Shown here in pieces: positions 1 to 47,862 of a stretch of DNA of 47,862 nt. The notes beneath the pieces were generated by a model. It had not been told where the DNA came from. It did no database searches and saw only the letters and a list, made by a program, of their open reading frames with translations. Location of the stretch: positions 1-47,862 of the IMG/VR virus record IMGVR_UViG_3300011445_000029; one strand, given 5' to 3'. The translations under genes and the position numbers were made by a program. Each line of letters starts with the position of its first letter. Within the stretch, counting starts at the first letter, position 1. The stretch comes from a virus.

Positions 1-182
1 AGTATTGGTACGAGCTTTCTGATTAGCTCTGGAGTAAGGTATATCTCATCATCCGCATTAGGATGAAAGACTAACCGCCTCTTCTGTGTAATAGTTACCC
101 CACTCTTTTGTACATCGTAGTACACTAACATTGCGTGGTACGGGTAGGGAGACTTAATTTTGATTGGTTTAGGGATGAACAT
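1..182 (-). CDS. Hypothetical protein, cut by the window edge (60 codons visible)
   Basis: An open frame begins at ATG 182 (MFIPKPIKIKSPYPYHAM) and stays open to coordinate 1. It overlaps the stop of the upstream gene by 14 bases, the coupling seen throughout this genome. The visible part is basic at the N-terminus, then VTITQKRRLVFHP and DDEIYLTPELIRKLVPI. I recognise no family. If the two window ends join through the shared bases agtattg, the frame continues for about 14 more codons into a Lys/Arg-rich tail and a TAG inside the 47560-47847 gene. No good Shine-Dalgarno is visible. Confidence 0.6.
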   Translation of the reverse strand, partial: MFIPKPIKIKSPYPYHAMLVYYDVQKSGVTITQKRRLVFHPNADDEIYLTPELIRKLVPI

Positions 183-576
183 AGGTAGCTTGTGAAACAG
201 AGTATCCACACATATTCGGTATAAAGACTACAGCCTGGATAACGAAGTCTACAGACACACCAGGAGGAAGCGTGTAAGTCTGTATCACTATTCCTGATGT
301 AGAAGGAAATGATCCTTCCCACAGAAGGAATACATTACCTGGATCTAACTCTGTGAAGAACTGGCATAGTTGAAGGGAAGGTAAGGGAGCCCCAAAGTTA
401 CCCCAAAGCTGAAATGAAGCTCCTACCCATATGGATAAAAGCTGAACACTCATACTCTGTGATATGGTAACGTCCCCATCACAATCCTGATCTATACACA
501 GGGTAATGTCAAAAGAGTTTTGCTGTTGACTTAGCAATGATCCACAGATGATTAGCAGACTTACTGTAGTTTTCAT
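169..576 (-). CDS. Putative secreted small protein with signal peptide
   Basis: 135 residues. The start at 576 is chosen because AGGAGG lies 6 bases upstream; an in-frame extension would run through the tRNA-Leu gene. The N-terminus MKTTVSLLIICGSLLS looks like a Sec signal peptide; a lipobox is not convincing. The mature part has few charges, pairs of cysteines and many aromatic and Pro residues (LPPGVSVDFVIQAVVFIP), suggesting a beta-rich exported protein. Function unknown; a cell-envelope or superinfection role would fit an early exported phage protein but is inference. Confidence 0.7.
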   Translation of the reverse strand: MKTTVSLLIICGSLLSQQQNSFDITLCIDQDCDGDVTISQSMSVQLLSIWVGASFQLWGNFGAPLPSLQLCQFFTELDPGNVFLLWEGSFPSTSGIVIQTYTLPPGVSVDFVIQAVVFIPNMCGYSVSQATYVHP

Positions 577-588
577 ATAACCTCCTAA

Positions 589-674
589 TGCTCCCGGTGG
601 GACTTGAACCCACACTCCCCTTACGGGGAAACAGATTTTAAGTCTGTTGCGGCTGCCAATTACGCCACGAGAGC
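589..674 (-). tRNA. tRNA-Leu (anticodon UAA)
   Basis: Read on the minus strand, the acceptor GCTCTCG pairs with CGGGAGC and the discriminator is A. The anticodon stem-loop is ACAGA-CTTAAAA-TCTGT, anticodon TAA. The long variable arm (TTCCCCGTAAGGGGAGT) forms a 4-bp CCCC/GGGG hairpin, as expected of a class II tRNA-Leu. T-arm loop is TTCAAGT. No CCA is encoded. It lies between two small genes in the early region. Confidence 0.93.
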
Positions 675-681
675 TGACCAC

Positions 682-1041
682 TTACTGTGGGATTGTAAGA
701 TCGTATTCAGACGCTAACACTGTTAAGTCAGCGTGTATCTTTGCATGGAAAAGAACACTGTCAGCGTAACGATCATGGGCACCTTGCAACTCGTTTGCAA
801 ACTCCTTGTCTAATCCTGCAAGAGAAGGACAAAGATCCATGACCTTATCCAGTATCATTGCTTCTGAGATACGGGAATCAAACCTTGGTTTGTAATCCGC
901 ATCATCCATTAAAACACCAATAGCACACTTCCTCCCTTCTGGTCCCCTATAAACACAATAGGCACCATGCATAGAAGGAGGAGCCTTGTTAGTAACAAAG
1001 TGTTCCCAAACCTTGTTAAATGCTGTTTGCCTTGTCCACAT
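682..1041 (-). CDS. Conserved phage protein with CxYRGPEGRKCAIGVLMDD motif
   Basis: 119 residues starting MWTRQTAFNKVWEHF. The core CVYRGPEGRKCAIGVLM followed by DDADYKP resembles a conserved uncharacterised phage family and also echoes the Cys-Gly 'KCAIG' centre of DUF6197-type proteins found several times in this genome. The C-terminal half is helical (ILDKVMDLCPSLAGL, ELQGAHDRYAD). It starts 3 bases after the stop of the upstream gene. No function assigned. Confidence 0.75.
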   Translation of the reverse strand: MWTRQTAFNKVWEHFVTNKAPPSMHGAYCVYRGPEGRKCAIGVLMDDADYKPRFDSRISEAMILDKVMDLCPSLAGLDKEFANELQGAHDRYADSVLFHAKIHADLTVLASEYDLTIPQ

Positions 1042-1043
1042 AT

Positions 1044-1580
1044 CTAATTATTACCTTTGACTGATAACCACACGATAGCCTGGAAGTCCCTTACAGACTC
1101 TCCCACGAACTCCGCAGCTTCTCTGTATGATCGCACCACTTCTTCACGAGTATCCTTAGGTAACTTCTTATCAGCATCCAACTGTACTGCACGTAAAGCC
1201 CACCTATCTAAGGTTACTTCCTCGTTATTACCACTCAAGTTCCTGTAGAAAGCAAGAGTTTTTGGAGCTGTGAGGATAAACTCAGGAGGTACCCCAAGTA
1301 AAATCCGAGTAGCGTTCCGCTTGTTAGCATTAAAACCAGCGTAATGTAGTTGTTGAGTAATCTTGAAATCACTGAGAGCTTTCTCTGTATTATTCCATTG
1401 ATAATCCCAACGAACAAAGGGAGATAGAGCAGCTACAGCGCCGATTACACTATTACTATCAAAAGCGAGACGCTGAGCAATATTATCAAAATGGCGATAC
1501 GCTCTATCGTACCAGCTCCTACCGTGTAGTTTGGTGGTGCCTGGGGTTTCATTGTATATCCTTACTAAGTCCTTATAAAT
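1044..1580 (-). CDS. Conserved phage protein lacking an ATG/GTG/TTG start; probable ATT start
   Basis: The frame is open from the TAG at 1584-1586 to the stop at 1044 and codes for about 178 residues. The sequence is clearly protein-like: YKDLVRIYNETP, GRSWYDRAY, then IGAVAALSPFVRWDYQWNN, then FNANKRNATRILLG, and LAFYRNLSGNNEEVTLDRWA. This order matches a conserved phage protein family (helical, 'AALSP..W..N' signature) of unknown function. There is no ATG, GTG or TTG in the first ~115 codons; the ATT at 1580, just downstream of the upstream gene's last codons, is the best-placed start. A +1 frameshift from the upstream gene at TTA-TAA is the alternative. Confidence 0.6.
   Translation of the reverse strand: MYKDLVRIYNETPGTTKLHGRSWYDRAYRHFDNIAQRLAFDSNSVIGAVAALSPFVRWDYQWNNTEKALSDFKITQQLHYAGFNANKRNATRILLGVPPEFILTAPKTLAFYRNLSGNNEEVTLDRWALRAVQLDADKKLPKDTREEVVRSYREAAEFVGESVRDFQAIVWLSVKGNN
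1445..1552 (-). CDS. Possible embedded 35-residue membrane peptide (overlapping frame)
   Basis: Inside the 1044-1580 gene, in another frame, ATG 1552 sits 6 bases after AAGGA and opens a 35-codon frame: MKPQAPPNYTVGAGTIER followed by an uninterrupted hydrophobic run IAILIILLSVSLLIVIV. A well-placed ribosome site plus a single transmembrane segment is how embedded lysis peptides look, but the outer frame is the conserved one, so this may be a by-product of its codons. Confidence 0.3.
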   Translation of the reverse strand: MKPQAPPNYTVGAGTIERIAILIILLSVSLLIVIV

Positions 1581-1875
1581 CGTCTATATCTCTCTTTCCA
1601 TGTATCTCACGATACTTGTAATCGGCTTCTACCATCTCTCTGTTAAGCCTACGCTCCTCTGCTGCTGAGTTTACTAATCGTATTTGCTCAGCGATCACAC
1701 GAGCATGGGGAGCTAAGATTGTAAGCACTAACTTAGCGATAGTAGAGGGCATTCCCTTGTTTAGGGAAACATTCTCTTCTGGTACCTGTTTGTAGAAAGC
1801 TTTTGTAGCTCTTGCTACGGTAGCGCGAATGAATTGCTTAGAAGCGCCAGATACACCAGCTATGCCTTGGGGCAT
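1573..1875 (-). CDS. Hypothetical helical protein
   Basis: 100 residues, MPQGIAGVSGASKQFIRATV. Largely amphipathic helix with many Ala, Arg and Glu (ARVIAEQIRLVN, AAEERRLNREMVEADYKY), basic overall. It ends next to, and may be translationally coupled or frameshift-linked to, the ATG-less gene downstream. No family recognised. Confidence 0.65.
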   Translation of the reverse strand: MPQGIAGVSGASKQFIRATVARATKAFYKQVPEENVSLNKGMPSTIAKLVLTILAPHARVIAEQIRLVNSAAEERRLNREMVEADYKYREIHGKRDIDDL

Positions 1876-1894
1876 TGTGAGTCTTTCTTCCAGG

Positions 1895-2191
1895 TTATTG
1901 TATCTGTTCTAATAAGGCTATCACTTCTTCTACGGTGCGCTCTGGTTTATCGTTCCATCCAGTCTCACAATGCTTATTGAATGGAGCGATAGGGAATACT
2001 GCGTTCTTCATGAAGTACTCACAAGCTACATCGTGTAGAGAACCTGGATTAGCTTCTCCGTAGATAGCTACGTGAATAGCTCCTATAAGACAAACAGGAC
2101 CACCGGGACCATCTTCTGATTGCCCCTTAGTCCATCCTCGCTCCTTGATAGTAGCAATAGCCTTCTGTGCAATCTCTTTGTTACTAAGCAT
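1895..2191 (-). CDS. DUF6197-like protein
   Basis: 98 residues from ATG 2191, which follows GGAAG by 4 bases; the stop codon of the HAD gene directly precedes it. The layout of the DUF6197 family is visible: N-terminal helix with 'ERGWTKGQ', a 'GPVCLIGAI' centre, and a C-terminal 'GWNDKPERTVEEVIALLEQ'. The biochemical role of the family is unknown. At least three other genes in this window share the pattern. Confidence 0.75.
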   Translation of the reverse strand: MLSNKEIAQKAIATIKERGWTKGQSEDGPGGPVCLIGAIHVAIYGEANPGSLHDVACEYFMKNAVFPIAPFNKHCETGWNDKPERTVEEVIALLEQIQ

Positions 2192-2192
2192 G

Positions 2193-2741
2193 TTACTTCC
2201 ACTTTCCTTCTTCAAACACTGGCTGAGTTAGCGATTGCTTGAGCTTACGGTTTAGGAGAAATGAATGGGAGGTATGAACAGGTAGCGTAAGTATTTGCAG
2301 AGCTTTCTTACAGTGTTCATCCGTTAATCCTGTTTGCATGGAGGTATGGACAAAGAACGGCATTTGCCACTTAAGCATATCCGCATCATCATCTATGATG
2401 ACGAAGGAATCCACTACTAAGAGATCCTTCTGTTCTAACCAGAGGGCTATCTCATCTCCCCTACACTTATTCTTATTCTCTGAATAAGGAATGTTAGGGG
2501 TAATGGACATAATAGGAAACAGTTTCTTCAGGCGCTGTATCGCAATGGAGTCATAACGCCAGCTACTGCTAAGTACGATCTCCGCACCACAAGCAGCTCG
2601 CAGATCATTAATCCTTTGTACATGCGCCGGATCAACAGGGTATCTACCATTAGGGTCATGTTCATCACCGTGGTAGGTAGAAAAAAAGGAATGGTGGTTT
2701 AGTACACCATCCACATCCAGGAAGATTAGCTTATGACCCAT
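2193..2741 (-). CDS. HAD-superfamily phosphatase (RNA-repair-type HAD domain)
   Basis: 182 residues. Motif I FLDVDGVLN holds the nucleophile Asp9 and acid/base Asp11; motif II is SSSWR near residue 60; motif IV is IDDDAD near residue 118. This arrangement is typical of the small HAD domains listed as 'Swiss army knife RNA repair' proteins, which remove phosphates from nucleic acid or nucleotide ends. The C-terminus (KKALQILTLPV...) is variable. Genes for an RNA ligase and several tRNAs in the same genome fit a tRNA-repair role, which is inference. Confidence 0.8.
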   Translation of the reverse strand: MGHKLIFLDVDGVLNHHSFFSTYHGDEHDPNGRYPVDPAHVQRINDLRAACGAEIVLSSSWRYDSIAIQRLKKLFPIMSITPNIPYSENKNKCRGDEIALWLEQKDLLVVDSFVIIDDDADMLKWQMPFFVHTSMQTGLTDEHCKKALQILTLPVHTSHSFLLNRKLKQSLTQPVFEEGKWK

Positions 2742-3060
2742 TTATTATCCCTGCTCTTTCTGGCTCAGGATAACGAGGGAATGTAGGGAACTTCTTAAAT
2801 ATCTTCTTCCTGTCCTTGAAGAAGATACAGCGTGGACATTTGTTAGAGTCCATTACTTCCATGTCACAATGAAGAAAATTGTTGTCAACATGCTCCACCC
2901 ACCACTTAATCCAATCCGTAGGAGCAGCTCGCCATATCTGCTGGATAGTTTTACCAGCTTCTATTTGATCCTTAGCCCAATTCTGTGCTTCGCTGCAAGC
3001 GCCGGCCAAGGATAACTCTTGTAGTAAGTCACGCTTCTTGTGGGATCTGGTAGCAGGCAT
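2731..3060 (-). CDS. Hypothetical protein with CSEAQxWA and CPRC motifs
   Basis: 109 residues, MPATRSHKKRDLLQEL. A helical N-terminal part contains ACSEAQNWAKDQI and TDWIKWWVEHV, a pattern seen in conserved phage proteins of unknown role; a Cys pair (CPRC) follows. Start and stop overlap both neighbours by a few bases. Confidence 0.7.
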   Translation of the reverse strand: MPATRSHKKRDLLQELSLAGACSEAQNWAKDQIEAGKTIQQIWRAAPTDWIKWWVEHVDNNFLHCDMEVMDSNKCPRCIFFKDRKKIFKKFPTFPRYPEPERAGIINGS

Positions 3061-3404
3061 TAGTTACCCCTCACAGGAAGGTAGGTTTCATTCTGATACT
3101 CTGCCTTAAGATCAAACTCGTTTACGAATAAACTCGGATGATCTTCGCGAGTGTATGGCTTATTCCCAAGTGCAATCTCTTCCCGACTACTTCTCCCATT
3201 AGGATACTTCCAACCGAATGCACCTACCCATACTCCACAAGCGTTACTGCAAGGACAAGACAAAGGATCACCGGGCTTACCTGCTGGTAATGTAGTGATA
3301 GCTGGCTTGCCTTGTTCCTTCAGCCGATTATTGCAAAAAAGAAGGCCCTCATCGTAGGCTTCTGCTGACATTACTACTTCATTTACTTTGTCTGTAACTG
3401 TCAT
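3060..3404 (-). CDS. Hypothetical protein with CPCSNACG motif
   Basis: 114 residues. A helical start (MTVTDKVNEVVMSAEAYDEG) precedes TTLPAGKPGDPLSCPCSNACG, a Cys-rich loop that could bind a metal, then a polar C-terminus. Stop TAA overlaps the ATG of the next gene by one base. Family not named with confidence. Confidence 0.7.
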   Translation of the reverse strand: MTVTDKVNEVVMSAEAYDEGLLFCNNRLKEQGKPAITTLPAGKPGDPLSCPCSNACGVWVGAFGWKYPNGRSSREEIALGNKPYTREDHPSLFVNEFDLKAEYQNETYLPVRGN

Positions 3405-3421
3405 GATTACCCTTAGGTTGA

Positions 3422-3628
3422 TTAGCCCATTGCCTTGCGCTTACGCTGGCGTTCATAGTGCATAAACGCCTCGTTCACATCCACAGACTCCACAGTTACC
3501 TTAATGTTCTTGGCTCCACTCTTAACCAGACTGTTTACACCCTGGATAAGATTGCTGTCAAGATCCATGAAGGTATCCCACAACTCATTCTTGCCCCGCC
3601 AGTTAGCGTAGACCTTGTATTGAATCAT
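3422..3628 (-). CDS. Small basic hypothetical protein
   Basis: 68 residues, MIQYKVYANWRGKNELWDTF, ending in a strongly basic tail YERQRKRKAMG. Preceded by GGAGG about 7 bases upstream. It is the first gene after the tRNA and the terminator-like stem at 3649-3720. Alternating strands with one helix suggest a small alpha/beta fold. Confidence 0.7.
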   Translation of the reverse strand: MIQYKVYANWRGKNELWDTFMDLDSNLIQGVNSLVKSGAKNIKVTVESVDVNEAFMHYERQRKRKAMG

Positions 3629-3640
3629 GTCCCCTCCAAG

Positions 3641-3720
3641 TAAAAAGACTCCCTACTACACTACGGGCTAAAGAGAGGGAAATCACAAAGAAACGAGAGA
3701 GAGTGTAATGTAGTAGGGAG
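3641..3720 (-). terminator. Long-range stem with T-tract, terminator or RNA processing site
   Basis: A perfect 12-bp inverted repeat, ctccctactaca (3649-3660) and its complement (3709-3720), encloses 48 bases. On the minus strand the stem is followed by GTCTTTTTAC. It lies between the tRNA-CAU gene and the next gene, so it could end or process the tRNA transcript. The loop is long for a classical rho-independent terminator. Confidence 0.5.
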
Positions 3721-3725
3721 ATTAG

Positions 3726-3799
3726 TGGGGCTTGTAGGACTCGAACCTACAACCAACGCATTATGAGTGCGTAGCTCTAACCACTTGAGCTAAAGCCCC
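3726..3799 (-). tRNA. tRNA with CAU anticodon (Ile2 or elongator Met)
   Basis: Acceptor GGGGCTT pairs with AAGCCCC; discriminator A. Anticodon stem-loop ACGCA-CTCATAA-TGCGT, anticodon CAT. T-arm GTAGG-TTCGAGT-CCTAC. The TTGGT that follows the anticodon stem resembles the variable region of bacterial tRNA-Ile2 (CAU, lysidine-modified), which reads AUA; an elongator Met identity cannot be excluded. A phage tRNA for AUA would suit this A+T-leaning coding sequence. Confidence 0.9.
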
Positions 3800-3807
3800 T
3801 GGCAACA

Positions 3808-4062
3808 TTACTTCTTGATCTGTTGCAGTTTGAGATACTGGAGTATTGCGATGTTTGTTCGCAATGTACCCCAATCTCTACTATTGGTATCACCAAGACG
3901 GCGATAGACAGTAGACAAACAAAGCCCAGTAGCTCTTGCTATCTCACTGGGCGTAACACCCAAGCCTTTCGCCTGGAGTGTTAGTAATCTACCAATGGGG
4001 CCTTTGATCTTGAAGATTACATTGGCAGAGGTATCCTTCCAGACTGTTACTTTGTTCTTCAT
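3808..4062 (-). CDS. Small HTH DNA-binding protein
   Basis: 84 residues. Residues 36-58 (VTPSEIARATGLCLSTVYRRLGD) form a clear helix-turn-helix of the Hin/resolvase or MarR-like recognition type, with TVYRRL as recognition helix. The preceding residues are hydrophobic beta or helix, and the tail is basic (YLKLQQIKK). Probably a phage regulator acting in the early region; targets unknown. Confidence 0.75.
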   Translation of the reverse strand: MKNKVTVWKDTSANVIFKIKGPIGRLLTLQAKGLGVTPSEIARATGLCLSTVYRRLGDTNSRDWGTLRTNIAILQYLKLQQIKK

Positions 4063-4086
4063 AGCTGGCTCTCTCTCGTTTCTTGC

Positions 4087-4314
4087 CTACTTAGTAGGCT
4101 TACCCGTCATGATGTTCACCTTGTTCCCTTGCATACGAGTAGCAAAGGTACACTTGGGATGATCCAATCTACGGATCATATGGGCATCACGCTGAGTAGC
4201 TGGCAAGCTAATGCTACCAGTTACTTCTTGCGTAATGAATCCTGCTTCTGTTAGATCACGCCACAACGGTCCCATGTAGGGAACCGTAATGTACTCGTAT
4301 CTCTTGGCTCCCAT
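4087..4314 (-). CDS. Hypothetical protein
   Basis: 75 residues, MGAKRYEYITVPYMGPLWRD. ATG 4314 shares one base with the stop of the previous gene and follows AGGAG by 6 bases. Basic C-terminus. No recognised domain. Confidence 0.7.
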   Translation of the reverse strand: MGAKRYEYITVPYMGPLWRDLTEAGFITQEVTGSISLPATQRDAHMIRRLDHPKCTFATRMQGNKVNIMTGKPTK

Positions 4315-4529
4315 TAGGGACTCCTGTTGTTCTTAGGAGAATCACTAATCTTTCCCACTTCCGCAGCACCAACAGCATTGTAGAAATGCTTAAGATCCAT
4401 ATGGATGTTGTGAGCAAGATCATTAATCAGCTCTTTAACATCCTCGGAATGGTTCAGAGACTCAGTTTGGAGAGCATCCACAAAGGAATGTAGTGCTTTC
4501 TCCAAGTGAGGAAACTTTTTGTTGGGCAT
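4314..4529 (-). CDS. Hypothetical helical protein
   Basis: 71 residues, MPNKKFPHLEKALHSFVDAL, nearly all helical with a polar Pro-Lys-Asn tail. First gene after the 574-base structured non-coding region. No family recognised. Confidence 0.65.
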   Translation of the reverse strand: MPNKKFPHLEKALHSFVDALQTESLNHSEDVKELINDLAHNIHMDLKHFYNAVGAAEVGKISDSPKNNRSP

Positions 4530-4592
4530 GTTCTATTCCCTATTGTTTAAATCTCCTGTACCAAGGCGTAACCATTACTCCCCTGTACCAAA

Positions 4593-4715
4593 GCTTTTAT
4601 TCCCTACTGTTACCCGTCATGCTTAGTGTACCGTTCAGTCGGTCACATCATAACGTTCAGGTAACCGTAGCTGAACCTACGGTGCATTACCTGGATAACA
4701 GTAGAGAATAAAAGC
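4593..4715 (-). ncRNA. Structured RNA: 23-bp closing stem, two hairpins with complementary loops
   Basis: Arms 4593-4615 and 4693-4715 pair over 23 positions; the only two non-Watson-Crick positions are G-U wobbles when read on the minus (transcribed) strand. Inside, CAGGTAA/TTACCTG (7 bp) and CCGTAG/CTACGG (6 bp) form one arm with loop GTTCAG; a second small hairpin ACCG/CGGT has loop ACTGAA. GTTCAG is complementary to CTGAAC, which spans that second loop and its closing base, so a kissing-loop or pseudoknot is possible. Seen in sequence; function unknown. Confidence 0.6.
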
Positions 4716-4990
4716 CCGGTTTATTTTGTATCTGCGACCGGAAACGCAGAGCATTAGTTTATCTGCTTCTTTTATGGGTGCTAATGTCCACCATTATCTT
4801 TGCATTAGAAGCAAGATCCTACATATTTTTACAAGTGATAAGTATAACTACCGCTCACTCAAGGAAATGTAGGAAACCCTATCCCATAATACTTAGTGAC
4901 ACCAGGGATTTCAATGGAATCGACTAAGTACCCCCACTAATACTGAACACTACCACAGGAGTGTAGTAATGTACCGCCCTACCTAACGTA

Positions 4991-5100
4991 GGGTATTAGA
5001 CTCTTAATCTCCCGTTTTCCCCTTAGCTCAACAAGAGCTATAGTATTCAACGAGACAAAGAACCAACCCTGATTAACAGAGATTAAGAGTTTAATAACCC
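4991..5100 (-). repeat. Long inverted repeat just downstream of the 73-residue gene
   Basis: Arms 4991-5011 and 5079-5100 share a perfect 12-bp core (ACTCTTAATCTC / GAGATTAAGAGT) extended to about 21 bp with one mismatch and one bulge. The spacer is 67 bases. Arm and spacer sizes resemble those at 4593-4715 and 5850-5974. Possible RNase III site or transcript-stabilising stem. Confidence 0.6.
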
Positions 5101-5103
5101 ACG

Positions 5104-5325
5104 TTAACGGTTAGTGCGGATATCCTGCTGCCGCTTAAGCGATTGCATACAGATATCAGCGGTGTAGTCGAAAGCCTTTTCCGCTTTCTTCCTGTGTAAC
5201 CTCACAACGCTATATCCCAGGGAAGTGTAGTGTTCTTCCCAATATGCGGGAGGTGAATCGTAGAACTTAGCCTCACGATTACCAAGGCTATCGGTAATGA
5301 TGAGACAGTAGCGACCCTTTTTCAT
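5104..5325 (-). CDS. Hypothetical protein
   Basis: 73 residues, MKKGRYCLIITDSLGNREAK. An N-terminal strand pair is followed by SPPAYWEEHYTSLGYSVVRLHRK and a helical basic tail. ATG overlaps the TGA of the preceding 52-residue gene (ATGA). No family recognised. Confidence 0.7.
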   Translation of the reverse strand: MKKGRYCLIITDSLGNREAKFYDSPPAYWEEHYTSLGYSVVRLHRKKAEKAFDYTADICMQSLKRQQDIRTNR

Positions 5326-5480
5326 TTACCCTTCTCCACAGTGTAGGGCTTTTGCATATGCCCTAAGTTATAGCAGAATGCACAGATCCTAAAAATCCCA
5401 TAATCAGTATTAAGCTTGATTACGGGAGGATTAGTGCATTGTTCTTCATGAGCCTTATGCTCACACTCGCATAGGGACAT
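5322..5480 (-). CDS. Cys-rich microprotein (putative zinc finger)
   Basis: 52 residues, MSLCECEHKAHEEQCTNPPV. Cysteines in the order CEC...C near the N-terminus and CAFC later (RICAFCYNLGH) look like a small zinc-binding fold. The stop overlaps the start of the next gene by four bases. Function unknown. Confidence 0.65.
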   Translation of the reverse strand: MSLCECEHKAHEEQCTNPPVIKLNTDYGIFRICAFCYNLGHMQKPYTVEKGK

Positions 5481-5485
5481 TGTTA

Positions 5486-5728
5486 CTACTCCAGGTTAGG
5501 ATCGTAAACAACATCCGGCGCATCATCCGCTACTGTACGGTAAAGCTTGTTAATGGGAAGCTTAGCCGACATATCAGTAGGCAGACTACCAAGAATGATA
5601 TGCGGTTTACCAGGGATTGTATTCATCCCAAAGGTAATCCAAGCATATCCATTAGGCTGAGTCTTGAATACGCAACCATCGCGCATTTCAGTAACAACCC
5701 ATAACGAGCGTACCGATTGATTCTTCAT
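5486..5728 (-). CDS. Hypothetical protein
   Basis: 80 residues, MKNQSVRSLWVVTEMRDGCV, mostly beta-strand with Gly/Pro turns, acidic C-terminus DDAPDVVYDPNLE. GAGGG lies upstream of the ATG. No family recognised. Confidence 0.65.
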   Translation of the reverse strand: MKNQSVRSLWVVTEMRDGCVFKTQPNGYAWITFGMNTIPGKPHIILGSLPTDMSAKLPINKLYRTVADDAPDVVYDPNLE

Positions 5729-6045
5729 TATTGCATACCCTCATGGATAATGCAACCAATGGTAACCATTGAAAGAATGTAGAACACTACCAAGATAAGC
5801 ATTTTGTAATGTACCTTGTAATGCACCGTAGAATGTACCACCACACAGTGTAGGGTATCCTATTCCTTCCTGTAATGTACTACACCGCAAGCCTACTGCG
5901 CTTTGTCCCACGCTAAGTAATAGGTCATGCAATGTATTACTGTACTGAATACAGGAAGGAATAGGATACCCTACTAATCCCCTACAGTATGCGCCGCTAT
6001 CGGCGTCTCTACCGTAGACGAATAGTAGGGTATTCCAGGGTTTAG
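5729..6045 (-). other. Gene-free interval carrying a long perfect stem
   Basis: Contains the 25-bp inverted repeat at 5850-5974 and three copies of GTAGGGTAT (two direct, 5850 and 6025; one inverted, 5966-5974). Short frames here run through the repeat and have no ribosome site, so I do not call a gene. Confidence 0.6.
5850..5974 (-). repeat. Perfect 25-bp inverted repeat, 75-base spacer
   Basis: Arms 5850-5874 and 5950-5974 are exact reverse complements (GTAGGGTATCCTATTCCTTC and five more bases). The spacer includes further small pairings (GCG/CGC, CCTA/TAGG). A stem this long would be a substrate for RNase III in the transcript between the 92-residue and 80-residue genes. Confidence 0.75.
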
Positions 6046-6324
6046 TTACCCGTTGTTCGCCCCCTGGAGCGCGTCGGCCTGTGCTTGCAGGCTGTTGACG
6101 AACGCCTGAAGGTTTCCGGCCTTGGCAAGATTCATGAGGAATGACACAGTCGTGTTTGTCGTGCCGATGCTGCTGAGGGTCTTGATACCCTCAGTAAACA
6201 TCTTGCGATGCTTGGCCGGAATGTCGTCCACCGGGATGCTGGCGAACGACGTATAGGCCGTTGCCGCGATTCCCTGGTAGTAACGAGCGGACTTCCGCTT
6301 GGGCGTGGTGTTGGTGTCGGCCAT
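6046..6324 (-). CDS. Small Ala/Thr-rich protein with GC-rich codons
   Basis: 92 residues from ATG 6324 (MADTNTTPKRKSARYYQGIA), chosen because AAGGG lies 7 bases upstream; an in-frame longer version lacks a site. Helical, ending LQAFVNSLQAQADALQGANNG. Third codon positions are strongly G/C (GCC GAC ACC AAC ACC), unlike the neighbouring genes, which suggests a different origin or selection for high expression. Function unknown. Confidence 0.7.
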   Translation of the reverse strand: MADTNTTPKRKSARYYQGIAATAYTSFASIPVDDIPAKHRKMFTEGIKTLSSIGTTNTTVSFLMNLAKAGNLQAFVNSLQAQADALQGANNG

Positions 6325-6360
6325 TGTGATACCCTTTACAGTATGGACTATGTATAGACT

Positions 6361-6376
6361 GTCACGATATTGTGAC
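6361..6376. promoter_or_regulatory. Short dyad GTCAC-N6-GTGAC, possible operator
   Basis: A 5-bp inverted repeat with 6-base spacer, gtcacgatattgtgac, about 40 bases upstream of the 92-residue gene. The form suits a dimeric regulator such as a small HTH protein; no binding is demonstrated. Confidence 0.3.
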
Positions 6377-6392
6377 GTTATCAGTACATAGT

Positions 6393-6484
6393 GCCTATTC
6401 ACCTATTACCGTCGAATACTGATTACTGGGATATCCTGTACGCTATGCGTCTAATCAGCGTATCAAGGTAATAGGTGAATAGGC
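6393..6484 (-). repeat. Perfect 18-bp inverted repeat enclosing a second stem
   Basis: Arms 6393-6410 and 6467-6484 (GCCTATTCACCTATTACC) are perfect complements. The 56-base interior contains CTGATTA/TAATCAG and ACGC-ATA-GCGT, so the whole element folds as a long multi-stem RNA in the leader of the 6046-6324 gene. Confidence 0.7.
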
Positions 6485-6533
6485 TTACCCCGCACGTACC
6501 TATTGGATTAGTGCTGAGGTAACCTAAGGGTAT

Positions 6534-6692
6534 TTACCGCTGGATTGTTGCCGCTTCAGTCTGTGCGATATGCGCCTGTATTTCCTTCAGCACCGCCAGT
6601 GCGGTAGCTGGATCATTCCAGTCTGAAGGATTACCGATCGACATACATGCCAGTCTAAGGCCGTGCAACATGCCAGCAACGTAGCTATCCAT
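6534..6692 (-). CDS. Hypothetical small protein, start uncertain
   Basis: From ATG 6692, 52 residues (MDSYVAGMLHGLRLACMSIG ...). The frame is open further up to a TTG at 6800, which would give 88 residues with more cysteines (HECGVF, GSCCAIA) but has no clear ribosome site and overlaps a palindrome. GGAG precedes ATG 6692 by 10 bases. If the sigma-54-like promoters upstream are real, this is the first gene they serve. Confidence 0.5.
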   Translation of the reverse strand: MDSYVAGMLHGLRLACMSIGNPSDWNDPATALAVLKEIQAHIAQTEAATIQR

Positions 6693-6795
6693 AGGCTTAA
6701 CACTCCGAGCTATGGCACAGCATGAGCCTACACTCAGCTGCACTTGCTCTATCTGGTTGTGAAAGACTCCGCATTCGTGTGCATTGTGAGTGTTC

Positions 6796-6811
6796 GGCAA
6801 GCTACTTGCCG
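6796..6811 (-). promoter_or_regulatory. Palindrome with GG-N10-GC spacing
   Basis: CGGCAAG-TAG-CTTGCCG is a 7-bp hairpin in RNA; it also has the GG-N10-GC spacing of a -24/-12 element, but the palindrome alone explains that. Listed as a fourth, weak, promoter candidate or a transcript hairpin. Confidence 0.25.
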
Positions 6812-6851
6812 CGCACCCCGCACACAGGACGCATTGCGCCCCACAGTGTAT

Positions 6852-6867
6852 AGCAAGACGCGTGCCG
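6852..6867 (-). promoter_or_regulatory. Sigma-54-like promoter P3
   Basis: On the minus strand: CGGCACG-CGTC-TTGCT. The consensus is TGGCACG-N4-TTGCA/T; only the first T differs, and GG and GC are 10 bases apart as required. Predicted start near 6840. Confidence 0.5.
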
Positions 6868-6946
6868 CACCCCTGAATCTATCCCTTGTGGTATTCGTCG
6901 GGTGACATACAAGGGATTGTAGGGTATGTTAGGTATTTGAGGTTTA

Positions 6947-6984
6947 GGGCGTCACCGTTTGGTGCTGGGCGTTACCGTTTGGTG
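6947..6984. repeat. Tandem 18-bp repeats between promoters P2 and P3
   Basis: gggcgtcaccgtttggtg (6947-6964) and gggcgttaccgtttggtg (6967-6984): one difference, period 20 bases. Two turns of helix per repeat suggests a protein-binding pair on one DNA face. Confidence 0.6.
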
Positions 6985-7017
6985 GTAACAGCGTGTTTCC
7001 AGCATGAAACAAGCATA

Positions 7018-7034
7018 GGCAAATGCCATGCCAG
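7018..7034 (-). promoter_or_regulatory. Sigma-54-like promoter P2
   Basis: On the minus strand: CTGGCATG-GCAT-TTGCC. Matches YTGGCACG-N4-TTGCW at all but two positions, with GG-N10-GC spacing. Lies 60 bases after P1. Predicted start near 7006. Confidence 0.5.
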
Positions 7035-7077
7035 CAACACAGCCTTAACACAATCTTAACATACCCTTCATAATCCC

Positions 7078-7094
7078 TGCAAGTCCCATGCCAA
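7078..7094 (-). promoter_or_regulatory. Sigma-54-like promoter P1
   Basis: On the minus strand: TTGGCATG-GGAC-TTGCA, one difference from YTGGCACG-N4-TTGCW and correct GG-N10-GC spacing. Sigma-54 promoters need an upstream activator; the dyad at 7237-7272 lies 150-190 bases upstream, a usual distance. A sigma-70 reading (TTGCAG, 18 bases, TAAGAT) of the same stretch is weaker. Confidence 0.5.
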
Positions 7095-7236
7095 ACGTGG
7101 CAGGGTCGCTAAAAAGGCTGCGCGCCCCATGACACACAGCCTACCAATACCCTCAGCACGCCCCATAAGCCTCTATAAACGCATTACAGGGGTCGCCAGC
7201 ACGCACCCACCAAAATCCTAACCCGAATATCCTGCA

Positions 7237-7272
7237 ATACCCTCAGGTACTTGTGGTACCACCGCAGGGTAT
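7237..7272. promoter_or_regulatory. Dyad with central palindrome, possible activator site
   Basis: ATACCCT (7237-7243) is complementary to AGGGTAT (7266-7272), and the perfect palindrome GTGGTACCAC (7253-7262) sits between them. Position relative to P1 is compatible with an enhancer; alternatively a DNA-packaging or terminus element. Confidence 0.35.
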
Positions 7273-7414
7273 CCCCTACTTATTGTGGGGGTATGGGGGG
7301 GATTGTAGAGTTTTTTCGGTTTTGTTACCTGCACTAAAATTCTAAGAACTTTTAATCCCCTCCACCAAATATTAACCACCCTACAATTAACCCACAGATA
7401 AACCCGAACATACC

Positions 7415-9058
7415 CTAAGCGTTTGCTGCAAAGGGTATGATACCACGTATCTTCTCCCACCCTGGACCCTCGGCAGAGTAACAGGCATCTACCTGTGGGA
7501 TGTTCTGATAGATCGTCATGCAGAAGTCCTCAATCTTATCTAACTTATCCTGATAGATTTGAGGGAGATCCCAAGCAACAGCATACTTCTTGAGGGGGAT
7601 CATCCAGATACCCTGGAACTTCCCTGAGTATACGCATTCATGACTCGCCAATGGCCTTAGGTAAATCTCAGAAGCAGCGGTACCAGGGTTACCCGTTGGG
7701 TTCCACTTGTATCCGAATTGACCTGAAGAGTGAACGCAATAGTCCAGAACGTGCTTTAAAATATTCTGAACTCTACCTAAATGCTGTAGGCAGATACCCT
7801 CATCGTGCATCCACTTGGCTAACCAATACAGCAAGCCTTCCTCATGACACATTTCATTAGTACTTCCCGAGGTCACGTTGGGGAACCAAGGGTTATCCTT
7901 TATGAAGTTGGTAAAAGCAAAGTTAATTTCGTTCTCTGCACGGACCTTGAAGTTATTGTTACCAGTTGCCTTGTAGTAGTACCAAAGGTTCTCTAAGTAG
8001 TGCGATAAATTACGAGCGCCACCCCCACCATTCCATGCCCTCTGTGGTCTTAGGAGGTACTCTGAGGTAACTTGAAAGCCTCTGCTGATAAGCTGATCCT
8101 GTGGGAAGAGGTAATAGGCAATAGCGAGGTCTTTGAAGTGAGACTTAGCAGGACTTGGAGCCATTCCTGAACAGCCACGAAGCTCTGTACTCTTCTCATT
8201 ACGAGCCATACCACGCATCCAGAGGTTCTGGTCGCAGTCTATGATACCATAAGCGATCTTCCACCTGACAAGCCATATGCCCATTAGAGCAGAGCCTACA
8301 TCACCTGTGGTGACAGCATTCAAGAAGGCATTAGCCGCATGGTAATACCTCTCATTACTCAGGGACTCGGCTCCAGCAGCCCTGGTACCAAATCCATATA
8401 TATTCCTAATTCCTTCTAAAGGTGTAGGATTAAACGGATACTTCGCTATGAAGTTCTCAGGGACAAGAAGCCAACCAGCATTTCGCTGACCAGCAATAGC
8501 CGAGGGACCGTAGGGACTGAGGCTATTCCAACCTATTACTTTCTTAAGGAAAGGTCTGTTGTTGATGAGAGTAGGATCGAAGTTTAGGATCATCCCAATC
8601 GGGTTCATATCCCTACCTTCAATACTTTCCTCCAAATACTCTAACTCTTCAGGATCATCCTCAGGTACCCAGCGGACATACAGGGTCGCTCCACCGTCTA
8701 TGGTGAGTCCCTGTGTACAATGCTCGTAGCCTGGGATGGTAACTGAATTCCTCTGAGCCTTGTGCTTGTAGCTCTCGGGTGTCAGGATATCCCATTCTCT
8801 CTCACCCTCATTGTTGAGTCCATTATCCTGACAACCGAAGGTTGGAGGGATAATAAAATTTCCGGGTGCCTTAGCGGATAGAGCAGAAACAAACTTGGGC
8901 TCAGGTTGCCAAGGCTGACCCCAATTGTCGGGTCTACCTGGATTACGGTCTATAAGCTCTACGGTGAGGATCTTAGTAGGATCATGTTTGCTGTACCCTA
9001 TCACCAGCGGGATGGTCTTAACCACCCCATTCGTGTAGGTAATTGTAGCACTATACAT
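7415..9058 (-). CDS. Tail fibre/spike protein, possible glycan-active receptor-binding protein
   Basis: 547 residues from ATG 9058, which overlaps the stop of the preceding gene. The first ~110 residues look beta-rich (SATITYTNGVVKTIPLVIGY); the rest is helical with repeated aromatic patterns such as YYHAANAFLNAV, LENLWYYYKATG and LLYWLAKWMHDEG, reminiscent of alpha/alpha-toroid (six-hairpin) carbohydrate-active folds. Last gene of the late block, after two other tail genes, so a host-recognition or capsule-degrading role is likely. No catalytic residue can be assigned. Confidence 0.6.
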   Translation of the reverse strand: MYSATITYTNGVVKTIPLVIGYSKHDPTKILTVELIDRNPGRPDNWGQPWQPEPKFVSALSAKAPGNFIIPPTFGCQDNGLNNEGEREWDILTPESYKHKAQRNSVTIPGYEHCTQGLTIDGGATLYVRWVPEDDPEELEYLEESIEGRDMNPIGMILNFDPTLINNRPFLKKVIGWNSLSPYGPSAIAGQRNAGWLLVPENFIAKYPFNPTPLEGIRNIYGFGTRAAGAESLSNERYYHAANAFLNAVTTGDVGSALMGIWLVRWKIAYGIIDCDQNLWMRGMARNEKSTELRGCSGMAPSPAKSHFKDLAIAYYLFPQDQLISRGFQVTSEYLLRPQRAWNGGGGARNLSHYLENLWYYYKATGNNNFKVRAENEINFAFTNFIKDNPWFPNVTSGSTNEMCHEEGLLYWLAKWMHDEGICLQHLGRVQNILKHVLDYCVHSSGQFGYKWNPTGNPGTAASEIYLRPLASHECVYSGKFQGIWMIPLKKYAVAWDLPQIYQDKLDKIEDFCMTIYQNIPQVDACYSAEGPGWEKIRGIIPFAANA

Positions 9059-9416
9059 CAGCACTCGATTCAGTCTTAGGAATAAGAGTAAATGGCTTGC
9101 GAACACCTGGAGGTAAGAGTAACTTCTTCTGGTTATTAGTACCCTTCTCCATAACCTTCTTCATCATCAGCTCTAACACTTGAATACGAGTGCCAAGAGC
9201 ATTGAAAGCTTGTGGGATAGTCATTACGAGAGTGTTTAAGTTCTCGGCAAGGCGTTCAACCTTCTCTTTATCACCTAACTCTTCCCACCCTATAGTTGCT
9301 TCTTCAGGTTCAGGCTCAGGGTTGGGTGATTGCTCTGGAAGTACAGGCGGATCACCTGGAACGTCTACACCTGGGATAGCCTCAGGCATCTCTTCGTCTG
9401 GATCATCGGGATTCAT
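9051..9416 (-). CDS. Acidic Pro-rich coiled-coil tail-associated protein
   Basis: 121 residues. The first 45 are Asp/Glu/Pro-rich (NPDDPDEEMPEAIPGVDVPG), then a helical segment LVMTIPQAFNALGTRIQVLE with coiled-coil character, then a basic tail. It overlaps the spike gene by 8 bases and follows the fibre gene by 15. Likely an adaptor or chaperone of tail assembly; this is inferred from position. Confidence 0.55.
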   Translation of the reverse strand: MNPDDPDEEMPEAIPGVDVPGDPPVLPEQSPNPEPEPEEATIGWEELGDKEKVERLAENLNTLVMTIPQAFNALGTRIQVLELMMKKVMEKGTNNQKKLLLPPGVRKPFTLIPKTESSADV

Positions 9417-9431
9417 AGTTTACTCTCCTCA

Positions 9432-10364
9432 TTATACAGAATCGTGATATTGGAAGAAGGCGAATTGCCTCATAGTAATAGAATTGTCTGCATCGGCTGT
9501 CCCCCACTCCACACTAACAGTGAAGAGGAGGTCTGCTGTAGTATCTGCTACATATACATCAGTGTTGAAGGGGATAAGGTGAATAGCATCACCACTCACA
9601 TCAGCAAAGGTAACAGCACCTTGGATCTCTAACTCACCAGATATGCCGGTACTTACACAGTGTACCTGAAACTCAGCTTCCCATCCCTCAAACGAACCTA
9701 AAGCGGGAAGGGTGATTGCTGTAGTATCTAAGATAGTAACATTATCCAGCTTAAGCCTTAACTGTATGGTAGGAGCCGCCCCACCATCCGTCTTGTATAC
9801 CCCACGAGCCTTTAGCAAGCACACATCATCTGTTACAAGGGTATCAGCAGGTATGCTGTGGGATGAGCTAAAGTCTGTCTCTGTGGTAGTATTAGAGACA
9901 GTATCACTACCAGAAGAGAAGGAACCTTTAAGTGGGTATGCCTCATTTATAGCATTAGTTAGGTTGTTAGCAGCCGTAGATGCCACAGCATCTGCATAAG
10001 TCTTAGTTGCTTTCTGAGTAGCAATCTTTACATCAGAGTTCGCAGCAAGCGTACCATCCGTATCCAGATAGGATGATGGTACCTTGGTATCAGCGTAGGT
10101 CTTAGTTGCTTTCTGAGTAGCAATCTTTACGTCTGAGTTCGCAGCAAGCGTACCATCTGTATCTAAATAAGACAGGGGGATATAGATGGTAGACAAACCC
10201 TCTATCAACGCTGTCATAAGCGTCTGGATAGACTCTGGTGTAATAGCTACCTTAGGCTCAGTAGTAGGCTTCTTAGTCTGCTCTACAGTAGGTCTAAAGG
10301 GGATGATGGTTGTTCGTGGGAGTCTACCCTCAGAACCCTGAGGTCTTAGATCACCACTAACCAT
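9432..10364 (-). CDS. Tail fibre protein with tandem ATQKATKTYAD repeats
   Basis: 310 residues. Two nearly identical 33-residue repeats (SYLDTDGTLAANSDVKIATQ...KTYAD) lie around residues 62-127; this repeat type is common in trimeric phage tail fibres. The C-terminal ~170 residues are beta-rich (FSSGSDTVSNTTTETDFSSS, LRLKLDNVTILDTT), as expected of a fibre head. The N-terminus is probably the attachment region. Confidence 0.75.
   Translation of the reverse strand: MVSGDLRPQGSEGRLPRTTIIPFRPTVEQTKKPTTEPKVAITPESIQTLMTALIEGLSTIYIPLSYLDTDGTLAANSDVKIATQKATKTYADTKVPSSYLDTDGTLAANSDVKIATQKATKTYADAVASTAANNLTNAINEAYPLKGSFSSGSDTVSNTTTETDFSSSHSIPADTLVTDDVCLLKARGVYKTDGGAAPTIQLRLKLDNVTILDTTAITLPALGSFEGWEAEFQVHCVSTGISGELEIQGAVTFADVSGDAIHLIPFNTDVYVADTTADLLFTVSVEWGTADADNSITMRQFAFFQYHDSV
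10001..10174 (-). repeat. 99-base tandem repeat inside the tail fibre gene
   Basis: The stretch starting tcttagttgctttctgagta recurs at 10001 and 10100, about 75 bases each with few silent differences. It encodes the two 33-residue fibre repeats; the near-identity at DNA level suggests a recent duplication. Confidence 0.7.
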
Positions 10365-10365
10365 C

Positions 10366-10551
10366 TTAACTCTCCTGGGCTAAGTATTCAAACTCACTAT
10401 AAGGGATCAAAGGGACATTCTTAGCGTTATCATCATGAATCACTATAAGTGACCTAAGAACACCCATAGGAACCTCTACACTCACATCCAGTGAGGTAGG
10501 TTCAGCTAAGGGGAAGGCTATATCACGAGCATTATCTATACGAGTAGTCAT
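10366..10551 (-). CDS. Hypothetical small protein preceding the tail fibre
   Basis: 61 residues, MTTRIDNARDIAFPLAEPTS, then beta-rich LDVSVEVPMGVLRSLIVIHD. One base separates it from the fibre gene. Possibly a small structural or fibre-assembly protein; no family recognised. Confidence 0.6.
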   Translation of the reverse strand: MTTRIDNARDIAFPLAEPTSLDVSVEVPMGVLRSLIVIHDDNAKNVPLIPYSEFEYLAQES

Positions 10552-10750
10552 TACGAGTTCTCTCTGATACGTGTCATAGTATACCTCTAAGTATTATAAG
10601 AATAGTATAAGGTTATTTAAGGAATTGGTGGGTGATTTAGTTCTCTTAGTTTCAACTAAAGAAAGAAAGGAAACCCCCCTTACCCCCCTATACATGGTAG
10701 GATAAGCCTCTTTTGAGAGGAAAAGGAAAGAAACTTGGTTTCGGAATTTA

Positions 10751-10821
10751 GTAGGTGCCAAGACCCTACACCCTTGCGGGTAATATCTGCCAACGCTCTA
10801 CTAACTGAGCTATACCACCGC
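10751..10821 (-). pseudogene. Degenerate tRNA (5' half intact)
   Basis: GCGGTGG-TA-GCTCAGTTAGTAGAGC is a textbook acceptor strand and D-arm. A 4-bp ACCC-GCAA-GGGT arm and a T-arm-like GTAGG/CCTAC with a 9-base loop follow, but no acceptor complement CCACCGC and no regular anticodon stem can be found. Confidence 0.45.
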
Positions 10822-10854
10822 TATTATCTTGATATCCCGGTAATTGCATCCGGC

Positions 10855-10899
10855 TGGCGGCGCTAATGGGAATTGCACCCATGACCTTTGGCTAAAGTC
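10855..10899 (-). pseudogene. tRNA 3'-half remnant
   Basis: GACTT-TAGCCAA-AGGTC anticodon-like arm, ATGGG-TGCAATT-CCCAT T-arm-like stem, then TAGCGCC-GCCA resembling an acceptor end with encoded CCA. It abuts the 3' end of tRNA-Pro and has no 5' half. Confidence 0.35.
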
Positions 10900-10975
10900 A
10901 ACCATCTTGGATTTGAACCAAGGACATTTCCTGCTTCCAAAGCAGGCGCAATAAACCAGCCTATGCGAATGGTTG
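10898..10975 (-). tRNA. tRNA-Pro (anticodon UGG)
   Basis: Acceptor CAACCAT pairs with ATGGTTG, with C1-G72 and discriminator A73 typical of bacterial tRNA-Pro. Anticodon arm CCTGC-TTTGGAA-GCAGG, anticodon TGG. T-arm CTTGG-TTCAAAT-CCAAG. The D stem is weak (GCA/TGC) and the variable loop is 7 bases, slightly long. Confidence 0.85.
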
Positions 10976-11060
10976 AGAGTGGCAGGTATTCCCTGCCGTG
11001 AGGCTAAACGCCCCGTGTTTGCACGCGAGTAAACCTTGAACGTGCTATACATATATGGGA

Positions 11061-11113
11061 GGTTATCCTGTCATCCTCCTCGTCCTGGAACCACAGTTTC
11101 TCTTGGAATAACC
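11061..11113 (-). ncRNA. 53-base element with 7-bp terminal stem
   Basis: On the minus strand GGTTATT ... GATAACC pair over 7 bp (one G-U), and CCA/TGG can form inside. Not a recognisable tRNA. A second element of exactly the same size and layout lies at 28843-28895 beside another tRNA. Confidence 0.3.
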
Positions 11114-11147
11114 TACGAATACCCCAGGAATCGCACCCCATATGCAC

Positions 11148-11501
11148 CTATTCAGGCTCTAAAAGCCCCATAGCTTCCAAACGTGCGTCAAATAAAGCAT
11201 TGTGGGAGCCTGTCGGTCCAGGTATCCCCAGGATCAGATCATAGTGGTGTAACCACTCATGCTTCCACGTATTGTGCAGCTCACCTGTCGTAAACATCCT
11301 TCCTCCTGGTTGGTGAGTCCAGATAAGGATAGTTTGGGTATGGTGAACATACAATCCTATCGTGTAATACTGAATTAACCCGATAGGAGTAGGAACAGTA
11401 CGCTTAATATCTGGTTCACCTACTATAACTATAGTAGCAGGATAAGGAAGATAAGCTTTCTGGCATAATCTAAACGTCTCTACCCTAATCCATTCACACA
11501 G
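11148..11501 (-). CDS. Putative zincin-like metallopeptidase, probable CTG start
   Basis: The frame contains H81-E-W-L-H85, a HExxH zinc-binding and catalytic motif, followed by GSH100NALFDARLE, a plausible third ligand. Upstream of the first TTG (11354) the frame stays open with protein-like sequence (YPATIVIVGEPDIKRTVPTP, IGLIQYYTIGLYVHH). No ATG exists there; CTG 11501 follows AAGGG by 8 bases and overlaps the stop of the preceding gene, giving 117 residues. Folds of this kind cleave proteins or, less often, peptidoglycan peptides. It sits beside the lipoprotein-like gene, so a role in lysis is conceivable. Confidence 0.5.
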   Translation of the reverse strand: MCEWIRVETFRLCQKAYLPYPATIVIVGEPDIKRTVPTPIGLIQYYTIGLYVHHTQTILIWTHQPGGRMFTTGELHNTWKHEWLHHYDLILGIPGPTGSHNALFDARLEAMGLLEPE

Positions 11502-12000
11502 TTCCAGAGCCCTTACGAAAGCACTCCTCGGAAGGAGGACTCCTAAAGGCTCCAGGATCGCCCAGGAAGCTATTAGAGACGACTGGACGGGAAGTTGGAG
11601 TACTGGTAGGGGGGACTACCCCGGACGCCTTAAACGCCTCTATAAACTGTTTGCGGACAAGCTCCGTGGTTTTCAGGTATGCTTTACGGTGCTGCTCACT
11701 TAGCTTAGGGTCACCCGATACAAACCCATCGTGAACGTCGCAGATATCGCTTACAGCGTGCCACACGGCTACCGCAGAGGTTCTGTCAGTCTTACCTGCC
11801 ATACTCTTGATAATAGCCTTATCTGCCACGTAGATAGCCTGATTCTGCTCATCTAACGTATCAGGGTAGATTGCTAAGTAAGCATCCGTACGCTCAATCA
11901 CGTACTCCATAGCGGAAGCAGTAACACCACTGTTAACAGTTCCAGAAGTAACACAGCCTAAACCAAATACAATAAGAATAGCTAACAGTAAGTTCTTCAT
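11494..12000 (-). CDS. Putative exported lipoprotein-like protein
   Basis: 168 residues. N-terminus MKNLLLAILIVFGLGCVTSG is a signal sequence ending in Cys16; the lipobox (GLGC) is imperfect. The mature part is helical (ERTDAYLAIYPDTLDEQNQA) and ends in a Pro/Ser/Thr-rich linker. Location after the terminase genes would fit an outer-membrane spanin component, but the length and helix content are not diagnostic. Confidence 0.6.
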   Translation of the reverse strand: MKNLLLAILIVFGLGCVTSGTVNSGVTASAMEYVIERTDAYLAIYPDTLDEQNQAIYVADKAIIKSMAGKTDRTSAVAVWHAVSDICDVHDGFVSGDPKLSEQHRKAYLKTTELVRKQFIEAFKASGVVPPTSTPTSRPVVSNSFLGDPGAFRSPPSEECFRKGSGTV

Positions 12001-12009
12001 GAAACTCCC

Positions 12010-12393
12010 TTAAATCTTGACAATAGCTCCAAGACCGATAACAAGGCCCTGAAGCAGGACATTGGAGACGTTGGTAACACCCTTCCAGAAAGCAGCATTA
12101 CCACGGATCTTGTGAATATCCCCGATAAGCTCTAACTGAGTAAGCAATTCACCTTGTAATTTAGTATCACCAGTAGAAGCAGCAGAGATAAGGAGAGGAG
12201 CAATATCGTTGCTGATAGCCTGGAGATCGGGTGCGAGCCCCTCAGTAAACTCACTAATCTGTTCAATAAGGACATTAACAACAGCATCTTTCATGTCCTT
12301 TAGGTTAGTGATAGGCTGAGGGATGGGAGCATCCACAGGGGCAGGCTGGTTACCCTTAGCCCACGGAAAGGGACGACTGACGTTGATTGGCAT
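12010..12393 (-). CDS. Hypothetical protein with C-terminal hydrophobic segment
   Basis: 127 residues. Pro-rich start (INVSRPFPWAKGNQPAPVDA), helical middle, then VSNVLLQGLVIGLGAIVKI, long enough for one membrane span at the very C-terminus. Could be a tail-anchored membrane protein of the lysis set or a minor virion protein; unresolved. Confidence 0.6.
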   Translation of the reverse strand: MPINVSRPFPWAKGNQPAPVDAPIPQPITNLKDMKDAVVNVLIEQISEFTEGLAPDLQAISNDIAPLLISAASTGDTKLQGELLTQLELIGDIHKIRGNAAFWKGVTNVSNVLLQGLVIGLGAIVKI

Positions 12394-12412
12394 AATTTAG
12401 ATCCTTTGTGGA

Positions 12413-12823
12413 TTAGCTGATATTCGGAATAAACGAGTACGTGATGGTGAACGTGAGAGCGGTGGTCAGAGCAGCCAGGGTATCAGGGGCACCAAGAGAT
12501 AAGTAAACATCGTTACCAGCAGTAGTGGGAATTGCCACTAAACCGTTCTGGTGATTTCCAAGCTGACCAGGAGCTTCACTATTAGCAAGTATGTTTAAGA
12601 TAATAGATCCAGCATTTCCATCCGCTAACCTTAATTCTAAGTCCGCAGCAGAAGTAGATATGTGAATACCGTGAATAATAGTTATCTCATTCGCACCTGC
12701 CCCAAGCGCCATAGGAGCATTTAACACGTTAGTAGCGACTAATGCAGCGTGATAGGTAAATACCTTCAGAGGCCCATGTGGGATTTTGGCAAGTTGATAT
12801 TGAGGTACAGTGAGTTGGGGCAT
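12413..12823 (-). CDS. Hypothetical beta-rich protein, probable virion component
   Basis: 136 residues, low charge, rich in Ala, Thr, Leu, Ile with alternating strand patterns (NEITIIHGIHISTSAADLEL, ALTTALTFTITYSFIPNIS). This is the look of a small capsid decoration or tail protein. Short intergenic gaps on both sides. No family named. Confidence 0.6.
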   Translation of the reverse strand: MPQLTVPQYQLAKIPHGPLKVFTYHAALVATNVLNAPMALGAGANEITIIHGIHISTSAADLELRLADGNAGSIILNILANSEAPGQLGNHQNGLVAIPTTAGNDVYLSLGAPDTLAALTTALTFTITYSFIPNIS

Positions 12824-12832
12824 CGAGGTTCC

Positions 12833-13225
12833 TTAGTTCCAAACAGTGTAGCTAATGATGGTTCCAGTAACATCCTGGACAGGCAAACCATCTTCACCAC
12901 GGAGACACTCCCATATACCACGTTCCTCGGGAGTACGAGGCTTCTTCATAAACGCAATCGTGCGTTGTCTTGCTAACTTCCCAATCGTGGGAATACCCTT
13001 GAAGGACGTAGGACGACCCATATCCTGAGCTGCCTGCATACCGTTCAGCATACGCTCACGCACGCTCTCCTTCAGTCGCTTGATATCAGCAGGCTTGAGC
13101 CCACTCTTCTCAATCAACTCAGGCATCGGCTTGAGGTAGTTTAAATCCTGGCGCTTATCGGGAACACGCCCCTCAACACGCACAGTAACCTTTGGGGACA
13201 CTTCAGTATCTTCTAACTTAGGCAT
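12833..13225 (-). CDS. Hypothetical protein downstream of the large terminase
   Basis: 130 residues, MPKLEDTEVSPKVTVRVEGR. Strongly basic helical middle (PADIKRLKESVRERMLNGMQ) and C-terminal strands. AAGGAG lies 5 bases before the ATG. No domain recognised. Confidence 0.65.
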   Translation of the reverse strand: MPKLEDTEVSPKVTVRVEGRVPDKRQDLNYLKPMPELIEKSGLKPADIKRLKESVRERMLNGMQAAQDMGRPTSFKGIPTIGKLARQRTIAFMKKPRTPEERGIWECLRGEDGLPVQDVTGTIISYTVWN

Positions 13226-13261
13226 ATAATCTCCTTTGAAAAATCATACATATATTCACTA

Positions 13262-15100
13262 CTATTTCTTGCCAAAACTGATCCAACTTAGTTGGGTATT
13301 CTTGTCAGGATTACGCTGGCGTATCCCTGTCCAAGAGCAATCTTCTACCATCTTCTTCATGTACTCCGCACGCCTATCTAATTTAGCACGCGCTTGATCC
13401 ATACCCAGGTTTTGCATGAAGTAGTTTACTAATCCAGCTAAAGCATCCACTCTGTCATCCTTAGCTAAGCATCCCTTTTCTTGGGTAATGTGACTAAGTT
13501 GGTACATAAGGGAACGCTGCTGGGATAACACTTCGCTATCCTCAGGGTGGGCTAAGATATCTTGTTCTATTACACGGGGATCTATTACAATCAGATGCTG
13601 ATTAAGGACAGGCTCAAGGGTATCTATGATACGCTTTTCCTTCTGGCCCTTAGTCCACTCTGAGGGAGTTACCGTACATGGGTAAATCTTCGCTAAGATA
13701 GGAGATAAGAGTTGATCGAACATACCTGCACCAAAGTTAGGTTCAGTTATGATCTCCTTAACCTGATACTTCTTAGCTAACTCCGCTATCTGGATAAGAT
13801 TCTTTTCCTCGTATCCATCTCTGAATCCTCTACAGGCGACTATCCAGATTAATCCGTTACAAAATTTACCAATAGCGTAGGCTAACTCGTCACCACCCTT
13901 ACCAGCAGGATCTATATACATCGCTGTCTGAGTAGGGGATAACCACTCCATCTTAGCGTCTTTAAGATTGATAGGTGCGTAGAAACGATCACCCATGAAG
14001 CCCATACAGGGCAGATCCTTCAAGCAGAAGTCATCTATAGTAGTCCACTGAGGAGTGGCAGGGATCTTATCCCCAATACTCATAACGATGAAGTCTCTAA
14101 GCTTGAGTGGGAACCTTTCGGCATCCTCTAAAGACGTATCCAACATGAACTGTCGGACGAAGCCAGAGTGTGCAAACTCCTTCTCACTATCACATAGGAT
14201 AGCCTCGTTGAATCGGGTATCAGTAGGCCAACCTAAGTTACCCCTTAGACCTCTTCCTGTTTGCTTCTCAGGAGTGAGATCAGCATGTATAGTAGGCTCA
14301 AGCTGGTCACCATAACGAGATAACCATTTGTCGGATGGGTAACGAGCAGGAATAATAATACGCTTGTAGCCACGCTCATTTACTAACCTCTCATAGATAC
14401 TATCCTCGCACTGAGGAGTACCCAGGTAGATAACCAATCCAGACTCAGGCTTACCGATAGCTCCACCTATCTCAGAGATATAGTGTGCTAACTTCTCCCG
14501 TAATAGCTGTGTTTCAGAAGTCTTTGGAGTCTCTACGTCATCGCAGAACGTAATGTCTGAGCGAGAACCAGTCATTTGCCCAAAGATACCTCTGGAGAAT
14601 ATGCTGGGCTCCTGTGCAGGGTTACATCCACGTATGTCGAAGCCTGTTTGCGCTATACGGTCCCCAAGAGCCTTCTGAGGCTCCAGGTGCTGTAGCTCAG
14701 GGATTTGCCTGATAAGCTTCAAGCAGAACGTGGTGAACGCTACAGCCTTTGTAGAGGCCGCAGAGACGGTCATTATGTTGATGTTGGGGTTCCAATAGGC
14801 AACCCATACGGCTATCGTTGCACAGATCCAGGACTTACCGATTCCTCGGAAAGCTTCCAGAACCATTCTCTTAGTGCAATCCCCATTAGCCTTCTTGAGC
14901 ATGGGGTACTCTTCCAAGAACGCTGCATCAGGCTCTAAGTTAACCAGTGATGAATGCTTGATAACATTCTGGAGAACATTAGCCATCCTATACTGTTTAG
15001 GTGTAGGATCAGGTAAACCTAACTCATGCCAAATGTGGAAGAGGAAGTTGCGAAAGTCTGCAAACTGTGGGAGTTGATACTTATTAGTTGGTATAACCAT
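13262..15100 (-). CDS. Terminase large subunit (gp19-like)
   Basis: 612 residues, close to T7 gp19 (586). Walker A-type loop FRGIGKSW at about residues 84-91, Walker B-like ITFCDDVETP, and nuclease motif YIDPAGKGGDELAYA followed by IITEPNFGAGMFDQLL. It packages DNA into the procapsid with the small subunit encoded immediately upstream; start and stop abut at 15100. Confidence 0.95.
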   Translation of the reverse strand: MVIPTNKYQLPQFADFRNFLFHIWHELGLPDPTPKQYRMANVLQNVIKHSSLVNLEPDAAFLEEYPMLKKANGDCTKRMVLEAFRGIGKSWICATIAVWVAYWNPNINIMTVSAASTKAVAFTTFCLKLIRQIPELQHLEPQKALGDRIAQTGFDIRGCNPAQEPSIFSRGIFGQMTGSRSDITFCDDVETPKTSETQLLREKLAHYISEIGGAIGKPESGLVIYLGTPQCEDSIYERLVNERGYKRIIIPARYPSDKWLSRYGDQLEPTIHADLTPEKQTGRGLRGNLGWPTDTRFNEAILCDSEKEFAHSGFVRQFMLDTSLEDAERFPLKLRDFIVMSIGDKIPATPQWTTIDDFCLKDLPCMGFMGDRFYAPINLKDAKMEWLSPTQTAMYIDPAGKGGDELAYAIGKFCNGLIWIVACRGFRDGYEEKNLIQIAELAKKYQVKEIITEPNFGAGMFDQLLSPILAKIYPCTVTPSEWTKGQKEKRIIDTLEPVLNQHLIVIDPRVIEQDILAHPEDSEVLSQQRSLMYQLSHITQEKGCLAKDDRVDALAGLVNYFMQNLGMDQARAKLDRRAEYMKKMVEDCSWTGIRQRNPDKNTQLSWISFGKK

Positions 15101-15378
15101 TACATAGAAATAGCCTCGGGGCCATCATCCTCCAAGTAGTCCGAAGGAACAGTGAATGGGAGAGCAGCAAGCTTGTCCCTAATCCCTGTAACATCATCAG
15201 CCACTCCAGCCTGGATACCGTTGTTGTTCAGAAAGGTGACAGCACTGGCGATATGCTTAGCATTCGCAGCGTCACCCTTAGCACACTCGGCTATCAGAAA
15301 CTTAGCGACAGCTTCGTGCAGCCGGACGAGTAACTCGGGGTTAACTCGTATGTTGTTTGTGGGGGCTGACAATTTCAT
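15100..15378 (-). CDS. Terminase small subunit (gp18-like)
   Basis: 92 residues, the usual size for T7-type gp18 (89). Helical HEAVAKFLIAECAKGDAANA followed by an acidic C-terminus (SDYLEDDGPEAISM). AAGGAG is 6 bases upstream. Directly precedes terL; recognises DNA for packaging. Assigned from position, size and the gp18-like pattern. Confidence 0.8.
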   Translation of the reverse strand: MKLSAPTNNIRVNPELLVRLHEAVAKFLIAECAKGDAANAKHIASAVTFLNNNGIQAGVADDVTGIRDKLAALPFTVPSDYLEDDGPEAISM

Positions 15379-15661
15379 TCTTTAACTCCTTTAGTAGTTC
15401 AGTCTGCTTAGTCAAGTTCTCAGAGATAGCCTCAAGAACCTTAGTAAGGGACTTGCGGATGTACCATACGTACACCCCATCCTCGTCCTTTACGTCGTGC
15501 ATCTCGACAAGCTTACCAACTTGCTCTTTTAGTTCGGCAACATCCTTATCATACTGGTCAGGCACAGCCTTACGATCCTTCAACCATGCCACAACATCCT
15601 TACCAATATATAGGAGAACAAACGCGACAGGCCCAAGCTGGGCAAGTAGTGACATATCCAT
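15341..15661 (-). CDS. Holin- or spanin-like membrane protein
   Basis: 106 residues. One N-terminal membrane segment (LLAQLGPVAFVLLYIGKDVV) followed by charged coiled coil (DQYDKDVAELKEQVGKLVEM) and ISENLTKQTELLKELKNE. Position between the gp16-like gene and terS is where T7 has holin 17.5; topology also resembles an inner-membrane spanin. Overlaps terS by 38 bases. Confidence 0.65.
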   Translation of the reverse strand: MDMSLLAQLGPVAFVLLYIGKDVVAWLKDRKAVPDQYDKDVAELKEQVGKLVEMHDVKDEDGVYVWYIRKSLTKVLEAISENLTKQTELLKELKNEIVSPHKQHTS

Positions 15662-18600
15662 TAGCGCACTTCCCTTGATTCCATACCCTGCTGTAAGCGT
15701 ATCGCAGCGTCTTGGATATACTTCTGAAGATCCTTGTATTCACCGTACATTTTAGCCTTAGCAGCTTGCCTAAATTCAGTAAAGAAGGCACCTGCCAGTT
15801 TAACCTTAGGGTTATTTAATGCGTCATCACCAGTAAACTCCGGGAGAGACTTATATTGTGGGCTCTCGAATAACGCCTTAAGCGACTGCCTAAGCGTTCT
15901 ATCGCCAGCCTTTATAGTACCTACTAACTCAGCATAGCGATCCGCCGCAGTCTGACCCTTCTCATTCTTGAATTGGGTAAGATCAGCACGAATACCAGAG
16001 ATTTGGAAATCATCCTCTGTAGGCTTGAAGCCGTGCTTAAGGCGAGTTAACTCATCCAGCACAGGATCAGGGCCACCACCACCCTTAGTCTTAATCGGGG
16101 ACCAGAACGCCATCCACCTACCAAACTGATCCTCACCAGCCTGCTTATCCCTCTTGATCTCCTCACCTATTGGGTTACGGATAGGGGTAAGTTGAGCCGC
16201 TCCATACGGGGTACGGTTGAGCTGTGCCTCGGCGTAAGTGTGGACCTCACGTAGGGTATTCTCCTCTTCGCCACCCCAAGCAGGAGAAGCCATGAACCCT
16301 GGACGGGTAAACGTAGCACCTAACGTGCGGAAGAAGCGGCCAATCTTGTGAGGCTCAGGACCATTCAAGATATCCAGAGTATCGGTAAGACCACTCAGGT
16401 AGGTTTTCTTGACAACGTTGTTACTGATCGCGGTGATAGTAGCAACAGAGAGAGCTTCAAGGGTATCCTGATCCTTTTCCTTAGTCCAATAGGAATATTG
16501 GGTAAGATCCGCAATAGTACCTAAGAGAATTCCTATCGGGTCGAAACGATTGAACTGATAGCTGCGAGTATTAGGATCACCAACCTTTCCAATTCTAATG
16601 GAGTACTCTAAGTTTTCCTTATTGTTCTGCCACAGACGATTGAGAGTAGGCTCTTGCGGACCTTTCCCAACAATAGCAATACCAGCTTCAGGGTCCATAG
16701 CGTTAGCCGCTAATTGGGTACCTACAGCCATAATACCAATACCCATCGTTAACCTACCGATAGCATCAGCCTTACGGACAGGATCTTCGGAGGTTAAGTC
16801 GGCAACGAATTTAGTAGCACTTTTCTCGGCTCCTGGGAGATTAACCGCAGGGAGCTTCTTGACCATGCTATTCCAAGCGTGGAAGCTATACTCACCAACG
16901 CCTAAGATCGGATCTAAAGTCCTTCGCGCAGCAGCCTTCACGAGGTTGACTGGCGTAGATATGAAGGGGAGAATCAGCTTAGCAGGAGGGAAGTAGTTAG
17001 TGAATGCCTTGAGCAATCCAATAACCTTACCAGACTCTTCGGTGAAGGTAACCTCACGAGCCCTATCAATAGACGCCTTGGCGACATTGTAAGCACCCTG
17101 GTCAACCCTGGTATCCAAGAACTCTTGAGCAAGCTCCTTGGTATCACCTAATCTATCGGTAGGAATCCACCTTCCATCTATCTGTCTCCATTGCTTGCTG
17201 TTGATATAAGCGTCAGCCTCCATCTTGATACGAGCATCTGTGTAGGCTTGCCCATCACGGATAACTCGGTTCATCTTGCCAGCTACATATGCAGATTTGA
17301 AGTTATCTATATCCTTCTGTGTACGAGGATGCATCACCGGACCATTAGCATGATTAGGGTCAGAATGGAAACGAGTGAGAGCCAGATCATCAGCCTCTTG
17401 CTTGAATAGAGTCCTTGCTCTGGCACGGAAGTTAAGCTGCTTGAACAGCTCATCAGCCGCTGCAAGCATCTTGGTAGGAACCCTCCAAAGAGCCCCACCA
17501 GCGTTAACAGTAGTAGCAGCTAACTTACCAACCATCTCCGGAGAGTTGGAAGCAAGGAAGCGTGCAGCAGGAGTCAGCACAGAAGCATTCACAACGTTAT
17601 CTGCCGTAATAGCAGCGCCAAGCTCCTCGAACTTACCACTGTCCTTCATACCCTTTAGCAGGGTACTCCTACCAGTCTTGAAGGAATCCCACATTGCTTG
17701 CCGGGTAGTCGCTCCACCGTACTTACCACCTAACAGACCAAGCGTATCCAGGAAGCCTGTAGTAAGCTCGGTATAGGTGCGAAGTCCATCCTTGATAGCA
17801 ACCAGACCACCCTGGAAGCGTCCAGGATTGAAGCTAATGGGTGCGGTGACAGCACGCATCGCTCCACCTATAATCGTCTCAAGCGGCCTATAAGCCGTCA
17901 TGATCGCATTAGAGAGGAAGTTGACAACGTGGGTCTGACCATGCGAGAGTAAGCCGTTGATATAGTACTCAGCGACCATATCCCAGGTTCTACCCTTGCG
18001 GTGAATCTCCGTATTCAGGAGCGCAGCAGCGCCAGCCTTCTCAAGGTTCTCCTTGTGGAAGTTGAGTATCTGACGGATCTTAGGGATACCCCCAAGTTCC
18101 TTCAGGTAATTCATCGCCTGCTCAGGAGTACGATTCTCGATAAACGGAGTAAACTGTAAGCCGGAACCTAAGCCGACTATGTTCTTACCTCCACCCTTAC
18201 CCTGGATAGCCTTGACGTAGTTAGAGGTATGGATAACACTATCCACTAACTCTGCAAGTTGCTCTGGAGTAGCTTCCTCTAAGCTCTTAATACCCTTGAA
18301 GGCGTTACCTAAGGTGGCACTAACATTCTCCATCGTACTCTTGTAGGCCATCATCTTGATACCCATTTGGGATAACTCAGGGAGTTGTCCAGGGGTATCT
18401 TTAATCTGTTGGCTAAGGCGCATGAAGAACGTAGAAGCCTTGCTCTCGTCCATATGCAGCCAATCAGTAACTTGCTTGAAGTTCTCGGCAACTAACTCTG
18501 GAGGGATGCTTCGGTTAAGCGCGTGGGTGTACTCCGCAGCTTCCCTGTAGATATTCTCGTAGGCTCTCAGCACGGCCTTTTCAGAACCCTCAGCAATATT

Positions 18601-20010
18601 AGCGATGGGGGTTTTCAGCTTACCAATAGCGAGTACAGCGCGTTGGAAGGGGTTGAGCATGTGGACAGAGTGGACCTTTTCCAGATCGGAAACTTTCCAC
18701 AATTTATCTATAGCTGCTTTCTGCTGTGGCCCAAAGTGCTTAAGATTAGGCCGACCACTCACTCTTAATCCATCAAGTGTCGCTCCACTCTTGATTAAAT
18801 CTCGTGTAACTTTATCGGTTTTCTTTAAAAGATTGATTAAAGGTTGGGCAGATTGAACAACATCCTCATCCTTAGGTCCAGTTGCAGATGGACGGAAGAA
18901 TTTACCTTTCATCCCTGCTTCACGAACCTCGGCATCAGATATAAGTCCTAATTCATTTCTTAAATAAACTTCACTTAGGGCCGTGTGATAAGGCATTTCA
19001 TCATAATTGAAATCAACCTTATCTATATCTACAAATGGTGCAACCTTCTTATTAAAATCACCACTGATCTTACTCTTAGAAGGATCGGCAATAAACTTGC
19101 GGACCTCTCCCATATCCTGCCCACCGAAGCTTGCAATAGTCTCGGTAAGAAGCTTCTCATCCTTCTCAGCCATAGTAGGAGCCTTAGGAATTAATCCCGT
19201 AGCAACCTGCTGCTTAAGCTCATTCTGTTCATCCAAGGTTTCTTTGAACACCTTGGTAAGCTCTGCCGAGTCACCCTTAAAGCCCTTCTCAATAGCTTCC
19301 TGGGTCATACGCTCAGCGGCTCTGGTGCGCTTGAAGGCGCGGAACCCTGCCATCGTTAAGTCTATAAATCCACCAATACCTGCACCCTCTATGGCAGTCT
19401 TTAGGCGGTTGTATATCTCAGGGTCATCCTTATCGGTAGACAGGAACTCGGTAAGAGGACCACCGATATCGTGATCGTTCAACAGCGTAGAGATATTAGA
19501 CTCAGCGTTGAAGAACAACGTATCAGCAACAGCACCCTTGGCAGCGTTGTAACCAAGCCGACCAAAGGCTCCATACTTAGCCATCTGACTCGCTAAGCCC
19601 ACACCCTTTAAGATAGCCCCACCTGTGACGAATCCGGCTCCAAATTGGAATATACTTGAGGAAATATCTCCTGCAAACGTTTGGGACTTGAACCTATCTA
19701 TCTGCGGCATGAAGTCTAAACCAACATGGTCAGTCGTATCCGCAGCAAGGTTCCAAAGGTCTATACCGGCATTAGCGATACCGCGAGGCAACCCTAAGGC
19801 TATGTCACCAAGAGTCTCACCAAACGACAGATCGCTTGAGGAAGGCTCCTGAACAGCCTGTAGGGGTTGGATGTTCTGGAACGCAGAGCGCGATAGCTCA
19901 GGGTCATATGTCCTAACACGCTTAGGAGTGATAGGCTCTATAGGGGCACTGAGAGATAACGGATCGTTCTCTTCCGGCATGGTCCCAAGAGTAGCCTCTG
20001 GTTTAATCAT
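15661..20010 (-). CDS. Internal virion protein gp16-like (ejection/core protein)
   Basis: 1449 residues, in the size class of T7 gp16 (1318). Largely helical with glycine-rich hydrophobic patches (IFQFGAGFVTGGAILKGVGL, GRLTMGIGIMAVGTQLAANA) suited to membrane crossing during DNA ejection. I do not see a clear lytic transglycosylase active site at the N-terminus, unlike T7 gp16. The stretch coding roughly 18770-19060 is more A+T-rich than its surroundings. Confidence 0.85.
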   Translation of the reverse strand: MIKPEATLGTMPEENDPLSLSAPIEPITPKRVRTYDPELSRSAFQNIQPLQAVQEPSSSDLSFGETLGDIALGLPRGIANAGIDLWNLAADTTDHVGLDFMPQIDRFKSQTFAGDISSSIFQFGAGFVTGGAILKGVGLASQMAKYGAFGRLGYNAAKGAVADTLFFNAESNISTLLNDHDIGGPLTEFLSTDKDDPEIYNRLKTAIEGAGIGGFIDLTMAGFRAFKRTRAAERMTQEAIEKGFKGDSAELTKVFKETLDEQNELKQQVATGLIPKAPTMAEKDEKLLTETIASFGGQDMGEVRKFIADPSKSKISGDFNKKVAPFVDIDKVDFNYDEMPYHTALSEVYLRNELGLISDAEVREAGMKGKFFRPSATGPKDEDVVQSAQPLINLLKKTDKVTRDLIKSGATLDGLRVSGRPNLKHFGPQQKAAIDKLWKVSDLEKVHSVHMLNPFQRAVLAIGKLKTPIANIAEGSEKAVLRAYENIYREAAEYTHALNRSIPPELVAENFKQVTDWLHMDESKASTFFMRLSQQIKDTPGQLPELSQMGIKMMAYKSTMENVSATLGNAFKGIKSLEEATPEQLAELVDSVIHTSNYVKAIQGKGGGKNIVGLGSGLQFTPFIENRTPEQAMNYLKELGGIPKIRQILNFHKENLEKAGAAALLNTEIHRKGRTWDMVAEYYINGLLSHGQTHVVNFLSNAIMTAYRPLETIIGGAMRAVTAPISFNPGRFQGGLVAIKDGLRTYTELTTGFLDTLGLLGGKYGGATTRQAMWDSFKTGRSTLLKGMKDSGKFEELGAAITADNVVNASVLTPAARFLASNSPEMVGKLAATTVNAGGALWRVPTKMLAAADELFKQLNFRARARTLFKQEADDLALTRFHSDPNHANGPVMHPRTQKDIDNFKSAYVAGKMNRVIRDGQAYTDARIKMEADAYINSKQWRQIDGRWIPTDRLGDTKELAQEFLDTRVDQGAYNVAKASIDRAREVTFTEESGKVIGLLKAFTNYFPPAKLILPFISTPVNLVKAAARRTLDPILGVGEYSFHAWNSMVKKLPAVNLPGAEKSATKFVADLTSEDPVRKADAIGRLTMGIGIMAVGTQLAANAMDPEAGIAIVGKGPQEPTLNRLWQNNKENLEYSIRIGKVGDPNTRSYQFNRFDPIGILLGTIADLTQYSYWTKEKDQDTLEALSVATITAISNNVVKKTYLSGLTDTLDILNGPEPHKIGRFFRTLGATFTRPGFMASPAWGGEEENTLREVHTYAEAQLNRTPYGAAQLTPIRNPIGEEIKRDKQAGEDQFGRWMAFWSPIKTKGGGGPDPVLDELTRLKHGFKPTEDDFQISGIRADLTQFKNEKGQTAADRYAELVGTIKAGDRTLRQSLKALFESPQYKSLPEFTGDDALNNPKVKLAGAFFTEFRQAAKAKMYGEYKDLQKYIQDAAIRLQQGMESREVR

Positions 20011-22664
20011 TACTTAAATTCTCCACGGCGTCTAATAGCCTCTTGCTGAGCCGAGATAAAGTACTCAGCTTGATCTATAATAGCGGAATTAGGTGCAGTC
20101 TGGATACCAAGAGCATCGAACAAAGCTCTGGCTTCTTGGTCATTCTCTAACACCTGATACATCTTATCAATACTCGGGAACAACGGAGTAAGCTCATAAG
20201 GAATAAACTCCGGGTTCGTTATCTTGATCTTCCTCCCCGCTTCGGAAGGACCAATGCTGAAGTAACCTTCTATAATATCCTTGTAACTAATACCTAACAG
20301 CTTATTGGCGTTGATATAAGCCAGAGACTTATCATAGTCTGTAGCCATACTTGCCTGGACAGTCATGAAGGTTCTGTCTATGTTCTTCTGAGCAGCACGA
20401 ACAAACTCCATAGCCCCAGGTTTACCCTGAGCAACCTGCTGTAGAGCAAAGATGCTTAGTGGGTATGGATGGTAATTCTGCTTCACAGGATCGGTGAAGA
20501 TATCCAGAATCGTATCCTTAGGCAGGATAGGAGTCATCGCAGATATCTTACGCGCCTTGCCGACACTCATGGCATTCTCGAAATCAATCTTAGCCATCGT
20601 ATCAACACCCCACACATCACCCTTAGGGTCATCCTTATCAAAGGCGATCTTAAGTGGGGACCAATCTTCACGACCGTTAATCTTGTTCTTGTTCCAAGTA
20701 TAAGCAGACCCATCTAAGTCTACCTCAGCCCTTGGTAGCTTGTCTGCGAATCCTGTCATCATACCGGCAGCTAACCTGGAGTTAGTCGTGTCGATCTCTG
20801 GAACACGCTTGGAGGCGCTTCCCTCAGCCTTTACAGTCTCCTTGGCTGGTTTGGTGTCAGTAGCCTTAGACTCTGATCCCGACGCACCAGAAGGCTTGGT
20901 AGCCGCTCCCTCAGCCTTCTTGGCATAGGGGTTGAAAGGCTCCGAGTAGTCACCCTTCTTGAGCCACTTACCAACCTGCTTAGTGAGGTTGTTGATCTCC
21001 ACTAATCCAGCACGGTAGAATTTCTCAGGATCAGACTTCTGTAGAGCGATGTTCTTAGGATCTTGCATCCATCCCGTATCGAAAGCATTAAGAACCTGGA
21101 GAGGAAGTTCCTGATTTAAGAACTGTTCCCCTTCTGGTGTTAGTTGAATCGCATTCGGATTCGGGAATGCATCTTGCGTGACACTACCATTACTCTTTGG
21201 CTTATCATAAACATACTTTGCATCCACAGCAGGACCAACAAGCTTCCCATTTGGCTGAAGTACGTTGATCTCCTTAGACATAAGGATACTTCTGTAAATA
21301 TTTTCAGAATCTCTCCAAGCTTGTGAATTAAGCGCAGTAAGGCGCTCGCGAGGGAGCTTGTTTACATGGTTAGTCTGGATAAGCTTCTGCGCCTCTTGTT
21401 CACCGATAACTCCGTTCTCTTGCCAATTCTTGATAAGAGCCGTGTTATCCTTATCAACATTGTCATTTATCAGCTTCAGGCGAGAAGTCTTATTAAGCTC
21501 ATCAGCTTGCCGTGCAGCTTGGACACGCTTGCCATGCTCTTGCCACAACTTACGGCCTTCCCCACGCATGACAACATCCTTCTCAGCCTTCGTAGGAGCT
21601 GCCTCTATCATCTTGGTATAGGCGTCATCCGTAGCCTCGAAGTCAGCTTCTAATTCATCTGCTATGGCATCATTGGCGGGACGTTCATCTTCCCGAAACT
21701 CTCTAATAGCTCTACGAGATGGCGCAGTAACTTGCTTATAAACATTGCTGTTTTCCTTCCACTGAGCTATGGCAGCTTCGCGGTTCCTCATCAACTCTAA
21801 AGCCTTAACACGCTCCAACCCACGAAGGGAAGTAGTAGCCAGAGCTTCAGCTTCTGTTAGGTTACCTGCATAGTACTTTTCTAAGAAGGCCGAATAGTTA
21901 GTCTTGTTGGACTCATCGCTAATTTCCGCAGCTCTTTTCCATTCAGCACGAAGCATATTAAGCTTATCAGAACCAAATGGCTGTTGAAGTAGAGAAGCCT
22001 TGTTGGCCTCTATGTATTCAGCTCCATCTTCAGGAGTAGCAGAAGCGACAGCACGATAAAGCTGATCGCTCTGGAAAGTCTCCAATTCTTTCTTCTTCGC
22101 TGCCTCACCTAAGCGTGCCTCCTTGGCAGTCTGCCTTTCATCTTGTTCAAAGGCATTACCAAGTAGCTTGTAATAGTCAGACTTAAAGACTCCATCCTTA
22201 AGCTTCACATTACCAATCTGTATTTCACCTGCATGAGTCAGGTAATCTTTTGCAACCTGAGCCCCGCCAGTAGTTTGAGCTTCTTGATAACCAGCTTCTA
22301 CAACGCTTGCGACAAAGGCATGTGGGTCCTTGATACCAGCCTTGTACACGCGCTCGGTAACGGCTGCATTCAGCATTTCATAATTAGGAGCAGCAGTCTT
22401 AAGCTGACTCCCGAATAGCGTTCCAAGTTCAGCATAAGCTTGATTCTTAGTGGCCTGGGAGAAAGCATCACTCTGCTCCCTTATAGCCTGGATCATAAGC
22501 TGCTGATTATAGTGACCCTGGTACTTACCAAACTCGCGCTTGAACCAAGGATCATTTACTAACTCAGGGTTAACCGCAGCAGCATCTTGCAGGAGTCTAT
22601 TGAAGGTAGCTCCGACGTATGCACCGGGATTACTGTAGACTGGCTGACCCGTTCCTGGGACCAC
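20010..22664 (-). CDS. Internal virion protein gp15-like (downstream part of a split gene)
   Basis: 884 residues counted from the GTG at 22664, but the frame is open back to 22763, where an in-frame TGA separates it from the 158-residue frame upstream. The first ~33 extra codons are Pro/Ser-rich (ESLAPQEAPSSRPSNTVVVP). No ribosome-binding site precedes the GTG. The body is helical and charged (PWFKREFGKYQGHYNQQLMI, ERVKALELMRNREAAIAQW) with a Thr/Lys/Glu linker mid-protein. In T7, gp15 forms part of the internal core and the ejected trans-envelope channel. Confidence 0.8.
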   Translation of the reverse strand: MVPGTGQPVYSNPGAYVGATFNRLLQDAAAVNPELVNDPWFKREFGKYQGHYNQQLMIQAIREQSDAFSQATKNQAYAELGTLFGSQLKTAAPNYEMLNAAVTERVYKAGIKDPHAFVASVVEAGYQEAQTTGGAQVAKDYLTHAGEIQIGNVKLKDGVFKSDYYKLLGNAFEQDERQTAKEARLGEAAKKKELETFQSDQLYRAVASATPEDGAEYIEANKASLLQQPFGSDKLNMLRAEWKRAAEISDESNKTNYSAFLEKYYAGNLTEAEALATTSLRGLERVKALELMRNREAAIAQWKENSNVYKQVTAPSRRAIREFREDERPANDAIADELEADFEATDDAYTKMIEAAPTKAEKDVVMRGEGRKLWQEHGKRVQAARQADELNKTSRLKLINDNVDKDNTALIKNWQENGVIGEQEAQKLIQTNHVNKLPRERLTALNSQAWRDSENIYRSILMSKEINVLQPNGKLVGPAVDAKYVYDKPKSNGSVTQDAFPNPNAIQLTPEGEQFLNQELPLQVLNAFDTGWMQDPKNIALQKSDPEKFYRAGLVEINNLTKQVGKWLKKGDYSEPFNPYAKKAEGAATKPSGASGSESKATDTKPAKETVKAEGSASKRVPEIDTTNSRLAAGMMTGFADKLPRAEVDLDGSAYTWNKNKINGREDWSPLKIAFDKDDPKGDVWGVDTMAKIDFENAMSVGKARKISAMTPILPKDTILDIFTDPVKQNYHPYPLSIFALQQVAQGKPGAMEFVRAAQKNIDRTFMTVQASMATDYDKSLAYINANKLLGISYKDIIEGYFSIGPSEAGRKIKITNPEFIPYELTPLFPSIDKMYQVLENDQEARALFDALGIQTAPNSAIIDQAEYFISAQQEAIRRRGEFK

Positions 22665-22696
22665 TACAGTATTAGAAGGACGAGAAGAAGGCGCTT

Positions 22697-22766
22697 CCTG
22701 AGGCGCTAAGGACTCCGCAGACTGCGGAGCTAACCACGAATAGGTGGTTTTGCCCGAACTGCCTCA
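22697..22766 (-). other. In-frame UGA with downstream perfect hairpin, candidate recoding site
   Basis: Minus strand: AAG ACT TGA GGC AGT, and about 44 bases further CTCCGCA-GTC-TGCGGAG, a perfect 7-bp hairpin. The downstream frame has no ATG and no Shine-Dalgarno. The combination suggests stop-codon readthrough, though a nonsense mutation or sequencing error would look the same. Confidence 0.4.
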
Positions 22767-23240
22767 AGTCTTTCCTACACAGACAGGTTGGTGTGCAGCT
22801 ATGGATATAGGAGCAACACCGGTCTTTTCATCCGGGATGATGGACTGAGTAAACCCATTCTTAATACCCGAAGAAGCCTCACCATAACCTCGCGCAGCGA
22901 TCTCTCTGGCAAGAGCCTTTATGTAGCCAGTACGGAAGTAAGGATTACTAAACTCAGATATAACACCCTTATTAGTAACCTTAGCAAACGCCTCTGCCAG
23001 AGAGCCAGAAGAAGCCTCAGCCTCTCCTAATCGCTTCTCTAATTCAGCAGCACCAAGCTCTTGATCTCTTTCTGCACCACCTAACTCAAGATTAGCAAGG
23101 CCGTTAGTAAGTGTGGCAGATAACTCCGAGAAGTCTGTGAAGTTGAGCTTGGTGCCGTGAACGTATTGAAAGTTGTCTACTGGATTAGCCCGAGGTTGTA
23201 TTTCTCCTCGTCTTAGATCATCTACTTGTAACCTGGGCAT
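22764..23240 (-). CDS. N-terminal part of gp15-like protein or separate small virion protein
   Basis: 158 residues from ATG 23240 with AAAGG upstream. Helical acidic region (LGGAERDQELGAAELEKRLG) and FSNPYFRTGYIKALAREIAA, a pattern echoed in the downstream frame (NDPWFKREFGKYQGHYNQQL). Ends at TGA 22764-22766 in the same frame as the 884-residue gene. Either readthrough yields one ~1075-residue protein or this is an independent product. Confidence 0.7.
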   Translation of the reverse strand: MPRLQVDDLRRGEIQPRANPVDNFQYVHGTKLNFTDFSELSATLTNGLANLELGGAERDQELGAAELEKRLGEAEASSGSLAEAFAKVTNKGVISEFSNPYFRTGYIKALAREIAARGYGEASSGIKNGFTQSIIPDEKTGVAPISIAAHQPVCVGKT

Positions 23241-23250
23241 ACTTTAACCT

Positions 23251-23802
23251 TTAGAAGTAAATTGAGTTACCGCCAGCATTATGAACCTGACGATCCAGGT
23301 CTGTGCTGACAGAAAACGCTCGACTAAACGCCAGTAAAGACTGGCCGAATAGATCAGGAGCTTGTGGGGGAGCAGAGTTAACCAATCGGGCTTCATGGCC
23401 CAAGTGAACAGCCTGCTTCTCGAACGTACTTTGGGTTCGTTGGAATTTCTCATTCTGTTCTAAGATTGACTTATACTCTCCTTCTTGCCGATAGAAGTCG
23501 TTAAACAAAGCCTCAACGCTATTGCCAGCAACACCAGCTTCAGCAACAGCAGCCCCAATACGACCGCGTGCCATAAGTGCATCTTGCTCCACCTTCTTCA
23601 TCTCATCGCCAGTATGTACAGAGGTTTCAAAATCCCTCTGGTTAATCGCCCCATACTGTGCAAAGGCTGAGCGATTAGCTAAGTCCCTATTGCGAGCAGA
23701 GATCCTACGCTGGTAGTTATAAGAGGCTGATTGCTGTGCCATGCCGACACCGGAAGTGATGAGGCTAATGCCTGCACCAAGTATAGGAAGCGGTAAGCAC
23801 AT
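23251..23802 (-). CDS. Internal virion protein gp14-like
   Basis: 183 residues (T7 gp14 has 196). N-terminus MCLPLPILGAGISLITSGVG is hydrophobic and Gly-rich as in gp14 proteins, followed by Gln/Arg/Ala-rich helix (NRDLANRSAFAQYGAINQRD) and ARGRIGAAVAEAGVAGNSVEA. Sits in the expected order 13-14-15-16 and would form the outer-membrane part of the ejection channel. Confidence 0.8.
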   Translation of the reverse strand: MCLPLPILGAGISLITSGVGMAQQSASYNYQRRISARNRDLANRSAFAQYGAINQRDFETSVHTGDEMKKVEQDALMARGRIGAAVAEAGVAGNSVEALFNDFYRQEGEYKSILEQNEKFQRTQSTFEKQAVHLGHEARLVNSAPPQAPDLFGQSLLAFSRAFSVSTDLDRQVHNAGGNSIYF

Positions 23803-23803
23803 T

Positions 23804-24283
23804 CTATTTTCTCACTAAGATAAATTGTTTAGCAACTATTCTACCTGGACCCATATTAGTCCACTCTTTTATGAAAGTAAACCCCATCCTCTCTAACCAC
23901 TGTAGGTGTAGCTCATTACGAGCATCTACTATGTTAGTAAGAATAGGGAATACTTCCTGGAACTCTGCTACATACCGCAGAGTGTTCCTGGTGAAAGAGA
24001 AAGGAACTTTGTTAATACCATCAGTAGCGAGCAACCAAGGGTGCCCAACCCCAATAGTATTAGACTGTCCCACACCAAAGATGATTTCGGGGGTATCGTC
24101 AACATAACCTATATAAGCCTTTCCAGAGCCCCTGGAAGCCATTAGAGACGCCTCTATAGCTGATCGGGGATCTAACCCTGCCAGATCCAAAGCCTCCCTA
24201 CAGTCCTCGTAGCGCATCCTGGAGGCAATCTCTGAAGCGTCTACGCAATTCGCTTGCTCGACTCGTACATTAGGATTTCCCAT
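23804..24283 (-). CDS. gp13-like internal/assembly protein with GNAT-like fold
   Basis: 159 residues. REALDLAGLDPRSAIEASLM and YIGYVDDTPEIIFGVGQSNT, then HPWLLATDGINKVPFSFTRN and a C-terminal WLERMGFTFIKEW have the layout of the acetyltransferase-like gp13 proteins of T7-like phages. It overlaps the tail tubular B gene by 43 bases. Confidence 0.7.
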   Translation of the reverse strand: MGNPNVRVEQANCVDASEIASRMRYEDCREALDLAGLDPRSAIEASLMASRGSGKAYIGYVDDTPEIIFGVGQSNTIGVGHPWLLATDGINKVPFSFTRNTLRYVAEFQEVFPILTNIVDARNELHLQWLERMGFTFIKEWTNMGPGRIVAKQFILVRK

Positions 24284-26715
24284 ACAGCACTCGTTATATT
24301 ACTCGGGAAAGGATTAGGGTTGACAATAGCGACAGTAAGAACATCGGCTCTCCCGTGAATAGGTATGCGAGCCTTATCCGTTCTTAGTAGCGAAGTATCA
24401 TATACAACAGCACCTGTTTGCAGGGGATTGTTGTTCAATTCATACGTATATGGGCTACGACCAGCCACAGTTACGTAGACATAGAACTTACCGCTGCTAC
24501 TGTATTGGAAGTCGAGGTACTTCACCCGCTGAATACAACCAGTCTCGGGAGCTAATCCTCTGCCTGCTGGGAGCTTGATAATAGGGATAGTAAACTGATA
24601 CGCCGCAGCGTACATTAATCCTACCCAATAATCTAATCCGGTAAGGTTACCAGTAACGGTAACAGTCGTACCCGTATGGCTAACATATGGGAAGATAGTG
24701 CCAGTTACCTTCTGGACTACTTGAGGTAAATTAAGGGGATCTAAGACTAATGGCATGGTATAGGGAACAGTAAAGGTAGAAGTGTTTGCTCCACCATTGT
24801 AGACAAAGCCAGTAATCTTAGACTGATCCGTTCTCCTGTCAAGGAGCGTCATGTAGTTAGCCGAGGTATCCGTTAACCCCGTGGTAATAGTGATCTTCTC
24901 GACATAGACACCATCACTATACTCATTTACTAAGTACAGGATGTTCTCTATGAAGTGAAAATACCTTACGGTTGGAGAACCTGATAAGTCCCATGTACCC
25001 CAGCTTGAGATAACCTTTTGATCCCCGTTCCACATATACTTGTAGACGAATAGGGAGTTAGCATCAGAAGTACTCTTGATAACCAGAGTATCCTCTAAGG
25101 TAGACACAGACATATGCTCAACAGCACCCGGCATATAGTGGGGAACCTGTTGACTAACATCAGCATTATCGAACAGAGCTGAATCACCCACCTGGAATAG
25201 CTCTCGAATACCCGAGAAGTCCCCACGCTTGAATCCGAAGAATAAGCTTCGTCCACCAGTGACAGGTTCTATAGCCTCATAGTTCTCAAAGGTAGCAATA
25301 GGGATAATCTGAACAGTACGCGGAGAGAGAATCTCCCCACCATTCAGCGCAAATAGGTGACGACCCGACTTGAGTATTAGATTCTCATTGTAGGGGATTG
25401 CAGATTTAGCCAGAGAGACTGGACTAAAGTTGTTGATAACATCTATTAATTCACTATCTAACAGTGTTAAGAGAGTGGTACGCCAGAAGTTGAACGGATC
25501 GTTAGCTTCCGACATGATGACACGATCATCTGCAAGGAACCCTAAGCGAGACTTGTAGAAGAATATGTTGGATATAGTCTTACCGACAAAGGAAGGCTGA
25601 GGATTAGTGACAGTATCACCGACCAGCTTATTCGTCCAAGGCCCCTGCCTGAATTGGAAGTAAGGTCTGCCAGGAACACCAGAGGTCGCTCCAGTTGGAT
25701 CAGGAATCCTTACCAGGACTTGTGGCATGGTATTATAGGTGAATAGGTAGGGTTGCGAGTAGGTTAGATCCTCTTGCCAGTGACCTCTACCAAAGATGCC
25801 AGTACCTTCATCAGCAACGAACTTCACATAGTAATCGTCTGCATTGATCTCTTCATCACCTATGATCTTGACCACGAATCCGTGGGTGCATATCTCAGGA
25901 AGGTAGGCCGAGACTCTTGGAACCTGATTCCAGACAACGCTTAGAACGCTGTCACCAATCGAGTCAACAGGTTCTATGGCATCATATATAACGCTTCCAG
26001 TGATCTTAAGAACAGATCCAACACGAGTAACGGTAGGATTAGCTCCACCCCAAAAGGCGTCTAATTTAGTCTTGAGGTCCGCAGCGATATCATCAGTTTT
26101 GATACTGTTGATTTCTGCACCAGCCACTGATTGACCATTCCAAGTAGCTGTAGTAACAGTGTTATCAGTACCACTCCTCTTTATGCGGATCTTGTAGTTA
26201 GTCTTATAGTTACCCTGCCGAACAAAGATATATGCTTCAGTAGGTGTAGGCTTACTTGCAGTAAGAGTACCAGTATCTATTGCAGGGACTTTGGTAGTAT
26301 TTAGGAGGAAGGTATAATCAGCTTCCGTATGGATACGAAGATCAGTCTTAGGGCCAGCGGTAGAAGTTAGATAAGCAGAACTGCCGGTGGTTGTGTTAAC
26401 AAGAAGCTGGGTACCAGCAACAGTAACAGGAGTAGAAGGAATATCTACAAGAGTGTGTACCTTAATTACCCCAGCATCACTGATCTGAATAACATACTGC
26501 TCAGTCGAGGAACGATTGATAATATGATACTTGTAGTTAGTAGTAGCTCCGGTATGGATCTTGGCAAGATACTCCTCGGTAGGGCGCTTCATTAGCCCAT
26601 CCACCGGAGAAGGCCAGAAGTTAACCTGAGCCTCACACTGATCTATCCCCCTAACTGCGGGAGACTGTTGACTGACGCCACCCAAAAGGTTATTGACAGG
26701 TTGGCGTATCAGCAT
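24241..26715 (-). CDS. Tail tubular protein B (gp12-like)
   Basis: 824 residues (T7 gp12 has 794). The start QPVNNLLGGVSQQSPAVRG, followed by QCEAQVNFWPSPVDGLMKRP, is the hallmark of gp12 nozzle proteins; a beta-propeller-like body follows. Forms the distal tail nozzle. One-base overlap with the tail tubular A gene. Confidence 0.95.
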   Translation of the reverse strand: MLIRQPVNNLLGGVSQQSPAVRGIDQCEAQVNFWPSPVDGLMKRPTEEYLAKIHTGATTNYKYHIINRSSTEQYVIQISDAGVIKVHTLVDIPSTPVTVAGTQLLVNTTTGSSAYLTSTAGPKTDLRIHTEADYTFLLNTTKVPAIDTGTLTASKPTPTEAYIFVRQGNYKTNYKIRIKRSGTDNTVTTATWNGQSVAGAEINSIKTDDIAADLKTKLDAFWGGANPTVTRVGSVLKITGSVIYDAIEPVDSIGDSVLSVVWNQVPRVSAYLPEICTHGFVVKIIGDEEINADDYYVKFVADEGTGIFGRGHWQEDLTYSQPYLFTYNTMPQVLVRIPDPTGATSGVPGRPYFQFRQGPWTNKLVGDTVTNPQPSFVGKTISNIFFYKSRLGFLADDRVIMSEANDPFNFWRTTLLTLLDSELIDVINNFSPVSLAKSAIPYNENLILKSGRHLFALNGGEILSPRTVQIIPIATFENYEAIEPVTGGRSLFFGFKRGDFSGIRELFQVGDSALFDNADVSQQVPHYMPGAVEHMSVSTLEDTLVIKSTSDANSLFVYKYMWNGDQKVISSWGTWDLSGSPTVRYFHFIENILYLVNEYSDGVYVEKITITTGLTDTSANYMTLLDRRTDQSKITGFVYNGGANTSTFTVPYTMPLVLDPLNLPQVVQKVTGTIFPYVSHTGTTVTVTGNLTGLDYWVGLMYAAAYQFTIPIIKLPAGRGLAPETGCIQRVKYLDFQYSSSGKFYVYVTVAGRSPYTYELNNNPLQTGAVVYDTSLLRTDKARIPIHGRADVLTVAIVNPNPFPSNITSAVWEILMYESSKRIA

Positions 26716-27317
26716 TATCCTCTAATCCAATCTAAGGCTCTTGGGGCATCAACAATACGAGTAAAAGTAGGACCAAAGACACGGCTATTAGAAGTATCAA
26801 TCTCATCCTTTTCCAGGAGAGCATAAGCTAACCGCTCATTGATCGTTGCTATCTGAACAAGGTTTGGATCACTAACATGCTGCTCAACAAAGATCCTGGC
26901 AGCCTTCCTTAAGATAGCTTGGCGAGCAGCCTCGGGGAGATCGGCCCAAGCGAGAAGCTCGACTACCTTAAGATTGAGAGTATCCGAACCCCAATCGTTA
27001 TCAAGTCCACTAATCATGTTGTAGAGCTTACCACCACGGACTGTGACTTGCATTAGAAGTCCACCGTAGTTTTCCCCATCAACACGCAGGATATCATCGG
27101 CTATGGTGATAACACCAGCAGCGGGAGTATACTCTTTAATTCGAGTATTCCAGAACCAACCTCGGGATTGAATCTCCCTATTGGCTTCATCCAGTTTATC
27201 ATTAGCTAACACAGCGTCAGCACTGGTATCCGCTAAGGAAGTAACTGGTAACTCCCCAGCAGCAGACAGAATAGAATTAAGTGCTTCTAATTCAGTCGTT
27301 TTAGTAGATACTGACAT
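26715..27317 (-). CDS. Tail tubular protein A (gp11-like adaptor)
   Basis: 200 residues (T7 gp11 has 196). TTELEALNSILSAAGELPVT, DKLDEANREIQSRGWFWNTR and LPEAARQAILRKAARIFVEQ are typical gp11 motifs. Forms the adaptor ring under the portal and binds fibres. Follows the capsid gene after a terminator, as in T7. Confidence 0.95.
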   Translation of the reverse strand: MSVSTKTTELEALNSILSAAGELPVTSLADTSADAVLANDKLDEANREIQSRGWFWNTRIKEYTPAAGVITIADDILRVDGENYGGLLMQVTVRGGKLYNMISGLDNDWGSDTLNLKVVELLAWADLPEAARQAILRKAARIFVEQHVSDPNLVQIATINERLAYALLEKDEIDTSNSRVFGPTFTRIVDAPRALDWIRG

Positions 27318-27337
27318 TGCTTAAATCTCTTGGGAAA

Positions 27338-27396
27338 AAGAAAAACCAAATAACCCCCTACACCAGAGTTTTACCTCATGATATAAGGGGTTATTT
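27338..27396 (-). terminator. Tphi-like terminator after the capsid gene
   Basis: On the minus strand AAATAACCCC (27387-27396) pairs with GGGGTTATTT (27348-27357), 10 bp, followed by GGTTTTTCTTTTT. The loop is about 29 bases. Position after the major capsid gene equals that of Tphi in T7, where it is partial. Its 5' arm can instead pair with 27425-27432. Confidence 0.7.
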
Positions 27397-27432
27397 GCGG
27401 AACTATGACGGTCCTATTGTAGCGTAACCCCT
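27386..27432 (-). promoter_or_regulatory. Alternative hairpin competing with the terminator
   Basis: AGGGGTTA (minus strand, 27432-27425) pairs perfectly with TAACCCCT (27393-27386). That second arm is also the 5' arm of the terminator, so the two hairpins exclude each other, as in an attenuator. Confidence 0.45.
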
Positions 27433-27433
27433 A
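27400..27433 (+). other. 23S rRNA helix 69-71-like segment (I-CeuI-site-like)
   Basis: The plus strand reads AACTATGACGGTCCTATTGT then AGCGTAACCCCT. Bacterial 23S rRNA has AACTATAACGGTCCTAAGGT then AGCGAAATTCCTT at the I-CeuI target; 22 of the 27 target positions agree. The phage transcript carries the complementary strand. It lies between the capsid stop and the terminator. Confidence 0.55.
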
Positions 27434-27437
27434 AGGA

Positions 27438-28613
27438 TTACGTGTGAGCGATACAGCCCGTGCATTCAGGACGAAGAATACCATGACCAAGGACCATTCG
27501 AGCAACGAGAACGTCACCCTGGTACTCAATCAGGAACTCAGTCTGAACCGACAGATCCTCTAACTTAACCGTACCCATCGCCTGCTGGTTGAACAACAGA
27601 GCGTAGTACTGGTTAGTGGCAGTATAGGCAACAGAATAGTCGTTATTCATCTGCGCCGTGCTTAACGCACCACCGTCACCATCGTCGAAGAGGTTGTCAT
27701 CATCGCCAGCCGCTGCACCCGTGCCTCCGAACGAACCAGAGCTACGGTCGTAAACGCCGTAGGTAGCCACAGACGGATTGAAGTCCAGGTTATTCGACTC
27801 AAGCAGGTAGAAGCCTGCAAGCATCGGAACCTTGCCCTCACGGAAGCTGCCATTGGAGTTAGGAAGTCCCGAGTAGTCTCGGTCAACCCAAATCGGACCA
27901 TTAGCAACAGCGGTACCAGCAACAGCGCCAGCCGCAGTAAACAACAGACGCTTCATAACAGCGGGGTCTAACACCGCAACGCGACCGTCCCTTGGGCAGC
28001 CCTTACGGTCGAACGCAATCTTCTGATCGAAGAACGCATTAACCAGGACTTCCGGGGTAACGGAAGCGAAGGCACCGATAGCGGTCTTAGTAGAACCGAA
28101 CGTTCCACCACCGTCAGCACCATAGTCGGAACCCGAGATCGTAGCTCCACCGTACAGAGTCGTCGCGCTATTAGCGATGTTGAATAACATTCGGCTAATA
28201 TTAACGTCAACCTGTCGCGCAAGAGCCGCGCCTAATTCCTTAGCATACCCACTACGCACATCGTAATGGATCAGCTTCTCGTCAAGCTTGTCAATAAAGA
28301 CAGACGAGATGAGCGCCTTATCCATATGGATAATACGCTGAGAAGTCTTAATAGTCTTGAGATACGCACCAGCAGCAGGAGCATCAGTTAAGATGTTTTC
28401 GCCAGGAGTGTGATAAGCCGCATTCGTAGTACCGAACACAGGGAAGGTCCAAGAGATTGCTCCACCAGACACGTTCTTGATGCGCGTCATAGGCAGGAAC
28501 AGGTTATTCTCCTGGAAAGCCTTTATCGTCTCCCCGGCAAAGACCTTAAGCATGAGGCTGGTATCCATCGCGCCACCAGTGGTGCCGAGACGGAGAGTAG
28601 TCGTAACAGCCAT
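27438..28613 (-). CDS. Major capsid protein (gp10-like)
   Basis: 391 residues (T7 gp10A has 345). KVFAGETIKAFQENNLFLPM, TRIKNVSGGAISWTFPVFGT and HMDKALISSVFIDKLDEKLI are typical of T7-like HK97-fold capsids. An Asp/Gly-rich insertion (GTGAAAGDDDNLFDDGDGG) near residue 305 may be an exposed loop. AAAGGA precedes the ATG by about 9 bases. No frameshift signal for a second capsid form is evident. Confidence 0.95.
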   Translation of the reverse strand: MAVTTTLRLGTTGGAMDTSLMLKVFAGETIKAFQENNLFLPMTRIKNVSGGAISWTFPVFGTTNAAYHTPGENILTDAPAAGAYLKTIKTSQRIIHMDKALISSVFIDKLDEKLIHYDVRSGYAKELGAALARQVDVNISRMLFNIANSATTLYGGATISGSDYGADGGGTFGSTKTAIGAFASVTPEVLVNAFFDQKIAFDRKGCPRDGRVAVLDPAVMKRLLFTAAGAVAGTAVANGPIWVDRDYSGLPNSNGSFREGKVPMLAGFYLLESNNLDFNPSVATYGVYDRSSGSFGGTGAAAGDDDNLFDDGDGGALSTAQMNNDYSVAYTATNQYYALLFNQQAMGTVKLEDLSVQTEFLIEYQGDVLVARMVLGHGILRPECTGCIAHT

Positions 28614-28763
28614 GTCTTAAATCCTTTCGGAAATAGAAATAATAAATACCTAACATACTGCTTGAGTGGCAGCACACTAAGTTACTACTGTCTATAACCT
28701 AACAGATTTAAGTTGTCCTCTCGTAAGAGGGCTTACCACGATTGGCAAGACTTCGTAACTAAA
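28614..28763 (-). other. 150-base leader of the capsid gene
   Basis: No gene. Contains CCTCT-TACG-AGAGG hairpin near 28716-28729 and an A+T-rich stretch. The region directly before gene 10 carries a strong phage promoter in T7; I cannot define the promoter consensus of this polymerase, so none is called. Confidence 0.4.
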
Positions 28764-28838
28764 TAGCCCATGTAGGATTTGAACCTAACACTATGGTAGT
28801 TTCTAAAACTACTCCCTCTACCGTTGGGGTAATGGGCT
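28764..28838 (-). tRNA. tRNA with UAG anticodon (Leu?) but short variable arm
   Basis: Acceptor AGCCCAT/ATGGGCT, discriminator A; D-arm CCC/GGG with CAACGGTAGA loop; anticodon arm GTAGT-TTTAGAA-ACTAC, anticodon TAG, which reads CUA (Leu). The variable region is only about 6 bases (CATAGT), not the long arm of bacterial tRNA-Leu, and the T stem needs one bulged T to pair (GTTAGG/CCTAC). Identity is therefore unclear; D-arm resembles tRNA-Gln. Lies between scaffold and capsid genes. Confidence 0.75.
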
Positions 28839-28842
28839 AAAT

Positions 28843-28895
28843 CCTTAGCAACTTTCATTGTGGGTACAGAGCTTTCGCCTGATTCCCGGCTAAGG
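28843..28895 (-). ncRNA. 53-base element with 7-bp terminal stem
   Basis: Minus strand CCTTAGC ... GCTAAGG pair over 7 bp; inside, GGG/CCC and a GC-GAAA-GC tetraloop hairpin are possible. It ends 4 bases before the tRNA above and has the same length (53) and terminal stem length as the element at 11061-11113. Confidence 0.35.
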
Positions 28896-28902
28896 ACAAT
28901 TT

Positions 28903-29661
28903 TTACTTCATAAACTTGATTCTCTGCATAACCTGAGCGCGATAGGCAGGATCTTTGTCATACCTTGGGTCACTCATTGCAGCAACCATCTGAGCAGGCG
29001 ATTCAAACCCTCCACCAGTTGACGGAGGATTACCAAACACCCTACGCTCCGGAGAGAATCCATCACTCTTCTGGAATCTGGCATACAGGCCCTGAATGGT
29101 ATTAGCTCGTGTCGCGAAGTCCGCAGACTGCAACTGTAAGTCTATTGCCCGACGTTCATCGTTAGTGAGATTATCGCGGGTCCATTCACGAACCTGTGTC
29201 CAACCCTCTTCACCACCTACCATTTCCATTAGCTGTTCCTCTTGGCTCTTACCGGCGTTCTTATTCAGCGCAAGCCACTGGTCAACGAATGGGCGGGGAA
29301 CTCCAATCTCTTTGTAGGTTTCCTCAGAGAGCTTACCATTAGTCTCAAACTCCTGGGACCACTTGTTCACATTCTCCTCTGACCACAGATCAGCAGGCCC
29401 AGCAGGAGCCTTTACATCAGTGGCAGGGGTGTTCCGGGGAGCGGAGCCTTGGTTAAACTTAGTCAGCCTGCTCTCAGCCTCTGTATAGGACTTGGCAAGA
29501 GCCTCGTAATCAGGCTTCCCATCCTTCAGAAACTTTGGCGGTAACCATGCAGGCACATCAGCAGTCGTCTTGATAGTCCCATCTTGTCCGGCCAGGATAG
29601 CCGCATCAGGACTTAAATCAGTACGCTGAGCAATAACACCGTTAACAACAACCTCTTCCAT
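28903..29661 (-). CDS. Capsid assembly scaffold (gp9-like)
   Basis: 252 residues, acidic and Gln/Glu-rich: WLPPKFLKDGKPDYEALAKS, YTEAESRLTKFNQG, then helical body and basic C-terminus AYRAQVMQRIKFMK, the portion that contacts capsid in such scaffolds. Position between portal and capsid is as in T7. Confidence 0.9.
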   Translation of the reverse strand: MEEVVVNGVIAQRTDLSPDAAILAGQDGTIKTTADVPAWLPPKFLKDGKPDYEALAKSYTEAESRLTKFNQGSAPRNTPATDVKAPAGPADLWSEENVNKWSQEFETNGKLSEETYKEIGVPRPFVDQWLALNKNAGKSQEEQLMEMVGGEEGWTQVREWTRDNLTNDERRAIDLQLQSADFATRANTIQGLYARFQKSDGFSPERRVFGNPPSTGGGFESPAQMVAAMSDPRYDKDPAYRAQVMQRIKFMK

Positions 29662-29664
29662 AAC

Positions 29665-31317
29665 TTATCCTCCTTGTGGAGCCTCCGCAGGGGCATTAGC
29701 CTCTGTAGTAGCCTTGGATACCGCATTAATAGCGGGTCCAGTACCTTTACTAATAACTTCTTGCATAGCGGCTTGCTGTTGAGCTTGCTGAGCCTCTTGA
29801 GCCATCTGTTCCTCGGACTTGATAAGTCCCTTAACAGTAACTCCAGATTGCGTCTTGATATACTCTGCCAACTCTCGGGCATTAGTAATAGCAGCCGTTT
29901 GTTCAGGACCAATGATACCCTGGAGGGTACCAAACATTACACGAATACGATCCAACTCCGCATTCCTACCAAGAGCATCTACACCAGTAACGATAGTAGG
30001 CTTGATCTTGTTCTTCAGGTTCGGAGGGAATTTAGGGATATCACCCTTGCGCTCTAAGCGAGCTAAGATGCTCTTGACAAGGGGAAGTTGAAACTCATTC
30101 GCCAGGACAGTGTAAGCACCGCCAAGGGTAGTTTCTAATTCTTGAGCAACAAACCTAACTTCCTCAGCAGTAACCCGCTCGGCATCGCGGATAACGCTGG
30201 AGTTAAGTAGGAAAGCTTGCTCTAAGTCCTTCTTGATCTCTAAGCCAAAGTTATAGGCGGTAGAGAAATCCTGAGACTTCTCAATCTGAAGGAACTTAAC
30301 ATCGTCAGGCATACCCTGGACGAAGGAGCCATTAGGAGCATCGTTGAGGTCTTTGGCTCGTGTGTTGGAGTTAGGACGAATAAGACCAACCAGCCGCGCA
30401 GCGGCAAGAGCGCCTTCTATAAGCGCCTGGGAGAGTCCTTCGAGGGCAACTAAGTGACCCTTATACTCTTCAACAAAACCTCTGCCATAGGCTTCACCAG
30501 GAACAGCAGTCCACCTAAGAGCGCGATACTCCACAGTGTCAGACTTGTATTCCCCTTCAGTACCAGGGATAATAAAGCCGTTCTTGAATTCTTGCTGAAC
30601 CTTAAACTTGTTCTTCTCTAAGCGATACTGCCGAGTGTAAATCTCAATTGCTTCTGAAACAAGACTCGTGCTTGAATCGAAAGCAACGTTGACTTCCTGG
30701 CCCTTGCTATTGGAGATTATATCATCCGAAGCATCGGCTAAGGCGACTAAATCAGGATCAAGAGAATGGCGATCCAGAGTCTCCTTCAGGACTATATCAA
30801 TAATCTCATCACCCTCAGGATCTCTGACGGCGACATACTGATATAGTGGGTAGAACTTTAATCCACCATCTTTGGGTAAGTACTCAAGTACGTTCCCGGT
30901 TACTAACAGGTGCTTGAATATCTCAATCGCACCGATCCTGTAACCACCAGTCTCAATCTCTCGTTGGACTGAATCCTCTATCTGAGCTAACTTGTTCTTA
31001 ATCTCAATCTGAATCTTCTCATTTAACTGAGAGAGAAAGTCGAGAGTGAAAGCATCAATAGAGTATTTAAAAATCGGGGCTCCCGGAGGGAGGAGAGTAA
31101 GAAGTAATCTGGAGGAGAGATGATTAACTCCGCGAGCCCCAACACCTTGACGAGGAGTAGGGAAGTCTTGTATATTCCCTATCCGTTCCTCACTGTTTCG
31201 TGGTACTAACATTGGGATAGTTAGCGCCGCGCACTCCTCAGCACGACGTAAGAAGTTGTCACGTACCGGCCTTAACGCCTCGTAAATAGAGGCAGCCGAT
31301 CCGTCCTTCTTATACAT
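29665..31317 (-). CDS. Portal (head-tail connector, gp8-like)
   Basis: 550 residues (T7 gp8 has 536). YEALRPVRDNFLRRAEECAA, RQGVGARGVNHLSSRLLLTL and PPGAPIFKYSI are signature motifs of podoviral portals; the C-terminus is Gln/Ala-rich. Weak ribosome site; start lies 11 bases after the stop of the zinc-ribbon micro-ORF. Confidence 0.95.
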   Translation of the reverse strand: MYKKDGSAASIYEALRPVRDNFLRRAEECAALTIPMLVPRNSEERIGNIQDFPTPRQGVGARGVNHLSSRLLLTLLPPGAPIFKYSIDAFTLDFLSQLNEKIQIEIKNKLAQIEDSVQREIETGGYRIGAIEIFKHLLVTGNVLEYLPKDGGLKFYPLYQYVAVRDPEGDEIIDIVLKETLDRHSLDPDLVALADASDDIISNSKGQEVNVAFDSSTSLVSEAIEIYTRQYRLEKNKFKVQQEFKNGFIIPGTEGEYKSDTVEYRALRWTAVPGEAYGRGFVEEYKGHLVALEGLSQALIEGALAAARLVGLIRPNSNTRAKDLNDAPNGSFVQGMPDDVKFLQIEKSQDFSTAYNFGLEIKKDLEQAFLLNSSVIRDAERVTAEEVRFVAQELETTLGGAYTVLANEFQLPLVKSILARLERKGDIPKFPPNLKNKIKPTIVTGVDALGRNAELDRIRVMFGTLQGIIGPEQTAAITNARELAEYIKTQSGVTVKGLIKSEEQMAQEAQQAQQQAAMQEVISKGTGPAINAVSKATTEANAPAEAPQGG

Positions 31318-31328
31318 ATTTTAGTCTT

Positions 31329-31436
31329 TTAATGCCATGTATCGTAAAGATCATGCCAACATGGTTCACAAATGGTCTGTTTAATTTCTTCCTGCCATTC
31401 GTAACCACACTCGTTACACTTGTTATAGTGAATCAT
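31329..31436 (-). CDS. Zinc-ribbon microprotein
   Basis: 35 residues, MIHYNKCNECGYEWQEEIKQ, with CNEC and CEPC pairs forming a four-Cys zinc ribbon. Its ATG overlaps the stop of the upstream gene (TAATG). Function unknown. Confidence 0.65.
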   Translation of the reverse strand: MIHYNKCNECGYEWQEEIKQTICEPCWHDLYDTWH

Positions 31437-31612
31437 TAAGGGAGATTCAAAGGCGAGGGAATGACAAGGCTCTGCCCGGTTGGTCCCTGCTTAGACCTAT
31501 TCTTCCTCTCGGTACCGCTAACAGCCGTCTTAGCACCTTGCATAGGTTCAGGAGGCGGTGGCGGTGGAGGCTTAGGTACCGGAGGGGTACCAAACATTCC
31601 CGCTAAGCACAT
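31436..31612 (-). CDS. Proline-rich small protein upstream of portal (gp7.3-like position)
   Basis: 58 residues: MCLAGMFGTPPVPKPPPPPP, then a basic Gly/Gln-rich tail. Similar 'MC-G' proline-rich proteins precede the portal in many T7-like phages, where gp7.3 is a small virion or tail-assembly protein. ATG directly follows the upstream TAA. Confidence 0.7.
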   Translation of the reverse strand: MCLAGMFGTPPVPKPPPPPPPEPMQGAKTAVSGTERKNRSKQGPTGQSLVIPSPLNLP

Positions 31613-31957
31613 TTAAAACTCCATAGTATTAGTCTGTTGTTTAAATAAGGTAGTTAAGTCATCTATTACAGATAACTTACCCTCATGGTAGTAAGCGTTC
31701 TGGACGATAACATCGTTGTTCCATCCTATACGAAAACGCTCAGGTTTATCATATTTAGCAATAAGATAATCCAGTAATGCCTGCGAAATAACAGGAACAG
31801 TACTCGTAACTTGCGGACTTTCCGCCGATAGCTTACGAACTACCACAGTAGGTTTATACGATGGAGAAGCATCCTCCCCCATTCCTGGGAGAGAAAGCTG
31901 CTCCTCTTTCTGGTTAAGTCGCTGAGTTTTTCCCTCGAAGTGTTTGAGATAATCCAT
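31613..31957 (-). CDS. Hypothetical protein
   Basis: 114 residues, MDYLKHFEGKTQRLNQKEEQ, then LLDYLIAKYDKPERFRIGWN and NAYYHEGKLSVIDDLTTLFK. Mixed helix and strand, first gene of the block leading to portal. No family recognised, though a small virion or assembly protein is likely from position. Confidence 0.7.
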   Translation of the reverse strand: MDYLKHFEGKTQRLNQKEEQLSLPGMGEDASPSYKPTVVVRKLSAESPQVTSTVPVISQALLDYLIAKYDKPERFRIGWNNDVIVQNAYYHEGKLSVIDDLTTLFKQQTNTMEF

Positions 31958-32027
31958 TAATTGCTCCTGTAATTTGCCAACCTATGATAACAATGCTTAG
32001 GTTTATGAAAAACAGCATTCCTGCCAT
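31914..32027 (-). CDS. Single-span membrane microprotein
   Basis: 37 residues, MAGMLFFINLSIVIIGWQIT, followed by a basic tail. ATG overlaps the TGA of the preceding micro-ORF, and its end overlaps the next gene by 44 bases. Holin-like size; unproven. Confidence 0.5.
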   Translation of the reverse strand: MAGMLFFINLSIVIIGWQITGAINGLSQTLRGKNSAT

Positions 32028-32107
32028 CAGTCATCCTCACACACTACACAGCCACACACCACAATCAAAATTAACAGGATAGCTCCTGTCCAAATAATAG
32101 CATTCAT
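32027..32107 (-). CDS. Single-span membrane microprotein
   Basis: 26 residues, MNAIIWTGAILLILIVVCGC, then VVCEDD. One transmembrane helix with an acidic end. Starts immediately after the stop of the 53-residue gene. Confidence 0.5.
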   Translation of the reverse strand: MNAIIWTGAILLILIVVCGCVVCEDD

Positions 32108-32269
32108 TTAGTTCTCCGCAGGCCAAGGACAATTCACAAGTAACCTGAAATCAGCCGGACTAACAGTGATATTGTGCTGGTTCAGTAACTCCGCTATTTC
32201 GGATGGATGCAGGAGCTGGTTCTCCCGCTGACGTTCGCGAATATACGTCGATATCTCTAAAAGGTTCAT
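32108..32269 (-). CDS. Small protein overlapping the 3' end of the dNTP pyrophosphohydrolase-like gene
   Basis: 53 residues, MNLLEISTYIRERQRENQLL then HPSEIAELLNQHNITVSPAD. The composition is convincingly coding: a helical N-terminus and a degenerate HTH-like segment. It overlaps the upstream gene by 110 bases in another frame. The upstream gene's tail in the overlap is low-complexity, so the overlap probably arose by 3' extension or by mutation of an earlier stop. Confidence 0.6.
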   Translation of the reverse strand: MNLLEISTYIRERQRENQLLHPSEIAELLNQHNITVSPADFRLLVNCPWPAEN

Positions 32270-32654
32270 TAATCTGTACCACACCTTTCACAGGAGTAGG
32301 AGTCTTTATGTTGTCACGAGTCCAATCAGATACTTTAATTCCTTCAAAGTTCAATGCTTCCTGTGGCTTCTCTGTCAGATCCTTTTCAAGAATAAACATA
32401 AAGCTACAGATAGCGTGAGCAAGGTGATGAATATTAGACTCGGGATCGATTTTCTCACCTGACATATAGGCGTTAAGATGCCGTCGAGCCGCCCCGATAT
32501 ACCTGTCCACATGGTTGTCCACAAGGTTCCAGTTTCTGGCACCGTACTTACGGGCTCCATGAGTAAGGACTTCTGCAACGGCTCGCTCAGCATTGGGAGG
32601 CAACAAATCAAAGCGTGTTTTATCCTTGTCGTATTTTAGTCCAACCTCAGGCAT
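32160..32654 (-). CDS. dATP/dGTP diphosphohydrolase-type (MazG-like, DUF5664) protein
   Basis: 164 residues. GLKYDKDKTRFDLLPPNAER, AVAEVLTHGARKYGARNWNL and YIGAARRHLNAYMSGEKIDP, then NIHHLAHAICSFMFI match the all-alpha dNTP pyrophosphohydrolase domain. It would hydrolyse dNTPs or modified dNTPs. GGGGACGTAGGG precedes the ATG. The final ~40 residues look non-conserved. Confidence 0.75.
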   Translation of the reverse strand: MPEVGLKYDKDKTRFDLLPPNAERAVAEVLTHGARKYGARNWNLVDNHVDRYIGAARRHLNAYMSGEKIDPESNIHHLAHAICSFMFILEKDLTEKPQEALNFEGIKVSDWTRDNIKTPTPVKGVVQINEPFRDIDVYSRTSAGEPAPASIRNSGVTEPAQYHC

Positions 32655-32748
32655 CCCTACGTCCCCTTAAATGACAGATAGCGATGATCCATAGAGGCAG
32701 TCCGATGAGAACCAGATCCGCCAGTACCCAAAAATTAGTTGTGTCCAT
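32647..32748 (-). CDS. Single-span membrane microprotein
   Basis: 33 residues, MDTTNFWVLADLVLIGLPLW then IIAICHLRGRRDA: one membrane span with a basic end. Overlaps both neighbours (14 and 8 bases). Part of a set of four such micro-ORFs. Confidence 0.5.
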   Translation of the reverse strand: MDTTNFWVLADLVLIGLPLWIIAICHLRGRRDA

Positions 32749-32968
32749 AGTAAATCAACTTCCAATTCTTAATTTCACACTCAAAAACAAACTCATCCTT
32801 CTTAAGAGGGTTTACTCGAATAGAGTTCCCAACATCACACTTACATCTAAAGATCCTTGCCTTGTTGATATCTAAACTGTAACTTAACAGATAGTTCTTG
32901 CTGGAACCTTTACGATATCCTAAATCAGCATCACAAATCAAGTAAACAATATGTGGCTTCATTCCCAA
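32735..32968 (-). CDS. Hypothetical protein
   Basis: 77 residues, MGMKPHIVYLICDADLGYRK, with a Cys pair (CKC) and basic-strand pattern. True start may be the second Met. Overlaps the upstream stop by 10 bases. No family recognised. Confidence 0.6.
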   Translation of the reverse strand: MGMKPHIVYLICDADLGYRKGSSKNYLLSYSLDINKARIFRCKCDVGNSIRVNPLKKDEFVFECEIKNWKLIYYGHN

Positions 32969-33168
32969 TCCTTCACTGAATTAAAACACTGATTCCACAT
33001 CTTATCAATATCCTTAGGCTTCCTACCAATCTTGTTACAATCGTAGCAGTACAGTAGGTACCTAACAAAAGCTAAATCAATCTGCTCCTGGGCACTTAAC
33101 TTCTTCTTCCTTGTCGTTAAGGTGCGAATCTTCTTTAAACTCTTTGCAAATTGGACATTCTTCGTCAT
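32959..33168 (-). CDS. Small basic hypothetical protein
   Basis: 69 residues, MTKNVQFAKSLKKIRTLTTR, Lys/Arg-rich helix, then AFVRYLLYCYDCNKIGRKPK. Sits downstream of the exonuclease gene. A nucleic-acid-binding role is possible from charge only. Confidence 0.6.
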   Translation of the reverse strand: MTKNVQFAKSLKKIRTLTTRKKKLSAQEQIDLAFVRYLLYCYDCNKIGRKPKDIDKMWNQCFNSVKDWE

Positions 33169-33186
33169 TGTGTTTCCCCAAGGAAC

Positions 33187-33963
33187 TTACGGCGTTCCAT
33201 CCAAAATTGTCGGTGGCTCCCATAAGCACTCCTTCTTTTCGTAATCCCATTCCCCCTTACGGAGAATCCTGGCAAGCTTAGACTGGATCGTGGCATAGGA
33301 CTCCGGGAACCCTGAGGCTCCATAAGCCTTTATGACGCGCTCCCATAGCTCAGGTACGATGCTACCTTCGCGAGGTCCAAGTGCCTTAGAAGCCTTCACA
33401 GGACCGTAGGAGGGCAACCCTGGGTAACCGTCCACCGCATCCCCGGTTAGGGTCTGGAGCATATGGTTATAGTTGGCATCCTCCAAGGTAGTAAGCTTGG
33501 GATGATCCATCTTATCAGGGTTGTAGAGCCAACCAGGGATGTTCTTGAAGTCCTTATCATCCGACACCATGATGGTATCGTTCTCATCCGTAGTTGCTAA
33601 GATCCCAATAAGATCATCAGCCTCTAAGCCATACTCTATCTTAGCGTCGTAATTCTTTAAGAACCACTCTTTCAGTGGTTTAAAGGCTAATGGCTTAAGC
33701 TTACGAACACGCCCAGCCTTATACTCTGGATATATCTTCTTACGCCAGTTATCTTCTCCAGAGAACACTACAACTAACTCACAATTAGTCTTGAGCCACT
33801 CGGAAAGCTTCTTCCTGATTAGCTCCATACTAATCTCCATGCGTTGACGCGCCTCCTTGGCATCACACGCAACGCTCATCATATCGGGTTCCCACTCTAT
33901 TACCTTCTCGGAAACCCAAGCTGCTTTGTAAACTTCTCTGTCACCATCTATGAGTATTTTCAT
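33187..33963 (-). CDS. 5'-3' exonuclease (gp6-like, FEN/PIN fold)
   Basis: 258 residues. ILIDGDREVYKAAW holds Asp6 and Asp8; YGLEADDLIGI and MVSDDKDFKNI supply further metal-binding acids; DAVDGYPGLPSYGPVKASKA is the helix-hairpin-helix DNA-binding arch. In T7 gp6 degrades host DNA and removes RNA primers. Abuts the homing endonuclease gene. Confidence 0.92.
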   Translation of the reverse strand: MKILIDGDREVYKAAWVSEKVIEWEPDMMSVACDAKEARQRMEISMELIRKKLSEWLKTNCELVVVFSGEDNWRKKIYPEYKAGRVRKLKPLAFKPLKEWFLKNYDAKIEYGLEADDLIGILATTDENDTIMVSDDKDFKNIPGWLYNPDKMDHPKLTTLEDANYNHMLQTLTGDAVDGYPGLPSYGPVKASKALGPREGSIVPELWERVIKAYGASGFPESYATIQSKLARILRKGEWDYEKKECLWEPPTILDGTP

Positions 33964-34349
33964 CAGTTGTTCGCATAGTCTATATGCTTAAGCTCCTTTA
34001 GTTTCTTAAGAAACTTCTTGCGGTACATAGGGCTCACTGAGCATATCCTCAGAAGGAGCCTTGCTTGTTCCTGCTTCTCCCATAAGTACGGGATCATACT
34101 CCGACAAAGGCCCCTGGCATTAGGGCCGGTGCAATACCACTGAAAGCAAGTACGATTGTTGATCTTGTACTTACACTGGTAAATCTTTCCTCCAAAAATT
34201 TCCCGGAACTTTTCTAAAGCTGGTAGAAAGGTATTGCTAATTGTTACTCGTGGAGTACCTCCAAGGGAAAGGCTGTTCTCCGATCCTGACCAGACGAAAC
34301 AACCTTCCCCGTCTAAGAACGCTGCTAAGTAATCCTTACTTGGTTTCAA
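33963..34349 (-). CDS. LAGLIDADG homing endonuclease, TTG start
   Basis: 128 residues with a single LAGLIDADG motif, YLAAFLDGEGCF at residues 7-18, so it should act as a homodimer. NTFLPALEKFREIFGGKIYQ and NARGLCRSMIPYLWEKQEQA are typical of the family. The only start is TTG 34349, since an in-frame TGA precedes it. It is free-standing between the polymerase and exonuclease genes. Its target is unknown; family members often recognise conserved rRNA or replication genes. Confidence 0.85.
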   Translation of the reverse strand: MKPSKDYLAAFLDGEGCFVWSGSENSLSLGGTPRVTISNTFLPALEKFREIFGGKIYQCKYKINNRTCFQWYCTGPNARGLCRSMIPYLWEKQEQARLLLRICSVSPMYRKKFLKKLKELKHIDYANN

Positions 34350-34378
34350 TCATAGTTCCTATATAGACTCCCTTTTTA

Positions 34379-36160
34379 TTAATGGGTTTCAGCCCAGCTA
34401 TTACCCACACGCCATTTTCCGGTAAGGGGGCAAGTGACTCCAAATTCACTACCGGAAAGCTCGATTGCGTCTTTAGCACTTTCGCCCACTCTTTGTGCAG
34501 TTTGTAAGTCCTTTGCCTCATACTGAATTTCATCATGAACCATCGCAACTTGCCTATAATCCACCCCATGTACTAATCCTTTCTTGGCACAGATATCATG
34601 AGCGTAGATTACAGCCTGCTTCATGACCACAGCTTCAGCACCCATCAGCAGGGTATTTAACCCCCGGTACGGCTGTCTAATTGGATAGCTGCGTCCATCA
34701 AGTCCACGTAGAGTTTTACGAAGTGTGAGTATTTTTCTAATGTCATCCCTAAGTCTCTTAAATGCAGGCTTTGCTCGAAAAAATCCTCGAAGGATACGAT
34801 CACCTTCTTGCCGATCAACCCCAATAGTTTTTGAGAATTTCTCGACTCCCGCACCAAAAAGGAGTGCGTAAATTCCATTTTTTGCCTTATCTCGGCTATG
34901 GATTCCGAACGCTTGTCTGTTGGAATCATGAATGTCGCCTCTTGTGACAATTTCTATCTCCTTTCCCTTATCATAAGGGAACATATAGTGAGCCAGTAAT
35001 CTTAGCTGTAAACCACTGGCATCACAGCCGACCAGGAACCATCCGGGTGAAGGGATAAATAAAGATCGACATTCCACCCCATATGGATTGCTAACTTTTG
35101 GTACTTGACCAAGATTGGGGTTAACATGGGCGCATCTGCCGGTAACTGTACCGTTGGTATCAACTCCCCCATGAATCTTCCCATCGTCTGCCAGTAACTT
35201 GATCCAAGACTTATCTCCTTCAGATATTTGCCCTAATCGCTTAACCAGCAGGAAATACTCTGAAAGCTGTTTAGCCTCAGGATAGTCCAAGCTGCTAAGA
35301 ACCTTCTCGTCTACCTTTGGCTTACCTTCTTCAGTAAAGACTTTAGGTTCCCAACCATATTTGTTAGTAAGATTCCAAGCAACATGGTCACGCGACGCAG
35401 GGTTAAAAATAATGACCTTTTCACGTTCTAATTTCTTCTTCTCTGTTAAATACTTTACAATCCTTGGTGGGAAGAGTCCCTTAAGAATATCATCTAATAT
35501 AACTCTCTTTATCTGTAACTCGGCAGTAAGCTTCTGAGCTGCTTCAAGATTAAAGCAAAACCCTGTAATCTCCTGCTGATCCATTATCTTAGCGAACTCA
35601 TGCTCTAACCGCAGCATACGCTCTGAGGGTTTCTGAGCAACGAGGTGCTTATAGACAGCCAGTGTTACCCGGCAGTCTTGCATACAGTAATCTACAATCT
35701 TAGGATCGAACACATCCAGGTTCTTGCGGTCTACGCTGGTGGTGTCCTTATGGACTCCTACACGTAAACCCCAAGCCTCAAGAGTGTGCCTGCCACGCAT
35801 CTTAGAAGGAAGCTCTTTAAAAGGGCTACCAGAGGCAGCAGAGCGCCAATCATCCATCTTGATATCAGGATAGATGCAACGGGCCATGAGCTTTGTATCC
35901 AATACAGAGCCCTTGTAATCGAACCCGTAGAGCTTCTTCATGACTGGCAGATCGAATCGCTGGATATCGTGACCCACCAATAGCTCTGCCTTAGAGAGCC
36001 ACGATATCACATCCTCAGGGAACGCCAGGGTGTCTCTGTACTCTATCCCTGTATCTATGTCAATAGCACAGAGACACCACATCCGATCCAGAACCTTCTT
36101 GTCCTTAGATTGAAAGGGATACTGTAGGCCATTTGTCTCAGTATCTATTACTAATCTCAG
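34379..36160 (-). CDS. DNA polymerase I family (gp5-like) with CTG start
   Basis: 593 residues from CTG 36160. This start is required because exonuclease motif I, LVIDTETNG (Asp6, Glu8), lies upstream of the first ATG (36082); the TAA of the preceding gene directly abuts the CTG, and GAGGAG is 6 bases upstream. Exo II HDIQRFDLP, Exo III YCMQDCRVT; polymerase motif A GCDASGLQLRLLAHY, motif B RDKAKNGIYALLFGAG, motif C VHDEIQYE. Shorter than T7 gp5 (704), so a thioredoxin-binding insert is probably absent. Confidence 0.93.
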   Translation of the reverse strand: MRLVIDTETNGLQYPFQSKDKKVLDRMWCLCAIDIDTGIEYRDTLAFPEDVISWLSKAELLVGHDIQRFDLPVMKKLYGFDYKGSVLDTKLMARCIYPDIKMDDWRSAASGSPFKELPSKMRGRHTLEAWGLRVGVHKDTTSVDRKNLDVFDPKIVDYCMQDCRVTLAVYKHLVAQKPSERMLRLEHEFAKIMDQQEITGFCFNLEAAQKLTAELQIKRVILDDILKGLFPPRIVKYLTEKKKLEREKVIIFNPASRDHVAWNLTNKYGWEPKVFTEEGKPKVDEKVLSSLDYPEAKQLSEYFLLVKRLGQISEGDKSWIKLLADDGKIHGGVDTNGTVTGRCAHVNPNLGQVPKVSNPYGVECRSLFIPSPGWFLVGCDASGLQLRLLAHYMFPYDKGKEIEIVTRGDIHDSNRQAFGIHSRDKAKNGIYALLFGAGVEKFSKTIGVDRQEGDRILRGFFRAKPAFKRLRDDIRKILTLRKTLRGLDGRSYPIRQPYRGLNTLLMGAEAVVMKQAVIYAHDICAKKGLVHGVDYRQVAMVHDEIQYEAKDLQTAQRVGESAKDAIELSGSEFGVTCPLTGKWRVGNSWAETH

Positions 36161-36313
36161 TTAAAACTCCTCTGCAAAGTCCTCATGATCCACTAACGCA
36201 TCATAAGGCTCTGGATCTTCCTTGTAATACTCTAAAGCTTCGTCGCGGTTATACTCCTCGAAGTCATCTAAACGATCTAAATAGTAGTCGAAGGTATCTT
36301 CATCCATTTCCAT
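36161..36313 (-). CDS. Very acidic 50-residue protein upstream of DNA polymerase
   Basis: MEMDEDTFDYYLDRLDDFEE then YNRDEALEYYKEDPEPYDAL: almost half Asp/Glu with few basics. AAGGA precedes the ATG. Its last codons GAG GAG form the ribosome site for the polymerase CTG, so the two are translationally coupled. The charge resembles DNA-mimic inhibitors; no homologue recognised. Confidence 0.7.
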   Translation of the reverse strand: MEMDEDTFDYYLDRLDDFEEYNRDEALEYYKEDPEPYDALVDHEDFAEEF

Positions 36314-36332
36314 TATATCCTTCTTCTCTTTA

Positions 36333-37238
36333 TCAATCACTGGAACGCAGCCCCATGTTAGGGATCATAACCCTATTCTTGTAGAGCTTAACCGTCTTAG
36401 CTCCAATAGCCTTCCTGGCTGGCTTACTATCCACAATCTCGGTACCAGCTTCCCTAACTACATCCTCCACCATCGCTGCAACAATATCAGGAATACGAGA
36501 AAGCTCCGTAGGATTACCAAGCTTATCAAGAACGTGAGTAAGGCGCATATCGGTGACCCACTCATCTGCGATCTTAGTTGCTTCGCTGAGTATCTGTTGT
36601 TCCACTTCGTTGACGGTGACAACAGTAGTACGCTCGCGAAACTGTGGAGCCTTATGCTTGGCGATCAACCTTTCCCCATTGTTGAGGATTACCTCATAAG
36701 GAGGACGAAGGATTACACCCTCGCTAACCTTGTCCCCTTCGATCCCATTACGTTTAGCTTGGGTCGAGGGTCGATCTCTACAGGCGTCCAGCGCCGTAAG
36801 ATCCGTTGACGAGATTTCATAAAACACAAACGGTATCTTGAGAGCATCACAGAGTTCCTTCGCCTTATCTACGGCTAACCACTTACCATCTATCATCACA
36901 TCGAAGGCGATGAACCTTACACGATCCCCATAGGTATCCCGCATACCTTGGCACTTACCGCCGTACAACTCACCATAGATTACGATAGACTTGCTGGCAC
37001 TGTTAGACAAAGTGACAACAAGCGCGTTCCGTAGATCCTCTGGATTAGGCAAGTCTGTACCAAGAAGGGCCTCGAAATTTGCAGGAGATTCACCGCCAGA
37101 GAATAAAGCAAATCCCTCATCGTTCATCCTAATATGTGCAGAGGTACCGTGGATCTTTTCCAGCGCGTACACCCGCTTAAATTCCAGAATCTTCTGAGCA
37201 TTACTCTTGTAAAGATTCTCAATATGTAAGTAACCCAT
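36333..37238 (-). CDS. RNA ligase (Rnl2-like nucleotidyltransferase)
   Basis: 301 residues. Motif I EKIHGTSAHI with Lys28 as the adenylated residue; motif III-like IVIYGELYGGKCQG; motif IV EGVILRPP; motif V LIAKHKAPQF. This K-x-H-G-T form is typical of RNA ligase 2/editing ligases that seal nicks in structured RNA. It may repair tRNA cut by host nucleases, together with the HAD phosphatase; that is inference. Confidence 0.85.
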   Translation of the reverse strand: MGYLHIENLYKSNAQKILEFKRVYALEKIHGTSAHIRMNDEGFALFSGGESPANFEALLGTDLPNPEDLRNALVVTLSNSASKSIVIYGELYGGKCQGMRDTYGDRVRFIAFDVMIDGKWLAVDKAKELCDALKIPFVFYEISSTDLTALDACRDRPSTQAKRNGIEGDKVSEGVILRPPYEVILNNGERLIAKHKAPQFRERTTVVTVNEVEQQILSEATKIADEWVTDMRLTHVLDKLGNPTELSRIPDIVAAMVEDVVREAGTEIVDSKPARKAIGAKTVKLYKNRVMIPNMGLRSSD

Positions 37239-37624
37239 TAGAATAATAGATCCTTATAAGGATAAGTGAACAAAGCTGTGGGAGGAAACTTCTCCTCTAT
37301 AGTATGAATAAATCCCCACAACTCCTTCTTACGGTCTGATCCTAAGATAGCCTGTAGGGCCACCCGCTCCATGTTAGTAAATCTGCGATTTGGAACTGTC
37401 ACGATAACATGAAGGTGTCCTACAGTCGAAGAAGGACGCATGGTAGTAATACGTGCATCCCACATTAACTTCGTGTTGATAAGCTGTAACCCATCAGTTA
37501 CAAACGTTAAATCCTTAGGATCATCTATATCAATGAACACCTCGTTAATCGCAGGTAGATGACAGGTGGCTCCCATCTTCTTCGCGGTTAACTGAGGGTC
37601 CATATCCAGATACTCTGGTTCCAT
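37238..37624 (-). CDS. Conserved hypothetical protein
   Basis: 128 residues from ATG 37624 (a TTG at 37630 is a second option). EVFIDIDDPKDLTFVTDGLQ, then VGHLHVIVTVPNRRFTNMER and VALQAILGSDRKKELWGFIH. The FIDIDD and HLHV motifs and position among replication genes suggest a nucleic-acid enzyme or cofactor, but I cannot name a family. Confidence 0.65.
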   Translation of the reverse strand: MEPEYLDMDPQLTAKKMGATCHLPAINEVFIDIDDPKDLTFVTDGLQLINTKLMWDARITTMRPSSTVGHLHVIVTVPNRRFTNMERVALQAILGSDRKKELWGFIHTIEEKFPPTALFTYPYKDLLF

Positions 37625-37626
37625 TA

Positions 37627-37782
37627 TCAAGCTAAATCACCATTCCTCTCTGGTTCCTCTACGTAATACTTCCTACTATCCTTAATTAGATAGCCACACC
37701 AACTACAGTGAACCTTAGATCCTACCTTCATAGGTATTAGAGGTTTAAAGCATTGTGGGCAATCGGTACTGTCACTTAGCAT
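37627..37782 (-). CDS. Zinc-ribbon microprotein
   Basis: 51 residues, MLSDSTDCPQCFKPLIPMKV, with CPQC and CSWC pairs, then a charged tail. Start overlaps the stop of the preceding membrane microprotein by 7 bases. Confidence 0.65.
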   Translation of the reverse strand: MLSDSTDCPQCFKPLIPMKVGSKVHCSWCGYLIKDSRKYYVEEPERNGDLA

Positions 37783-37913
37783 TTAAATATAAACATTCCC
37801 AGAATGACTCCTATTCCAATACCAAATAGAGCGCCAACTACTCCTCCATAAAGGAAATGATGTAGAGCAGCTTCAAAGGGAATAGAATAAGGATTAATCT
37901 TCTGATTCATCAT
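37776..37913 (-). CDS. Single-span membrane microprotein with glycine zipper
   Basis: 45 residues; the membrane segment LYGGVVGALFGIGIGVILGM carries spaced glycines that favour helix packing. Two consecutive ATGs (37913, 37910) with GAGGAT upstream. Holin-like, unproven. Confidence 0.55.
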   Translation of the reverse strand: MMNQKINPYSIPFEAALHHFLYGGVVGALFGIGIGVILGMFIFKC

Positions 37914-38043
37914 CCTCGTAGTAATCCTTTATTTCAGTAAAGCAGAAACAATCGCAGAACTCATCCTCAGTCATAACGAATTTACATCCATCTGCGTGAT
38001 GAAAAGACTTAGTGTGATTACAGTATGAACAACGCCTACTCAT
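37894..38043 (-). CDS. Cys-rich acidic microprotein
   Basis: 49 residues: MSRRCSYCNHTKSFHHADGC, then FCDCFCF and an acidic end YYEDDESED. CSYC with later cysteines suggests a zinc site. Overlaps the next gene by 20 bases. Confidence 0.6.
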   Translation of the reverse strand: MSRRCSYCNHTKSFHHADGCKFVMTEDEFCDCFCFTEIKDYYEDDESED

Positions 38044-38048
38044 TAGGC

Positions 38049-38231
38049 TCACCGAGTGTGCCCATACACCTTATCATCGTAAGCATCCTCAGAAGTAAAC
38101 TCCTTGCACCAATCGTGGTCCGGGTTTACCTCAGGCCACCCACTACGAACCTCCGGTGGGTTAAATCGGCACTTACCTCTATCGAACCACTGGCAATCCT
38201 TACACGTACTAAAATGGACTGGTAACGGCAC
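38049..38231 (-). CDS. Small Cys-rich conserved phage protein
   Basis: 60 residues: FSTCKDCQWFDRGKCRFNPP then DHDWCKEF. The pattern CxxCxxF....CRxNPP...DWCxEF recurs in phage microproteins of unknown function and probably binds one zinc. Overlaps the helicase gene by 23 bases. Confidence 0.65.
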   Translation of the reverse strand: MPLPVHFSTCKDCQWFDRGKCRFNPPEVRSGWPEVNPDHDWCKEFTSEDAYDDKVYGHTR

Positions 38232-39876
38232 TATCTACTCCTGTGTTTTGGGCAAGTGCTTCTAAATCTTCCTTATCGACTTCCACTAATCTCCCTGTTT
38301 CTCGATTATAAGAAACTGCTCCCGCAAAACCTGTATGGCCTGTCCAGCGACACTTAAGTAATCTAATAGTGGTGATATCTTTTCTCTCCTCGTCTTGCTG
38401 GTCACGCTCCAATCCAATAACTGTATCTGAGAGTTGAGCAATCGAAGCAGATCCGCGCAAAAGACTAAGCGAAGTTTGTCCACCTTCTTCAAGTGGAGTC
38501 CCACTCGCGGGTCTTTTAAGGTGGGAAATGAGAATAATGGCAACGCCCGTCTCTTCACTTAAACTCCTAAGCTTCGTCATCAAGTTATCGAAGGTACGTC
38601 TCTCATCCCCCGTCTCCATCCCCGAAACAACTATGGAGATATGATCCAGGAAGATTACATCTACTTCGCAACTTACTCGGAGATATCGCAATCTATTGAG
38701 AAGATTACTCTCTTCGAGGCTGCCGAAATGGTCGAAAAAATAGAAGTGATCTTTAATTGTGGAGTCCCAAGCAACCTCGAAACCTGGGGCGTCAAGAGGT
38801 CTTTCATCAAACTTAATAGGTTTGTTGAGTTGTAATCCCACAAGGCCGAGAGCTGAGCGTTCAACACTCTCTTCGAGTGCAACGTACCCAATTTTAAGCC
38901 CTCTACTACGGCAATACAGTGCTTGCTCTCGTATAAATTCTGATTTACCAATTCCTGTTCCTGCACAGATTGTTATAAGCTCCCCTTGTCGGAAGCTCTT
39001 AGTCATTCCATCAAGTTTACTTACAAAGAACCCGCAAACGGGCGCAAGAGACTTTGAATGCTTGAGACGATTAAGGACTGCACCGCTGTCAAGTACCCCG
39101 TCTGGTCTAAAGGTTTCAGCATTCCAGAAGGCTGAAATAAGAGCTTCTCCCTTACCCTTCTGTAGAGCTTCATTAGCATCTTTTAAGCCATCCGGTAGTC
39201 TGGCGATTTTAACCTGACCCGGTTTGAATAGGGTAGCGCAGTCTCTTGCTGCCTTCTGCCCAGGTTCGTCCATATCGAACATGAGGACGACTGTTTCAAA
39301 CGAGTTAAGATACTCCAGATTTTCTCGTATAGCTTTCTTAGCTGATGCTGCGCCGTTAGGCACGCTAACGACAGGCCATTTGTGGCACCAGTTTTGGCTC
39401 ACGGAAAGTGCATCTAATTCTCCTTCTGTAACGGTGACATACTTACCATTGGGAGGCCATAACCATTTACCAAACAGAGGAAGTTTACTTTCTCCAAGGA
39501 TTGTAAACTCTTTCTTAGCTGTCCTAAGCTTTTGAGAAACTCTCGTTCCATCCTCAGCACGATAGTTTGCGACTTGTACTTTATTTCCAAATTTATCTGT
39601 GGCAATTCCATAATCCCACTTCCTGCAAGTCTCTTCTGTCAGCTTCCGTTCTGGTATAGAAACATAGTCTACCGAGAGGAGTCCCTTCTTAGGTACCCCA
39701 TCGCTACTCCCACTATCAGCAGGAGTAGCGCCACCCTCAGTAGATTTGAACTCATTACAACTGAAGCAGTATCCATGCCCGTCATCGTATATAGCAAAAG
39801 CGTCGCTACTCCCGCAACCGGGGAACGGACAAGCTTCCTTCCTAACTAAATTACTTATTGCTGAACTTCCTTCCAT
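38209..39876 (-). CDS. Primase-helicase (gp4-like)
   Basis: 555 residues (T7 gp4A has 566). Zinc ribbon Cys16, Cys21, Cys37, Cys40; TOPRIM motif VTEGELDALSV and LMFDMDEPGQKAA; Walker A GTGIGKSE with Lys311; Walker B VIFLDHIS; IILISHLKRP and the arginine-finger region CRWTGHTG. Synthesises primers and unwinds DNA at the fork with the polymerase and SSB encoded nearby. Confidence 0.95.
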   Translation of the reverse strand: MEGSSAISNLVRKEACPFPGCGSSDAFAIYDDGHGYCFSCNEFKSTEGGATPADSGSSDGVPKKGLLSVDYVSIPERKLTEETCRKWDYGIATDKFGNKVQVANYRAEDGTRVSQKLRTAKKEFTILGESKLPLFGKWLWPPNGKYVTVTEGELDALSVSQNWCHKWPVVSVPNGAASAKKAIRENLEYLNSFETVVLMFDMDEPGQKAARDCATLFKPGQVKIARLPDGLKDANEALQKGKGEALISAFWNAETFRPDGVLDSGAVLNRLKHSKSLAPVCGFFVSKLDGMTKSFRQGELITICAGTGIGKSEFIREQALYCRSRGLKIGYVALEESVERSALGLVGLQLNKPIKFDERPLDAPGFEVAWDSTIKDHFYFFDHFGSLEESNLLNRLRYLRVSCEVDVIFLDHISIVVSGMETGDERRTFDNLMTKLRSLSEETGVAIILISHLKRPASGTPLEEGGQTSLSLLRGSASIAQLSDTVIGLERDQQDEERKDITTIRLLKCRWTGHTGFAGAVSYNRETGRLVEVDKEDLEALAQNTGVDSAVTSPF

Positions 39877-40222
39877 TTGCAGCCGCTTCCAGCATCTTTA
39901 TCGCATTTGACTGACTACCACACGAACCATCGTTCCAACCCCAAACAGAGTTATTTTTCTTAGTTCCAACGAACCCTAAAGTAACCTTGCAACGATCCAA
40001 AGCACGCTTGAAATTAGTAAACTTCACCTTATCCGTAATCTCATCTCCTGAGTAATACTGATTAGCTGCCTGCAACCAATTGTCATATCCACAGATATGA
40101 GCAATACAGTGTTCCACACAACCACTCTTCTTGATACCAGTAAAACCGTTACCAGTTCCACAAGTCCACTGAGTATCCAGAATCAACTGCTTAGCCTTAC
40201 GAAGAATATCACGAGTTCTCAT
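39851..40222 (-). CDS. DUF6197-like protein
   Basis: 123 residues from ATG 40222 (AGGTGG 8 bases upstream). DILRKAKQLILDTQWTCGTG, then GCVEHCIAHICGYDNW and late VWGWNDGSCGSQSNAIKMLE reproduce the helix - Cys centre - WND - helix order of DUF6197 proteins. A paralogue of 1895-2191 and 45853-46245 in layout. Confidence 0.65.
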   Translation of the reverse strand: MRTRDILRKAKQLILDTQWTCGTGNGFTGIKKSGCVEHCIAHICGYDNWLQAANQYYSGDEITDKVKFTNFKRALDRCKVTLGFVGTKKNNSVWGWNDGSCGSQSNAIKMLEAAANGRKFSNK

Positions 40223-40223
40223 G

Positions 40224-40451
40224 TTACAGTCCACCTAACTTAAAAACAGAAGTCATATTGCTGAGACAACGAGGAGTAAACCGCTTAGCAAACTCCTGAG
40301 ACTTCACCCGAATCTTTGGGCGATTCCCAGGACCAATGTAAATCTTGTCCACAACTCCCTGCACCAAGTACAGAGAACACCCACGCCGAGTAGCGTAGAT
40401 AACCTTATCTCCTAAATAAAGGATATTTCCAGAATAATCCTGTGGCATCAT
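40224..40451 (-). CDS. Hypothetical basic beta-rich protein
   Basis: 75 residues from ATG 40451, overlapping the TGA of the nuclease gene. YLGDKVIYATRRGCSLYLVQ followed by GVVDKIYIGPGNRPKIRVKS resembles a small SH3-like barrel, a form often used to bind nucleic acid or protein. No family named. Confidence 0.65.
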   Translation of the reverse strand: MMPQDYSGNILYLGDKVIYATRRGCSLYLVQGVVDKIYIGPGNRPKIRVKSQEFAKRFTPRCLSNMTSVFKLGGL

Positions 40452-40762
40452 GATAAAAACACTTCCTTCACTTCCCACTTCCTACCCTTTTTGAACCAAC
40501 CATGTACTACTATCTGATCCCTCCCACCATCTATCCAAACTGCTGCGATAGGATTAGAAAGGATCTTCTTAATCCTGGCAGACACATTGGAGAGAGTGGT
40601 GGTTTGGATCAGCAACTTAGCTTTACCCACCTGACAGGCTATGAAGTCAGCGAACCCAAAGAGATCCTGCCGAATATGAGCAAAGGCATTCCAATGCTCA
40701 GTTTTCCAGACTACATAGCCTTGTTCCTCTAAGAACCTCTTACTTAACTGTGATGGTGTCAA
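40448..40762 (-). CDS. PD-(D/E)xK/VRR-type nuclease-like protein
   Basis: 104 residues. WNAFAHIRQDLFGFADFIAC followed by LLIQTTTLSNVSARIKKIL and WFKKGRKWEVKEVF. The D-x-F-G-F-x-D ... L-x-I-Q-T series is the metal-binding core of a restriction-endonuclease-like fold. By position (between SSB and primase) it may take the place of T7 endonuclease I (gene 3), the Holliday-junction resolvase. Confidence 0.65.
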   Translation of the reverse strand: MTPSQLSKRFLEEQGYVVWKTEHWNAFAHIRQDLFGFADFIACQVGKAKLLIQTTTLSNVSARIKKILSNPIAAVWIDGGRDQIVVHGWFKKGRKWEVKEVFLS

Positions 40763-40780
40763 TAGCCCTTCCAGAGTACC

Positions 40781-41419
40781 TTAGAAAGGGACATTATCAG
40801 TATTGCCACTATCGCCAGCGTCGCTATCAGGTGCATCATCCTCAGGTACTTCCTCCACATCAAATCCAAATTCATCTGCACGATTCTTCCCAGCAGGAAC
40901 AAAGTTGATAATCTGAGCAGCCTCTAACTGGAGCTTAAGGCCAGTCTCACCCTTCACCACACCGTAGCCCATAACCTTGAAGTTAAGCTTGCCGACAGTA
41001 CCGCTGCCGATCCACTCAGTACGAGTCCAAGGCTCTCCCTTAGCATCGAAAATCTTTGGACGAAGCTCGTAGACTTGCTTGGTAGTCTTGTTCTGGATCT
41101 TGGCAGGAAGCTTGGTCTTAAAGACGGTGTAGCCCGTAGGCTCATCGTTCTTAGGATCAATCTCAGGCCCCCACGGCTTACTCCCTGCGGACTTAACCTT
41201 CTTGTTGTTCAGGGCAGCCTTAGCAGCCTCAAGCTGAAGGTTCTCATCCCACAAGGCATCTAACTCCTTCACAAGCGGAGCAGCCTCAGCGGGGCTCATA
41301 ACGATCTTGCAGGAGTACTCTCCATTCTCCTTAAACTTGGTGCTGGCCTTCTGGAGGAAGGGAAACTTCAGCACACCCTTGGGCGTCGTCTTAGCAACAC
41401 CCTTACGAAAATCTGTCAT
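40781..41419 (-). CDS. Single-stranded DNA-binding protein (gp2.5-like)
   Basis: 212 residues (T7 gp2.5 has 232). OB-fold strands (GVLKFPFLQKASTKFKENGE, YSCKIVMSPAE) and a strongly acidic tail EEVPEDDAPDSDAGDSGNTD ending in Phe, the feature with which gp2.5 contacts polymerase and helicase. Confidence 0.9.
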   Translation of the reverse strand: MTDFRKGVAKTTPKGVLKFPFLQKASTKFKENGEYSCKIVMSPAEAAPLVKELDALWDENLQLEAAKAALNNKKVKSAGSKPWGPEIDPKNDEPTGYTVFKTKLPAKIQNKTTKQVYELRPKIFDAKGEPWTRTEWIGSGTVGKLNFKVMGYGVVKGETGLKLQLEAAQIINFVPAGKNRADEFGFDVEEVPEDDAPDSDAGDSGNTDNVPF

Positions 41420-41423
41420 ATAC

Positions 41424-41804
41424 TTAGCTCTCCTTGAAATTAAAATTGAAAAATTCTTCCAACTCTCTTAAGCTGTCGATAGTCGGAAGGTGGGTACTCG
41501 TCTCACCCTTATAATTAGTCTGCTTATTCCAGCTATTAAAAGCTTCCTCAGCCTGACGCAGAGAACCTACACGCTCTGCCTTCTTCTTAAAGGCTTCTAA
41601 AGTATCACTCTCTAAATCCTCGAAGGGAGTAGGACAAGAACAACCGCTATCGTGAGCAGTATATATCTGTCCATCGGGAGTAGCCCAAAAGGCTAAGGTA
41701 TTGTACTCATAGCTCATGTTAGGCTCATCAAACGTTAACTGCTTGAGTCCTAACTTTTCAGGATAGTAGTGGGGATTAGTTGAATAGCTCACTTGTTTGT
41801 ACAC
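41424..41804 (-). CDS. Conserved phage protein with SGCSCPTPFED motif
   Basis: 126 residues. YNTLAFWATPDGQIYTAHDS followed by GCSCPTPFED, then a helical C-terminus. The tryptophan-Gly-Tyr and GCSCPTPFE pattern is shared by a conserved phage family of unknown function. Probable GTG start at 41804 inside the preceding micro-ORF. Confidence 0.7.
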   Translation of the reverse strand: MYKQVSYSTNPHYYPEKLGLKQLTFDEPNMSYEYNTLAFWATPDGQIYTAHDSGCSCPTPFEDLESDTLEAFKKKAERVGSLRQAEEAFNSWNKQTNYKGETSTHLPTIDSLRELEEFFNFNFKES

Positions 41805-41914
41805 CTTTCATTAGAAGGTTGGTCTGCATATAGCACACCACACTTCATACACGTAACAGGTTTATGGAGTAAAGACCACCAATGGAAAAACGTCTTAACG
41901 TATACATACCCCAT
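41789..41914 (-). CDS. Cys-containing microprotein
   Basis: 41 residues, MGYVYVKTFFHWWSLLHKPV then TCMKCGVLYADQPSNERCTN: an aromatic N-terminal helix and CMKC plus a later Cys. Lies directly after the RNA polymerase stop and overlaps the next start by 16 bases. Confidence 0.55.
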   Translation of the reverse strand: MGYVYVKTFFHWWSLLHKPVTCMKCGVLYADQPSNERCTNK

Positions 41915-41917
41915 AGG

Positions 41918-44368
41918 TTACCCAAAGAAATACGGACTCTTCATTACACAAGCTGGATTTAACTCTCCAAGCTTAGGCGGATCAGGCAGCACGACACTCG
42001 GCGGAAGCTGTAGCTGGATCTCATCTCGGAAACGTTCTAATAGATTCATGTTGCAGAATATATCAGCCACTTCCTTTCGCAGAGTATTCGCAAGCGTATG
42101 GGCATCATCCGCATGACTCGCATACTTATCATGCACCATCACCAGATCACAGTTATCCGGCATTGCTACCGTAGTGAGCATCATAATGGCTGCATCTATC
42201 GTATGAATAAAGTTGGGTGAAATCCCATTAGCTTGCTTCTTCTTACTCAGGTGAGTAAGGGGTATTAAGATGGAGCGTTTCCTATGTATATCACCTAAGC
42301 ATGTATAGATTGTAGCTCGGCGGTGATTAACATTCGCTTGGAATATCTGGAAGCCTGTTTTAGGAGCCGTCCAGATCATCGGTATCTTATGCTCTACGCA
42401 AATCTTACTAACTTCGCGTAGCCACGACATTGCCTCTACAGCACCCTTAACGATATCCTTAATAGCTTCAAGGATCTTCTCAGTCAGATAGCGAGTATGT
42501 GTCCAAGTCGCTCCGAACGGCCTGTTCATTTCCAGATTACGCTTGTATATCTCGTCCTCGTACCACTCCTGAACATACTCTCTAATACTAAACTTAGTAC
42601 CAGAGTAAGGCAGAACCATTACAGGACGCTTAGTACAAGCCCTTGGTAACTTACTATCTGTAAACTTCAGCCATGCTTCAGCACGCTCAGGGTGTTCTAT
42701 ATCTTCCTTCAGAAGTGCTGTAGTCTTATCCGCTACTTCCTGGTAGATATCCCTGGGGCGATCAGAAGGGGAAACGTTAGTAGCAGCAGCCCCAACAGGA
42801 TCGCGTAGTAACAGTGAATATATCTGAAGGCCATTATTAGTCCCGTCCATGCCAACAGGTATATGACTAATAAAGTTGGGATCTTCGTTAAACTTGCCAT
42901 ACTCCTCACACCATGCTAAGAACTCCCAGGGACTATCTGCGGTTTCCCACTGTCTATTACTAATAGGATCTTCATATATCTTTAAGATCCAACTCTTGTT
43001 ATCTTCAACCCAATTTATACGTTCTGTAAAGGTTTGCTTGTTCAATCCCCAACAGTTAGCTCCATGAACGTAAAACCATCCTCGTCCTTCATCTGTCTTA
43101 ATTGGCTTCCCACTGGCAAACGTAAGTAAACCTTTTGCAAGGCTGCATCCCTGGGGATTAAGAAAACTCGGGATCGGGTACGCACGCCCCCTGAAGTCCA
43201 GCTTGTAAGGGAACCAAAAGGGTTGATACTGATAGTTAGATGCGATGAAGTGGATTTTTCCATACAGGAGCTTCTTACTACCTATTCGGCGGTTATACTC
43301 ATGGATAGCATGAGCTTGCTTCATCCACATCCGCTTAGATTCTTCGTTGATATCTATATCAGGTGGTGTAGGAGGAACCTTACGGAAGTTGTGTTCCGGT
43401 AGGTCAGTAACCCCTAAGCCATTCTTCCAGAAGTAATCAAACGTTGCGAATACAAACTCATTCACCTTCCAAGGAACATTCTGTAACCTATTGACAGCCT
43501 TATATACAATAGGCATTTCCTTAGGTCCAAGCTTGGGAGCCTTACGGTGGTGCCTATGTACGAGAGGCCAGCGCATAAATACGTTCTTAGGGTAACCACC
43601 ATCGTTAGAATCAGTCCACGGAACAGGTGGTTCTACAGTAGGCAGATAGAATGGATACTTGGTTTGGTACTCTTGTTGAGACTGAGCCAACCACTCCATC
43701 AGTTCTTGTGTAGGCTTAACTACGGATCTTCGCCAGGGTTTGTTGGGATTGTGTCCCTGGATACTCTCAAGAGTTATGAATCCAGTAACCGCAGCGAATA
43801 GCTCTAAGCAAACGAAGCCTAACCCGTAACGATCCTTCAGCGCCCAATTACTCCAATTAGTATCTATCTTCCTTACAGCGTCCTTTATGATTCTCCTGCG
43901 AACGCTTTTAGATTTAGTCTTAGTGTGTCTATTAAACTCATTCCACTTTAAACTTAGATGACGCTTGAAGCCCTTGTAGCGGACTTCCTCTTCCAATGCA
44001 TTAGCTATAGCAAGCCCGACAGTCTGCACACTATCAGTTATCGTTATGTTGTCGATGATAACTTGGCTGATAATGAGAGCTGCGGTATCAGGCTTCAGTT
44101 GCTTTAAGAAGTACACAGAAGAATGTCGAGGTCCAACTCTGTGTTTGGCTTGCTTAACCCAATCATCCAAGCATTTAGAAAAGACTTCTATAGCCTTATC
44201 TAAGAGGATTTGTCCGGGTTTAGTAAGAGTGAGCGCACCACGCTCGACATTCTTCCGGTTATTGTTTATGGATCTCTCTATACCAAGATCCACCATCCAC
44301 TTAAGAACTTCTGCTTCTGTTAGTTTCTTCTTATTCAGCTTATGAATTCCCTCACTTGTCAAAAACAC
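41918..44368 (-). CDS. T7-type single-subunit RNA polymerase (gp1-like)
   Basis: 816 residues from GTG 44368; a TTG at 44362 better spaced from AGGGAG is possible. Motif A PVGMDGTNNGLQIYS (Asp508), motif B TKRPVMVLPYSGTKF (Lys580, Tyr588), motif C VHDKYASHADDA (Asp747), and DFRGRAYPIPSFLNPQGCSL correspond to T7 Asp537, Lys631, Tyr639, Asp812 and the DWRGRVY region. It transcribes the replication and structural genes from phage promoters, which I could not identify here. Confidence 0.95.
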   Translation of the reverse strand: MFLTSEGIHKLNKKKLTEAEVLKWMVDLGIERSINNNRKNVERGALTLTKPGQILLDKAIEVFSKCLDDWVKQAKHRVGPRHSSVYFLKQLKPDTAALIISQVIIDNITITDSVQTVGLAIANALEEEVRYKGFKRHLSLKWNEFNRHTKTKSKSVRRRIIKDAVRKIDTNWSNWALKDRYGLGFVCLELFAAVTGFITLESIQGHNPNKPWRRSVVKPTQELMEWLAQSQQEYQTKYPFYLPTVEPPVPWTDSNDGGYPKNVFMRWPLVHRHHRKAPKLGPKEMPIVYKAVNRLQNVPWKVNEFVFATFDYFWKNGLGVTDLPEHNFRKVPPTPPDIDINEESKRMWMKQAHAIHEYNRRIGSKKLLYGKIHFIASNYQYQPFWFPYKLDFRGRAYPIPSFLNPQGCSLAKGLLTFASGKPIKTDEGRGWFYVHGANCWGLNKQTFTERINWVEDNKSWILKIYEDPISNRQWETADSPWEFLAWCEEYGKFNEDPNFISHIPVGMDGTNNGLQIYSLLLRDPVGAAATNVSPSDRPRDIYQEVADKTTALLKEDIEHPERAEAWLKFTDSKLPRACTKRPVMVLPYSGTKFSIREYVQEWYEDEIYKRNLEMNRPFGATWTHTRYLTEKILEAIKDIVKGAVEAMSWLREVSKICVEHKIPMIWTAPKTGFQIFQANVNHRRATIYTCLGDIHRKRSILIPLTHLSKKKQANGISPNFIHTIDAAIMMLTTVAMPDNCDLVMVHDKYASHADDAHTLANTLRKEVADIFCNMNLLERFRDEIQLQLPPSVVLPDPPKLGELNPACVMKSPYFFG

Positions 44369-44807
44369 TCCCTAAGTAGTTACCCTGAGCGAACCAGTAC
44401 GAATTGATCTCAGTCGGAAGCAACGTGTTTGCTTTATCCGCACTACCAAAGTTCAAGTAGCAGTATCCAAGATTACCTAAAGGTGCCCTCTTAGCTGCCT
44501 CTAAAGATTCGGTCTTGAATCCCTGAATACCATTAGGGGTAATACCAATAACAAAGATATCCCTCTCCTTGCCAGTACGATCATCAAACAGATTCCAAAC
44601 CTGACCAGTAGCGAGACGGAGAGGATTGGGGAGCTTGGGAACAACAGAAGGACCAAGACCATTCTTACAAATCTTGGCTGCTATATCCGCACGGGGGGTA
44701 CGACAAACAAGACGTTCACGACCATTCACAGTCTCCATAATGGTAATCTCTCCATCATGAGAGCTGGAAGGACGCTGAGAATAGACAATACCATCAGTTG
44801 CAGTCAT
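44352..44807 (-). CDS. Hypothetical early protein upstream of RNA polymerase
   Basis: 151 residues, MTATDGIVYSQRPSSSHDGE, beta-rich with ATGQVWNLFDDRTGKERDIF and an aromatic C-terminus. Overlaps the polymerase start by 17 bases. No family recognised. Confidence 0.65.
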   Translation of the reverse strand: MTATDGIVYSQRPSSSHDGEITIMETVNGRERLVCRTPRADIAAKICKNGLGPSVVPKLPNPLRLATGQVWNLFDDRTGKERDIFVIGITPNGIQGFKTESLEAAKRAPLGNLGYCYLNFGSADKANTLLPTEINSYWFAQGNYLGSVFDK

Positions 44808-44809
44808 AA

Positions 44810-45208
44810 TTATCCATTACCTTTCAACTTGTTGAGGAACTTGACCAGGAAAGACCTAACCTCTTGGAAGTCCTTGGCTAAGTCATTAAAGGAAGAAGTT
44901 AACACCTTTCGAGCTGTGGATACGCTAGCACCTGTCTTAGTGTTAAACATATCCTCCTTAAACAGTTCTCGATTGATGAGATTAGCCACAGCTAAGGACT
45001 TAGGTGTACGCTCTATGGACTTGATCTTACTTCCTGTAGAAAGATCATTATATTCAACTTCCTTCCCCCACAACTCATCTATCCCACCTAACAAACAGAA
45101 CTTAGTACGCTCACGATTAGAGCAGCTATACCTCATCCAGTTCTTACCATCGTTACCAAAGAACTTGATAAGCTTATTGATAGCACTGATCTTATCTCTC
45201 TGACGCAT
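44810..45208 (-). CDS. Distant DUF6197-like early protein
   Basis: 132 residues, MRQRDKISAINKLIKFFGND. NWMRYSCSNRERTKFCLLGG followed by a late FNDLAKDFQEVRSFLVKFLN keeps the W - C-L-x-G - ND - helix order of the DUF6197-like group, more loosely than its relatives. First gene after the 328-base non-coding region with a sigma-70-like promoter. Confidence 0.55.
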   Translation of the reverse strand: MRQRDKISAINKLIKFFGNDGKNWMRYSCSNRERTKFCLLGGIDELWGKEVEYNDLSTGSKIKSIERTPKSLAVANLINRELFKEDMFNTKTGASVSTARKVLTSSFNDLAKDFQEVRSFLVKFLNKLKGNG

Positions 45209-45221
45209 TTACTTATCCTTT

Positions 45222-45250
45222 ATTATAGTACCTATTAGATTACCCTGAAA
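45222..45250 (-). promoter_or_regulatory. Sigma-70-like promoter
   Basis: Minus strand: TTTCAG (45250-45245), 17 bases, TATAAT (45227-45222). The -10 box is perfect and the -35 box matches 4 of 6. It faces the 44810-45208 gene and RNA polymerase beyond. A second TATAAT lies at 45273-45268 with a poor -35. Confidence 0.5.
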
Positions 45251-45379
45251 GAAGGTTACAATAGGTTATTATAGATTGGTGATAAGGTGACGGATAAGGT
45301 CACCCTAAACCACCCTCATAGGTACCCCGGAATACCTATAGGGTATATAGAATTTCGCTCCGGGAATATTACATGCCCT

Positions 45380-45415
45380 CTGTAGTGGACACTGGATTCC
45401 CCTGTAGTGGACACT
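45380..45415. repeat. Two 14-bp direct repeats, period 22
   Basis: ctgtagtggacact occurs at 45380-45393 and 45402-45415. The second copy is also part of a CCTGTA/TACAGG dyad. Suits a pair of regulator sites upstream of the promoter above. Confidence 0.6.
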
Positions 45416-45451
45416 TTTACAGGGGGCTCCAGGATGCGCTACAAAGCCTCT

Positions 45452-45507
45452 ACAGGCGTTCAGGGTGGATTGGGGTATCACGTTCAATCCATTGCCCGAA
45501 CGCCTGT
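45452..45507 (-). repeat. Imperfect 21/23-bp inverted repeat
   Basis: Arms 45452-45472 (acaggcgttcagggtggatt g) and 45485-45507 pair with a small internal bulge, leaving a 12-base loop. In RNA it forms a long hairpin about 240 bases upstream of the next gene; possible RNase III site, terminator without T-tract, or protein-binding site. Confidence 0.6.
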
Positions 45508-45536
45508 ATCGGCCCTATATCCGCATTACGAGCTTT

Positions 45537-45851
45537 TTATGACTCGTGGAAGCTTAGGGTGTTGTCTGGTACTGGAGTAAGGAACGGGAAATGAGACTGA
45601 AGCTCGGTTAACGATTCCTTACCGAATGGACTCTGGACTACTGCGTTGTCAGAAAGTACACAGTACAAACCATTGTACTTAATAACAACACAATGAGCCT
45701 TATCCCGACAATTAGAAAGCGTAGTCCCCACACGCCACGGAGCAGGTGCAGTAAGCCGCTTAATCCCTACCTCAGCATCCAGAATAACCTGCTTAGCATC
45801 AGCAATGATCTTCTGGAAGTCTGAGACAGTCTTTGTGTTATCTACTGGCAT
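45537..45851 (-). CDS. Hypothetical early protein
   Basis: 104 residues, MPVDNTKTVSDFQKIIADAK. One N-terminal helix followed by strands (CVVIKYNGLYCVLSDNAVVQ). GGGGAAG precedes the ATG. No family recognised. Confidence 0.65.
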   Translation of the reverse strand: MPVDNTKTVSDFQKIIADAKQVILDAEVGIKRLTAPAPWRVGTTLSNCRDKAHCVVIKYNGLYCVLSDNAVVQSPFGKESLTELQSHFPFLTPVPDNTLSFHES

Positions 45852-45852
45852 G

Positions 45853-46245
45853 TTACCGCTTCCCCTCTTTCAGGCGCTTGATAGTCCTATCAAACACCCC
45901 AAGCATAGTCCGCTTAGTACACGTACTATCCTCGTTGTAGTTGGACAAAGCTTGTGCGGGCGTATCTACGTTATCCTTGGCCTGTTGCTGAGCCCACTTA
46001 GGGATAGCCTTAAACAAGGCGGCAGCCATCCTGTGAAACCTACGGTACTTCTTAGGAGAAGCTTCTTCTGTCATCCTTGCGACAAAATAAGAATCTTCCT
46101 CCCCTAAGCTAACACCTAATGATCCACAGGCGCACACTTGGCAAACCTTGCCGGTTTGTTCATCGGTGACAACAAAATCACCCTGACACCACTTACCAGC
46201 AAGTTCCTTACGCGCACGCTGGAGATCGTTGATTAACTGTGACAT
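45853..46245 (-). CDS. DUF6197-like early protein
   Basis: 130 residues. ELAGKWCQGDFVVTDEQTGK, VCQVCACGSLGV, RRFHRMAAALFKAIP and LSNYNEDSTCTKRTMLGVFD give the full DUF6197 pattern (W-x-Q-G, C-A-C-G-x-L-G, late N-x-D-x-x-T). AAGGA precedes the ATG. Function of the family unknown. Confidence 0.75.
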   Translation of the reverse strand: MSQLINDLQRARKELAGKWCQGDFVVTDEQTGKVCQVCACGSLGVSLGEEDSYFVARMTEEASPKKYRRFHRMAAALFKAIPKWAQQQAKDNVDTPAQALSNYNEDSTCTKRTMLGVFDRTIKRLKEGKR

Positions 46246-46253
46246 GGTATTCC

Positions 46254-47051
46254 TTACTTAGATTCCAAATCCAACATGATAGGCAAGCCATCCTTAGCAC
46301 GCCCGATCAGCACTACCTTGCTATTAGTAGATGTAGCCAACTGGTGACTAACCTCAATAGCCTTCCATTCTAACAGCGTAGGAGTAATACCTTCGCTAAC
46401 AATACGCTGGAAGTCAGCGATACCCTGCGCTTCTATCTTCTTACGCTCAGCTTCCTGCTTCTCTTTTTGCAGAGTGAACGTCATTCGTTGTGCATCTTGG
46501 TCCGCTTTGTTCTTTGCTTCGATACTCTCTCGGACTGAGGGAGGAGGCATTCTATCACGCAACAGAATACGCTCCACAATGACACCGCTATTAAGAAGAG
46601 TAGGAGAAATAGTATTGAATAGCGCATGTTCTAACTCTGCTCCATCTCCAGCATATACAGCCTCAGGCTCATACTTAGCACAGACGTTACGAAGATCCGA
46701 CCTAAACTGTGCCTTAATGGTATCCAGTAGGTGATCTCCGAATTGCTTGTATATAACCGGAGCCTTAGTACGATCTATATGATAGATGAGAGTAGCATCT
46801 ATACGGACTGCTAATCCACCTTTGGTAGGAACGTCTATATCTTCTTCCTGAAGTGGGTAAGATACTGTACTAAGCTCGGTAACCATGCTGAAAGGGTTAA
46901 TCCAGTGAATGCCAGAATCGAGAGGCACAGGATCAACCTTACCAAAGGTGCTAACAACTCCAACTTCGGTAGCTCCTACAGATACGCAACCAGTAACACC
47001 AAGAATGAAGCACAGAATGAACAAGACAACCAGAGCGCAAAGTGATCTCAT
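46254..47051 (-). CDS. SPFH/prohibitin-like membrane lipoprotein
   Basis: 265 residues. Signal sequence with lipobox VTGC (Cys22), then an SPFH/Band 7 domain: EVGVVSTFGKVDPVPLDSGI, HWINPFSMV, AVRIDATLIYHIDRTKAPVI, and a helical QKEKQEAERKKIEAQGIADF arm. SPFH proteins assemble into large membrane rings and modulate proteases (HflKC) or membrane domains. As an early phage gene it could protect the infected cell from superinfection or shield phage proteins from FtsH; that is inference. GGAG precedes the ATG. Confidence 0.85.
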   Translation of the reverse strand: MRSLCALVVLFILCFILGVTGCVSVGATEVGVVSTFGKVDPVPLDSGIHWINPFSMVTELSTVSYPLQEEDIDVPTKGGLAVRIDATLIYHIDRTKAPVIYKQFGDHLLDTIKAQFRSDLRNVCAKYEPEAVYAGDGAELEHALFNTISPTLLNSGVIVERILLRDRMPPPSVRESIEAKNKADQDAQRMTFTLQKEKQEAERKKIEAQGIADFQRIVSEGITPTLLEWKAIEVSHQLATSTNSKVVLIGRAKDGLPIMLDLESK

Positions 47052-47053
47052 GA

Positions 47054-47233
47054 TTACTCCACAATACCTAAGCGATCTTCTATTTCTTTGACACGATCAT
47101 TCAAGTTCTTTAGGTAAGACTCAATGTATTCTAAATCTCGTGTATGACTCTCCTTATGGGAATCTAACTCTACGTGAAAGTTATCTAAACGTTCACCTAT
47201 AGCGTACTTCAACTCAACTACAGGATCTGGCAT
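47054..47233 (-). CDS. Small coiled-coil protein
   Basis: 59 residues, MPDPVVELKYAIGERLDNFH then YIESYLKNLNDRVKEIEDRL: heptad-like charged helix throughout. GAGGT precedes the ATG; its stop lies 2 bases before the SPFH start. May oligomerise or bind the SPFH protein; no evidence beyond linkage. Confidence 0.6.
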   Translation of the reverse strand: MPDPVVELKYAIGERLDNFHVELDSHKESHTRDLEYIESYLKNLNDRVKEIEDRLGIVE

Positions 47234-47256
47234 TAGTACCTCAATTTATACTGTAT

Positions 47257-47400
47257 TCAGTTTATGGTGAGTTCTTCTACTAAGCGTTCGATATCCTCAT
47301 ATAGATCGCACGCCAGCTTATCTTCATCCTTTAGATTACACTCTTCGTGGAGTGTTAAAAGAGCTTTTAAGCGTTTAACAATGGTAGCAAACTTGTTCAT
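47257..47400 (-). CDS. Small helical hypothetical protein
   Basis: 47 residues, MNKFATIVKRLKALLTLHEE, then an acidic half. Weak ribosome site. Kept because it fits between two overlapping genes in the same direction. Confidence 0.45.
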   Translation of the reverse strand: MNKFATIVKRLKALLTLHEECNLKDEDKLACDLYEDIERLVEELTIN

Positions 47401-47401
47401 T

Positions 47402-47563
47402 TTATGCCTGCTTGTATTTTACCACTTTTCCTCTAAATTTAGGACCAGGAGTTCCATTCCACCATTCAGCACTTTCTCGCGTCGGGAAAGAGGAAAAGGA
47501 ACCATCTTCAAATAGAAGAATCCATATAAATCTTGGTGGAACATATGGGTTTCTTTTTTTCAC
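47402..47563 (-). CDS. Small hypothetical protein, GTG start
   Basis: 53 residues, MKKRNPYVPPRFIWILLFED, then FPTRESAEWWNG and a basic tail. GTG 47563 overlaps the TGA of the upstream gene and follows AGGAGG. The short strand-rich form with 'T-x-x-x-A-E-W-W' is seen in small phage proteins of unknown function. Confidence 0.55.
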   Translation of the reverse strand: MKKRNPYVPPRFIWILLFEDGSFSSFPTRESAEWWNGTPGPKFRGKVVKYKQA

Positions 47564-47847
47564 TCTTCCCTCCTACACTCAGTATCATCCCAGCAACCAG
47601 GACAATGATAGTGCCGATGCTCTACGCAATATGTATAAGTATACGCCATGTCATACTCTTTACATATGTCACACTTAGGCGGAATCTCTCCGTAATCCTC
47701 ATCATGCTCCAGCATAGGTATAATACAACTCCAGCACAAGAACTGTGCTACGCTATGACAGAACCATGCTATATGGTTACCGCACTTCCCACAGTAAGTA
47801 CCCCCTCGGTTACCTCTATGCTTTACTATTACTTTTTCTTCTTGCAT
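47560..47847 (-). CDS. Multi-Cys zinc-binding protein
   Basis: 95 residues with at least four CxxC units: CGKC, CWSC, CDIC, CPGC plus extra His/Cys. Probably binds two or three zinc ions, RING- or ribbon-like. The frame is open to the window edge upstream of ATG 47847, so a longer form cannot be excluded unless the ends join, in which case a TAA lies just upstream. Confidence 0.65.
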   Translation of the reverse strand: MQEEKVIVKHRGNRGGTYCGKCGNHIAWFCHSVAQFLCWSCIIPMLEHDEDYGEIPPKCDICKEYDMAYTYTYCVEHRHYHCPGCWDDTECRREE

Positions 47848-47862
47848 ACGCTTGAAGTATTG

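Follow-up and report, generated by a model that had tools for sequence, protein, structure and literature searches.

Sigma-54-type promoter sites clustered in the leader ahead of the early genes of a T7-like phage

The DNA considered in this report, referred to here as the window, is the entire virus record IMGVR_UViG_3300011445_000029 of 47,862 bases. Because an 80-aa ORF reads across its two ends, the assembly may be circularised or permuted. Nearly all of its genes lie on the minus strand. From a gene-free leader, the small early genes run from ~6689 down to position 1 and onward from 47862 to a gene for a phage RNA polymerase, beyond which follow, in order, genes for a primase/helicase, a DNA polymerase, the portal, the capsid, the nozzle, the internal virion proteins and the large terminase subunit (TerL). 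Tail genes and genes of unknown assignment come after TerL, the terminal one being an ORF at 7415-9106 that brings the map back to the leader. The genes that bound the regions of interest are as follows.

41918..44368, minus strand: single-subunit phage RNA polymerase, closing the early region (phrog_414, E 5e-214)
13262..15100, minus strand: large terminase of the T7 type (PF22530, phrog_38)
6690..7414, minus strand: leader of 725 bases, from the last late ORF (ends 7415) to the first likely early ORF (~6689), devoid of a strong coding-strand sigma-70 match
6534..6689, minus strand: first likely early gene, ~51 aa, of no known family, with GGAG upstream of its ATG
6046..6321, minus strand: second likely early gene, 91 aa, of no known family (ORF list and Pfam search)

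Searches of Pfam and PHROG with the longer frame of the first early gene also gave no match. The single-subunit RNA polymerase and a set of T7-type genes for replication, the head and packaging, arranged in the T7 order and including the T7-type primase, TerL, the nozzle and the internal virion proteins, place the phage with the autographiviruses, as a reading made earlier from the sequence alone (the sequence-only reading) had supposed. It is a new autographivirus: a search with half of the window found no DNA-level match among phage records, and the RNA polymerases of the nearest named phages share no more than ~34% identity with its own. Single-protein searches with the RNA polymerase, the last late protein and one early protein returned no relatives. 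The window also carries four predicted tRNA genes (Leu-taa at 589-674, Met-cat at 3725-3799, Pro-tgg at 10897-10975 and Leu-tag at 28763-28839), which is above the usual number for a T7-like phage.

The leader contains three sites of the -24/-12 (sigma-54) type, all on the minus strand, which is here the coding strand, and all with the exact GG-N10-GC arrangement that the sequence-only reading had described.

7078..7094, minus strand: site 1, TTGGCATGGGACTTGCA, that is TTGGCATG-GGAC-TTGCA, the top sigma-54 score of the record with both matrices
7018..7034, minus strand: site 2, CTGGCATGGCATTTGCC, that is CTGGCATG-GCAT-TTGCC, the second-highest score of the record with both matrices
about 6852..6868, minus strand: site 3, GCGGCACGCGTCTTGCT, that is CGGCACG-CGTC-TTGCT, the third-highest score with both matrices

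Sites 1 and 2 have both half-sites (TGGCAYG and TTGC) in full, and site 3 has CGG for TGG. The starts predicted from them, at ~7067 (an A), ~7007 and ~6841 (a G), precede the first likely early ATG (~6689) by 378, 318 and 152 bases, so that all three sites are co-oriented with the early genes and upstream of them, and their claimed position in a leader before those genes is borne out. The GG-N10-GC spacing by itself is uninformative, with 278 occurrences in the window against 280 expected, and the weight of the evidence comes from scores over the whole motif. With an approximate sigma-54 consensus matrix, these sites score 18.7, 17.8 and 14.8, the three highest values of the record on both strands. 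With a second matrix, derived from the 135 E. coli ChIP-seq sites that PMC4591121 lists, they score 18.1, 17.2 and 14.7 and rank first, second and third of the whole record, the intergenic sites of E. coli having a median of 14.9 and a maximum of 20.1. With either matrix the strong matches are restricted to the leader, and none is found before middle or late genes.

Simulated sequences were used to judge how often such scores might arise. In 100 genomes simulated at order 3, the maximum score with the ChIP matrix had a mean of 13.9 and stayed at or below 16.8 throughout; among 100 simulated at order 1, a score of 18.1 was reached in two. None of these 200 genomes contained a comparable triple within 300 bp, and with the approximate matrix none of 2000 simulations of the leader composition produced three sites scoring at least 14. 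The comparison with randomised sequence that the sequence-only reading had put forward as a check came out in its favour. Site 3 taken alone is not significant genome-wide, since a site in coding sequence scores 14.3, and the cluster is accordingly one of two strong sites and one moderate site, the last deriving its weight from lying in the leader and on the correct strand. The three sites are likely to be of a kind recognised by sigma-54, and the motif makes their binding by an RNA polymerase holoenzyme carrying RpoN a strong inference.

The leader is a GC-richer stretch and has several other elements, which are listed here together with one candidate from deeper in the early region.

6796..6812, minus strand: weak fourth GG-N10-GC match, inside the 17-bp palindrome CGGCAAGTAGCTTGCCG (6795-6811) with 7-bp perfect arms
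6947..6984: two 18-nt direct repeats with a 20-bp period, 94% identical, between sites 2 and 3
7239..7270: imperfect dyad with 10-bp arms and 2 mismatches, indistinguishable from background
4886..4914, minus strand: sigma-70-like candidate TTGAAA-N17-TATTAT, within the intergenic gap 4530-5103 and scoring at the mean maximum of shuffled genomes

The weak fourth match scores 10.2 on the minus strand and 11.8 on the plus strand with the approximate matrix, and the palindrome around it is a possible regulator site or hairpin. The dyad had been read as a potential enhancer 150-190 bases upstream of the promoters; it is present at 7239-7270, but several other dyads in the leader are equally good and it holds no NtrC or NifA consensus, so that the proposed enhancer role is not supported. 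More generally, patterns for NtrC, NifA, LuxO-like regulators and IHF have no match in the leader. The sole unusual element from this survey is the pair of direct repeats (minus-strand sequence CACCAAACGGTRACGCCC), ~106-143 bp upstream of the start predicted for site 3. They are a candidate regulator-binding element, which could seat an activator for that site.

A competing set of sigma-70 promoters was sought in the same region. No promoter-like site of the TTGACA-N17-TATAAT type was found by pattern on the coding strand of the leader, and the best sigma-70 matrix score there, 8.9, is at background (shuffled mean maximum, 8.5). There is no cluster of early sigma-70 promoters of the T7 kind in the leader, which has a z score of -0.2 for sigma-70 vs 3.8 for sigma-54. 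The 35 gaps downstream of related TerL genes that served as controls have a median sigma-54 z of -0.2, with three of them at 2 or above. Across the early region (window 1-8000 and 41500-47862), sigma-70-like patterns occur at about half of their shuffled frequency (6 vs 14.7 expected, and 5 vs 11.3). The candidate at 4914-4886 is a possible second early promoter, and because it sits deeper in the early region, sigma-54 need not be the sole class of early promoter in this phage.

Similar sites are found in the leaders of some relatives. Of the viral contigs found, L131 is the closest, with an RNA polymerase 50% identical to that of the window and synteny over most of the genome at 27-59% identity; a further scan with the RNA polymerase for nearer relatives returned it alone. 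Its matching leader (2020-2205) has a row of four TTGGCACG- / TTGGCACGG-type sites at 2020, 2054, 2123 and 2189. The site at 2123 alone keeps GC at -12, and the other three, which have GA, may be decaying or weaker sigma-54 sites. In L133, with an RNA polymerase 36% identical, strict sites stand on the coding strand at 2804 and 2937 and one more on the opposite strand, directly before the first early gene and ~5.5 kb past TerL, the same as in the window. L063 has TerL, then a strict tandem pair, then the RNA polymerase, and L033 has TerL followed by a strict tandem pair in a stretch that ends before any RNA polymerase. The leaders of the window and these relatives otherwise show no significant alignment, and several weak BLAST matches between them coincide with the sites. 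For the conservation in related phages that the earlier reading proposed to look for, the picture is mixed. Sites stand in the matching place in L133, L063, L033 and, in degenerate form, L131. In a sample picked by TerL alone, a tandem pair was present in one of 44 informative loci and missing from the other 43, and the examined stretches of Roseobacter phage CRP-171, Rhizobium phage Pasto, Mesorhizobium phage Lo5R7ANS, Desulfovibrio phage ProddE and Pelagibacter phage HTVC115P lacked tandem sites. Because just one of the TerL loci has the tandem sites, we make no claim for the family at large; the feature is patchy, and we infer that such patchiness fits a feature that follows the host.

A wider search found tandem pairs of sigma-54 sites 35-65 bases apart in at least 120 viral contigs, a figure that near-identical contigs may inflate, vs one contig for the reversed pattern of identical composition. 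Among the matches listed, the arrays have 2-8 sites each, with spacings that peak at ~27 and ~47 bases, and in their 470 sites the columns left free by the search also follow the consensus, with A or T after TTGC in 91% and T or C before TGGCA in 88%. A T7-like primase is encoded in 17 of 20 array loci with recognisable genes, mostly ~50% identical to the primase of Pelagibacter phage HTVC115P, and the array-locus stretches with such a primase had no detected RNA polymerase gene. In L024, a bidirectional array (8251-8447) stands between genes for primase, polymerase and thymidylate synthase on one strand and genes for endolysin, terminase and portal on the other, an arrangement shared wholly or partly by ~10 further contigs. 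Bidirectional arrays with a ~47-bp unit holding a forward and a reverse site were noted between early and late modules in L024, L027, L032, L042, L050, L085, L108, L111, L116 and L125, all from uncultured HTVC115P-like phages with no phage RNA polymerase detected. The matches to named Vibrio phages were rejected as arrays, the three records examined having single or degenerate sites; the T5-like Vibrio phage Thalassa (L128:2503-2519) bears one TTGGCATGGTTATTGCTA site, ~380 bp ahead of the A2 gene.

These findings can be brought together in a scheme for the window phage. The early promoters A1, A2 and A3 of T7 are tandem sigma-70 promoters, independent of activators and read by the host RNA polymerase. 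The cluster of sigma-54 sites would occupy their place in the leader. On entry of the phage DNA, the RpoN-containing holoenzyme of the host RNA polymerase would form closed complexes at the sites; an AAA+ enhancer-binding protein of the host, itself active in certain host conditions, would then open these complexes, and transcription would proceed through the early genes up to the gene for the phage's own RNA polymerase. We regard it as probable, at a lower level of assurance than sigma-54 recognition itself, that the cluster drives early transcription through the host RpoN holoenzyme and an activator. The activator would have to come from the host, because no phage-encoded sigma-54 activator was found by tblastn with an approximate NtrC AAA+ domain as query or by Pfam searches of 50 proteins of the window.

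Some further observations touch on bacterial genomes and the host. Tandem sites were found in 58 bacterial genome stretches, and there were no phage-protein matches at the tandem-site loci of those stretches; whole-genome matches to the phage primase were weak (20-31% identity). One Chitinophagales MAG (contigs L234, L236 and L256) has many strong sigma-54 sites, some of them tandem, within a few kilobases. A 10-kb contig in an Oceanicoccus MAG, L230, has six phage-style TTGGCATG sites at 395-787 and may be both a phage contig and a clue to a host. The window also encodes an RNA ligase (36333-37238; phrog_548, PF09414) and, elsewhere, a single protein in which an RNA-repair HAD domain (PF18143) was matched. 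RtcR, the regulator of the host RNA-repair operon, is itself a sigma-54 activator (PMC9879122), and a link of the phage RNA-repair genes to sigma-54 by way of RtcR is conceivable.

Other explanations for the sites can be considered. The cluster might be a decoy or silent landing pad, in which closed sigma-54 complexes sequester or park the host polymerase and productive early transcription starts at deeper sigma-70 promoters such as the candidate at 4914. Closed complexes of sigma-54 are silent unless an activator opens them. E. coli sigma-54 binds many sites that are not known as promoters (PMC4591121), no enhancer was found in the leader, and arrays of up to eight sites in other phages might also suit such a role. 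A mere landing pad would nevertheless leave the first early genes without a promoter of their own, the candidate at 4914 is no better than chance, and the sites are co-oriented with the downstream genes and stand just ahead of the first one in unrelated phages, and on balance we consider this explanation unlikely. To an equal degree we doubt that the sites belong to a phage-encoded DNA-binding protein for replication, packaging or repression and merely resemble the -24/-12 element. The regular 27- and 47-bp spacing of the arrays in other phages does look iteron-like, and one protein of the window has a helix-turn-helix match, but two half-sites with an unconserved 4-bp middle, a fixed 10-bp spacing and A or T after TTGC form the signature of sigma-54, and the same motif recurs across phages that differ in gene content.

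It is very unlikely that the sites are promoters for the phage's own single-subunit RNA polymerase: such an enzyme is encoded, and its promoters typically form repeated motifs on one strand, but the strong motif is confined to the leader and does not precede middle or late genes, and it also occurs in phage regions without a detectable RNA polymerase gene. Motif discovery for promoters of that enzyme gave nothing convincing. A chance cluster in the GC-richer leader is disfavoured to the same extent, for although isolated matches as strong as site 1 arise occasionally in order-1 shuffles, no simulation reproduced the triple, and such sites recur in the leaders of L131, L133, L063 and L033.

The reading of the cluster as RpoN-dependent early promoters can be compared with known systems. 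The leader resembles that of T7 in having three tandem promoters at the early end of a T7-like genome, to be read, as proposed here, by the host polymerase, and differs in that all three are sigma-54-type sites and no good sigma-70 match accompanies them. The sites resemble bacterial sigma-54 promoters such as those of E. coli glnA, pspA and glnK (PMC4591121) in half-sites, GG-N10-GC spacing and range of matrix scores, and are unlike them in being tandem, on a T7-like genome and without a recognisable enhancer. With the arrays of uncultured HTVC115P-like phages (L024, L028, L032, L067 and others) they share tandem TTGGCAYG-N4-TTGCW sites before early replication genes; those arrays are richer in copies, more tightly spaced (27- or 47-bp period) and often bidirectional between early and late modules, and, unlike the window, the stretches of these phages that were examined had no detectable phage RNA polymerase gene. 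Ties between phages and the sigma-54 system have been described in the form of a putative RpoN-like protein of Pectobacterium phage Q19 (PMC7693777) and a sigma-54-type regulator encoded by phage phi1422 (PMC3391216); these are genes rather than promoters, and none such was found in the window. A full-text search of largely open-access papers found no report of sigma-54 promoters serving as early promoters of a phage.

Tandem sigma-54 promoters might represent a distinct transcription strategy that podovirus-like phages have acquired repeatedly, replacing the sigma-70 early promoters in autographiviruses and, as bidirectional arrays, driving both early and late genes where an RNA polymerase of the phage's own seems absent, with infection gated in either situation by an active host enhancer-binding protein. 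We put this forward tentatively, as a generalisation that stands a little on the doubtful side.

The usual view of phage early promoters is that they are strong sigma-70 promoters in no need of an activator, which lets an infection start in any cell. If the proposal for the window is true, this phage would stay silent until its host signals nitrogen limitation, membrane stress, motility or another state under the control of RpoN. Such a dependence would explain some infections that vary with host physiology, and it predicts that mutants in rpoN or in the activator would be resistant without loss of a receptor. Tandem TTGGCAYG-N4-TTGCW sites would then provide a sequence tag by which phages of this kind might be spotted in metagenomes, and a recurrent sigma-54-based strategy of phage transcription would, if true, be of high interest.
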